Source: Trissonchulus latispiculum (Eukaryota; Nematoda; Enoplea; Enoplida; Ironidae). From it: a DNA stretch of 64,000 bases. A program made the position numbers and the translations under genes. The notes beneath the pieces are model-generated. The model was not told the DNA's origin. It saw nothing but the letters and a program-made list of their open reading frames with translations, and searched no databases. This document shows, one piece after another, positions 1 through 64,000 of the stretch (position 1 is its first letter; each line of letters begins with the position of its first letter). The stretch is taken from positions 1-64,000 of the forward strand of contig JASAND010005518.1 of NCBI GenBank assembly GCA_030248195.1, given 5' to 3'.

Positions 1-1
1 T

Positions 2-298
2 ACTATTGGATATGATGAGATAACGGTTCTAGACAAGCTAGACGAAACGTTCAATGGAAAGATGCACACGGAAGAAACACCGCATAAAGTCCTGCAAAAG
101 AGCGGTTCGGAAGCAAGGCGAGCACAAGAAAGAAAGATCCGAATTTCCACAAATCCAGACGTAGCCAGAAATCCTGCACACCCGCTCAGAGATATGCCGG
201 TCCACCGCAGCGGACGCACAAGAAGGAAACCACTACAGATATCGGGAACTGGGCTGTTTACAGGCCAGACTGATGCAATTAATTTAGCGGGAAGATGA
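2..298 (+). CDS. C-terminal tail of an unidentified protein, cut by the window edge
   Basis: The frame is open from base 2 to a TGA at 296-298, so this is the 3' end of a gene or last exon that begins before the window. It encodes about 98 residues. They are strongly basic, with short K/R clusters (for example around RRAQERK and GRTRRK), and have no membrane segment or recognisable domain. It is the only substantial coding candidate on the plus strand in the first 38 kb. The next gene is on the opposite strand and ends at 768, so the two converge. The function is unknown. It could also be chance open sequence, because no splice acceptor is visible inside the window. Confidence 0.4.
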   Translation, partial: TIGYDEITVLDKLDETFNGKMHTEETPHKVLQKSGSEARRAQERKIRISTNPDVARNPAHPLRDMPVHRSGRTRRKPLQISGTGLFTGQTDAINLAGR

Positions 299-767
299 TA
301 GAGACTGAAACAAAGATTATCCTAACTATTAAGAAAACACAAACTGATATATCATAGTTTCAGTCTCTATCAGGATATGTAAAGATGCTTCTCAATAGAA
401 CAGCTTATTGTATCAGATCTGATTTACACAATATCAGAATTACAGTTTTGTTAAACAACAAACAGCTAAAATATGATGAAAGCAAACAACGTATTGTAAT
501 ATATAATGTAGTATGCCATATATTCAATACTGTAATATACTTTTATAGAACCGAGCTTCTGAGGTGGATAGGAAAAACATATACGACATAAAACGGTTAT
601 GAAAGGAATTTTTTAAATCGATACTCGACACCGGCACTTTCGACAAAAAACCATTATTAACAAATCCCCAGATTCATTTAGAAAAATGTGAGAAAGACAT
701 AAAATAAAAGCTAATACTACAAAGATAGGTGTATACTTTTTCAAGCTTTCTAACGGTCTACCAAACG
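299..767. other. AT-rich intergenic stretch between convergent genes
   Basis: Nothing coding is convincing here. A 19-bp segment around 301-319 (GAGACTGAAACAAAG) recurs inverted near 355-371 (AGTTTCAGTCTC), making a small stem-loop just after the stop at 298. It could be a 3'-end hairpin or the end of a small element. Confidence 0.3.
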
Positions 768-1342
768 TTACTCTGTTTCTTTTCTGGAGGGTCGCCCAGT
801 TTCCGTTTTCGTCACATCGCTGCCAGTCGGGGACTTGGCCTGCGGGGAGTGGAGTGGGGACCGCGAAAACACCTTTCTACTCGTGATATTCAGAAAGGGC
901 ACCTCGGCAACAGACTTAAATGCATCCTGTCTGGTTTTACTGGCACTCCGCTTCAGCTTGTTACTAACCCCAGATCGGGACCTACTTTTCTTTGTTCCCG
1001 TTTTCGTCGTACTGTTCGATTTTCTGGCGGCCAGTGTAGCCTGGCTGGAACGAGCTCTCTTGATGATTATGTTTTCGTAGGTGTTCGGATCGTCTCGGAT
1101 CGTCTGCTGGTATGCGGTCGATTGCTCGAAAGGGGCTTCGAGTTTGGAGACTCGGATCTGACGACCGCCAATCTGGAATGGGCGCGGTGACATGTAGACG
1201 GCACTGGAGGGACGGATTTTGCGCAATTCTCCGCCTTTGGCGGGATAGTAGACCGTAGTGTAGATGTCTTCCAGTTCTGGCCCCGTCTCCGCAGTCTTGT
1301 TGATATCTCTTCCCTCCAGCCGATAGTTCAAATCGAACACCT
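768..1342 (-). CDS. Last exon of an unidentified basic protein
   Basis: A frame of 191 codons ends with TAA at 768-770. A good acceptor (pyrimidine tract then CAG) lies just before 1342, so I take 1342 as the exon start, in phase 1. The frame stays open further upstream only into low-complexity sequence. The N-terminal half is mixed globular-looking sequence with a PFQIGGRQIRV stretch. The C-terminal half is rich in K, R, S and T (KKSRSRSG, KLKRSASK), like a nucleic-acid-binding or nuclear-localised tail. No family was recognised. Upstream exons are not resolved, because the sequence beyond is a GA/CA microsatellite. A short candidate exon at 1911-1819 ends in its own stop, so it cannot join directly. 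Confidence 0.5.
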
Positions 1343-1439
1343 CTGAAAAAACACCATGCTGGTTTGCGTCGATATTTTCAGCAAACTTCGAAAGACTGGG
1401 GGAGGGGCGCGTTTCATGAGGCACACATTAAAAGAGACA

Positions 1440-1720
<281 letters not shown>

Positions 1721-1818
1721 CAGAAACAGGCAGTGAAACGGGGGGAGAGAACGCCGAGATATAACTAAAACGAAAAGGAATATAGGCGTTGAAACGAGGC
1801 GTCCTCTCTTGTGCTGAA

Positions 1819-1911
1819 TTATTTGTGGACTGCCGCATTCTCATAGGGACGCACCAAGAATCCTGCTTCGACTTCTTCATCTGGCGGACTGCTAATCTGT
1901 TGGACGAACGA
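1819..1911 (-). CDS. Possible terminal exon, unidentified
   Basis: An acceptor-like sequence (TGTTTACAG) is followed in phase 0 by 30 codons and a TAA at 1819-1821. The peptide is acidic with a central PPDEEVEAG stretch and reads like coding sequence rather than repeat. No partner exon could be assigned upstream, so this is weak. Confidence 0.25.
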   Translation of the reverse strand, partial: SFVQQISSPPDEEVEAGFLVRPYENAAVHK

Positions 1912-2299
1912 CTGTAAACAGTCAAAACACCCAAGCTAGGAATCAGACTCTATCTACATCTACATCTACAGCTATCTACAACAGTGTCACTCCTCTGATT
2001 TTATTCCACATTAATCAAGTTCACATGAACCACGAAAACAAATAACAAATGTGGTTAACATGTAAATAGGTGAGCATACGGAAGCAGCCGGGGGGGGGCC
2101 CTTTATTTGTGCCGGAGGCATAACAGAGACGTTTGTGAGGAAAAATTTTAAGCATGAAAAACAGAAACCCCCCCCCCCGCTGTCCCGTTCAGCACACGTA
2201 ATAACAAAGTTTTTAACAAAAGAACAAAAGAACTGTTCCATCAACGTTTCCGTTTTTGTTCTTCTTCTCGTTGCACCTTCAGTCTTCACAGGACAGCCA

Positions 2300-3970
2300 A
2301 AGGAATACCACTAGAAAAAGATCAAATTGCTAAACAGAACAATCACCACAAAAAAAGGAGGAATATAGGGTAGGCTATAAATGTCTCCCTCCGATAAGTT
2401 TCTAATTAAAGACGAAAGTGAAAGAATTTGTGTGCCTTTGAAGCTGCTTATTAATCCTTATTTCTCCGTTAGTAAAGTGCCTTTTTTACACAACTACGCC
2501 ATAAGAGACTACGTATAGATGCGCATACGTTGTGAGTGGTTCCCTATGAATGCAGAAGTTATTACTAGCTATGGTTAATTTGCATATCTTCATATCTTCA
2601 TATCTTTTCAGAAAATCGTTCGGAGTCTGCTCGCCACCCCTCCACCCCTAGCGTGTGTATGTATGTGCGTGCACAGTAGACTATGTCTTGTATGTGTCTG
2701 TTTTGGGGTGGCGGACTCGCCACCCCTGCCGCCACCCCGCCACCCATGTAAAGATTGAGAAATTTCCAGAAGAGTTTCGGTTACTAAACAGGCAAAAATA
2801 CTCACTGTATGTATTTTAAGTTTAAGTTTAAGTTTATTTAAGTTTTAAGTAAAACAGAGGTTATGTATGGTTTTGTCGGACAGACATAGTGATAGCTACC
2901 GCGGTAAAACGTTTTTGAATTCGAGAAAAACAGCAAGGGAAGGCGAAACAATCGTTGTGTTTTTGGTTCAACTGAACAGCAACCCCCCCCCCCCCTCCTT
3001 CCCGTCGTATTAATCGTTAGTTTATTTAGCAAAATTCCAAGCGAAAGAGGTGCGCTCTTATAAATCTCCTCGCTGTTTTAGACCCAGCGAAAGCTGTATT
3101 TGGTATGAAGCCAAACGCGTACGACTAGAAATAGATCAATTTGCTAAACAGAACTATCACCACAATAAAAAGAGGGATACAGCGAGAGGCCCCCCCCCTC
3201 GCCCTCTCTGCTTTTATTCGGGACGAGACGATGAAAGTGTACGTTAGTTATAACGGTAGCTGCCAATAAACCTAAGTTGTTGCTCATATTAGCTTTGGGT
3301 ATAAATGTCTCCCTCTGATAAGATTATAATTAAAGACGATAGTGAAATGATTTGTTTGCTTTTGAGGCTGATGATTCATCCTTAACAGTTATTTAAAGAG
3401 CCCTTTGTACACAGCTACGCGATAAGAGACTGTGTATACATACGCGTATGTTGCAAGGGCTTTGTATGAAAGGAAAAGTGTTTGGAAGCTAGACTTAATT
3501 TGCATACGTTATCAGAAAATCGCTCGGCGACTGCTCGCCACCCCTCCACCCCTAGCCTGTGTATGTATGTGCGTGCACAGTAGAGTATGTCTTGTCTGTG
3601 TCTGTTTTGGGGTGGCGGACTCGCCACCCCTGTAAAGATTGAGAATTTTCCAGAAGAGTTTCGGTTACTGAATTGATTTTTTTTAACAGAAAGGCTATAA
3701 TAGAAATGCACACTGTATGTAGTTTAAGTTAAGCATAGGTTAGGCATCATTTTGTCTGACACACATAGTGGTAGCTACCGCGATATAAGGTTTTTCAAAT
3801 CCCAAAGTAGCAAAAAAGAAACTAATCTAACGACTGAACGCTCAAGTAATGCATAGATTCTATTGTGCAAAATTCTTAGCGAAACAGATTCGCTCTAATC
3901 AAGTCCCCGCTTTTTTATCCAACAAAAGCTGTATTTTGTGTGAACGTCATTAAAAAGTTAGTCACAGAGA
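2300..3970. repeat. Diverged tandem duplication, unit about 0.8-0.9 kb, two copies
   Basis: A series of matching landmarks repeats in the same order. Examples are ATCAAATTGCTAAACAGAAC at 2321 and its near match at 3135; ATAAATGTCTCCCT at 2377 and 3301; a GTGTGTATGTATGTGCGTGC block at about 2653 and 3559; and a block near AGCTACCGCG at about 2894 and 3773. Spacing varies from about 814 to 924 bp, so the copies have gained indels. Both contain C runs. I see no credible gene in either copy. Confidence 0.8.
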
Positions 3971-4021
3971 GTGGGTTTGATTTTGTTTTTGTTAAACTTG
4001 TTTAAGAAAGTACCAGTATAC

Positions 4022-4657
4022 GTAAATTTTTTGGATCTTTTGCGCTTTCCCCCCCCCCCAGCCCTAACTTTTGATTTTTTTGACCAATAACTTTGAAATT
4101 TGGTGTGGGCGCATACTGGAGGCTGGTGAATTCCAAAAATAAAAAATTGTAAAATTTTAAAAATCTTTTAAAAAATTTAAATATTTGTTTGGTAAGGGGG
4201 GACCAAGGGGGACCAAAAACTTTTTTGAAAAAAATTTTGCTGAAAACATGCATACAGGGTTTTTCTGGGTGGCTGAGCACGAATCTGAAATCCGTATTTC
4301 GATTCAGCTTCTCGTTAGCCCAATATAAGCTTACATGTTAAGCTTACAACTTTAGCTTATACTGAGCTAACGAAACGCTGACGCGTAAAACGGATTTCAG
4401 ATTCGTGCTCAGCGCCCCAGAAACCCCCTGTATGCATGTTTTCAGCAAAATTTTTTTCAAAAATGTTTTTGGTTCCCCTTGTTCCCCCCTTACCAAACAA
4501 AAATTTAAAAATTTTTAAACATTTTTAAAATTTTTCAATTTTTGAATTAACAAGCATCCAGTATGCACCCACACCAAATTTCATAGTTATTTGTCAAAAA
4601 AAAATCCAAAGTTAGGGCTCGGGGGGGAGGAAAGCGCAAAAGATCCAATTTATTTAC
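4022..4657. mobile_element. Foldback (palindromic) element, about 636 bp
   Basis: The left arm (about 4022-4320) and right arm (about 4360-4657) are inverted copies, each starting from GTAAAT and a GGATCTTTTGCGCTTTCC-type end and running inward to a match on ATCTGAAATCCG. It is AT-rich with a C/G run in each arm and has no coding capacity. This is the structure of a non-autonomous foldback or MITE-like element. No clear target-site duplication can be fixed, because the palindrome runs into AT-rich flanks. Confidence 0.85.
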
Positions 4658-5202
4658 TCATGTCATAATTATTCTACAATGTTTAACATTCTGACAGAGA
4701 AATGCATTTGATACCTAGCTATTGTTCCCGACAAACGTATGACACTTGTGACAACGCCCCTTTTCCAATCACTACTATAAAAAGGACGGCACAACTGCTT
4801 TTCGACACGTGAAAGTAGATGAAAAACACGCACATGCGTATAGACTGAATGCTCTGCAGTGTTTGACTAATTTGCATACCCAAAAAGTATAAGTGACTTT
4901 GCAAAATGCTACGAAAATTACAAACCTTTTACACGGAGCTGTTTCATTGTATATGCGTATAGTGTTAACTAAACGTTTTCTTCTCCCTGTATACATGGAT
5001 GTATTTTGCTAAAATGCTGTGCAATGGATAACGAATCTTAATAAGAGCTGTTATGCAAATCACAGTTAACGTGTTGGAGCAGGAATAGGCATAAAAGATA
5101 CCCACTAAAGACTGAATACAAACATAAGCAAAACAGAAATGACAACGGCGGAAGAAAAATATACCATTTAAATATAAATTTATGAAATTATGGTTAATAT
5201 GC
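4658..5202. other. Non-coding, downstream of gene L
   Basis: AT-rich sequence beyond the stop codon of gene L. Reading frames are short, with no splice or coding signature that I trust. It presumably includes the 3' UTR of gene L. Confidence 0.3.
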
Positions 5203-8200
5203 TCACTGTCCAAAAGCATTCGCGCCATCATCCCCGCTGCCGTCGTCATCGGAGCGGCGTTGGTCCCTTTTCCCCCTGTCTTTCACGGGCGTGTCGTCCT
5301 CTATGAAATCCGCCATATCGGAGTCGTACTCAGTGGACCTAAAACAGCACGTGCTAAAACATATTTTGTTTCACTCTGCGAGCCTGTGTAATTTCTTTTC
5401 AGCTTCTTCCTCAACAATTTTACCGTCAGAATTAAAAAAAGAGGACGGCTTTTCGTTTGTCTGGCATCTGTTTACAACCATACCGAAAAGATAATACAGG
5501 ACAACGCCAGCTACGGGAAGCAATGCAAACGTATAGATATAAAGAATTTTACCGCAGATTGCTTGCGTCTGTCAGATAGTCATACTCCGGTTCGTCCAAG
5601 TACTGGTACGTATAGTAGCGGTCCCCTTTCCTATACAGCAATTGACCGCGCGGTTTACGACGGCTGAAACAATGTCGGATAACTGTTAAAGTAGAACAAG
5701 TAGACAGACGAACTTTTAACTGATTAACTGATTACTTGTTGTTAACAAAGAGAAAAAGCCAAAAAAAATGACAACAATGAGAATAGTTAGGAACAATCTA
5801 TCGTTACAAACAGGGCCCCCCCCCGTCTTGATTAGGCTCGTGACAGCTTAGTTATCTGAGACACAGACAATAATACAAACGCACATCTTGTACTGTCTAC
5901 GTTGTGGTGACCTCTACTTTATGTCACGTCGTGGGCCGCCCCGCCTAATTTAGAGTGATATGTAGCTATAGAAATTTAAGTACTGACGCAGTTGTAGATA
6001 ATTAGTATCTGTCTTGTTTAAGATACAAAAACTAACGTCGACTGTTTGCCGCGGTACCCAGTCTTCTGACTGCGCCGACGATACGCGGCTTCTTCTCCAT
6101 ACGGGACATACGGGGCCTCCTTTGCACTCCGGTCTAAGAATTGCAATCCCCGTGAACGTTTACGTTTCCCCTGTTGTGACGGCTTGCGCTTTTCGCCACC
6201 AACGCCTAGCACGTAGTCTCTTCGTGCCTTGGCCGTAGGAAAGGTGTTGGGCCAAGGCTTTTTCGGCCTAAAACATAACAAGGGGATTATACGATTAATT
6301 TGCGAGACGATTTACTTGTCGTTAAAAATAGCTGACAATGTAGTCACCTTAAACAAGCTGAAATTTAGGAACAAAAAACGGGAATAGATATATGAATATT
6401 TCATTGAAAGTGGTAGACGAAGAAACATTCTTACTTCGGCGGAATCTCTCGCCCACTCCGTCTCAGTTCTTGGGCCCCCTCCTTTGTGACTTTCTGAGGG
6501 CTACTAACGTACGCTTCAGCTCCTTTTAACTCTCTATAAAAAAAAAAAAGGTAGGCCGGCGCAACAGAGGGAGGGGGGAACTTAATTGAAACAAGTAACA
6601 ACAAGGTCCAAATAAACAAACAAGCTAGCAACTATACCCCCGCCATTCCTCGCAATGGAAAAATCAAATCTGTCAGGGCCCCCTCCGTGCGCCGTCTTCA
6701 GCCTCCGCCTGCAGGATGACTGACTGTCTTTCCCCCCCCCCCTTTCCTGATCAGGTAGGACAGTAGAATAAAACTAACCTTTCTCCGCCTGTCGCTCGCT
6801 GCCTTTCCCAGACACGTCCGTCTTTCCCTTTATGAGGAAACAGCTTTCGCAGCTCTTCCTCGCTGCTACTCCTGCGTTCACTGTTGAAATAAAAAGGTAA
6901 AAGTAAAACCAAGTGCACCCCCTCCCCAATTTTGTGGTAGGCCTCTGTAAGCTACAACAGGAATCACACATTTTTGTACGCATAGCCGAATCTTAGATCC
7001 TTCGCTTACCGTGAAGCAAGAAATTAATGGAGACAGATAAGCAAACGTAAGAGTTTCCTGTTCAAGGTATCTTTATGTTATACCTTTCCTTCTTCGGTCT
7101 CCTTTTGTGGTAGCGGCGCCCCTTAGCACTCTGTCCAGCAACGTCCTCCGCAACACACGCACTGATTCTTGGATTAGCCTCCCTGTAATATGTCAAATTA
7201 GTAAACTCATTGTGTCAAGAAAAAACAAAACGCACTGATACTTGCATTTGCCTCGCTGTAATATAAGAAATTAGTCAACTCATTGTACCAATAGAAAAAC
7301 CACACGCACTGTTTCTTGGATTCGCCCCCCTGTAATATGACAAAGTAGTGAAATCATTCTAGAGATAAAAAAAAAGGAGAAGATTTCCCCTGATAAGCAA
7401 GACATAAAAAGCCGAACAACGCATTATAGAACCTCACTTACTTAGCGGCTTTCCTATCTGACGTTCGTTTTGCAGTGTCTAGAGGAGCGCCAGTAGCACA
7501 ACTAAACGAAAGCAAAAAACATTTAAATTAGTTCGACAGCAGTACATCAAAAAAGGAGGACAGTGAGCGAACACAAAAAGAATTACGAAAGAGACGAGTA
7601 AATGTATCGAGGAAGAAATAATGCAAAAATAATTTACTAACCCCTCCTGTTCAGCGTGATCCTGAGGGGCGTCCTTCCTGGAGGGAGGCTCCACCTCGCC
7701 CCCGCCCCCTCTCTGCTGCATCGGGGCTCGATCTGATGACCCAACGTTGCTCGGTCCACAGTTATCGGGCTCCCCAAACCCACGGCGCGCAGGCTGCTTG
7801 CCTTCAGCCTCTGTGCGCCAGGAGTCGGTGTCATCAATTACACGCCCTCTCCTATCCGTCCTGACTGCTCTGCCTGACCAAGTTTTGTCGCATGGTTGGC
7901 TCGGGGGGCAAGGGCCCTCGTCATCAGCGAATCTAAAAAAATGTAATAGAAATATTGCACACTGATATTGTAAAAACGACGGGAAACATGAGAAAGTGAT
8001 CTGCAAGCATTAGTACATAATTCTTTACCCAATCTGAGCCAGGATTTCCGCCTCCGTCAACGGTCTGCTAAGTTGAGCAAGGTGAGCCCTTTCTGCCTCT
8101 TTGATTCTATAAGTGCAAAATGAAAACACGCAATTTTTGAGCCCAACTATGAAAACGATACCATACAAGCTCGCAACATCTTAAACGTCACTCTCTGTAT

Positions 8201-11200
8201 GTCTGTTTGATTTCTTTCAAACCTAGGACAAAACTTAATTTCATTTATCTTCGTTTAATGGCCAAAAAAAGAAAAATCGTTGTAACAACTACATACTGTT
8301 GCCGTTGGAAACTTTCGGCTACCAAGGCATCGGCGTCAATTTGACGGATTAATTCGTCGTCGGAGTCCGACTGTGAGGGCGCGCCCCGGTCTCTGTGACC
8401 CCCCTCTCGTTGTACACTGGGCCTACAATAATAGTAGTCTATTTTGACCAAAAGCCAATATTAAAAAGCACAAAAGCATTACTCCTCTCTATCAGCCTCG
8501 TTCCAAACCACAAAGGGAGGCATAGGGGTAAGAAAGCCATCCAGCGCACTTTGCTTTGTCCTTGCAAATCCCCTGTTTCGACTGATACACCGAGGATATC
8601 TAAATACGGCACTTTGCTATCGTCTCTACTACATGCTTAACACCCCTTCCCTCCGCCAAAGGGAGGGGGGACAGTATATGTTAATACATTTGCTGCAATT
8701 ACTTAAAAAATTGAAGACACAAAAAGAGGGAATAGTCGGCGAAATAGGATCATGGGGCCGGGGGAATGTGCCCCAAAACTATTGCGACATACCCCCCCCC
8801 CACATGCACAATTCTACATAGCAGAAAATGCACATATGAAGCAAGGCATTAGTAGCGGGGAGAACTTACTCAGCCATAACCTGTATCTCCTGGCTGTTAC
8901 TGGCGCCTTGTCGCGACGTGGCGGCATCATTCTTGACGCCGTTCCCTTCTCCGTTCCGTTTGTCTGCACTTCCCTTTTCGGTCTCCTTATTTGCAGACTC
9001 AGTGCAAGGCCCGCATGCTCCACAAGCAGCAGTTCTAAAAGCCATACTATTAGGAAAATTACAACTGTGTCACGCAATAGAAAAGTAATAGAAACAGACC
9101 TCATTTGGTAACTTGCTGAGGCAAAAAATTGGCTTAGTTCGTCTGCTATTTAAAATTTATATTCTTTGCGTGCACTCACCCATGGGCCTTTCCTCGCTCT
9201 GTGATTGCCTGAAAATTCTCGTACAGAGAATGCACAATATCACGCCAGTGATTCAGCATAGGGGGGGCTAGACGACGGTTGATCACTGCATCGCTGTCGC
9301 TCCAATACTGTGGTCTGAAATGATTGTTACATTTGTATGCTTCGTTCTTGTGTGAGACAGTCACTTTCAACAACGTTGGAACAAAGTAAAGAAGATGACA
9401 ACACTATAACAACAACTGTAACAATGCAGCGGCGGGCTCGCCCCCCCCTTACTGTTCGCCTGCTAAGCAAGTTGTTACACGTACAACAAAATTCATTAAA
9501 GTAACAATTAGTGATATCAAAGAGAGAACAAAGGAAACACGGAAGAGCAAGTCAGAAGAACCGGGGGGGGGGGGGTAAGACTACCTGTAGCTCTCAGGAT
9601 CAGCGTTCTTCAGGGCATTCTCCCAATACATTGTCCTCTCATGCTCAAACTGGGGCCAGTCATAGGGGCTACAAAAAAATGCATATAACCAAATGTTTTG
9701 CATTTAAAGACAGGGAAATAAACATTATAATAAAATGCACAGACGTACATAGCGCAGCTAAAGAGGAGCGACTTACCACGGAATGTACACGTCGTTATCT
9801 AAAAATTCCTCTGTACTATCCTCTGGGGTGGGATACAGTGCCATCGCCCGCTCAGCTTCATCATTGGACGTTGGGGCATCCAAATCCAGATCATCAGCAG
9901 AGGGGGGGTTGGATGTTTCATCCCCCTCCTTTTCTGCCTTGTCACTCCTTAAAGATGACAACAGTTCCCCTTTTGTGCTGAAGGCCTTTCACATTTCAAG
10001 TTATGTATCCCGTTGCACATGACCGAATTTGTAAAAGCGATACTGTTTAGTTATCAGAAAATCAATCAATCTTGTCCAAAAAAGCATCAGTGGTACTTTC
10101 CGTTTAGAAAGGAACCGGCACCCCTCTCCACTGTGTTGCATTGCTTCCGTTCGGTCGTATCATATAGTCTGGGTAGCTTCTATCACACCAGCGTGCCCTA
10201 CCCCTTCCTCCCTTCAGTTCATTTGTACAACTAAGCCTTTTACCTGTTGTCTGTCTCCTGCTGACTTGTCATCTCCATAATTGTTTTGGCATCCTCGTCA
10301 GAAAGTGCCTCTGTTTCTTGGAACAACGTCCCAACCTCAGGCTGTTCCCCCGGAGAAACCCTGAAAAAAAAGAATGGAAACTGTATGTATAGTATAGTTT
10401 TTTGGCGTCTACTGCTACAACAAAAAGACAGAGAACACACAAGAGACCACTCTTTCCAAACGATTTATCTCATATCCAGCCAGTATATAGGCGGGAGATA
10501 ATCAACTAACTTTATAACACCCCTTTTTTTCAGCTCTATGGGAAGCAACTCCTATTTCCTTTTTACCTTTCGCTCTTGATTGGACGGGCAAGAGAAGAGG
10601 CACGTAAGCCTCCCCCCGGCCTAGCCTGTCCGTTCCTCTCGCTCGTCAGAGAAGTTGTACCTGTGGGGGCGCCAGACTCCCCCGCAATCTGTGTCCTCTC
10701 TTCTGTCGCCCCTCCATCTGCAGCCGCAGGAGCAAACAAGGCGCCCGACGGCCCTGGCCTTTCTGTCTGATCATCCGTCTTTTCTCCTTCACTCGAGCTG
10801 CTGAAAATAACAACTCGCTTCCGCCCGACTGCCTTGCTCTTCAGTGTTGTTCCGGCTGTCCCCCGCTCGCTCGTTTCTGCGTTAATGTCTGTTTTCTTGG
10901 TGGGGCCAGCAGCCTGTCCAGTCTCCTTAACTGTTTCGTCTTTCTTCGGACTAAAATTGTAGAGATCTACGACTGTCACAGGTTTGCCTTTTGCTGACTC
11001 AACTATAGTATTATTTTAAACATTGTCTACAGAAATAAGTAGCTAACGAACGTATACTGTTCTGAGTTTGCTAGTAAAATGAGAAGAACACTACAGAATC
11101 GCAAAAAAAAACGTCATTATAACTGCAGCAGTAGTTGTGATTTATGAATACCGTCTGTCATACCTTTTTCTTTTTGGTTTCCCATTGTACGCTCGCTGAG

Positions 11201-14200
11201 GCGGAAAGTCCTCTGTAGGAGTTGGTGCCGCAACGGCAAGAGTCAGGGGGCCCCTCTTCACACTGAAACCAAAATGTCGCAATTGATGTGAATATTCTGT
11301 TCCTTCTTAACACTAGGGCTAAACTTGTTTCCAAACTGCCATTTTGCCGTAAACATAGGAAAAATATTTCATTTTGTGTTCTCAAAAGAGGGGGAGGGGT
11401 TAATTGTCCCGTCATTTGAAACCTATTTAATATTTTTTATCATTGCGGTTTAATCGTACCTGTTCCTTCCACGTCGGCTGCGCACGCCCAAATACTGGGC
11501 AATGAAAAGGGCCCTGGCCCCTGTCTATGTGCCTCGTTTAGCTACTTAATACAAGTTCGTGCGACATTCCGCCTTTTTGTCTTTTTGAATAGGCATCTGC
11601 TGGCAACAACAAATCAGAACAAAAAACATGTCACAACATAAACTCTTTCGAGCGCCTCCCTCAGAAACCTGTTCTTCCCCCCATAATATTTTTTTAAGTG
11701 AAAGTACGAAAAAACAACAAAGAATACAGTACAAAAAGTTCTCAGCACCTAGTAGTAGTACATAATTTACAGTTACCTTGTCCAGCCACCATTACGACCC
11801 TGGCCCCCATTATCATAGCACGGGGGGCCCCCCCGTCTACTTTCCCTTTCGTTCCATCGTTGCCTCCATGACTTCTACAATTAAAAATCATGATGAAAAG
11901 GCAAAAAACATATATCAACACAAAAGTAATAATCAGGATAACATGACATATTTTTGGTTGGTTCTACGAGCACATTCCTAAAAAAAAACGGAAGGGGAGG
12001 GGAATTGTTATATTTTGTTAGTAAACGATCCAGCAAACAAAAAATTAATGGCTCTTTCTATGTTGTTCAGATGAGCCCCCCCCCATTTCGTGGATAGAAG
12101 TGGTAAAAACCATTTGACAATTTTAGAATCAGTTTGTTTTCATTTTTTAAAATTTAAAAGTGATCCCTTTTTTTCGGAGAGAAACGATTACACAGAGCAT
12201 TTCTCCTCAGTGCACGAAACAGTGAAATAGTATGGCACATGCTGCACATATGCCCACAAACAGCTGTTGCGTTTTCTATTCGAGCCTAAATTAAGTGAGA
12301 AAATAAAACTTGTAACAATTTAATACTGTAAACAATCACAATTAACGACCAAAATGCCCCCGCCCAAACAGGCTCCGGGGCACCGTGGCAGCTTAGGGGG
12401 GGGGGGCTCACCTATTCCAATTAAGGACAAACAAACAAGATGTCGACAATGACAACCCTGCGTAGGTCAAGGTCCAAACGTTTTATACTAAAAATTTACC
12501 TGGCGAAGTTTCCGTTACGCTCCGGCTCGCCTTGCTCATCGCATGACTGGTCTGCTTTGCCTTCATTGGATTCTTCCAGGTCACTTTGTTCATTGTTGCT
12601 GTAAAAAAAGCTTACAATTATCGATTTCTGCTTATTTAAACCCATGAACATGGAAGAGTAGGGGAGAATGCTAGACTGGGGACGGTTGCTGTCATCACTA
12701 GTCTTCCCCCCCCACCTGATGCCCCTTTTCCTCCCTTACTCCGGAGACGCGGTAGTCCCTTTTTTTTGGCCAAATTATGCTTTAAGTTTGGAAAAATTAA
12801 AAAATGCGTATATTGCGTGGGATGAGTGTTTTTACTTTTTTTTGTCATACTTTAGCGCCTCAAACAAGAAGTTTGGCGTTCCTTAAAACAGTAACTATCC
12901 AAAACAAATATTGTTTTGAAGCCGCAAAAAACCGAACTGAATTGCACGATTCCACAAGCAAATATATAATGTGAAGCAAACTGCACACTTTTTCGTAACA
13001 AACTAAAGGCATCAAATTACGTTGGCGCAAACGAGAAACCTTGACATCATCTTATTTAATTTGTTCACTTAGCCACAAAAAATTGCAAAACAATGCAGGC
13101 AAAAAACTAAGGCCCCCTCCCCCCGGGGGGCCCAACCGCCCCCCCCCCCCTGACCACGTGTCCCGGCGGCTCGTTTTTCGTAGCTGTACTTTTTTTTAAG
13201 AATATAGATGAGTGCTTTCTTAGCTTTTATTTTCCCCACAAAGCGGTAAACCTGTTTGCGGCAGGGGGGAGCCTTCAGTTTTTTTAAAAAATTACACGAC
13301 TGCAGGGATTCTAGTTCACCTTTCCTCTGTCTTCCCGCCCCCGCAATTTAGTTAAGCAAGGAAGCAAACTGAACATTGTAGTGATTGGAGTGAATAGTGT
13401 CTCCTACCATGATAACAGGATCAAAACGACACAATACAAATAAATCAGGTGAACATAAACACACAGTTTTAGCTGATTCTACTTCACCGTACCTAACCAC
13501 GTGTCCCGGCGGCTCGTTTTTCGTAGCTGTACTTTTTTTTAAGAATATAGATGAGTGCTTTCTTAGCTTTTATTTTCCCCACAAAGCGGTAAACGTGTTT
13601 GCGGCAGGGGGGAAGCCTTCAGTTTTTTAAAAAATTACAGGACTGCAGGGATTCTACTTCACCTTTCCTCAGCCTTCCCGCCCCCACAATTTAGTTAAGC
13701 AAGGAAGCAAACTGAACATTGTAGTGATTGGAGTGAATAGTGTCTCCTACCATGATAACAGGATCAAAACGACACAATACAAATAAATCAGGCGAACATA
13801 AACACACAGTTTTAGCTGATTCTACTTCACCATTCCTCTGCCTTCCCGCCCCCGCAATTTAGTTAAGCAAGGAAGCAACTATGTACTGCCAGCATAACCG
13901 TATTACAAAGGTAGGCGGGGGGGTTAAGTAAACCGTCCAGCATAGACAAACGTAATGGGTCATAGTACTTTGTTCCCAAGCCCCCCCTGACGCATCGTTT
14001 GAATTAATTGACCATTTAAAAGTTGTAAAAATTTTAAAGTTTTAACAATAAGAATTAACTACAAAAAGGCCCCCCCCGGCTGGCTCCGCCGGCTGAGGCG
14101 ACGAAATGGGGGGGGGGCGCCCCTCCCCCCCCCTGCCCTTTCTCATAAAGAAGGGCAAAGTATAACGCGATGAACATAGTTAACCCTGTTTATGTGAACT

Positions 14201-15323
14201 TATTGTCGTGTTAAAATGAAAAATTACCTCCCTACATCTCCTGCCCCGTCATGCCCTCCTTGCTCATCGCTGGACTGCTCACATCTCTCTTCATTGGATT
14301 CTTCCACGTCACCATGTTCATCGTTGCTGTAATAAAATTTAAACCTTACAGATTTCCGCTTAGTTGGGCCCCCCCGCCCACATAGAAAAGTAGGAGGACG
14401 GGCTGCAAAAGTGGGCGGTTGCAGTAAACACTCTCAACCAGCTTGTTAATTGTGCCTACACAAACGGAATAAATACACAAATAGAGCTAAGCATAAACCC
14501 ACACTAGAAGGGACAGAGACGCGGGGGGGGGGCTGGCGTCCATTTTAGTGCCCCCGCCATCGTCCCCGCGCCACCGTGTAGTTCCCCCCCTAAATGTCTG
14601 GTTCACATCAGACTAGGGAGTATTACAAGTATTATGATAACTACCTCGGCGCTGTTCCCGTTGCCACTCGCTAATCTTTCCGTCTGTCTGTCGTCTCAGG
14701 AAAATATTGTGTAGTGCGTTGAACATTGTTAAGTATATACAGGTGGTCTTGTCCACTGTCAGGAAGGAAAAGTGAATGGAGATGTCGGTGCACAGTGGAC
14801 AGATAATGCTTATATGAGAATCAATATTTTTCGCGGCAAGCGAAACAGTAACTCGTTAATTGCCATAACTGTTAATAGAAGCCAAAAAAGGGGGGGGGGC
14901 AGGCGTACAGGGGGGATAAAAAACCGGTTTCCACTTTTCTCTTTCTATTGCTTAAGCGCTTTCATCTATGCCATATACACACATTGTGTACAATAAAACC
15001 ATGGGGGACAGCTGCTACTAATCTGCATAATTTCTCTTCTTTCCCCCCCCCCCCTCTTTCCTGTCTTTATTTCTTTAACCGTCATTTGAAATCTTGTTCA
15101 CTGTCTGCTCCTTGTCGTTTCGATCTAACACCAGGAAAAACTTTATCTCCGTTGTCACTAAAACGTAAATAAGTATTGTGTACCTGTTGGATTCGTCTGA
15201 GGATGTACAGTGATCACGGCGTACTCCAATCAAGGATTCTTCATCACTCTCTCCCTGTTGTCCTCTACCGTCACCGGAAAAATACGATTGACGCGAATCA
15301 CCAGAATCACCGGGCCGTGACAT
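5203..15323 (-). CDS. Gene L: about 21-exon gene for a long, low-complexity, charged protein
   Basis: Assigned exons, 5' to 3': 15323-15184 (ATG), 14326-14228, 12598-12500, 11874-11777, 11513-11460 (weak), 11262-11164, 10950-10567, 10360-10244, 9947-9777, 9668-9585, 9314-9180, 9034-8870, 8422-8297, 8106-8029, 7932-7642, 7182-7084, 6880-6779, 6533-6435, 6267-6037, 5663-5553, 5338-5203 (TGA). Together they encode about 970 residues. Every junction is phase 2. The exon at 11874 is 98 nt and regains frame and likely protein only if its G/C run lacks one base. The product is mostly disordered: acidic serine stretches (SSSSEGEK), G/Q/N-rich parts and basic nuclear-signal-like parts (KRKRSRG), with short ordered stretches near 9668-9180 (tryptophan/tyrosine-rich) and 8106-8029. 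No family was recognised. A scaffold, nuclear or structural role is only a guess. Exons may be spliced alternatively, since all are interchangeable. Confidence 0.75.
7156..7370 (-). repeat. Three tandem copies of an acceptor plus exon start
   Basis: An acceptor (ATATTACAG or AATATTACAG type) followed by a variant of GAGGCTAATCCAAGAATCAGTGCG occurs three times at about 75-80 bp spacing (near 7182, 7257 and 7331). Only the copy at 7182 continues into a full 99-nt exon of gene L. The other two lose frame soon after and look like partial exon duplications. Confidence 0.7.
12849..14227. other. Long intron of gene L with dense C/G runs
   Basis: Apart from the 343-bp tandem repeat, this stretch carries several C or G runs of 7-10 bases (near 13110-13150, 13915, 14070-14130). 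There is no convincing exon. Confidence 0.4.
13154..13880. repeat. Tandem duplication with 343-bp period inside an intron of gene L
   Basis: The block beginning CCACGTGTCCCGGCGGCTCG at 13154 recurs at 13497, almost identical over the whole unit. A partial third copy matches at about 13820-13880. It lies in the intron between exons 14326-14228 and 12598-12500. No coding function is seen. Confidence 0.9.
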
Positions 15324-18300
15324 ACTATACCAATAGAAAACTGTAACTGTTTATGTATTACTCAGGATTAGCGTTATGAAACTGTCTCGTTAGAACTATG
15401 CAACACAAGTGTTCGCTGACAAAAAGAAACCAATGTCAAAAAAAGACGACAAGTATTAGCAAAAAGAGGGAAGAATTTGAATTATGAGATGAGGAACGGG
15501 CGGGAACAATACTACAAAATAAAATGTGGTGTCGTTAACATTCATATGGTGTCAGGCTTATGCTATTATAAACGCGTTTTTCCACTTTCTGATTTTCCTT
15601 AATGCTTTTTGAAATTTAGGAGACACCTATTTATCTATTTATCAATCAGGAGGTTACATTGTTCTGTCCACTTTAAAGTTTAATTGACCAATTTAAAGTA
15701 AAAGTCCTTATAACGACCAAAACTATAAAAGTCAGCGTTTTCCACCTGAACAGAGCAAAAAAGGTATGAACAGATTTAGCGTAATAGCCTGCTATAGACA
15801 AGTGCAATAATATGCAAACAAAGAGATGGACGGGAAAGAGCAGGCTAAACTGTACACTATGAAACACAGAATAAGTCTACAATGTACTAATTTTTGTCGC
15901 CTCTGCATAATACACACAGAGAGGCAAACGCTCTAGTCCCCCTTATCAGTTCTCTGTATATGATAGTCTCTTTTTGGTTGCTCTGTTGCTCTCTATATCT
16001 CCCTGTCTTTACTCTTATATTAGTAGAGTAAGTGCATTTCTCCTTACACAACATACTTATACAGAAAGGCCTAGACAGACAAGGTAGAAGAGCGACGTTT
16101 TATGCAAATTATGCAAAAGGAAAAATGACCGGCAACAGGTCTTAACGAAGCAGAAGCTAAACAAAAGAAAACAAATTCACCTCAGTCCAAAGACAAGACA
16201 GCGTGGAGGTAGACCAAGTGACCAAAGACTGTTCATATATTTAAACAAATCCATAGTACGAATGCTCATCCTGGCTTGCAGCACGCCACAGCCCCTGCGG
16301 CTGCCAAAGTGTGTATCAGTAATGGGCATCTGTTAGTGTTTGGCTGTTTGTCACCTTCCCGTTCTGTAACCGTCCTTCTAAATGAATAGCGAAAAATAGA
16401 TTGTAGGATGTAATCGCCGAGCTGAACATTATCATGCACCAATCAGAGATGAATGTGGGCAACTATTTCCTCCCCCCCGCCGCCCCGGTGATCCTGTCGC
16501 AATATTAGGTTGGGCAAACGTTTTGCTTTCCTTTATTTAGTAGATTTGAAAAGTGAATATTACGAGTTCGTCTGAGAACATCCGATTGGTTTACACTATA
16601 TATTTTTGTGGTATGGCAGTTATTCATAGAATATGAAAAAAAGGGCGCATCACATTTAGTTCTCGTAGATATGCTGGTAGCCATAGCAATTGGAAGAAAT
16701 GCCAAGTAAAACTTAGAATTTGGAAAACTCGTTTTGCTGGGAATTTCCTCTGTTGCTGAGATTTGAATCCAAGAGTCTGACGTTGTCCGACCAAAAGTTA
16801 GCAGCAGCAAAAAGTCAGTTACAGTAGATGGAGCATGCAGAATTTCCTAGTTTAAAATGAAAATTTGAGACTGACAGGACCCATGCACTACTTTTAATTG
16901 TTTAGTTTATTCTGTTACAAATCTAGATTTAAGATTGATAGATTATTACAAATATTATGAGGAGACTACTACAGCGAGAAGTATTTAAAACAGTCCTGCA
17001 TTAAATTAAGAACACGCCTATTGCTTGTTTTTTGACTACGTTCTTAAAGTTTTTAGTTGCCAAAAATTGTTAAAACTTAGAAAAATAACACCAAAAAATC
17101 CTCCTAAAAAAAAATACCATTCCAGACGGTGGCGGTGATGCTCACCCGGTGACACGGGTGCCCGCGCCATATGCATGACCCGAACTCACCCGGTGCCCCG
17201 TTCCCCCCTCCCCACTTCTCGCTCTAATGCTATTCCTCGCCGTCATAACTCCGCCCTAACTTCTACCGTTACTTTGTTTGTTTAGGGAAGTTTCTTGTTG
17301 TCTACTCAAATGAATTGGAGTGTTATTAGTACATGTGCTACAGTATTGACAAATATTTTTTGTGCGTGTTCCAGTTTTAGGGTTAGTGCACAATTAACAC
17401 ATTTAGGCTTATTATCACTAAACGACTAAGCAGAGTGACTTTTCACAAAAAATTAACACTTTAATGAAGAAGGCGTTTAAATAGCTGAAATGTCGCAAAA
17501 ACTTTGACACCAAAGACAGACCCCACAACGTTAACTATTTCTTCTTATTGATGCACCAGGATCGCCAGAAAAAGGGCCCCCCCGGAGGAGTCTGGAAACC
17601 TGAAGCGGAATAACGTCGCTCTCACTCTGCCTTTTGATTATCATCTTAGTTGAATGTGGTTGTGCTCAGTGGGGTCCGTTCAGTGGTAGGTGTTTTCACT
17701 GTTACTCTCTCTCAATTATATGAAACTTATTTTATAAAGTATACTACCGTAAACACAATATTTGGCTGGTTGCAAAGTCCCTCTCAGATACAACAATGAT
17801 GCTCCGCTCAACTTATGCCTTTTAGTTCTATTCGATAAATGGTCCAACTATTCTCCTATTAACCTTACTCTGTTTATTCTCTGAAAATTACTTAATAAGT
17901 ACAGAAATAAAAGCAAATGTCGTCATTTTGATATCTATCTCATTATAATCAGTAGCCTATATATGACATTTAGACTTTCAGCCGTTTCTCACGACAGACC
18001 GCAATAAACCTGTTATTTATGTTGTAAGAGTAGACTGTTTGGAAAATGAATCGTCTACTGTATCTTCTCATTAAAGCTAATAAAACTTAATAGCTAAGTT
18101 AACTAGGGCGGAGCGGGGCCAATGCATACTGTTCGCCGAAGCCAGACGTCAAAACATTTCAACTTAATACCTCGTTCATGTTTGTCTGGTCCCCTAAATT
18201 CCAAACTATTTCAGACTTCTACAAAATAATACACACGACAAAACACAACCTGGGAAGGAAATATTAACAAAACAACAGTACGACGCCCTGGAGATTGTTT

Positions 18301-18450
18301 AAACACAACAGCTAGGAGTAAACAGTTCACCCCTAACCAAACAAAAGCCTTTAATACGAAAAAAAAACACCACAACTAGATAAACGTGACATAGAAAACA
18401 AAAAAAAAGGTGTGTGTCAAACTCTACGATTGGGTAGCAAGTCTACGTTG
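15324..18450. other. Intergenic region between gene L and the helicase-like gene
   Basis: About 3.1 kb without a supported gene. A 101-codon minus-strand frame at 16810-16505 exists but has no splice context, conserved motif or biased composition to back it. A GC-rich island at about 17125-17215 with short CACCCGGTG-type repeats stands out from the AT-rich surroundings and could be the end of a small element. The promoter of gene L should lie just upstream of 15323, but I cannot define it. Confidence 0.3.
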
Positions 18451-21400
18451 TCAGTCCTTGTGTTTAACAAACGTTGCGTCAGCAGTACTGGTTCCTGGTT
18501 CTTCCCCCCCGTGAACTGCTGAGCGTGTACGCTTCGACGGAGGGCCGTCTTTCCACAGAAGCCCAGGGAGGCCTGTCGCGAAGATGGGGCGAACCCCCCT
18601 ACGTTCTGCTTCCTGGCCAGTCCGCACAGAAGGGGGAGGGGTTTCGACCAGGCTCCTCATAGTTATAGGCCGACTGCGTATACCATCCTGAGCAGTGTTG
18701 TCAGGCTCCTCACCGGGATTGCTCGCACGACTGCCAGCGTCACCCAAAGCAGGGGAGCATGACGGGCGGTTCCGCACAGTTGGATCGCATTCGTTTCGGG
18801 CTCCCCATAGCCCGCCCTGGTCCAGACTGTTAACTACGCCGTCACCATTTTCATCTTCGGTTTGTGTGTCCATTTGTCTGGACGGGGTGCGCTCCAACCA
18901 CGGCGGGACATAAGGAGAGTCGTACAACCCGCCCCCGTCTCTTCGCTCCGGCTGCTCTTCATCACTTTGAGTTGGAGGCTGTTCGCCCTCCCCCTCTTCC
19001 CTTGTCTCCTGTGCGTTCGTCTCTGTGGACTCTCCATCATAACCGTCGGCGCCCCGCCCACGATCACCAGTCGCCACAAATTCGTCCTCCGCCGCCCCCC
19101 CCGTTCCTCTGCTGCCCACCGTTCCTGTACTGGTACGCGACCGCTGACGCCCCGTTTCTGTCTTTCGCGTGGATACAGAAGACGCAGAGTCAGTCCCGTT
19201 GTCTGTTTCTCCGCTTTCGCTTGCACTAGATCTTTCGGTGATATCCAGCACTAGACTGTATTCAGAATCAGCAATCGGGTCCACTGCTGTAACGCGGAGA
19301 TCCTGTAACCGCAGAATCGCAACTAGGTAAGGGCTCCCCAGCTGCTTCGCTGTGACGCCAGGGATATTAACAGCGCTTCCATATATAGGCTCAATGGCGG
19401 CTATGTTGTCGCGTCTGTACGAGACCCCCCCCCGGGTCACTGCGAATTTTCGTGTAAATATCAGCAGGCACTGACAGCAGGCGTAGAATCTCTTTGTCCA
19501 CCTCGTCGGCTGGTTTTTTCCAGAAGATTTCGTCGCCTCGTTTGTTCAGGAAAGGAACCAAGAACGGGCAGATTCGCAAAATATTGTTGATCTGGAACAC
19601 AAAATAATTATACTGAGTAGTTGAACAAGCACCCTTTTTTTAAATTTTGGGTAGTGTAAAATGCATATTCAGAGTAAAAAGTGAATATTTCGCTTGGGAA
19701 CAGGGGAAAGGGGGAGAATCGTGAAAATAAACAAAGTCATCGTGGAAAAGCCCACACTGATGGAACCATATCCTCAAAGTAGCAGGACAATTCTGTGTGT
19801 TTCAGCATGTTGAGCGTCGACCCCTCCACCAATTTGTTGTTTCATCACGACAAATTATTTTGGTAAAGGTGTCAGAACTCCATTTTTGCTTCCAGGAAAA
19901 AAAAAAAGGTATCACCAGCTAACGTAACTGTATAACTTTCTAAAAAACTTTTGTATACAAGGCGTATGGCAAAACAGTAGTTTCAAAAGAATTCTAATTC
20001 ACGTTTTGGCCAAATCTGTCAATTTAAAGGAAGAAACGTGGAGTATAGTGAGACGAAGACCTGACGTCACATCTTCGAACAATAATTGTACGTTTCAGTC
20101 TTCAGTAACGAACGGTATTTATTTGTAAAAGTTGATTATTTTGTACATTCTTATAATCTCAGAAAATGGAGAAAAACTTGCAGAAAATGAGTCTTCCAAC
20201 CGACTACCCTTTATAGCACAAAAAAATAAATACATATGAGAGGAGGAATAAATATAGAAACATAGGCGGAGGGGGAAAGTAAACAAAAACGTCATCTAAC
20301 AGAATACAAAAACGCACCCCAGACTTTATCCTACGCCTTGTGCCTGAATGAAAACGTTTGCGTAGTTTAGACGGCACAATGTATTGTCCCGGGTACTTTG
20401 CGGCCTTCTGGTGAACTTCTTGCACAATCGAGCAGGACATCGTGTCGTCGACTATTGTAGGAGCCTGAGGTGGCGGATGAGCTGATGCAGCTAGCTACAG
20501 AAAAAAATGGATATCGTAAGACAGGATGGACAGTCAAAACATGCGGGGGGGGGGGGGGTTCATACCACCCCTCTACTTGCTAAGTCCACTCAAACACGTA
20601 AATAGTCAGGATTCTCATCCCTTTCCCCTCCCCGCCCTTTTTCCTAGTTTGCTTACCTTTCGAATAGCTTGTTTCCACATATCAGATTGCAGAACGATCC
20701 CAAGAGCATTTTTCATATCATCCTTTGTGATAATGCAATCTAGGGGCGGAATGGCTCCTCCCTCCTCCATGAATCGAAGCATGTAGTTCAAGTTATGAAA
20801 GGCAACTGCAATCCGTAATGCAAGTGCAGGCAGTTTGGGGTTTACAGAAAACAAGCGGCCCTGTTCCAAATCAAGGTTCATTAGTGGGACATTGGCATCC
20901 CAGAACTCACGCAGCACTGTCTCTGCTTCTGGACTGCACGTGTACAGGAGCGGGGACGCTCTGTAAAACAAAAAAGACACTAAATAAGACAGGCTTTAAT
21001 TGACTATGTACTTGCTCAACTAAGTGTAATCAAGCGAATGATAAAAGAAAACCTAACATTGGCACCTCCACAGACTGCATAATAATTACAAACAAGGGTT
21101 GCATATAGAATGGCATTAGAGACTAGTCATTACCGTTGGCGACAGAACTCCCACGCACGATTAAAAGCCTGTGATAATGTGTGGCGGCCAAAGCGCTTCT
21201 CCAGGGCGACTCCAGCTTCACGCGATTTGGTACTTGTGTAGAAACGAACTGTAGAAGGGAACATAACAACCCTTGAAAAAAAACATTGAAGTATAATGCG
21301 CTAAACGACCACTAAACGTAACACTGCTAAGATACTCTTATGAAACATGAAGAACAAGAAAAGAAATATTTCACAATGGGACCAGACGAAACGCGGAGGG

Positions 21401-22880
21401 GTAGGAGACACAAACTAGCTTACGTAATTATTTTGTAATTATCAACTTTGATGTTATTATCATATTTCACTTAGTTGCTTCTTTCTCACCTATCCCACAG
21501 CCCATCACTGTTCATTGCTGTATTGTAAAATTTCAGCATGGCTTTATGCCCCATTGCTGCCAGCAGGTGGATAGGCGCATCAACAGGCATTTGGAAATCG
21601 GAGCACTTGAAAGCAGAACTACTGGCAAAACCAGACCAACGAGAGTTAAGCCAGCATAAGTTCTCACTTGCTGTCCCCGTACTGCTTTTTCCCATACTGT
21701 TGAGTGTTGTCTGGAACTCGTCGCTTATTAGAACGATGGTGGGATCATGACCAAGCTCTATTAACTAAAACAAGGGCCATAAAAAAGGTATTTCCCGACG
21801 TACTTTGTTTGGTGCATCTACATCTAATCAATTACGCTTTATTAAAATCACACCCCCCGCCAATGATAGACTACGCGGACGGGGGGGGGCCGGGGGCGGC
21901 TGTGCCCCCCTAGGCCGACTGAAAAATACGCCGAAAATCCGCACAATGGCATTTTTGACAGAAATCAGTTGTTAATTCTTTGCGCTCATTTCAAAAGTTA
22001 TACCCCAGCAAACGAGGCAACTAAACACTAGTTACTGTCTCCCTTTGTCTTTCTCAGTACTAACAGAGGGCGTTACACATAACCTCTTTTTCAGCGTATG
22101 GGTTAAAAGCGCATATTATCAGTTCTCCTTCGTTTGTATCTTTGTACATACTAACGATTACCATAGAAAAAAAAGGCTCACTGCGATCTTCACTGCGATC
22201 TTTCTCTGCGACTAACCACTACTACGCAAAAGATAAAACACTGTAAAGGCGGAAAGGGAGAAAAATACAAACAAGGATATACCTCATTCTGATGGCGTTC
22301 AATGCCCTGTGTTGTTGTAGCAGCAAAGCATTTTTGGTTATACAGACGTTCACCCAGGGCCCCGCAGATGGGGTCCTTGAAAAATGTACCCATCGCCGGT
22401 GTTTTCCCTGTCCCCGGCCGCCCTGTCAGAACAATCATACTGGCTACAGATTCTCGCACTGTCTCCTGTGTACCGAATGCCTTTCGTTCGATTTCGGCAT
22501 CTATAATACATAATTGTATTTTAGTGCTAAATAACTAAATAACTATACGAACGCGAGCAATTGTCAATGCACAAAATAAAACAATACTGCCCAGAACCTC
22601 TAACCAAAAACACGACACGAAATATTAGTTCCAGTATGGTGTGTAGGAGCATACCCTGTGCAATAAAAAGCCCCAACTGCAACAGGATGCCGAGAATATG
22701 AGACGAGGCTAAACTGTAGCAGACAGCACACGAGGCCACATAAGCAATTACACGTTCTGCACGGAGTGTGTGTTGAAGAGCATACGGCGTTTGTCTCAGC
22801 TTTGAACAGATTAGCTCGATGTCTTCTAGATCCAAAGATTCGATCGGAGGAGCTTGTTGTCTAACAGAGCCAGTATCCAT
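18451..22880 (-). CDS. P-loop helicase-like ATPase (DUF3987-like) with long disordered tail
   Basis: Seven exons: 22880-22655 (ATG), 22500-22283, 21764-21490, 21271-21134, 20960-20657, 20494-20318, 19591-18451. Junction phases agree throughout (1, 0, 2, 2, 0, 0). Residues about 102-109 form a Walker A motif (GRPGTGKT), and about 158-164 form a Walker B (IVLISDE). GLWDR at about 236-240 sits where such ATPases carry an arginine finger. The following exons have the helical character of the C-terminal part of DUF3987 helicase-like proteins, which accompany primases in mobile elements and viruses. The final exon has a short ordered part, then a one-base slip in a nine-G run near 19429-19437, then about 300 disordered residues. 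The role inferred is DNA unwinding in replication. The family name is from memory of motif layout and is tentative; the P-loop ATPase call is firm. Confidence 0.75.
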
Positions 22881-23917
22881 CGTGATTTTTTGTTCCCCCC
22901 CTCTATTTACTCATGAGGGGGACTGCTGAAATGTAACGACAACAGTTGAGCTACAGGACATATTGTTCATTTCCTCGTCATCCTCCCCTAGTATTTTTGT
23001 TGTTAAAAGAGTGTATCGCCTCCTTTACAAGAACCATAGTTTAACGTAGGATGAAGGCACCCCTGCACATGGGATGTAAAAGTAAAGTTGAAAAATCAGA
23101 GGTCAAAACTTTTATTGTTGGCATCTGGGATGGTATCCCATGGGGGGATTAGTGGGATTTTGTGGGATCATTTTCCCAAACAATTTCTTCAAACACAGTT
23201 TACAAATGTTGAAAAAGTGCAACATTTTCGTAAAATTGGCATAAAAATGTCTGGTCAATTTCATGATTGGCCTTCTGTTGACTAACAGACCAGCAAAGCA
23301 AAGCAGGGAGCTCTTTAAGGTGCTGCTATCGCTTTATGTAAATGTAACCTTACAGGCTCCAATTTTTATGATGAAAGTTGATGAAACTTTCCTAATACGA
23401 TGCTCTTAAATACATCTGATTCGCTGATATAATTGGAAAAATGTCACCGAAATGAACGTTTTTGCTTATCCCACCTTTGAGCTAGCAGTTAAGGGGAGTC
23501 TATCATGAAAAATTTTCAGATCACGGATTTGGTTCATTTTCGCACCTAAACTCCCCCCATATGTCTGCATATCAAGTCCAAAATTTGAGTTCTTTCGTTC
23601 AGTTCTTCGCAATTTCGAGGCTTCATTTGTGTGCAATTTGAATATGAGTTACAAGAAACATTGGTAATTGTTTGAAACAATTTAATACTTACTTTCTAAT
23701 CAATTTATACAATTTAATGGCACCTTTTATCAATGCCCTATTAGCTGGAATCGGGTGGTTTAAGCTAGAGACTTGGCCGACAAACGTATTTGGCAAAACT
23801 GCTATTATTTTATTTAAAACATCGATATCACAAAAACTACCCCATGGATTCGCGTGACCTTTGGCAGGATTAAAATTCACAGTATTTCTGAGGGGCTTTT
23901 CTTTACTTTGAACTTCA
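22881..23917. other. Intergenic, upstream of the helicase-like gene
   Basis: No gene is supported. The region 23120-23180 contains several GGGAT-type words similar to those in the tandem duplication just downstream, so it may be an older relic of that repeat. Confidence 0.3.
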
Positions 23918-25683
23918 CCAGCTGCGAGAATACTCTATGCGAAGTTGAAAAATTTCGTGTCATCGCACATTTAACGGATTTCCTGGAGCATTAAGACCTG
24001 ATGAGCAAAATCCATAAAATTTCCATCAATTTTGCGACGATTCTATATTTTTGCGAAATCGATAATCAAAGTTCGAGGGGCTATACATATTTAGTATGTG
24101 AAAAAATTTTGCTGGTTTTTTGCAAATTTTGTTTTTTTTTGATTTACTGATTATAAGCTTTAAAACGGTGTGTCAAATTTTTCCAACTCCCAATACTGCG
24201 AAAGTTTATTGCGCTTTCAAATTCCCCTCACAAAACGATTACCACCTCAAGACCTTATGCCAATAATAAAATTTCAATGTAACAGCGATTGAAAGTTCAA
24301 ATACTGCAAGTGGGATTATATGGGATTAGCAAAAGCAAGTTCCGGGGGAAGGGGGATGGGATGGGACGGTGAATTTGAGAATCTAGTGGGATGGGATGGG
24401 ATGGGATTAGAGAATTCGTCCCATTTGCCAACTCTGCCCGGAACCCGGGTCTAAATTTTTGGCCCCACGCCCATGCCACATGACTAGACTCAACCATTGC
24501 AGAAATGCCCCCCGCCCCCTTCCTGGATTGTCTCCATTATTGTGAGCTATTCTTTCTATCTCATTAAATGTGGATCAAAGCCTTCATATCATGGCAAAGA
24601 ATCAATCTTGGTCCTATTCTATACGTGTTCTTATAGGTAATCGTTGAGTCAAATCGTCGGTACAAACAAATAATCGCACTGTTGTCAAAATCTATTCTCT
24701 AGCAAATTAATAGCTTCTAGCAAAACAAAGTGCTACAGCCAACTGGAAAAACTCCCTTTTTGAACACAATACTGAGTACAAGTGTGGCACATTACGATCA
24801 CCAGCTGCGAGAATACTCTATGCGAAGTTGAAAAATTTCGTGTCATCGCACATTTAACGGATTTCCTGGAGCATTAAGACCTGATGAGCAAAATCCATAA
24901 AATTTCCATCAATTTTGCCACGATTCTATATTTTTGCGAAATCGATAATCAAAGTTCGAGGGGCTATACATATTTAGTATGTGAAAAAATTTTGCTGGTT
25001 TTTTGCAAATTTTGTTTTTTTTGGATTTACTGATTATAAGCTTTAAAACGGTGTGTCAAATTTTTCCAACTCCCAATACTGCGAAAGTTTATTGCGCTTT
25101 CAAATTCCCCTCACAAAACGATTACCACCTCAAGACCTTATGCCAATAATAAAATTTCAATGTTACAGCGATTGTAAGGTCAAATACTGCAAGTGGGATT
25201 ATATGGGATTAGCAAAAGCAAGTTCGGGGGCAAGGGGGATGGGATGGGACGGTGAATTTGAAAATCTAGTGGGATGGGATGGGATGGGATTAGAGAATTC
25301 GTCCCATTTGCCAACTCTGCCCGGAACCCGGGTCTAAATTTTTGGCCCCACGCCCATGCCACATGACTAGACTCAACCATTGCAGAAATGCCCCCCGCCC
25401 CCTTCCTGGATTGTCTCCATTATTGTGACCTATTCTTTCTATCTCATTAAATGTGGATCAAAGTCTTCATATCATGGCAAAGAATCAATCTTGGTCCTAT
25501 TCTATACGTGTTCTTATAGGTAATCGTTGAGTCAAATCGTCGGTACAAACAAATAATCGCACTGTTGTCAAAATCTATTCTCTAGCAAATTAATAGCTTC
25601 TAGCAAAACAAAGTGCTACAGCCAATTGGAAAAACTCCCTTTTTGAACACAATACTGAGTACAAGTGTGGCACATTTCGATTG
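23918..25683. repeat. Tandem duplication of an 883-bp non-coding unit
   Basis: Copy 1 spans about 23918-24800 and copy 2 about 24801-25683; GCTGCGAGAATACTCTATGC recurs at 23921 and 24804. The copies differ by only scattered substitutions and a few indels, so the duplication is recent. Each unit holds an internal GGGAT/ATGGG run (near 24340-24420 and 25230-25300). Reading frames inside are short and mirrored in both copies, so I regard the unit as non-coding. Confidence 0.93.
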
Positions 25684-26200
25684 TTATTTAAACATTCTTA
25701 TATAATTTAATCATTAATTAGTATAGGGTGTGGCCAAAGAGTAAACAGTATTAAAATCAAATATTTTAAACTATTGCTGCGACAAAGATGCAAAAGGCAA
25801 TTACGTTGAACAGGCACAGGTTTTGCCTTTCTTTGAAATTTGCTCTTTTCTTTGCGTGACGTTTTCATCAGTAAATAAAGCTCTTTAGAATATGGAACGT
25901 GTACTAAGTCAGTCCAGCATTCGTGCATACACAGAATACGCACATGTAAATCTATATAATCAACAGTCTAACGGAATCTCATACCAGGAAAACTCTACTT
26001 TATTCCGAAAATCTCAATATTCGCTGAGTGCAGGTTGCCAATAGAACCATAAAAACGAAAAATACTTTTTCTGTAGCAATTTAAACTTGTTGCGAGAACA
26101 CACGCCAGGGGGGAGGAAAGGTTGCAGTGACATCTTCTTTCGGCGGCAGTAGGCTTTACACTAGAGGAGAAAAGGGGACGCCAAAGCATTTCTGTATATT
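25684..26200. other. Non-coding spacer
   Basis: AT-rich sequence with short frames only. I see nothing supportable. Confidence 0.3.
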
Positions 26201-26205
26201 TTTCA

Positions 26206-26341
26206 CAAACTCCTGGAGATACATCAGGAGACCCCCCCCACGGACGTGGCTCTCTGTGGGCGTCACGATGACCAGAGGGCCTGCGACACATGTGGCTGGC
26301 ATTCCTCTATCTGGCGTTTCGGCAGAAGACAGTGCACAAAG
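26206..26341 (+). pseudogene. Ectopic relic of a gene X B-type exon, inverted relative to gene X
   Basis: On the plus strand this segment follows the 138-nt B exons of gene X from end to end, including the CTGSAGATACATCAGGAG-type start and the CACGATGACCAGAGGGC core, which translates to a DDQRA motif. Both splice sites are damaged: the expected TTTCAG acceptor reads TTTCAC, and the donor GTAACC reads CTAACC. A C8 run also shifts the frame. It is about 17 kb from the gene X copies and on the opposite strand, so it is probably a dead, dispersed exon copy. Confidence 0.65.
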
Positions 26342-28127
26342 CTAACCTTCTTTCTCAGCTAAGAAAATGAGAGGGGGAGCTAAACTGAAAATGAACATAC
26401 ATGGTGAATTTGAGTTTTACAAATAAATATTTAAGACACTGAAAAACATTCCCTCAAATCAAAAATTCCGGGGGACCCCCAGGGGGGGGGGCAGACCCAA
26501 AAAGGGGGAGGGGCATAGACTTAGGCCCCCCCCCGTAACCCTGCCTACTCCTTCCTTCTCTGCTTTTTATCTTCCCCTAAACTGTCATCGTTACCGCAGT
26601 TGTTCAGTCTATGCATTACAACAGATTCGTGTGGAAAATGGAGACAAGAGTACCTAAACTATATCTGCCCTACGACTTAAACTAACAATGTGCTTAGCAA
26701 AACCCGTCTGAAATAACAGCGACAAACCTAGCATACTGAGACAAGGAAAACTGGCAAAAAGATTTAATACTGCAAAAACAAACAAACAAAAAACAAAGCA
26801 GATACAATATAACGTACAAAAGACATGTACTTTCGACACATAACCAAAGTATCTGAAGGAGGGTTGTCACAGGCTCAACGAAGAGCACATATATACTTCA
26901 CAGTCGAAAACAGGAAGCACGTAAGCTATTTCGTTGCAAAATAGACGGAACCACACAAGTATAAACAACATGTGACACCAAAAAAACCACATACTCTTCA
27001 TAATCACTATATAGCCAATAAAGAATTACAAAAAAAAGAAAAGCAACGCACACAAACAGTCAGAAGACGAGAGGCCGCAAACACGACAATAAGACACACA
27101 ACAACGAAAACCTCGATGGAAAAGGGGGGCAGGGGGAACACAGGAAACAACAACAAAACATTAGAAACGTTAGCTAACAGAACAGGCGGCAAACAAAAGC
27201 AGATACAAAACATAGAGCAGATTAACAAACGAAAAAAAAAAAGACAAACCAATCTGTAGCGACAATAAACAAAGTCAGGATAGGCAAAACACACACTCAA
27301 AAAAAGGACGGCAGCAGCAGAAATACAGACAAAACGGCATTAATCAACAAAAAAGTTGCCTAACACGTTATGGGCAAACTAAGCCGCCCCTATATCTACG
27401 TCTGGAGTAGATGCGAACGCGGCCCGTAAGGGGAGCTAATGCCCCCCCCAAACTGTTGATACACACAGAAAAAGCCAACAAACGAATACAAATTGAACCA
27501 ACCAGAACGCGCGTAAACAATTAAAATTGGGGGGGGGGGGAAGTGACAACAAAAACACAAAAAAGTCAAGTAGGGGGGGGGAGCCCGAGCTAATACAAAA
27601 TTCAACAAAGGCAAAATAGAAAGGGCAAATCTAGGCTAACTAGACAGACAAACTACACAAAACATGAAAAAAAGGGGGCCAAAAGAAAAGAAAACACAGT
27701 GAAAACAACAATATCATCAATACACATGAACGACAACGAAGCCCCGACAACGCAAACGGTCGTGGGGGGCCAGTTACACAGACAAACAATAAGAAACGAT
27801 AACAATTACTCTGACATGCTATATTTTAGTTTTGGCCCTGTTATTTCTACAACAGACAACGCACAAAACACAAATCGTTTCCGATATATACTTGTAACAG
27901 TTTCTAAAGAGCAAACAAGGGGGAAAACAGGAAAAATAAGGGATAACAATTGAAAACAGGCAGGGGGCACAAAAACAGCTACAACGACAGGAACAGTTTA
28001 CGTAACGAACATCGAAACAAAAAGACAAAACTGCAATAAGTCCGAAATGTAAGACACACACAAACAGCTAACGGACAAGATGATAACAGAATCAAGCGAG
28101 GAGGAGGGGGGGGGGAGGCACCAAAAA
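26342..28127. other. Strand-asymmetric, T-poor non-coding region
   Basis: From about 26930 to 28130 the plus strand is strikingly rich in A and C/G and poor in T, with many ACAAAC-like words. Frames found there have biased, repetitive composition (K/T/N/Q) and lack motifs or splice context. It lies directly downstream of the OTU-like/CXC gene and could be its 3' UTR or a degenerate transcribed region. C/G runs of 7-10 bases are frequent. Confidence 0.4.
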
Positions 28128-29423
28128 TTAACAGAAAAATTGGAACACTGGGCTAGTATACTCAGCGGCGCCCAGCTGGGCACACCTCTCAATGACGCCT
28201 CTCAAGGCACGCTGAATGTCATCTTCTGAACGGTAGCGCGCGCAGACGCCACCGGACGTTAGATAGATGCGTTTAGAATTGTAAGCGGCAGTAGTAGCAG
28301 TGTAATCCAGTTTCTTACACCCCCCCTGTCTCTGGCGGAGGATAGCGCCAAGGAGAATATATTCTAAGAATGTCCACTTAACAGATTTCAGTGGGGTGGG
28401 GGGCTCTGAGTTCAAAGAAGCAAGCCTTGAAGGCACTGGAGTCATCAGCAGACCTTCCATACGCATTGTTGACAGAACTGACGGAGCCTTGCTCGAAGAA
28501 CGGCGCCCTTTCGGATTTTGACAACCCCAGCAGCCGCATCGCACGCAGGCTCGACCGGCATCCAGACACGGGCAGGTGCTTTTCCTTGCCGATGCGAACC
28601 CTTGTCTTCTGCAACAGTTTGCCCCGTACCTTTTGCAACGACAAGGCGCAGATCCAGGGGCAGGTGGACGTGTGGGAGGGAGACTGCGAACGAAGTTGGA
28701 AAAGAGGTGCCGATGAAGATCGCTTGGAAGACTCAACCAAAGCCAAAGGAAACTGTCTCTCTCATGCCGCCAGCCTAGAAAAAGACATCCCTTATCTCTA
28801 CAAAGGTAACCAAGAGTGGCCGGCGATATAATGAAATAAGGCACCAGAGGCACATCAGTTACAACAACTACAGGAACCTCAAAGAAATCTGCAAGGATCT
28901 GCGCGCATCCGTAATGATTCGGCCATTCGACCAGGTCCCTGTCATGGAATCTGCTCACGTCCTGTTGTGACCACTTGTAACCGACGTACCTGTTCCAATT
29001 CTCATTCTCCCATAAAAACGCACGTATATGGATTGTTAAACTTTTAATGGTGAGCACCCGCGGGATCCTCTTGGACAGACAAGAAGAGTCACGAAGAGAC
29101 TGCTGGAACACTGGGGAAGACAGAGCCGCTGAAAAGGAGGTGAAAATGTGTCCCCACTGTAACGTCGCTCCTTCCGGGGCTGCCTCTGCCACCTCTGTCC
29201 AGAAGGCTTCATGGGCCACATTGAGATGTTGACGCGTAGGTTTCTGCAAATCCAAGCAGGCAGCGACATCCTCCATTGATGCGAGGAGAGACAGGGCGGA
29301 CGATCTTTCTCTTTCAGTTGGAGATACAAGGAATAGCTTGTTCCAGTACAACCGACGAAGGACCGACGCCTCCGGGATCCTTTGATCTACGTCAGAATTT
29401 AAGGCTTCAAGTGTCCGTGTCAT
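28128..29423 (-). CDS. OTU-like and CXC-domain protein next to the transposase
   Basis: An uninterrupted frame of 431 codons starts at an ATG 42 bp downstream of the transposase stop. Residues about 125-230 resemble the later half of an OTU-type cysteine peptidase fold: a basic helix, a W-containing loop (EWPNHYGC), ILADFFEVPVVVV, and a possible catalytic histidine near 220. I do not see the usual D-G-x-x-C catalytic block, so peptidase activity is doubtful. Residues 261-304 are a cysteine-rich CXC motif of the MSL2/Tesmin type (CRCK, then CPCLDAGRAC, CGCWGCQNPKG), a DNA-binding zinc module. Such OTU and CXC modules are often carried by transposon proteins. The tight spacing suggests co-expression with the transposase, by readthrough or as a shared transcript. 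The CXC call is strong; the OTU call is tentative. Confidence 0.7.
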   Translation of the reverse strand: MTRTLEALNSDVDQRIPEASVLRRLYWNKLFLVSPTERERSSALSLLASMEDVAACLDLQKPTRQHLNVAHEAFWTEVAEAAPEGATLQWGHIFTSFSAALSSPVFQQSLRDSSCLSKRIPRVLTIKSLTIHIRAFLWENENWNRYVGYKWSQQDVSRFHDRDLVEWPNHYGCAQILADFFEVPVVVVTDVPLVPYFIISPATLGYLCRDKGCLFLGWRHERDSFLWLWLSLPSDLHRHLFSNFVRSLPPTRPPAPGSAPCRCKRYGANCCRRQGFASARKSTCPCLDAGRACVRCGCWGCQNPKGRRSSSKAPSVLSTMRMEGLLMTPVPSRLASLNSEPPTPLKSVKWTFLEYILLGAILRQRQGGCKKLDYTATTAAYNSKRIYLTSGGVCARYRSEDDIQRALRGVIERCAQLGAAEYTSPVFQFFC

Positions 29424-29465
29424 GATTAGACGATCATTTGGAGAGAAATCCTCCCCACTGCAGAG

Positions 29466-31221
29466 CTAATGTTTCCCCTTATTCCATCTGTCCCTGAATA
29501 TCGCCAGAACTGCAGTGAGCAAATCTATTCCCACGTGGGACACGGAGCAGATGGGGGCCGTTCGGATATGACGATGAAACCCTTCGTTACGGTTGGTCCC
29601 AACACCGACTGGTATGTTACTGAAATACGAATGAAAGCTGTACAACCAAACCTAATGAAATGTAAACGTTAAAGCGTAAGAAAAAAGACCTGTTGCAATA
29701 CTTTGTTACGGGGACTGCATTAAGTTAAACTAGCAATGAGAACGGTCAGACAAGAGAAAAAAACGCGGCACTAATTGATTGATGTGGAAACGAACATTAT
29801 TGATAGTGTACGAGGAACATGTGTAAAAACAAACGGGGCCAGGTTGTTAATATGTTCGAAAGGAGAGGGGGGGGAGACTATTCCAGACTTTAACTGCTAA
29901 TTTCGCTACATGAATAGTAACGCTAATAGTAATTCATGAAAAATGTTGTAAACAGTTTATTAAAAACAATAGAAGTTAAAACAACGAAAGTCAGAGGAGG
30001 GGCTGACCTTAAACATCCCTTTCTGATATGAATGGCTATCTTGTCGCAAATAGAGTCGAACTTCTCATTCACAACACGCTCCGGTGGACCGTTTCCATTG
30101 GACCGATAAGTTTTCTTGGACCACTCTGCTCGAAAAGCTTCGAAGTTTTCCATCATATCTTCTTTGTTAGGAGTGGGCGCTCGTCTACGACGTCCCCAAT
30201 CAAAAGGCTGACGGAAAACTTTTCTTGACGCCAACACAAACTCCCCATAAAGAGGATGTGTTTTTGCAATGCCCTTCCCCAAACGGGTCTGTATGTGGAA
30301 CAAGTCTTGGCACAACTTCACCTGGGGGCCCAAGAGTTCCTGCACTTTGGCAGCTACCAGACAGCAGCTGTCGGTGACAAAGTACATTACTCGTCGCCCG
30401 ATATTTTTCAATTCCTCCGCTGCAGCTATTATGCAATCACTAATTTCATCATACTTTGTTGATTTGCACAGTTGTAACGCCAAAACTATACCAAAGCCGT
30501 CTAAAACGGTTGCTAAAGCATAGTATGTCCGGTTCCATAATCCATTTTCTGTGAGCCCCAGAGACCGGACGAACCTAAACGTGTGGTCAACTGACACAAA
30601 GTAGACATCACCGGTAAAACGAAAACAGTACCGGCACTCCTTGAATTCGGCCCACAAATTGTAATTTAACCTGAAATCATGTAGCATCCACTGTCTGAGG
30701 TAAGTTCTGGTCGGTTTCCTTGATCCCTTGTAACCGTTCTTCCAGTATTTCCGTCCTAACGCATTTACTATTTCGTTGATATTATTCTTTGTTCCGAACT
30801 CTGATCTGAGATGATTTATTAAACGGCATGTCAGACCAGATCGATGCAAAGGGACAATTGTTATTTCTCTGAATTTCGACGCCTGCAAATTGATTTCGAC
30901 GTCGCATGACCCATAAACGTGGGATTTTTCCCCTGGCGCTTTGCATACGTATTTCCTGGGCGCAACGAACAGTGGGGACGTGTCATCCCAGAACACCCTC
31001 AAGGGCCTGTCTTTTCTGTCCCCCCATCTTCCGCGAATTAGAGGATAGTCATGAATAGGACATTTCAAAGCACCAGAAAAACCAGACATAGGGTCCCACA
31101 CCATACAACGCACCGGTTTGTCCCCCAAAACGTGTGTTACCACCTCGCCATGCGCCTGCTGATGAAGAGCACTCCTTGACAGCAAGCTCCAGTCTATCGC
31201 TGTTCCCTTGTCCACTGGCAT
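29466..31221 (-). CDS. DDE-type transposase, two exons
   Basis: Exon 1 is 31221-30008 and exon 2 is 29619-29466. The junction joins in phase 2 and restores GCLSNIPVGVGTNRNE across it, giving about 455 residues. The N-terminus has a possible zinc-binding part (CPIH at 54-57, further C at 93 and 106). The RNase H-like core shows D212 in SVDHTFRF, D284 in FVTDSCC, a following DLFHI, and the conserved NIPVGVGTNRNE segment, whose E is the likely third acidic residue. This matches a large, poorly named family of animal transposase-like proteins that I recognise by these motifs but do not assign to a superfamily. The frame runs past the donor in exon 1 only into a short unrelated tail, which supports splicing. 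All key residues are present, so the gene may be functional. No terminal inverted repeats were identified. Confidence 0.8.
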
Positions 31222-31921
31222 AGTGGCTGTTTCAGAGGCGCGTAGCGTTTGGACGCTGTTTCCCCCCCCGCGCTGGTTTCAGCTGACAATCTATTCCGTC
31301 AAATTAGGTCGTCTAAAACAAAATGTTGCATTGTCACTTAGTTTGGCATACTTTATATTGTGAAAACAAGGTACCAAAATGTTGTCACTCGTTCGGGAAG
31401 GTGGTTTTGGTTTCCCTCCCCCAGGTTCCGCAGTAATATTCGCAGTGACACATTCAAATGACAATAAACGAACGGCAAAGAAAACCAAAACACAATAAAA
31501 TAGGTGGAGAAAAAAACAAAATATTGAATTTTTTTTCTATGCCGCATAGGGGCCAAAAAAGAGAGGGGGGGCAATAAGTGTTTTCTTTTATCCGTCTAAT
31601 CTTCGATAAATGAGCAACATGAAAAATTGTTTCCTGTCAGGTTTTTTACGACATGACGAAAACATACAGAGAGAGAAAAACCAGCACACTAAGGGGAATG
31701 TGACTAGTGAAAGGAAACGAAGAAAGGACGAAAGGGCAGCTAGAAATGAAATAGAAAGCCATACCATTCTCCCCCCTGCATTTTGTCGGCGTACCTTTAC
31801 GCGTGTATAGTGTGGGCTACAGAACAAGACAAACTTTGTTAACAGAAAAAAAATGAAAAGGTCTATATATAAATACAATCATTGATAAACAAAGAAAAAA
31901 ACAAAAGGAAATACGTGAGCC
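31222..31921. other. Spacer between primase and transposase genes
   Basis: AT-rich, with C/G runs near 31262 and 31565. No gene is supported. It should contain the transposase promoter and the primase 3' end. Confidence 0.35.
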
Positions 31922-33124
31922 CTATGGGACACATTTGTGCCCTCCAATCACTTTGAACCACATGCCCGGCCCCACACGCTGACCCAACGAACGAGCCTGA
32001 TCAGTCTTGCACGATTGACCGTGGCAGCGCCATTGATAAAGGAATTTTTCACGCTTTATCAACAGATAAGAGTGATTAGACTTGTGATCTCTGCCAAGAA
32101 AGGGGCAGTAACGGTGATTACGAATTGACACGAAGAGGAGGCCCGCAGTAACCTTGATTCCCCCTATATCATAGCCAGGAAACAGTACCGGGGCATCCCT
32201 TTGTAGGCGGTCCATCTCCGCTGGCATCAACTCGACGCCAGGGTCGGAACGTACAGACGGGGGGGTCCACTGACGTGAACAATCAGGCCCACGTCGTGGG
32301 ACGGGTGCTCGTCGCCGCCCCCCCTCTCGGACTGCCATGGAAGGGGCCGTATGGTTGAAGTATTTCTGTACGCGCCTATCTAACAGGCCCCCGTTCGAAA
32401 AGTCTACGGGACATTCATAGACACCCACCAAACTCTTAATAAAATCAACGGGAAATTGCCCACTTTTCCCCGTTTGAATTTCCAGTGGACGGGCTTGTCC
32501 AATTTTGGTCGACAGCACAATTCGGAAGTTCTGATTAACAGAGTACACGCTAGGGTCCCAGATAGTAAAACTAGAGTCCACCTTCTGCTGAAGCATCCCC
32601 ATGAAGCGGCCAACTGCCCTAGAGTTCTTGAAAATCGTGGACCCACAGTCTACAGCGTGGTAGCTAAGCTTTGCCCCCTTGTGAGCACTCAAGATAACCA
32701 AATCAATGTCGGAATTTTCCCCCCCCAGAACTCTGCTCACGGCGACAGGAATATGCATAAACAGAGCCCTGGCAGCCCTGTGGAAAGATTCCGACTCCTC
32801 AGCCGACGATACTGTCTTGTCCAAATCAAGGTATAATTTGCAGGGGCGGGAGTATGGTAGCACCTCATAAAAACAGCGTAAGTGCGGAGGGATACACTGG
32901 TACAAGTGGACAAAATGGTTTACATCAGCTAACACGTAGAAGCGAGCACCGTGTATTCCGTATTCGTACGCGAACACAGCTAGAGGGCAGCGGTGGGGGC
33001 TACGTGAAAAGGCATCCAATGTCAAATTCAGTTTTTTGAATAGTTTAGTTTTTCGTTCAGGCGGACAGTCACAGGTGTAACGCACCTCAAAATCTGTATC
33101 CAACAATAATTGCCACACATCCAT
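31922..33124 (-). CDS. PrimPol-type primase-polymerase with C-terminal zinc finger
   Basis: A single exon of 400 codons with an ATG at 33124. It carries the archaeo-eukaryotic primase signature in order: motif I YLDLDK at 98-103 with D100 and D102, motif II SYH at 154-156, and motif III beginning at D190 with VYSVNQNFR at 193-201. It ends with a UL52-type zinc finger, C340-x6-H347-x19-C367-x4-C372 (YCPFLGRDHKSN, WRCHGQSC). This layout is that of eukaryotic PrimPol and of the primases of herpes-like and other large DNA viruses. The protein is shorter than cellular PrimPol (about 550 residues) but keeps both modules. The predicted role is primer synthesis in DNA replication. It lies upstream of the transposase and on the same strand as the helicase-like gene, so a shared replication module is likely. 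All catalytic residues are present. Confidence 0.9.
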   Translation of the reverse strand: MDVWQLLLDTDFEVRYTCDCPPERKTKLFKKLNLTLDAFSRSPHRCPLAVFAYEYGIHGARFYVLADVNHFVHLYQCIPPHLRCFYEVLPYSRPCKLYLDLDKTVSSAEESESFHRAARALFMHIPVAVSRVLGGENSDIDLVILSAHKGAKLSYHAVDCGSTIFKNSRAVGRFMGMLQQKVDSSFTIWDPSVYSVNQNFRIVLSTKIGQARPLEIQTGKSGQFPVDFIKSLVGVYECPVDFSNGGLLDRRVQKYFNHTAPSMAVREGGRRRAPVPRRGPDCSRQWTPPSVRSDPGVELMPAEMDRLQRDAPVLFPGYDIGGIKVTAGLLFVSIRNHRYCPFLGRDHKSNHSYLLIKREKFLYQWRCHGQSCKTDQARSLGQRVGPGMWFKVIGGHKCVP

Positions 33125-35064
33125 GGTAATTCAGTTCCGTTGTCGTAATAGTACGCCCCGTAAGGCGGCCTGGCTACCCTCCGCCTTTTGTGGAACTCCA
33201 CGCATCAACTAAAAATAAAAATGCTGAAAGAGCTCGACGATATAAAAATACAGGAAACAACTTAATGTGAAAACTAGGTGGGGATTGTATAGGCCCTCTC
33301 AGGCTATTCTTCCTGTTGGCTCAACAATCTCCTTTAGTTCCAACACTAACACGGAGTATATGCGGACCGGGGGCGGAACGTAGCTATCAGCAGAGAACTT
33401 GGCAGTGGTTGTTAGTAGCGCGGGGCATTATTGTTCACATATTCTAACACTCCGGTAAGGGAGGAGACTGCCCCCTTTTGGTTACACAATGCAGAACATG
33501 ATTAAAAAAATAAGTTTATCCGTTAAGCAAAAAGGAAGAGCCACACTAACTTTCAAACAAAAATTAAGGTCGGGCAAAAAGACAGAGCCTTGGCATATTC
33601 TCCCTAATGTAGTAAACAAGCGGCAAAACAGGGCGTCACCGATACTTCAAGAGTGCCAGTAAGGTAGATCGCGAAGAAAAAAAAAGACGTAGGCAGGAGG
33701 GGGATGAAGTACAGCTAAACCTCCCCCCTTCCCCCTCACAGGATTTTCAGAGGAAAAATACAGGGGCGCCTTGTTTTTGTCAGTTTTGTATAGTAGCGCA
33801 GCGCTCTTTTTCACATTTTCAGTAGAAACATTGCACCGGTTGGGGGCGGGGGGAAAATCCACTGCTTATATTATGCGCGTTGGTCATGTTACTGACATGT
33901 GGTTGCGGGGCGGATTCTCGGCTGAATTCCCTCTTATATTCTGTAGACCGAGCCTCGAAGCCACGGACATCGTTAATTTGAAAAAGAAAGAATAAAGTAG
34001 CAACAATGTTTCCAAAACAATTGAAATTACTTTCAACACAAAGTAGGAAAATAGAAAAAAAAACCGACTTCATAAGAGATATTTGCACAGCAAGTTATGT
34101 AACCTTATTTATTATTAAATCCCTCTTCGTTTTAGAGAAATAAGCTGAAATGTCTGCGTAGGGTATCTGTTCCCTACCTTCTTCAAAATTTTCATGCGAA
34201 TGGATTATTTGATTTCTGCAAAAAAAGGCAAGATTTGAACGCCGAAACGAAAAAAAGCCAAATCACACGCAACACAAAATATACAAAAGCTGCCGCCAAA
34301 CGACAATCTCCATGTTTAAAGACGACTCGATTCAATGCAAAAAAAGGCTGGAAAAGGATACGCTAACAATCACCCCCCCCCCTTTTGGGGACCGGTAACG
34401 CTGTGGGAATGTACTTCGCCCCCCCCCGCCTCACCAAACCAAAAGAGGGGGGGGGGCCCCCTGACGTGAATGCTTCAACATTATCAGTCTCGTCGGGATA
34501 AAACAGACACGGGGGGGGGGCACACTGCTAATAGTGCTTCTTCAGAGCGTTCTTCTTTGCTGACGGTAAAACTATCCTGTGCCCCCCCCCCCATGACCAC
34601 TGGATGGACACGATACCAGAGTGTGTAAATATGTGTTGTGTCATGTCTATTGCTTCTTGTACTGTGACAAGTATTCATCACAGTCGGTATGAGATCAACC
34701 CACTAGAGAAAATGTTCATCTAATGCTGTTTTATATCATTCTGCTACTATGAAACAACGCGGGGGGGAGACAAGCAGCAACAACAGGAACAGGGCCAAAG
34801 TGCTTTCCGCGCGTTTCCACCCCCCCCCCCCCGCTACAGTTCTGTTAACGTAGAAAGTCAACCTAGAGAAAGCCAGTTCAACGTTCTAATCAATAGCACA
34901 CTATACACCGGAAATATACCTTTATTGGAAAACCAGACAAGATAATAAACAACGATGACATATAAAACAAGACAACATGTCACTGAATTTACCGTCAACA
35001 CGTTAGACAGTGTGTAAAGTGAAAACAGAGAATAGCCAAAAAAACTAAAAGGTATCAGTTAGTT
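33125..35064. other. Intergenic, rich in C/G runs
   Basis: Almost 2 kb with no supported gene. C or G runs of 7-14 bases cluster between 34370 and 34830. Short frames lack splice context. Confidence 0.35.
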
Positions 35065-36127
35065 TTAAGGAGTTTTAACGGCCTTATAAAGTTCACAAGC
35101 ACGGACATTAAACACGCCCGCGGCAGCCTCCGGGGGTCTGGTTGTCGTAATAACTTCATGAATTTCGTCCAAACTTATCCAGGCGTGCACCAGGGGCTGC
35201 TTAGGAACCAGGGTCACGATAGGGGGCGAAGGCGGAGAACAGTACCCCGTGATTTGCTCCAGTTCCATACACCAAACTCCACCTGCTACTGACGAATTCT
35301 GCGGGGGGATATAGGCTACGTTGACACAACGCCCCAGGGGGAGACCTGGAAAAATTAATGGTTAACTTATTACAATTACTATACAAAAACTAACGCATCA
35401 AAAAGCAGGCTAAAAACAGACATTTCCTAAAAGCATCGTATGCCTTACATATAAGAAAAAAGACAAAGATGACGAGCAACAAAGCGCAGGCCGGTTCCGC
35501 ACCTTAATGACAAGTGGATGCCCAAACCCTGTTTTCCGTTGAAGTTAGTTGAAACAAACAAAGAAGGAGCACCGTTTTGGTTGTACAGATGATGCTACTT
35601 GCTTTTATTTTCTTTCTATTGCAAAAAATTTTACCGTCAGTTTCTGAAGGAGTGCTGTAGCAAACGATCCCACTCTTTCCAGAATGATAATTCTTCAGTG
35701 TAGACATCTCTTCCCCGCCCACTAACTCTTCACTCTTTAACACCCCATCGTCTGTTTTACTGTCTGCAACAGTTAAAAGAAAAGTCAGTGAACCTTCTTT
35801 GATTTTTCAGTTGACAATAAAAAGAGATGGCTTAAGACTGCCTACATCATGAATCCTCATAGTGGAACTGAACAACATTAGCTTTGCGTCTACTGTAATG
35901 GAACGTGTAACTACCGGCGCTACATCTACTGTGAATTTGAACAGTGTAATCTCTAATTTACCAATTATTATCGTTGACGATACAGGAATTTCTTTAGAGA
36001 AGTATAGCCACTTATCCGCAACGATAACAGGGATAGAGCGGGCTGTTTGGCCATGTGCATACATACATAATGGCAAAGAGGGAGGGGGGCCACAAGAACT
36101 GGGAGTACAAGGGGAGCTCAACAGCAT
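35065..36127 (-). CDS. Gene Z: three-exon relative of genes X and Y
   Basis: Exons: 36127-35962 (ATG, donor GTAAAT), 35763-35635, 35345-35065 (TAA). Both junctions are phase 1, giving about 191 residues. The last exon aligns by eye with the last exons of Y and X: a GxxV start, a conserved W(I/L)xLDxI-type segment (HAWISLDEIHEV here, LHWLALDDIKYG in Y) and a C-terminal LY-containing helix. The central exon is acidic (KSEELVGGEE). The first exon is hydrophobic with a CMYAHG segment. The family is unknown; see the shared-domain finding. The first exon is the weakest part, because an opposing plus-strand frame (35862-36266) overlaps it. Confidence 0.5.
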
Positions 36128-36331
36128 AGCCCCTTCGGTGTGCACAGCGGAAAAAATGAAAAAATTGGACAATAGCTCAGAACTCAACGAAGATCTATCG
36201 CGAGGAGCGCCACAGTTTTCCTGCAGAAACAGTGCAACACAGGGAGTGTACGTAATACAGCTGTAATACAAAAAAACGAGTAAACAGATTACCAGTGTAT
36301 TCTCTAATGAAGACGACATCGTAATGTCCAC

Positions 36332-37584
36332 ATGTATAGCACAGGGGGGAGAGAAAGGGGATAACCTCTGTAACTACATATATGGGAGAATCTTACTTTC
36401 AAAGGGTAGGCATCCCTTTTACAGTCCGACCCATTGATAATTCTGTTATGACATGTGGGCTCCCCTATCTCTTACCCCAGTATGTTTGTTTAGCTTGTTG
36501 ATTATAGTAACAGATATAAAGTTAGCCGCTGAGTTTTTCGACATGTTTCGTAGTGTTTTTTTGCCCCTTCTCGCCCTGACGATCAAACGATGCTGCTTTG
36601 TACCCTATAAACGTTTATTATTAAAAGTGAAGCTAGACAAATCAATGTGCACACTGAACACAACACACAAACAGACATTGAGGAAGAACCAGAGCTCATT
36701 TAACAAAAAAATCCCCCCCATCCTGGACAATAAACAAGCTCTGGGGGGACCAGTCTAACGTAGTTTTCATGAGAAAAACCTCTAATCATTTGTCTTTTAG
36801 TTTGTTGATCTTCCCTTTCACTTTATTAGCAGGAAATGGTCCAATTCCTTTCACAATACTGTACTAAAAAATCGACGTCCAAGCGTAATAACAAAAAAAA
36901 AACAGTATATATAAGTAAACAGCTACTAACAATCCATTCTCCAAGCAAAAATGCAGTGCAAAACGTTTCAGTCAAATTTGTCACGCCTTCCCCCCCCCCT
37001 TTGATTACATGTACCCCCTACAACGGGTACGCTCAATTATTTAAATTTCCACATGGTAGAAGTCGCGTTTGTGATAGTTCCCTAATGAAATGTGCATCAT
37101 ACATCGTTTGCTGAGTATTATTGTGTCAGTCAGTTATTTAATAGAGATAACAAAAACTGTAACTAAACAAATTATACTCTAAAGAAAAAAATACAAAAAT
37201 ACACTGAAACGAGCCATTCCATTATAAACAGGGGGGGGCCTCAAACACATGATCCGTTAACAAATCTGTGATAATTTCTCTCTCCACTGCACTGCTTTTA
37301 CTTCACTTTATTTGTCCAGAAACAGAAAATGCCAAAAACCAGAGTATAAAATACCCAAATCCTAGAAAAGAAGAAATGAAACTTAGCCAAATACAAAAAA
37401 GGCAGGGGGGGCACATAAAATAGTGCCCCCCCCCCGTCACCTGCCCCCTTCGCTAGCCCACACTAATAGTTAGTTGTCAAAATATAAAAAGGTAATATAG
37501 AAAGAAATAGTATATAGACAATTATTAAACGAAATTCGTTAGTTGCAATATCCTATTACTAACAAGGAGAAAATAAAATGACAG
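36332..37584. other. Intergenic between genes Y and Z
   Basis: AT-rich sequence with several C/G runs (36715, 36990, 37230, 37405-37435). A plus-strand frame of 101 codons at 36453-36758 has no supporting context. Nothing else is seen. Confidence 0.3.
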
Positions 37585-38444
37585 TCAAATTATAATGTCT
37601 GGTGGCCCATCAGGATTAAATGATTCCTCCACAACAAGTTCATTCCATAGAGATGCATACAAATCAACACTCATGCGGAACACTGAATCCGTGGACACAT
37701 CGAACAGCGGCAGAGACACCCCGTACTTAATGTCATCCAAAGCCAACCAGTGTAGGGGGGCCGTGGCACATCGGGAGAGTATAACATATTGATCTCCCCC
37801 GGACTCCGACACGGAGAGGTCTGGCCCCTCTTTGAAAAACTGAACTAGAGCCTTCTCCTCACGCGCAACAAAACATTTCACCAAGGCCACAAAGGCCCCA
37901 CTATTGCCAGGAACAGGGCGCACAGATGTTAGGACCACATCCCCTGCGGCGACACTGGACTTTATAAAGTGAACCCGCGGATCAGCGCCCTGGTCTCCTA
38001 AATCAGATTCGCGAATATCATCACGAGTAGCAGTGGGGCGCGAACAGGAAGCCGTACACTCTGAAACCAGAAAGAGAACAATGTGTCACCAGAACGTAAA
38101 ACAAGGGAAAAGGGGAGGACAGAAACAGAACAAACAAAAGAGCAGCAGCCCACCCCCCCCCTTGCGCTTATGAAAGGGCCGACTGTGGAAAGTTTTATTT
38201 GTTCACTGCAGTAGTTGTCAAACCCGGCCCCCCCCCCGCTATCGCTGTATGTGTCCGCTGTACTATGCTCCATTGGTTGACAACAACGACGCCGCGTGGC
38301 TGTGATTACACTGCAAATTTTGCTAACCCTGGCCTATGTTTAATACTCACCTCTGATTTTGGATAATCCGTCGTCCTTGTTCTGCCTTCTCTGTTTTATC
38401 AGTGTAAGTCGTCTAACCATTGCTAAGGCCTCTTTTCTGTTCAT
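37585..38444 (-). CDS. Gene Y: two-exon protein with BAH-like C-terminal region
   Basis: Exon 1 is 38444-38351 (ATG, 31 codons, basic: VRRLTLIKQRRQ) with a strong GTGAGT donor. Exon 2 is 38060-37585 (TGA). The phase 1 junction gives about 189 residues. From about residue 65 the sequence GDVVLTSVRPV, a VQFFKEGP segment, YVILSR and WLALDDIKYG has the order of features of a BAH domain (start GDxV, aromatic strand, ExxxS-like strand, I-containing loop). The match is weak and not a firm family assignment. The same region recurs in X and Z, ending in DLYASLWNELV here and DLIAGLWNDLV in X. BAH domains bind chromatin, so a chromatin or replication role is conceivable but inferred only. Confidence 0.6.
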
Positions 38445-38709
38445 TACTTAAACAAATAGGCATCAATAAGAATAGTACTAAAAAACACACAAAGAGAATA
38501 GAAATAGAAATAATCCACATTTCACCGCATCTTATACTGGAGGGGGGGGGAAATCCCCACTCAGCTGATACCTAGAAGAATAGACCTCAAAAAATCGACT
38601 GTTCCGTTACTTAATTTTACAGACAGACCAAAATATTAAAAAGGCTAATCAGAAACAAACAAAATAACATCAATAGAAAAAGGAGGGGGGGCCGGGAACT
38701 GTACTACCT

Positions 38710-38904
38710 ATGTCGGACAGAGAACCAAACGAATTTATTACGAAGCCTAATCCAAAACATTTTACCAACCCAGATGGTCTAGTCCCAACAACGAAGCGCA
38801 GAACAGCAGAAAACCAATATCCACCCCTGTCTCCACAGCTGCATGAGGGAGACTACAATACTGTGGTCGCTGAGTATTCACTTGTAACAGCAGCTGTCGT
38901 ATAG
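38710..38904 (+). CDS. Small plus-strand reading frame, 64 codons
   Basis: ATG to TAG with protein-like composition: polar, proline-rich, with TTKRRTAENQ and a C-terminal VAEYSLVTAAVV. It overlaps an opposing minus-strand frame and has no splice evidence. No homolog is recognised. It is a candidate only. Confidence 0.3.
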   Translation: MSDREPNEFITKPNPKHFTNPDGLVPTTKRRTAENQYPPLSPQLHEGDYNTVVAEYSLVTAAVV

Positions 38905-39067
38905 ATGAAACTGAGCATTTGTACCGTGTGGGCGGCATGTTTAGGCTGGTCTTTTTTCCGCCTGTCGTCTCAGCGGATGCATCCCCTAAAGCATACACCT
39001 GTGCACTAAAAACTTTCTTTGAGTAGTATAAGAATTTGTTCGTTTCCCCTTTGTCCTCCTGGTCGGA

Positions 39068-39725
39068 TCACAACGCTCTAGTATCCTCAAATCTGTTAGT
39101 TTTATATTTCTGGAATTTCTTTCCTATATAATGCTACAGAGAAAAAGAAGGGGGCTGGGAAAGTAATTAGACGAGAATTGAACAATACTCACTAACAGCA
39201 TTGTGTGCTTATTACCCTTTTGCAGAAAGCGTGACCGAGCAATCGTTACATGAGGGTCGTATGTTATTTCCCCTTCACCGTGTCGGACGGATGCCTGTGA
39301 TAACAGTTTTCCGGACAATAGGGCATTGGCAGCCAAACGGTTCCTTACATCTAAAAAGACATAAACAAATATAATCATGTTGTGTTTCTCGCCCTCACGC
39401 TGCTGTGACACAGGGGGGAGACAAAAAACACAGGGGGGGCTGTGTTATAATAATAATAACAATAAATAGAAAACTAGCCAACCAGCCAAGCGCTCGCTTG
39501 GTTAACCAAATCAAACTAGATCGAGGGGAAAGGGACACGTAGTGAGAGACTTAATGGTTCAAAGCAGTAGTTAAAAAAGGCACACAGACGCATACCCTTC
39601 CTGTAACGTTCATGTCTCGTGGCGGCGAGAGTGCGCCCTCTGGTAAAGCTAGACAATTTGTACTTTCTATATGAGCGCACAGTTCTTTTCCGCTCTTTTT
39701 GTTTTTCCGTTGTAGCCATCATCAT
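39068..39725 (-). CDS. Gene W: small three-exon basic protein
   Basis: Exons: 39725-39596 (three consecutive ATG codons), 39350-39193 (strong GTGAGT donor), 39133-39068 (TGA). The junctions are phase 1 then phase 0, and the product is about 117 residues. It is highly basic (KQKERKRTVRSYRKYK, RGRT, KKFQKYK) and could bind nucleic acid. There is no known family. An earlier donor (GTAATA after 39216) would instead keep phase 1 and end differently, so the last exon is the preferred but not the only model. A plus-strand gene candidate starts 85 bp away in the divergent direction. The copy in the other arm (63183-63840) is intact with the same splice sites. Confidence 0.55.
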
Positions 39726-39810
39726 TTCCGGGTGCAGCTGGGCTAACGGTTATCTCTCACAACAAACTAAAGAAAGGAAGATAATTATAAAAAACGTCAT
39801 TCGTTAAAAC

Positions 39811-40050
39811 ATGGATGAGCGAGTATTACAAAGATTCACGGTGTCATTAATAGGACTAGAGTTTAGAACTAGGTGTAAACAGACTGAGAAATCAAAATTA
39901 CGACAGGGCGCTTATATGTGGTTCGCCCACTACCGTTTTGCAAACCAACTTAATGATACAAGTGAGGGAGTCACATCATTTGAAAGAGATTTTTCTGTTG
40001 TCAATGATCCACAAACCAAAAAAATACTAAAGCTGTTAGAAAAGGTTTAA
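39811..40050 (+). CDS. 79-codon reading frame divergent from gene W
   Basis: ATG to TAA without interruption, with ordinary protein composition (FTVSLIGLEFRTRC at the start, a lysine-rich C-terminus ILKLLEKV). The start is 85 bp from that of gene W on the other strand, so a shared bidirectional promoter is possible. In the other arm the same frame has a one-base loss and a nearby one-base gain that scramble about 12 residues. The family is unknown. Confidence 0.45.
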   Translation: MDERVLQRFTVSLIGLEFRTRCKQTEKSKLRQGAYMWFAHYRFANQLNDTSEGVTSFERDFSVVNDPQTKKILKLLEKV

Positions 40051-40378
40051 TTTCAGTTTAAACTGTTAAAACCTTCCATGCATTTAACAGGAAAATGCTT
40101 GCCTCCAACCTCATAAGTGTGTTTGCTGTCCGCCCACCGAAATTTGATTGGTTTGATTACAAAATTCTGAGACAACCAATTATTTTAAATTTCTGTTATT
40201 TTATGTTAAGTTTGTTTGATGTAACTCTACATAGTTTCCGTTGACTGTTTATTATTTCAAAATGACCGAAAATCGAGACCAAAATTTCAAAATTTGGGAA
40301 TATTACCTTTAAGTGTCAGACTGGCCGTCCGCATACGAATAACGGGCAGGGCCGGGGGGGGGGGAGACAAACTTTTAT

Positions 40379-40545
40379 ATTCTTTTAATATCAGTGTTGG
40401 TAATGGTTTTCGACGTCGCTGAACACGAATATTCAGTTCTTTAGGAAAGAAAAACTTTTCTTTCATCCTGACTATACCCATAACTGAAAATTCGTGTTCA
40501 GCGGCGTCGAAAACCGTTACCAACACTGATAATAAAAGAATTTTA
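40379..40545. repeat. Short foldback sequence
   Basis: Arms of about 65 bp (about 40379-40447 and 40476-40545) are inverted copies that include CGACGTCGCTGAACACGAAT and TTCGTGTTCAGCGGCGTCG. Each is flanked by a C/G run. It is non-coding, MITE-like, and present again in the right arm at about 62360-62525. Confidence 0.85.
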
Positions 40546-43251
40546 AATTTTTTCACCCCCCCCCCATCCTTTAATTGCTGGATCATTCCCCCCATCTCAT
40601 GCTACGTCTGGATAAATCAGTTTTACAAATGGATCATTAAGTGGGGGTGTCAAGGAGACACACGTTCTATACTTGTTAGGCGGTTCACAACATCGAAAAC
40701 GAACATTAAAAAACGTATTTTTCCCGGTATAAAAAGAGACTGTCATTCAAAAGTCTAAGATTTCATTTGATCTGTAGCATATAGGGTGAAGAGATAGGTC
40801 TTAATAAGCCGTTAACCATGGAAGGAGGGGAGGAAAAGAGGAAGAGCCGGGTTAGTCCGAGTTCCTCCACTCCGTCTTTCTGTTAGTTCTGTTGCAGTGG
40901 AGGGGGAGTGGACCATCAAAGATAATAGAGTAACGGAGGCGGGCTACGTGAATTTGATTACCATATCGTTGCTTATTGTGTAAAAAAAAAGAACAAAATA
41001 TGAAAAGCGTCCCAGTTACTCCCAGAGCCCCTCTATTGGTTAGGACAACCATGTAGGAGCAACACAGTAACGTTAAACTGTGTGCATACTATAGACAGAA
41101 CCGTTCATTTCCAACTCCCCCCGCTTTGTTTGCTAGTTTGTTATTAGACGAGACACCAAATCAATACCAACAGTCCCCCCCCTGGTAGGCCACATGCGTT
41201 AACGAAACCAAGACCAGAATCAGCCCAGAGTATGGGGGGCATCAGTTGTGGCGGAGGGAGGCCCGCATTCTCCCTTCTCTTCAGTCGCACCACACGCGTT
41301 GCGGCGTCCACGATATCACGAGAAGACATAAAAGCAGGGGGGGGGCAAAGGAGGGGGGCCCCCCTCCTTTCCCTGGCGCTCTTTGGTTGCTGATTGTTCA
41401 CGCTCACATGGATTATGTCAGACTTTGCTGGCTCCTTTTATCTAATAATGGGCATAGTCGCTTAAACTGTTAAATGTATTCGCTACGCGGTCTTTATTTT
41501 TTGCCGTTTGTCTTTCTCTTCCCGTTTGTTTGCTCATCTCTATTCTACTTTACACCTAAACCTCAGCTACTCCATTCTCCCCTTTGCTCTTGTTTCTCCA
41601 TTAATGTCCATCGCTGTCTTCCTTAATTGCCTAGTCATCTACACAGAGAAAAATTAAAAATTTAACACGAATACGCAGATTCAGAAAAAGTATTTATTGG
41701 TAAACTTATGTACACAGTAATCAGTAAACAAGGAAAAAGAAGGGGGGCGGCAATTTATAGCAGAAACTACTCAGGGGCTAAAACGAATACACAGTTAACT
41801 ACAGGTAAGTTAAACTGTGTAAACATTGTAACACGAATCAAAGCAAAAACCATCCAATACGAAGAAGTGCACGACGACTCTGGTAAAATCCCCACCACAC
41901 ATAATGCCTGCCTGTCCACAACCCTTTAGAGCGCCCCCCCTATGACACCGCGCACCCTCTCAAACTTTGCCAAATCATCCGTTTTACTGGTTTGTTTTCC
42001 CCATATCGTCTACTTTACTCTTATTGTCGCAGCATAAAAGGACATTTCACATGAAGTAATATATAAACTTTCCATTTAAACCACTTTTATTCTCGCGCTA
42101 ATAGAATCCTCCAACAGACAACAAGGAACACATACCTTAGATAGAACAAGCAGTAACATTAACGACAGAAAACAGTTACAAGAACAGGGGGGGGGGAATA
42201 CTCCCCCCAGACTTTTCGCCAAAGGAAACGGAGGCTTACACTAAAATATAATCTTTGCAATAAAAATAAGGGTAAACAGTACAGACAGAACGAAACAACA
42301 AAATAAAGACACTAAAAAGGAAGTGAAAACAGAACCCGGTAAACTGCACTGGCCGAATGGGGGGCAGGGCTGACGAAAAACAGTTATAAACTGACTTTCT
42401 CTTCACGCCTTGTTTTGACCGTATACTATTGCTAACAACAGAAAATCTCATAAAGCCAGAAAGGACAGACAAAAAGAATCACGCTCTACAGACAACTCCA
42501 CCTCCACTCAGCTCAGCTCATTAATAGAGGTAACACGGAGGTAGAACAACAGGTGAACTTATAGTAGTAGACAATAACCAGACTATATGGATGGAAAGCT
42601 AATATGTCTGGTCAACGCGTCCGCCTCTCACATCAACTGATACAACTGGAACACGAAGTTATATCACGCAACAAAACGAATAAAAATTGATTTATAACAC
42701 GCAAAAAACATTTTGTAGGAAAAACCAGCCACACCAAAGCTAATTACTAGCATCATGAACCCAACATCACCCCCCCCCCCGGCACTGCGTTTTCCACAAG
42801 CGGACTCCATTTGTTACAAACAAAGCAAAAGTTCAAACCAAGTACGCCTGCTAAGACAGCACTACAAATATGATACAGCGTTGAAAACAGGTAACAAACA
42901 TCTTAAAATAAAGCGTTGCATTAAAAATTAAAGAGAGCGGCAAAACCCCTCCACCCCGCCTTGTCTCCCCTAAGACTTCTTTTTCTCACCACACAGTCCC
43001 CCCTGAGACTGGTTTGCACTCACGTAAAATACTGTATCGTTCGTACAATATCCATAGTTCACAATTCGTTTGCGGCTGCATGTCTTAAGGTCTCCAACCC
43101 GCCTCTACGCTTTCAGCCCCCCCTAAAACGCATACGAACAACATAAGACAATATAATTATGCAGAATAGAAAACAGGTGACAAACATCTGAAAATAAAGC
43201 GTAGCACTAAAATTAAAAAAAAATTACTTTTTAAAAAGGGATTAGAAAAAG
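40546..43251. other. Mostly non-coding stretch downstream of gene X
   Basis: No gene is firmly supported. Weak candidates are a minus-strand frame from an ATG at 41329 to 41144 (starts SSRDIVDAATRVV, proline-rich end, bounded by G runs) and a 73-codon plus-strand frame at 41708-41929. Both reappear in the right arm, which is not independent evidence. Confidence 0.3.
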
Positions 43252-46200
43252 TCAAGGGACCAGATCATTCCAGAGGCCAGCGATTAGGTCAGGAGAGAGC
43301 ATAATAGTAGAATCCACTTCCATATCCTCCACGCCACAATTGAGGAGAAACTTAATTCTCCTCATATCAATCTTACTGACACGCGACGACACACGACGAT
43401 GGAAGGAAACCAAATCCTCCCCGCCCACAGACTGCTCACCTCCCTCAAAAAAGTAGTGCACATGGCAGTACTGTTTTGACTCAACAAAGAAACGGACTGC
43501 TGCTAACCATTTCCCGCCGTCCTCCTGATTGGCCTCCATCTTTATACCAACAACCGTTCCTTTCCCCAAACGTTGAGGGTACATGTACGGGGAGCTTCCT
43601 CTGATAATATTAACACCACTAACAAAATCATCACACGGGCCTGGCGCAGGGGGGGGGGGAAGGCGGCCTGTAGATGTAGCAGATACACCTTCTAAAATAA
43701 AAAAAAGTAATTAAACCACATGGTAAGTGTGCAACAGCAACACAGTAGACACAACGGTAACCAAAAAGGTTGTCAGCACTGATAGATTAAACAAAGCAGA
43801 CTTATACGAAGGGTAAACACAGAAAGCATAAAAAGTTTAACCATACTAAGTTTATCTTGTCCTTTCAGTCCCGTCGCCTACTGTGTTTCTGCTCATTCTA
43901 ATTATTACATCAGAACAAAAGAAAAAGAATGCTAAAAATGGAGAACGCAGATAGCACATGGTTACTCGTTTGGCATCTGTAATGCTTTGATCAAGCAATA
44001 AGGTGAACAAAGAAACTAACCTATACCAGGCAGCAGTCCTCTAATCAACATTCGCACTGAATCGCTGTCACTATCCTCCGCGCCATGCACCACTTCGTTT
44101 GCCGCCCCGTTAGTTGCACCATTGACGTCCCCTCCATCCTCTGGCTGCGCCCCCTCCTCGTTGGGCGAACGCTGATAATCATCGTGCTCAGCGGAGCTAT
44201 CGTTTTCAAATTTAACCATCAGAGGTCTACCTGAACGACGTGCCTCGCTATTCCTCCCGTCACCTAAAAAAGCCACGTTTTTCCTTTATCTGTAACACAA
44301 ATTTATATTTAAACGAGACACTAAACCGTTTGGTTATTGATTCTTTTCTTCCTTGCTGCTTATTCGTTCCTGCTCCTTTAAATAAGCCCATACCCTGCCG
44401 AGCGATACAGTGGCTATAAATTTAGCATACAGTGTACCTTGTTCGTTCCCTTCATCAGATGAGGTCAAAGAAACACCAATGGCATTCCAAATACCACAAC
44501 TATCATCGTAAACAGAATGAGGGGGGGGCCGCTCCTCGTGGCCCAATGAATCTACCACCGCCGCAACACAATCTGAAGTATAAAGGTGGAACGATGACAC
44601 TAGAAAATGGATCAAACAGCATTCTAATACAAATATTAGACTCCACAAAATATAACTCCCCCTCAATTACAGATAAATGAGGAAGTAGTAGACTAATGTG
44701 CTGGTGTTTTGTCACAATGATAAAATTTCAATATGTAAACAAACCGTACCTGTGGGGGGCGTCACGGAAGGTGGGAGGGTGTCGCACGCGGCAACGTAAT
44801 TGCCCTCCTGGTCAGGGGGGAACTCTGTTCTCCTGTCTTTTTCCGCCGTTTTCCTCCTTTTTGCCTGTTCTGTTGTCCTCTTCTTCTGTTCAAGCAGCCG
44901 TTTTCCTGTATACAAATAAGCCGGCAGTAAAACGAGAGAAGTGTACTGTTCAACCCTTTGTTTTGGAAAAACTATGTAGAGGTACCAAAACATAAATAAA
45001 CATAAAAAGCAGCCGATTTGAAAAGACTAAGGGCAGCCAAAGAGGTCCCCCCGCAGACAACCTCTGTTATAGATCAACTATGTTGCCATAATTATATTTT
45101 CCCACAATATCCTTTAAAAGAGTGGAACAAACGGAGAGACAATACCGTTTCTCATTTCTTTTCTTATTAACGAAGATACAGAGAAAGTCATGGATTGTCT
45201 GATTACAATGATCTTCTGGAACGAAGTGGCTGCATATTGGGGTGGGCCTTTCTTTAGGCCCCCCCCTCTATTTGTTGTCACTTGCTATACTTAAAAAAAC
45301 ATTTCAAAGAAAAATTGGTTTTCGAAACACTACCCGGTGATGCAGTTGTAGGAGCGGCCGGCCCCCCTGTGCTGTCACAATCCTTCCCACCTCTTCGCCC
45401 CTCGCCTACTGCTGTGTCCGAATGCTCCTTCTGGCCCTTTTTGCCCTGGCGACTGCTTCTCCTCCGTTTGTCCGCCGGCTTTGGCTCTTGTAACTGCGGC
45501 GGCCCTGAAAAATGTAAACACGTCAAACGCACACACATAATACCCTAATTGAAATGTTAAACTTGTTCGTCACAAGCAAACAGCCAAAAACACAAAAAAA
45601 AATAACACGTATGCGCAAGCAGGCAGTCATGATAGTTTATTTACTGCTGAATACCGGAACAGTCTAAGTCTGTCATAACAAAAGGGTCTACGAAAAAATA
45701 GCCAAATGTTCAATTATAGTAGACCTTGTTCAGTGTCATTGGACGTGGGCAAATTAGACATAGCAATGTCAGGCACATCTGCCATAGCCATCTGGCCGTC
45801 TGGACCTTCGCAGCGAGCCACCCCCCCCGGGGGGGTTTCTCCTGATCTGTGTGCAGTAGTATCTGAAATATAAGCTGAAAAGGTGTGTTGGGACAAAACA
45901 GTAAGAAAAAGTGTACGCATCTAATACAACATGGGAACCGTTAACTGAGAGATTGTCCTTTTCAAATTATGATACGAAAGTCCTTTTGAGCATAAAAGGT
46001 TTTTTCCGCCATTCTTTAAGCAGTGGCCTCTTATCTCCTCTCGCCACTCTCTATAGTACCGTTACAATTCAAAAGCAAAAGCGGAAATCGAAGCAATACC
46101 CGCTGATGCAGTAGCTGGGGAGGAGGGCGCGCCACCTGTGTTCTCGCTATTTAGCGTCCCGTTTCGCGGCTCACTTGCTGAAAGCCTTCGTGCTGCTCAT

Positions 46201-49200
46201 CCCCTCTTTTCCTGTAGCGTCACCTGTCCCCGTTTAAACCTTTTTTGCCTCACAACCCCCCCCCCCCCTGTGTTCTCCCACAGGCTTTGAACTGTTCAGC
46301 CGGTTGGACAGAGGCGTGTCGGGGGCAGCAGTCGCAGCCCGGTGGTCATCCTTACTTTCGCAGAGAGCCCCGTGCGGCGGCGGTACTTCTCCTGATGTAT
46401 CTGCAGGAGCGACTGAAATATAAAGACAAAAGGTTTGTACGGAGAATAAAAGAATAAGAAGTTTTCCGCGACTGTTTGAAATATAAACAGAAAGAACATT
46501 GTTTGTACAAAACAAGAAAAAGTCAACGTATCTGCAAGCTAGCCTATCAGAAATACACGTGACGACTTGTGTTTTCCCGTAGCACCGGCCCCCCTCCCGG
46601 CAGCCCCCCCGGGGGCGCCCTGTGTTAACACGATTATTTCCAGCAGAATGTCGAAGACGCTAAGACAAAAGTCTAAGGATGAAAAAATGAAACATAATCT
46701 CATTCTGCGTATACCTTGTTCATTGTTTTTCTCCACGGGCGGGCTAGATAGACCAACATTAGGTAGCCCCCCCCCCTGGTCATAGATTGTTTGTACAAAA
46801 CAAGAAAAAGTCAACGTATCTGCAAGCTAGCCTATCACAAATACACGTGGCGACTTGTGTTTTCCCGTAGCACCGGCCCCCCCCTCCCCGTCAGACCCCC
46901 CCCCGGCGCGCCCTGTGATAACACGATTTTTTCCAGCAGAATGTCGAACACACTAAGACAAAAGTCTAAGGATGAAAAAATGAAACTTAATCTCATTCTG
47001 CGTATACCTTGTTCAATGTTTTTCTCCAAGGGCAGGCTAGAAAGACCAACATTAGGCAGGCCCCCCTCCGCCCCCTGGTCATGCTTATCTGCACAGAGAG
47101 CCCCGTCGTCCGGCTGTAGCTCTCCTGATGTATGTGCAGGAGTGACTAAAATATAAAAGAATTAAGCTTTTTCCGGAAAATAAAAGAATAAGAAGTTAGC
47201 ACGTCTACAGTAAATAAACTCATAAGTCCAGTAAAATGAAATGCGTTGTAAAAAACGTTGGCTACCTGTTAATTATAACCAGATGTATATAGTAGCAGAC
47301 TATTTTTCAGCGAACAAAAAGAAAAGGGGGGGAGATTACTTGTACTGAAATATAATACTAACACGTGCTCACCCGGAACGGATAGAATGTCGCGGCGTTC
47401 GTTACGCCAGGACGATGCTGCAGCAACGACATCGTTAATAACACCATCAAACACTAGAATAAACATAGCAAAACAGACACCATTTTGGCAGGCTCAGACG
47501 TTAATACTAAAAAAGGAAAATAGTGACAAATGAAGACGGCTAAATTAAGCAACTGATTAAGTGGGTATATATTAAAGTGATAACGTTAAACAAGAAGGAT
47601 AAAACTTGTGCCGATGAAGGAGAGATACCGCTGAAGGCCTACTAGACTTTAGTGAATTTTTACTCCATTTTAAACGTTTTGATCCTCATTCGAACCCTAC
47701 CCCCCCCCCTTTAATCTATGGTCGCCTTCAACAATTGGCAGGAGCGTAATTTCGCCAGTCTAGTCTCCCCACGCCCACTGTTTTCACACGCCAGTTTTTG
47801 AGCATCACCTCCTCCCATAGGCCTTTAACAGTAGTAACACATCACAAACCAGCAAAAAAAAGGCAGCGAAAACATACGCGCAGATGTTGTTGCAGCAGAG
47901 CCCTCCTGCGGCCGTCTGTTCATGGAATCCTTCCTGCTGCTCTTCTCCACAAATGCTGCAGCCTCAGCCTTCCCTTTTGTGCCATTTTTGCTATCACGAG
48001 TCGTTCTCCTCCGTTTGTCCGCAGGCTTGGCCCCATTGAGCTGCGGCGGGGCTGTAAAACGTAAATACGTGAAGCCACTTGCATAATCCGTTAGCCAAGC
48101 CCAACTCACTGTTATCACAGTTTATTTAACCCAAAAACTTAATCATGTTAAGTCTGACATCACAAATGAGCTGCGGAAAAGCTATAGCTAAATCTTTCAT
48201 TTTTAGTTTACCTTGTTCAGTGCCTTTGATCAAGGGCGAGTTAGATCCAGCGATGCGAGACATATCTGTCGTAGCCCTCTGGTCATCGTGACTTGCGCAA
48301 ACAGTCACGTGGCCAGGCTGGACCTTTCCTTGTTTGTCAACAGGAGGCGCTGGAATATAAACAGAAAAGGTTTCATTGTCGCAAAAAAAACACAACGAAA
48401 TACAGATTACAAATAAAAAAAGAAAGTGCTAGCCGCCTACTTGCACTCCAGCATTCTTCTTGTTTCGTTAGGTGTGTTAATCAGTATCAGCAGGAAAACA
48501 GTAGGCTATGCGCGGGGGCAGACAACATAAACAAAGTAAGATTTTCCCCCCCTCACCTGCTTCCTGGTTGGCTGCTATCTGGTCGCCTTGCTTAGTTTGC
48601 GTTGTGCTGTTTGATGTTAATTTTGCGTGTTTGTGAATTTTTCTCCATTTTAAGCGTTTTGATTCTCGTTCCAACCCGCCCCCCCTATATTCTTTGTTCG
48701 CCTTCAACAATTGGCTGGAGCAGAATTTCGCCTCCCTACTCCCCCCACGCCCACTTTCTTCACACGCCTGTTTTTGAGCACCACCTCCTCCCTTTGGCGT
48801 TTAACAGTAGTAATACATCGCAAACCAGCGAAACAAAAGGGGCAGCCAAAACATACGCGCTGATGCAGTTGCAGGAGAGCCCCCCTGCACCTCTCTGTTC
48901 ATAGAATCCTTCGTGCTGCTCTTCTCCACAAATGCTGCAACGTCACCCTTCCCCGTTTTGCCATTTTTGTCGTCACGAGTCCTTCTCCTCCGTTTGTGCG
49001 CAGGCTTGGACACGTTGAGCTGCGGCGAGGCTGTAAAATGGAAATAGGCGAAGCCACTTGCATAATCCCTTTAACTAAGCCCTGCCGACTGTCATCAGAG
49101 TTTATTTCCGCCAGAATCTTTACCATGACAAGAGTGACATCACAAATGAGCTACGGAAAGCTATGGTTAAATCTTTCATTTTTAGGTTACCTTGTTCAGT

Positions 49201-50061
49201 GTCTTTGATCAACGGCGAGTTAGATCCAGCGATGCGAGGCATATCTGGCGTGGCGCACTGATCATCTTTACTTGCACAAACAGCGACGTTGCCCGGCCCG
49301 AGTTTTCCTTGTGTGGCAGCAGGAGGGGCTGGAATATAAACAGAAAAGGTTTCGTTGGAGCAAAAAAAGACAACGAAATAAACATTAGAAACAAAAAACG
49401 AATGTGCTAGCCGTATTGTTGCACTCCAGCATTTTTTCTACCCCACTAGGTGTGATAATCAGTATTACCAGGAAAAACAGTAGGCTACTCGAAGGGATAG
49501 ACCAGACAAACTAAGTAAGGCCCCCCCTGCCTCTTGCGTGCCCGTATCTTGTCACCTTGATTATTTTGCTTTGCGGTGTTTGATGTATGTATTGCGTCTT
49601 TGTGGTTGTTCTGTTTTATGCGCCATGTATTTTCACGAATTTAGGAGGAAAATATAGAGTTAAATTTTTGAACAAATCACAAATGTGAGGGAGAAAACTC
49701 CTGTTAAAAACAAAGAACGGGGGCAAAAAGAATTAACCAATCTTGTCCCAGAAGGAATTGTGACAGAGAAAATGCTGAAATTACAATTGCTGTTGATAAA
49801 GTTCTACCAACCTCCATCGCTTTTCCCAATTTCACTTCCACCAGTGTAGTTGACTCGTTTTCGTTTCCGGAAACTGTAATCGTTACAATCGGGCAGAAAG
49901 GTCTCCTCTCCTGGCTCATCCGCAACACTGCTGCTCAAACCAGACTCTGCAGGGGGGGGGGCAACAGAACTGGTGGAGGAAGGTTCTCCCTCCTCCGCCT
50001 TCCGTGTCGTATCTTTTCCAGGAGAACTACGTCGTTTCGCAGCTGTCGAATCTAAAGCCAT
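43252..50061 (-). CDS. Gene X: multi-exon gene with repeated exon cassettes
   Basis: Assigned exons: 50061-49812 (ATG), B1 49328-49191, A1 49030-48857, B2 48349-48212, A2 48051-47878, D 47453-47373, B3 47145-47008, B5 from 46412 (donor lost), B6 45862-45725, A4 45504-45334, E 44905-44750, F 44572-44438, G 44263-44021, H 43691-43252 (TGA). All junctions are phase 1. B exons are 138 nt and carry a DDQ(R/C)A-like core and a TEQG end. A exons are 171-174 nt and carry KPADKRRR, a probable nuclear localisation signal. E is coiled-coil-like and basic. G is acidic. H ends in the region shared with Y and Z. The product is largely disordered and probably nuclear. No family was recognised. Cassettes can be skipped or included without frame loss, so isoforms are likely. 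Confidence 0.7.
45334..49328 (-). repeat. Tandemly duplicated A and B exon cassettes of gene X
   Basis: The order is B1-A1-B2-A2-D-B3-(partial B)-B5-(degenerate A)-B6-A4. B1, B2, B3 and B6 are each exactly 138 nt; A1 and A2 are 174 nt and A4 is 171 nt. A1/B1 and A2/B2, with their introns, form a duplication of about 980 bp. The A-like copy near 46240-46090 has an in-frame stop, and B5 lacks a donor, so the array contains dead members. Confidence 0.85.
46501..47075. repeat. Tandem duplication, period 288 bp, inside gene X
   Basis: GTTTGTACAAAACAAG at 46501 recurs at 46789, followed by matching intron sequence and the 3' half of a B exon with its GTATAC donor. The first copy lacks the 5' half of the exon, so it is a partial exon duplication (partial B). 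Confidence 0.9.
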
Positions 50062-50561
50062 TTCGCATAATCCGAAATAAATAAGTTTCCTGTATGTTTG
50101 TAAATTTTCAGTGTACGAACGTAGAATGTCTTAAGTAACCACTGCAATGGTACAGACCAAATATGTAGTAGTTACTAATTTTGACGACTTGCACAACTTT
50201 TCATTTTTAAAGCCACACTCCCCCCCTGTCAGAAAGGAAAAATTATGCAAAGAAAGAGCGAATACATATACTGTTTGATGCCCGCTGATAGATGTGTTCG
50301 TTTTTACCCGTCCTTTTCTTTCTCCCTATATATAGCTCCATAAAGGGCAAAAACGGATGGCCAAGTTTGTACATTTTTAGGAAGTGGTTCCGACACATAG
50401 TAGCTGCTTAAGTAGCATGTGTTTGCAAATGTTGGAAAACAGTTACACACAAAGGTATCGTTATTAAAATTAGTTATAACTGCAATTATTAAGGCTACAC
50501 AAATAAACGGCTTACAAGATATCAAACACCGGAGGGGCACTGATTAAACATACTGTGTTCT

Positions 50562-51481
50562 TTACTTTTTACCTTTAGTCTTATACGCACGACTAGCCCC
50601 AGGTTGAGCTGATTGCAGTCGTCTCTCCCGCTCTTCTGCTTCAATAATTTCAAGCATTTGTTGTTCTGTTAGAGCTAAAAGAGAATTACTGATTAGAGTT
50701 TATTAATTTAAAAAATAAGTTCTTTTATGTGACGACATTGTAGGACGTAGTGTCACTACCACATCCCCTCTGTTTACTAGAACTCTATAAGTAAAATAAA
50801 GCGTACCGTTTCACGTAATGTAGGGGGACTCGTTTAATTACACATAGGAACATACTCACAGAAACTAGCGAAATCTTTTTGGACAGGCACTACTGCCACC
50901 TCCCCTCCTTAGCTACAAACTAAACCAAAAAATATAATTTAATTTAGAGTGTAATGCCCCCCCGCGCGCATGCAAATATTAACCTGAAATAGACACGTGT
51001 ACCTATGTCAGTTAATCCAAGTAGGGCCGCCGAGAAGTTAATCAGCCCTTGGCGCCTGTGTGATTCTCGTGCTGCCGTAATGACGTTTGAGTAACCAGGT
51101 TCCTTTCGTTGTATTCTGCCCAGTATACTGTGCATCTGTTCAGGCGAGCAACCAGCATAAACCTCAATTTGCCTGCGCCGCGGCGTAGCATCTTGTTGAC
51201 CACGATCTAGAAAAATAAGCCTACACTTAGGGGGAGTAAACAATAGCAGATAAAGCGCTTCGGGGATATCCAACTCTTGTAGTGACCACAGGTCTCCTAC
51301 ACCGTACTTCCACCATGAGTAAATAACCCCCCCCCTCGTCTGCTATCCAGACGAGCACGCTCAACGATGGTATCATTTTGCTTTCCCCAGCAAGAAAATA
51401 TACTATTTCTGTTTGGCTTAGCCGTTTTCGGTACAATTCGTAAACGTAGCGTTTCAATGTGTAGAGAACGAGAACTGTCAT
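50562..51481 (-). CDS. Three-exon gene of unknown function
   Basis: Exons: 51481-51003, 50892-50860 (33 nt), 50674-50562 (TAA). The phase 1 then phase 1 junctions agree and give about 207 residues. Exon 1 contains a C8 run at about 51328-51336, where the frame shifts by one base; both sides look coding. The N-terminus (LKRYVYELYRKRLSQTEI) is helical and could be a helix-turn-helix-like segment. The middle has LLLFTPPKCRLIFLDRGQQ. The C-terminus is a charged coiled-coil-like helix (LEIIEAEERERRLQ). No family was recognised. A start further upstream is possible, because the frame remains open to about 51541 across a GTTAGT donor-like site. Confidence 0.55.
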
Positions 51482-51793
51482 GATACTAACCTTTTCCCGC
51501 AATAAGCTGTTACAGAGGGAAAAGGCGAACAGCTCCCGCACAGCAAAATGTCAGCATGTTGAAAGACCCCCCCCCTTGTAGCTCTCTTAAAAGTAGAAAA
51601 TTAACTTAAAATGTAAACAGAAGGGACTGCAGAAAAATTAATTATTAAACAGTACTCTTTCTTTTTGGGTTATGTCTTGTCAGCATGTTTAACCCCCCCC
51701 CCCACCCACGCTGCTGAACCATCCTTCCTTGATCCGCTCATAGAAGTAGAACATTAACTTTTTATGTAATCACAACGAACTACAGGAAAATTG

Positions 51794-52048
51794 TTAAACT
51801 GTACTCTTTCTTTTGGGCTTAGTCTTTTTCGCTGCAGTTCTTAAACGCTGCAGTTCTATCACAGGGCGCCGAAAACTGTCAACATCCACAGTTCCCTCAA
51901 TTGCTATCTGGGCCCCGTCGATATTTTCTATGATCCGTCCAAGTGAGGGATCGTGAGAATCACTGGAGGCACGGCAGACAGTGTCCAGGATGTCGTCCAT
52001 TAAATTTGCGACGTCCGGGTCAGTTTCCATTATAGCTTGAGTGGTCAT
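51794..52048 (-). CDS. 84-codon reading frame, unidentified
   Basis: The frame starts with MTTQAIMETDPDV and is acidic, with a basic end (KKTKPKRKS). It has regular protein composition and a full stop. A truncated copy of its first codons recurs at about 52680-52720 inside the patchwork region. The family is unknown. Confidence 0.45.
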   Translation of the reverse strand: MTTQAIMETDPDVANLMDDILDTVCRASSDSHDPSLGRIIENIDGAQIAIEGTVDVDSFRRPVIELQRLRTAAKKTKPKRKSTV

Positions 52049-52049
52049 G

Positions 52050-52930
52050 GCTTAATAATAGCATAGTACGCAGGTCGGCATTTATGTTACACCGTACAAA
52101 TTTATTTCCCCCCCTTAATTTTCCCCCAAAAGTGGTCAAACATGTTATTAGGGAAACGCAGGATGGCATTTATGTTACTGCGTACAAATTTTGAGGTAGC
52201 CCTCATGGGGGGGCTATCGCCCCCACACCCACCAGGCATGAGTCTACGAGCGGGGACTCTTAGACGACTTCGTTCACTGCCTGTCTGACAGTCGCGTCAG
52301 AGGGCCGACGCACGGGAGGTGGGCCTAAAAAATCCCCCATGGTCCCCCCCCCCCCACGAGTTGGTGCCGCAACGCCAAGAGTCAGGGGGCCCCTCTTCAC
52401 ACTGAAACCAAAATGTCGCAATTGATGTGAATATTCTGTTCCTTCTTAACACTAGGGCTAAACTTGTATCCAAACTGCCATCGTTTTCTAAGCGAATTCG
52501 CGAATTTTTTCTAAATTTCAGACCGAAAAGTTTTCGCCCGCCCTCCCCCCCCAGCTGCACCCCATTCGACTCATTTTTTCACGGCGGTTCGGACCGGGAA
52601 TTTTGCAATTCCCCAGCCGGGAGGGGAGCCCCCAACATGTTAAAAGCGCTTTTAGCCCACCCTGGGGGATGTCGTCCATTAAATTTGCGACGTCCGGGTC
52701 AGTTTCCATTATAGCTTTGAATGGTCATGGCTTAATAATAGAATAGTACGCAGGTCGGCATTTATGTTACACCGTACAAATTTATTTCCCCCACCCGGGG
52801 CCGAAAATGGTCAATTTTGACCTTCCCTGGAACTAATTTAAAAATGGCGAAAACTCCCCTAATTTTCTGGCAAATCGGCCCAAACTCTCCCATTCGACTC
52901 AGTTTTTCACGGCGCTTCTTTTAAAAAGCC
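52050..52930. other. Patchwork of segments copied from elsewhere in the window
   Basis: About 52362-52485 repeats 11216-11345 (end of a gene L exon plus intron) nearly base for base. About 52670-52795 repeats about 51990-52115. Unmatched GC-rich pieces lie between. This is either rearranged DNA or a misassembled, chimeric stretch; its position beside the polypurine tract and the palindrome junction favours the latter. Confidence 0.75.
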
Positions 52931-53229
52931 CGGGGCCCGGGGGGGGGGGGAAAAGGAAAGAATAACAAAAGAAAGAGAGTTAATAATTAATTTTTGAGTG
53001 TTAATTTAAGTAATTTCTATTAAGAGAGAAAGGGGGGTTTAAAGGAATTGGGGGGGGGTGAGAATATGGGGAAAGGTAGTAAGAAGTCGTTCTAAATGAA
53101 AGAGTTAGAATGAGAAAGGAAGAAAAGAAATAGTATATTTGGGAAAAAAAAGATAACGGAGGGCGGGATAGAGAGAGGGGGGGATATTACTCAGGGGAAG
53201 AGGGAGAAATGGCATAAAGAGGAATCAAA

Positions 53230-54680
53230 AAAAAGAAAGGAGGAAGAGGGAAAAGAGAGGGGGAGGAAAGAGGAGGGGGGAAAGAGAAGAAGGGAGAAAA
53301 AGAAGAGGAAAAGAAGGAGAGAAGAAAGGGAGGGGAAAGGGGAGGAAAGAAAGGAAGGAAGGAAAGAGGGGGGGGGGAAAAAAAAAAAGGAGGAGAAGGA
53401 GGGAGGGGAGAGGGAAAAGAGAGGGAGAGAAGAAAGGAAAAAGAGAAAGGAAGAGAGAAAAGAGAGAAAAGAGGGGAGGGAGGAAAGAAAGGAAAAAAGA
53501 AAAAAAAAAAAAAGAAAGAAAGAAAAAAAGGAAAAGAAGAGAAAGAGGGGGAAGAGAGAAAGAAGTAGGGAGAAGAAGAAAGGAAAGAAAGAAAAGAGAA
53601 GAGAGGGGAAGAAGGAGGAGAAAAGAGAAAAAAAAAGAAGGGGAAGAAAGAAAAAGAAAGAGAAGGGGAAAAAAAAGAAAAGGAGGAGGAGAAAAGGGAG
53701 AAGAAAAGGAGGGAAAAAGAAAAAAGGGGAAAAAGAAGAGGAAAGAAGGGGGGAGGGGAAAAAGAAAAGGGAAGGAAAAAGAAAAAAGGGAAGAGGGAAA
53801 GAAAGGAAGAAAAAAAAAAAGGAAAAAGGAAGGAAAGGAGAGAAGGGAAAGAGAGGGAAAGAGAAGGAAGGGGAGGAGGGAGAAAAGGGAGAGGGGAGAG
53901 AGGGGGAGAGGGGAGAGGAGAGGAGAAGAAAGGGAAAGAAAAGAGAAAAGGGGAAGGAAAGGGAAAAGGAGGAGGGAAAAAAGAAGAAAGAGAAAGGGAA
54001 AGAGGAAGGGAAAGGAGAAGGAGAAAAAAATAAAGGAAAAAAGGGAAAAAAGAAAAAAAGAGAAAAAAAAAAGAAGAAAAAAAAGGGAAAGAAGGGAGAA
54101 GAGGGGGGGGGAAGGGGAGGAGAGGGAAGAAAAAGGGGGAGAAAAAGGGAGGAAAAAGGAGAAGGAGAGGGAAGAAGAAAGGGAAAAGGAAAGGGGGGAA
54201 GGGGGAAGAAAGAGAAGGGAGAGAAGAGGGAAGGGAAAAGAAGAAAAGGAAAAAAGAAGAAAAGGAGAGGAGAGAGGAAAGAGGGGAAAAAGAGAAGGGA
54301 GGGAGAAGGGAAGAAGGGGAAAAGGGAGAAGGAAGGGAAAAGGAGGAGAAGGAGGAGAAAAAAGGAAAAAGGGAAGGGGAGGAGAGGGAGAAGAGAGAGA
54401 AGGAAGAAGAGAGGGAGGGGGGAGAAGGGAGGGGGGGGGAGAAAGAGAAGGGAGGAGGGGGAAAAAAGGGGGAAGAAGGGGGGGGGGAGAGGGAGGGAAG
54501 AGGAAGGGAAAAGAAAGGGGGGAGGGAGAGAAAAAAGAAAAGGAGAAAAAAAAAAGAAAAAAAAAAGAAAGAAAAAGAAGGGAAGAGGAAAAAGGAAGAG
54601 GGGGGGGAAAAAGAGGGGAAGAGGGAAGAAAAAGAAAAAGAAGAGGGAGGAAGAGGGGAGAAGAGAGGGGGAAAGAAGAG
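53230..54680. repeat. About 1.45 kb of almost pure A/G (polypurine tract)
   Basis: Over this stretch the plus strand is nearly all A and G with no regular period; C and T are rare exceptions. The long S/F/P/L-rich frames on the minus strand are a by-product of this composition and are not genes. It sits exactly between the patchwork and the start of the second palindrome arm. Confidence 0.95.
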
Positions 54681-57600
54681 AAGCGGAAAAAGAAGGAAAA
54701 GCACGGAGGGAAGAGAGAAGAGGGAGAAGAAGGAGGGAAGGAAAAGGAGAAAGGAAAAAAAAGAAGAAGAAGGAGATGGAGAGACTTAACATGATTAAGT
54801 TTTTGGTTAAATAAACTGTGATAACAGTGAGTTGGAGACGGCTAACGGATTATGCAAGTGGCTTCACGTATTTACGTTTTACAGCCGCAGCTCAATGGGG
54901 CCAAGCCTGCGGATAAACGGAGGAGAACGACTCGTGATAGCAAAAATGGCACAAAAGGGAAGGCTGAGGCGAAACATTTGTGGAGAGAGCAGCAGGAAGG
55001 ATTCATGAACAGACGACTGGGAGGGCTCTGCTGCAACAACATCTGCGCGTATGTTTTCGCTGCCTTTTTTTGCTGGTTTGTGATGTGTTACTACTGTTAA
55101 AGGCCTATGGGAGGAAGTGATGCTCAAAACTGGCGTGTGAAAACAGTGGGGCGTGGGGAGACTAGACTGGCGAAATTACGCTCCTGCCAATTGTTGAAGG
55201 CGACCATTAATAAAGGGGAGTAGGTTGAATGAGGATCAAAACGTTTAAAATGGAGTAAAAATTCATGAAGTCTAGTAGGCCTTCAGCGGTATCTCTCCTT
55301 CATCGGCACAAGTTTTATCCTTCTTGTTTCGTTATCACTTTAATATATACCTATTAATCAGTTGTTTAATTTAGCCGTCTTCATTTGTCACTATTTTCCT
55401 TTTTTAGTATTAACGTCTGAGCCTGCCAAAATGGTGTCTGTTTTTATTTTTTCTATGTTTGATGGTGTTATTAACGATGTCGTTGCTGCAGCATCGTCCT
55501 GGCGTAACGAACGCGCGACATTCTTCGTTCCGGGTGAGCACGTGTTAGTATTATATTTCAGTACAAGTAATCTCCCCCCTTTTTCTTTTTGTTCGCTGAA
55601 AAATAGTCTGCTACTATATACATCTGGTTATAATTAACAGGTAGCCAACGTTTTTTACAACGCATTTCATTTTACTGGACTTATGAGTTTATTTACTGTA
55701 GACGTGCTAACTTCTTATTCTTTTATTTTCCGGAAAAAGCTTAATTCTTTTATATTTTAGTCACTCCTGCACATACATCAGGAGAGCTACAGCCGGACGA
55801 CCGGGGCTCTCTGTGCAGATAAGCATGACCAGGGGGCGGAGGGGGCTGCCTAATGTTGGTCTTTCTAGCCTGCCCGTGGAGAAAAACAAAGAACAAGATA
55901 TACGCAGAATGAGATTAAGTTTCATTTTTTTTCATCCTTAGACTGGTGTGTTAGTGTGTTCGACATTCTGCTGGAAATAATCGTGTGATCACAGGGAGCG
56001 CCGGGGGGGGGTCTGTCGGGGAGGGGGGGCCGGTGCTACGGGAAAACACAAGTCGCCACGTGTATTTGTGATAGGCTAGCTTGCCGATACGTTGACTTTT
56101 TCTTGTTTTGTACAAACAAGCTATGCCCAGGGGGGGGGGGCTACCTAATGTTGGTCTATCTAGCCCGCCCGTGGAGAAAAACAATGAACAAGGTATACGC
56201 AGAATGAGATTATGTTTAATTTTTTCATCCTTAGACTTTTGTCTTAGCGTCTTCGACATTATGCTGGAAATAATCGTTTAACACAGGGCGCCCCCGGGGG
56301 GGCTGCCGGGAGGGGGGCCGGTGCTACGGGAAAACACAAGTCGTCACGTGTATTTCTGATAGGCTAGCTTGCAGATACGTTGACTTTTTCTTGTTTTGTA
56401 CAAACAATGTTCTTTCTGTTTATATTTCAAACAGTCGCGGAAAACTTCTTATTCTTTTATTCTCCGTACAAACCTTTGTCTTTATATTTCAGTCGCTCCT
56501 GCAGATACATCAGGAGAAGTACCGCTGCCGCACGGGGCTCTCTGCGAAAGTAGGATGACCACCGGGCTGCGACTGCTGCCCCCGACACGTCTCTGTCCAA
56601 CCGGCTGAACAGTTCAAAGCCTGTGGGGAGAACACAGGGGGGGTTGTGAGAAAAAGGTTTAAACGGGGACAGGTGACGCTACAGGAAAGAGGGGATGAGA
56701 GACGATGGCTTTCAGCAAGTGAGCCGCGAAACAGGACGCTAAATAGCGAGAACACAGGTGGCGCGCCCTCCTCCCCAGCTACTGCATCAGCGGGTATTGC
56801 TTCGATTTCCGCTTTTGCTTTTGAATTGTAACGGTACTATAGAGAGTGGCGAGAGGAGATAAGAGAGCCACTGCTTAAAGAATGGCGGAAAAAACCTTTA
56901 TGCTCAAAAGGACTTTCGTATCATAATTTGAAAAGGACAATTCTCAGTTAACGGTTCCCATGTTGTATTAGATGCGTACACTTTTTCTTACTGTTTTATT
57001 TAACACACCTTTTCAGCTTATATTTCAGATACTACTGCACACAGATCAGGAGAAACCCCCCCGGGGGGGGTGGCTCGCTACCGAAGGTCCAGACGGCCAG
57101 ATGGCTATGGCAGATGTGCCTGACATTACTATGTCTAATTTGCCCACGTCCAATGACCACAAAACAAGGTCTACTATAATTGAACATTTGGCTATTTTTT
57201 CGTAGACCCTTTTGTTATGACAGACTTAGACTGTTCCGGTATTCAGCAGTAAATTATCATGACTGCCTGCTTGCGCATACGTGTTATTTTTTTTGTGTTT
57301 TTGGCTGTTTGCTTGTGACGAACAAGTTTAACATTTTAGGGTATTATGTGTGTGCGTTTGACGTGTTTACATTTTTTTCAGGGCCGCCGCAGTTACAAAC
57401 AAAAAGCCGGCCACAAAACGGAGGAGAAGCAGCGCCAGGGGGGGGGGGGGGGGGGGGGGGGGGCAAAAGGGCCAGAAGGAGCATTCGGACACAGCAGTAG
57501 GCGAGGGGCGAAGAGGTGGGAAGGATTGTCGACAGCACAGGGGGGCCGGCCGCTCCTACAACTGCATCACCGGGTAGTGTTTCGAAAACCAATTTTTCTT

Positions 57601-59212
57601 TGAAATGTTTTTTAAGTATAGCAAGTGACAACAAATAGAGGGGGCTAAAGAAAGGCCCACCCCAATATGCAGCCACTTCGTTCCAGAAGATCATTGTAAT
57701 CAGACAATCCATGACTTTCTCTGTATCTTCGTTAATAAGAAAAGAAATGAGAAACGGTATTGTCTCTCCGTTTGTTCCACTCTTTTAAAGGATATTGTGG
57801 GAAAAATATAATTATGGCAACATAGTTGATCTATAACAGAGGTTGTCTGCGGGGGACCTTCTTTGGCTGCCCTTAGTCTCTTTTCAAATCGGCTGCTTTT
57901 TATGTTTATTTATGTTTTGGTACTTCTACATAGTTTTTTCCAAAACAAAGGGTTGAACAGTACACTTCTCTCGTTTTACTGCCGGCTTATTTGTATACAG
58001 GAAAACGGCTGCTTGAACAGAAGAAGAGGACAACAGAACAGGCAAAAAGGAGGAAAACGGCGGAAAAAAGACAGGAGAACAGAGTTCCCCCTGACCAGGA
58101 GGGCAATTACGTTGCCGCGTGCGACACCCTCCCACCTTCCGTGACGCCCCCCACAGGTACGGTTTGTTTACATATTGAAATTTTATCATTGTGACAAAAC
58201 ACCAGCACATTAGTCTACTACTTCCTCATTTATCTGTAATTGAGGGGAGTTATATTTTGTGGAGTCTAATATTTGTATTAGAATGCTGTTTGATCCATTT
58301 TCTAGTGTCATCGTTCCACCTTTATACTTCAGATTGTGTTGCGGCGGTGGTAGATTCATTGGGCCACGAGGAGCGGCCCCCCTCATTCTGTTTACGATGA
58401 TAGTTGTGGTATTTGGAATGCCATTGGTGTTTCTTTGACCTCATCTGATGAAGGGAACGAACAAGGTACACTGTATGCTAAATTTATAGCCACTGTATCG
58501 CTCGGCAGGGTATGGGCTTATTTAAAGGAGCAGGAACGAATAAGCAGCAATGAAGAAAAAGAATCAATAACCAAACGGTTTAGTGTCTCGTTTAAATATA
58601 AATTTGTGTTACAGATAAAGGAAAAACGTGGCTTTTTTAGGTGACGGGAGGAATAGCGAGGCACGTCGTTCAGGTAGACCCTCTGATGGTTAAATTTGAA
58701 AACGATAGCTCCGCTGAGCACGATGATTATCAGCGTTCGCCCAACGGAGGAGGCGCAGCCAGAGGATGGAGGGGACGTCAATGGTGCAACTAACGGGGCG
58801 GCAAACGAAGTGGTGCATGGCGCGGAGGATAGTGACAGCGATTCAGTGCGAATGTTGATTAGAGGACTGCTGCCTGGTATAAGGTTAGTTTTCTTTGTTC
58901 ACCTTATTGCTTGATCAAAGCATTACAGATGCCAAACGAGTAACCATGTGCTATCTGCGTTCTCCATTTTTAGCATTCTTTTTCTTTTGTTCTGATGTAA
59001 TAATTAGAATGAGCAGAAACACAGTAGGCGACGGGACTGAAAGGACAAGATAAACTTAGTATGGTTAAACTTTTTATGCTTTCTGTGTTTACCCTTCGTA
59101 TAAGTCTGCTTTGTTTAATCTATCAGTGCTGACAACCTTTTTGGTTACCGTTGTGTCTACTGTGTTGCTGTTGCACACTTACCATGTGGTTTAATTACTT
59201 TTTTTTATTTTA

Positions 59213-59652
59213 GAAGGTGTATCTGCTACATCTACAGGCCGCCTTCCCCCCCCCCTGCGCCAGGCCCGTGTGATGATTTTGTTAGTGGTGTTAATATTAT
59301 CAGAGGAAGCTCCCCGTACATGTACCCTCAACGTTTGGGGAAAGGAACGGTTGTTGGTATAAAGATGGAGGCCAATCAGGAGGACGGCGGGAAATGGTTA
59401 GCAGCAGTCCGTTTCTTTGTTGAGTCAAAACAGTACTGCCATGTGCACTACTTTTTTGAGGGAGGTGAGCAGTCTGTGGGCGGGGAGGATTTGGTTTCCT
59501 TCCATCGTCGTGTGTCGTCGCGTGTCAGTAAGATTGATATGAGGAGAATTAAGTTTCTCCTCAATTGTGGCGTGGAGGATATGGAAGTGGATTCTACTAT
59601 TATGCTCTCTCCTGACCTAATCGCTGGCCTCTGGAATGATCTGGTCCCTTGA
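59213..59652 (+). CDS. Right-arm copy of gene X last exon (H)
   Basis: From the ATG at 59320 the 110-residue end is identical to the left-arm copy and includes the region shared with genes Y and Z. The C run at about 59245 has 10 bases instead of 11, so the exon start is out of frame with its end in this copy. It is probably not an independent gene. Confidence 0.5.
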
Positions 59653-62600
59653 CTTTTTCTAATCCCTTTTTAAAAAGTAATTTTTTTTTAATTTTAGTGC
59701 TACGCTTTATTTTCAGATGTTTGTCACCTGTTTTCTATTCTGCATAATTATATTGTCTTATGTTGTTCGTATGCGTTTTAGGGGGGGCTGAAAGCGTAGA
59801 GGCGGGTTGGAGACCTTAAGACATGCAGCCGCAAACGAATTGTGAACTATGGATATTGTACGAACGATACAGTATTTTACGAGTGCCAAACCAGTCTCAG
59901 GGGGGACTGTGTGGTGAGAAAAAGAAGTCTTAGGGGAGACAAGGCGGGGTGGAGGGGTTTTGCCGCTCTCTTTAATTTTTAATGCAACGCTTTATTTTAA
60001 GATGTTTGTTACCTGTTTTCAACGCTGTATCATATTTGTAGTGCTGTCTTTAGCAGGCGTACTTGGTTTGAACTTTGCTTTGTTTGTAACAAATGGAGTC
60101 CGCTTGTGGAAAAGCGCAGATGCCGGGGAAATTGATGTTGGGTTCATGAGCTAGTAATTAGCTTTTTGGTGTGGCTGGTTTCCCCTACAAAATGTTTTTT
60201 GCGTCGTTATAAATCAATTTTTATTCGTTTTGTTGCGTGATATAACTTCGTGTTCCAGTTGTATCAGTTGATGTGAGAGGCGGACGCGTTGACCAGACAT
60301 ATTAGCTTTCCATCCATATAGTCTGGTTATTGTCTACTACTATAAGTTCACCTGTTGTTCTACCTCCGTGTTACCTCTATTAATGAGCTGAGCTGAGTGG
60401 AGGTGGAGTTGTCTGTAGAGCGTGATTCTTTTTGTCTGTCCTTTCTGGCTTTATGAGATTTTCTGTTGTTAGCAATAGTATACGGTCAAAACAAGGCGTG
60501 AAGAGAAAGTCAGTTTATAACTGTTTTTCGTCAGCCCTGCCCCCCATTCGGCCAGTGCAGTTTACCGGGTTCTGTTTTCACTTCCTTTTTAGTGTCTTTA
60601 TTTTGTTGTTTCGTTCTGTCTGTACTGTTTACCCTTATTTTTATTGCAAAGATTATATTTTAGTGTAAGCCTCCGTTTCCTTTGGCGAAAAGTCTGGGGG
60701 GAGTATTCCCCCCCCCCTGTTCTTGTAACTGTTTTCTGTCGTTAATGTTACTGCTTGTTCTATCTAAGGTATGTGTTCCTTGTTGTCTGTTGGAGGATTC
60801 TATTAGCGCGAGAATAAAAGTGGTTTAAATGGAAAGTTTATATATTACTTCATGTGAAATGTCCTTTTATGCTGCGACAATAAGAGTAAAGTAGACGATA
60901 TGGGGAAAACAAACCAGTAAAACGGATGATTTGGCAAAGTTTGAGAGGGTGCGCGGTGTCATAGGGGGGGCGCTCTAAAGGGTTGTGGACAGGCAGGCAT
61001 TATGTGTGGTGGGGATTTTACCAGAGTCGTCGTGCACTTCTTCGTATTGGATGGTTTTTGCTTTGATTCGTGTTACAATGTTTACACAGTTTAACTTACC
61101 TGTAGTTAACTGTGTATTCGTTTTAGCCCCTGAGTAGTTTCTGCTATAAATTGCCGCCCCCCTTCTTTTTCCTTGTTTACTGATTACTGTGTACATAAGT
61201 TTACCAATAAATACTTTTTCTGAATCTGCGTATTCGTGTTAAATTTTTAATTTTTCTCTGTGTAGATGACTAGGCAATTAAGGAAGACAGCGATGGACAT
61301 TAATGGAGAAACAAGAGCAAAGGGGAGAATGGAGTAGCTGAGGTTTAGGTGTAAAGTAGAATAGAGATGAGCAAACAAACGGGAAGAGAAAGACAAACGG
61401 CAAAAAATAAAGACCGCGTAGCGAATACATTTAACAGTTTAAGCGACTATGCCCATTATTAGATAAAAGGAGCCAGCAAAGTCTGACATAATCCATGTGA
61501 GCGTGAACAATCAGCAACCAAAGAGCGCCAGGGAAAGGAGGGGGGCCCCCCTCCTTTGCCCCCCCCCCTGCTTTTATGTCTTCTCGTGATATCGTGGACG
61601 CCGCAACGCGTGTGGTGCGACTGAAGAGAAGGGAGAATGCGGGCCTCCCTCCGCCACAACTGATGCCCCCCATACTCTGGGCTGATTCTGGTCTTGGTTT
61701 CGTTAACGCATGTGGCCTACCAGGGGGGGACTGTTGGTATTGATTGGGTGTCTCGTCTAATAACAAACTAGCAAACAAAGCGGGGGGAGTTGGAAATGAA
61801 CGGTTCGGTCTATAGTATGCACACAGTTTAACGTTACTGTGTTGCTCCTACATGGTTGTCCTAACCAATAGAGGGGCTCTGGGAGTAACTGGGACGCTTT
61901 TCATATTTTGTTCTTTTTTTTACACAATAAGCAACGATATGGTAATCAAATTCACGTAGCCCGCCTCCGTTACTCTATTATCTTTGATGGTCCACTCCCC
62001 CTCCACTGCAACAGAACTAACAGAAAGACGGAGTGGAGGAACTCGGACTAACCCGGCTCTTCCTCTTTTCCTCCCCTCCTTCCATGGTTAACGGCTTATT
62101 AAGACCTATCTCTTCACCCTATATGCTACAGATCAAATGAAATCTTAGACTTTTGAATGACAGTCTCTTTTTATACCGGGAAAAATACGTTTTTTAATGT
62201 TCGTTTTCGATGTTGTGAACCGCCTAACAAGTATAGAACGTGTGTCTCCTTGACACCCCCACTTAATGATCCATTTGTAAAACTGATTTATCCAGACGTA
62301 GCATGAGATGGGGGGAATGATCCAGCAATTAAAGGATGGGGGGGGGGGGTGAAAAAATTTAAAATTCTTTTATTATCAGTGTTGGTAACGGTTTTCGACG
62401 CCGCTGAACACGAATTTTCAGTTATGGGTATAGTCAGGATGAAAAGAAAAGTTTTCTTTCCTAAAAGAACTGAATATTCGTGTTCAGCGACGTCGAAAAC
62501 CATTACCAACACTGATATTAAAAGAATATAAAAGTTTGTCTCGGGCCCCCCCCGGCCCGGCCCGTTATTCGTATGCGGACGGCCAGTCTGACACTTAAAG

Positions 62601-63182
62601 GTAATATTCCCAAATTTTGAAATTTTGGTCTCGATTTTCGGTCATTTTGAAATAATAAACAGTCAACGGAAACTATGTAGAGTTACATCAAAACAAACTT
62701 AACATAAAATAACAGAAATTTAAAATAATTGGTTGTCTCAGAATTTTGTAATCAAACCAATCAAATTTCGGTGGGCGGACAGCAAACACACTTATGAGGT
62801 TGGAGGCAAGCATTTTCCTGTTAAATGCATGGAAGGTTTTAACAGTTTAAACTGAAATTAAACCTTTTCTAACAGCTTTAGTATTTTTTTGGTTTGTGGA
62901 TCATTGACAACAGAAAAATCTCTTTCAAATGATGTGACTCCCTCACTTGTATCATTAAGTTGGTTTTGCAAAACGGTAGTGGGCGAACCACATATAACGC
63001 CCTGTCGTAATTTTGATTTCTCAGTCTGTTTACACCTAGTTCTAAACTCTAGTCCTATTAATGACACCGTGAATCTTTGTAATACTCGCTCATCCATGTT
63101 TTAACGAATGACGTTTTTTATAATTATCTTCCTTTCTTTAGTTTGTTGTGAGAGATAACCGTTAGCCCAGCTGCACCCGGAA

Positions 63183-63840
63183 ATGATGATGGCTACAACG
63201 GAAAAACAAAAAGAGCGGAAAAGAACTGTGCGCTCATATAGAAAGTACAAATTGTCTAGCTTTACCAGAGGGCGCACTCTCGCCGCCACGAGACATGAAC
63301 GTTACAGGAAGGGTATGCGTCTGTGTGCCTTTTTTAACTACTGCTTTGAACCATTAAGTCTCTCACTACGTGTCCCTTTCCCCTCGATCTAGTTTGATTT
63401 GGTTAACCAAGCGAGCGCTTGGCTGGTTGGCTAGTTTTCTATTTATTGTTATTATTATTATAACACAGCCCCCCTGTGTTTTTTGTCTCCCCCCTGTGTC
63501 ACAGCAGCGTGAGGGCGAGAAACACAACATGATTATATTTGTTTATGTCTTTTTTAGATGTAAGGAACCGTTTGGCTGCCAATGCCCTATTGTCCGGAAA
63601 ACTGTTATCACAGGCATCCGTCCGACACGGTGAAGGGGAAATAACATACGACCCTCATGTAACGATTGCTCGGTCACGCTTTCTGCAAAAGGGTAATAAG
63701 CACACAATGCTGTTAGTGAGTATTGTTCAATTCTCGTCTAATTACTTTCCCAGCCCCCTTCTTTTTCTCTGTAGCATTATATAGGAAAGAAATTCCAGAA
63801 ATATAAAACTAACAGATTTGAGGATACTAGAGCGTTGTGA
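63183..63840 (+). CDS. Right-arm copy of gene W
   Basis: Exons 63183-63312, 63558-63715 and 63775-63840 match those of gene W in length, phase and splice sites. This copy lies farthest from the palindrome junction and is intact, in contrast to copies near the junction. Confidence 0.5.
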
Positions 63841-64000
63841 TCCGACCAGGAGGACAAAGGGGAAACGAACAAATTCTTATACTACTCAAAGAAAGTTTTT
63901 AGTGCACAGGTGTATGCTTTAGGGGATGCATCCGCTGAGACGACAGGCGGAAAAAAGACCAGCCTAAACATGCCGCCCACACGGTACAAATGCTCAGTTT

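Follow-up and report, generated by a model that had tools for sequence, protein, structure and literature searches.

The 64,000-nucleotide stretch of Trissonchulus latispiculum DNA analysed here (the window, part of the 77,638-base contig C3762) contains a copy of a giant transposon, one element with one pair of ends. A primase, a predicted helicase and a predicted transposase are combined in it with real ends and precise insertions, at many loci in one animal genome. We put at about even the chance that it represents a new class, namely an approximately 50 kb self-replicating animal transposon in which a transposase outside all known families is combined with a PrimPol and a predicted DUF3987 helicase.

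Extent and layout of the window copy

An earlier note, made from the window alone, had proposed a self-replicating giant transposon or virus-like element at 18451–33124. This extent was too small: the element starts at 1404, and similarity to another copy, on contig C4411, extends as far as 52922. The conserved coding segments lie mainly on the minus strand, from 5.5 to 51.2 kb of the window, and all core genes are on that one strand, as the note had described. The features are as follows.

1–1403: flanking DNA outside the element, where homology to C4411 is absent
1396–1403, no strand: half of a candidate 8 bp target duplication, CTGGGGGA
1404–52922, minus for the genes: element body, with its 3′ end at 1404; homology to C4411 runs from 1403/1404 to 52922
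1404–1424, plus: 21 bp terminal inverted repeat of the 3′ end, GGGGCGCGTTTCATGAGGCAC; an identical sequence closes the element on C20286, where an 8 bp target duplication is present
5552–11015, minus: span of the downstream conserved coding segments (5552–5731, 6021–6311, 7482–8009, 8817–9149, 9179–9403, 9584–9703, 9776–9988 and 10566–11015), with no Pfam match in those scanned
18454–22880 (approximate), minus: DUF3987-type ATPase gene (predicted helicase) in several exons, at about 22277–22501, 21489–21764, 21127–21282, 20657–20995 and 19427–19591, with a tail at 18454–19431
28128–29619, minus: transposase exon 2, with the GTNRNE block followed by the C-terminal part earlier called OTU/CXC (splice site by eye)
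28512–28646, minus: CXC-like cysteine-rich module, a weak MSL2-CXC match under the cut-off
30008–31221, minus: transposase exon 1, with D212, D284 and DxxH at 306–309 (splice site predicted by eye)
31922–33124, minus: PrimPol-type primase-polymerase, one exon, 400 amino acids, zinc finger included
35068–35361, minus: U3, last exon of an upstream gene, no Pfam match
37588–38085, minus: U2, last exon of an upstream gene, no function assigned
43255–43710, minus: U1, last exon of an upstream gene, a distant paralog of U2
51588–52922, no strand: repeat units near the 5′ side; C4411 has a long array of their homologs
54782–64000, plus: second, inverted arm, the mirror of 38908–48155

The 5′ end of the window copy and the other half of its target duplication were not found on this contig, and the flanking open reading frames before 1404 gave no Pfam match. 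U2 and its paralog U1 were located at 25 places on ten contigs, and none of these contigs had fewer than three of the four core pieces (transposase, its C-terminal part, PrimPol and ATPase). To judge from a stop codon in the transposase and a frame change in the ATPase, the window copy is broken.

Primase-polymerase and ATPase

The PrimPol reading frame is intact in the window copy. Its DxD and SxH motifs and a third Asp are invariant in all six aligned copies, and so is the zinc finger, C-x6-H-x19-C-x4-C, the spacing of which is presumably identical to that of human PrimPol; the intact PrimPol motifs and the UL52-type zinc finger of the earlier note are both borne out, the latter with a weak Pfam UL52 match (E 0.12). 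A single-sequence PDB search with the window protein returned two chains listed as DNA-directed primase/polymerase protein (5l2x_A and 7jk1_A), taken by us to be human PrimPol, at E 9.7e-9. The same chains were matched by a six-member profile at E 1.1e-12, together with a second block around VYSVNQNFRI. A search of the protein collection with PrimPol gave no match. On its motifs and structural matches, the element primase is classed as a PrimPol-type AEP primase-polymerase.

The ATPase has the Walker A motif GRPGTGKT. The joined exons matched Pfam DUF3987 (E 2.3e-11, 43.9 bits against a cut-off of 27); individual exons stayed under that cut-off, and the Walker A exon gave weak matches in NCBIfam and PHROGs (best E 0.0035). 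By this profile match the protein is assigned to DUF3987, and the helicase-like ATPase of the earlier note is confirmed to that extent. Its reading frame in the window shifts at a G run near 19430, the length of which varies among copies, and the frame change may be an assembly error. A helicase role is predicted: in an extract of PMC5862659, DUF3987 ATPases fused to mobile-element primases are described as predicted helicases.

Transposase

The residues D212-HTF, D284-xCC and D306-xxH are kept in all eight aligned copies of transposase exon 1 (27–98% identical to the window copy), and the GTNRNE block, which the earlier note had recognized, was found in exon 2 on all seven contigs viewed. With the final acidic residue of the DDE triad (the E of GTNRNE) assigned by eye, a DDE-type transposase is predicted. 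On C4411, C14743, C3539 and C7490 the GTNRNE exon continues uninterrupted into the reading frame formerly called OTU/CXC; in the window, exon 2 is split by an in-frame stop near 29467, in both inverted-repeat arms. Judged from the continuous reading frame, the 'OTU/CXC protein' is the C-terminal part of the transposase and no separate gene, and four independent genes are ruled out in favour of three core genes. The CXC half of the former name kept some support, as a weak MSL2-CXC match that recurred in five of five copies (best E 0.02; 14.4 bits in the window, under the cut-off of 26.7). The OTU half fell, with no Pfam profile match in the same number of copies and none in the PDB profile search.

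Nothing convincing was obtained for the transposase in Pfam, the PDB or the protein collection, the last of which was also searched with an alignment, and none of the eight transposases matched the Zisupton/KDZ, hAT or MULE Pfam profiles at E up to 2. The protein is outside every Pfam or PDB family covered by these searches. A single-sequence AlphaFold model of exon 1 had a mean pLDDT of 33 and was not used.

Copies, linkage and selection

The genome searched comprised 733.8 Mb and gave at least 97 transposase, 106 PrimPol, 138 ATPase-exon and 76 C-terminal-part matches. Wnt genes, which are not known outside animals, gave 77 matches in this genome and none in 14 control genomes, which marks the host as an animal. 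Among the matches listed, the four pieces occurred together on at least 34 of at least 122 matching contigs; the other 88 were without at least one piece (24 transposase only, 22 PrimPol only, 11 ATPase only, seven C-terminal part only and 24 with other mixtures). We propose that the incomplete contigs hold fragments or derivatives, stop short at a contig end, or carry relatives such as the host PrimPol. Pairs of pieces co-occurred on 37–49 contigs among the matches listed, versus 0.14–0.26 expected by chance. Counting one place per gene and leaving out second, inverted copies, the four pieces were co-oriented on 34 of 34 contigs; the order was PrimPol, transposase, C-terminal part, ATPase on 30 of these, and on the other four PrimPol followed the C-terminal part and preceded the ATPase. 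The co-occurrence elsewhere that the single-element idea predicted was thus found, and separate elements lying side by side are ruled out by the co-occurrence, co-orientation and shared order.

Ratios of dN/dS were 0.17, 0.21 and 0.33 for PrimPol pairs, 0.06, 0.09 and 0.10 for transposase exon 1 pairs, 0.11 for a C-terminal pair of the transposase and 0.05 for a single ATPase exon (92 codons). These are the eight usable pairs; nine were dropped for saturated dS, one ATPase pair for being out of frame, and one C-terminal pair for a dS of 0.003 (ratio 0.62). Where dN/dS was measurable, purifying selection acts on all three core proteins.

Element ends, target duplications and empty sites

Contigs C12998 and C14874 are alike as far as C12998:137249 and C14874:15204 and are unrelated past that point. 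The sequence CCTGGCCGTCTCAGGTGACAC begins at this boundary on C12998; its inverted partner CCTAACTGTCTCAGGTGACAC lies at C12998:187925–187945, and each is flanked by the 8 bp GAATAACT. This complete copy measures 50.7 kb between its 21 bp terminal inverted repeats, with all genes inside. The C12998-type end pattern (up to two mismatches) occurred 58 times versus 18 times for a reversed control, and further facing pairs with perfect 8 bp duplications were present on C14458 (19.5 kb), C15502 (20.5 kb) and C19410 (31.7 kb). The window-type end pattern occurred 77 times versus 24 for its control, with facing pairs on C20286 (27.8 kb) and C14458 (29.1 kb). The end on C20286 is identical to the 21 bases in the window and that on C14458 differs by one base; each is paired with CCCTAGCGTTTCATGTGGCAC, and their perfect duplications are GCTTTTAG and ATTTAGTG. 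Perfect 8 bp target duplications were therefore present at six of six paired ends. Among the matches listed, no core-gene match fell on C14458, C15502, C19410 or C20286, so the five shorter elements on these contigs look like deletion derivatives moved in trans. On the gene-carrying contig C3539 a related 5′ end lies at about 31.83 kb.

When the C12998 flanks were joined with one copy of the duplication, 38 other dispersed-repeat loci were continuous across the junction (71–78%); 40 of 314 candidates were scored, two of the 40 being the C12998 flanks themselves. In two of the empty sites, aligned base by base, the eight target columns were present once and free of gaps. The empty sites are paralogous, not allelic. 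The single-element idea of the earlier note came through both tests that could have gone against it, co-occurrence and shared ends: one pair of terminal inverted repeats with a target duplication encloses all the genes on C12998, and related loci exist without the insert.

Comparison with known systems

Among eukaryotic transposons that replicate themselves, the main known examples are the Mavericks. An extract of PMC6431247 gives their enzymes as a protein-primed PolB and a retroviral-type integrase. Like Maverick/Polinton, the present element is a giant integrated DNA element with replication and integration enzymes of its own. Unlike Maverick/Polinton, it has a PrimPol and a DUF3987 ATPase, and its transposase is unlike any Pfam family; membership was rejected, with no PolB or retroviral-type integrase match in 33 window segments (part of the element). 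Teratorn, a piggyBac–herpesvirus fusion, likewise combines a primase and a helicase in a giant transposon of animals. It is described in an extract of PMC10175614 as about 180 kb long, with a transposase of the piggyBac kind alongside capsid, polymerase and terminase genes of a herpesvirus; membership was rejected here as well, with no herpesvirus-type capsid, polymerase or terminase match in the segments scanned. The 8 bp duplication is a size shared with Zisupton and hAT (8 bp in the part of PMC12730594 that covers them) and with MULE (8–11 bp in the corresponding part of PMC6446971); membership of these families was rejected, with no profile match among the eight transposases.

Bacterial and archaeal mobile elements also couple an AEP primase with a DUF3987 ATPase, a predicted helicase (extract of PMC5862659). 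There the two are often one fused protein and integration is by tyrosine or serine recombinases, whereas the animal element has separate intron-bearing genes and a predicted DDE-type transposase. No eukaryotic DDE transposon with PrimPol and DUF3987 was among the papers listed from open-access PMC, judged by title and opening of the abstract. Giant transposons that replicate themselves are already known; within the reach of these searches, both the transposase and the replication module are new among them. According to an extract of a 2019 review (PMC6431247), a primase with a suitable integrase could give new giant transposons; if the new-class reading is true, the element would be a natural form of what was imagined there. 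As the ends are real, the insertions precise and the loci numerous, the idea of a self-replicating primase-type transposon becomes directly testable.

Proposed mechanism and alternatives

On balance we favour, with some reserve, a DNA transposon family in which the transposase cuts and pastes the element, and the PrimPol and the predicted DUF3987 helicase copy its DNA. The transposase would cut at the inverted repeats, excise the element and join it to a target with an 8 bp stagger, the CXC-like tail being predicted to aid DNA binding. The ATPase would unwind element DNA, possibly starting from the repeat array next to the 5′ end, a candidate origin; PrimPol would prime and partly extend, helped by host polymerases, and new copies would re-insert. 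Of the earlier note's 'self-replicating giant transposon', the giant transposon is established by linkage, ends, duplication and empty sites; self-replication is inferred from the presence of a primase gene and a helicase-like gene. A Pfam scan of 33 window segments (part of the element) gave no replicative DNA polymerase, which leaves extension beyond priming unexplained; that task would fall to host polymerases or to PrimPol itself.

The ends and duplications require a transposase only, and the role of host PrimPol is in repriming and damage tolerance. The element could accordingly be a giant cut-and-paste transposon in which PrimPol and the ATPase only repair or complete ends and gaps after excision and insertion, with copy number growing via host replication and gap repair. 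The lack of a polymerase match in the segments scanned speaks for this reading too. We nevertheless consider it unlikely, if worth keeping in view: the helicase-type ATPase is kept adjacent to the primase even between copies that share as little as about 30% identity, like the bacterial primase–helicase replication modules in the part of PMC5862659 concerned with them. Very improbable, in our estimate, is an endogenous virus with capsid genes diverged past recognition, although gene set and size overlap with those of integrated viruses and several conserved proteins (U1–U3 and the downstream segments) have no known relative. Capsid, terminase and DNA polymerase gave no Pfam match in the 33 window segments scanned (part of the element), the viral contigs searched held no relatives, and paired ends with target duplications also bound, in transposon-like manner, the five shorter elements without core genes. 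The virus-like option of the earlier note accordingly found no support.

Head-to-head copies centred near the 5′ array were seen on C3762, C4411, C18085 and C14874, with an inverted U1/U2 pair on C8207. Compatible with the transposon reading favoured above, they could be real dimers from element replication, joined at the 5′ repeat array. The positions of the centres and the likeness of the arms in C3762, C18085 and C4411, far closer than that of separate loci despite differences of up to about 11% in the innermost part, would fit such dimers. The second arm, however, ends at the contig end in five of five cases, a search of the C3762 and C14874 centres gave no 5′ inverted repeat, and there are monomers that have both ends. 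On C13444 a head-to-head arrangement is also seen for Wnt exons, hinting at a habit of the assembly. We lean towards an assembly artefact rather than an inverted dimer, and hold the dimers to be distinctly doubtful. Arm-to-arm substitutions ranged from 0.7% (C3762) to about 11% (innermost part of C18085) and rose toward the centre in both.

Head-to-head copies of the element

Inverted head-to-head copies of the element were found on five contigs, C3762 (which carries the window), C4411, C18085, C14874 and C8207, with their centre near the 5′ repeat array (repeat units towards the 5′ side of the element). The copies in the window and the tract at the palindrome centre, the midpoint between the arms, are as follows.

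38908–48155 and 54782–64000: inverted arms, head-to-head copies of the element
53191–54792: purine-only tract of ∼1.6 kb at the palindrome centre

The second arm is truncated by the contig end in all five contigs, and the head-to-head copies may be either genuine dimers or an assembly artefact. Host Wnt exons at C13444:45880–52138 also form two head-to-head sets, possibly a sign of inverted joins made by the assembly. When the arms of C3762 were compared, 46 substitutions were found in the PrimPol (primase-polymerase) region of the right arm, all inside a single 1 kb bin; the arms were otherwise identical across the rest of the ∼4 kb around it. This bin resembles a conversion or haplotype patch. 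The purine-only tract reads as a long open ORF, for which no Pfam match was obtained.

Shorter elements and gene order

Elements of 19.5–31.7 kb with both ends and target duplications were located on C14458 (two), C15502, C19410 and C20286; these contigs gave no core-gene matches, and the elements look like large non-autonomous derivatives. A third end type, CCTGACTGTCTCAGGTGACAC, was present on nine contigs (for example C2018 and C7319), and no link to a gene-bearing element was found here.

At four loci (C10408, C2299, C5838 and C8830) the core order was transposase, transposase C-terminal part, PrimPol, ATPase, and PrimPol was separated from the C-terminal part by ∼20 kb; PrimPol has therefore been relocated within the element. 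The window contains an internal duplication.

23915–25681: direct duplication of ∼884 bases (98.6%) in the interval that separates the ATPase gene from the transposase gene
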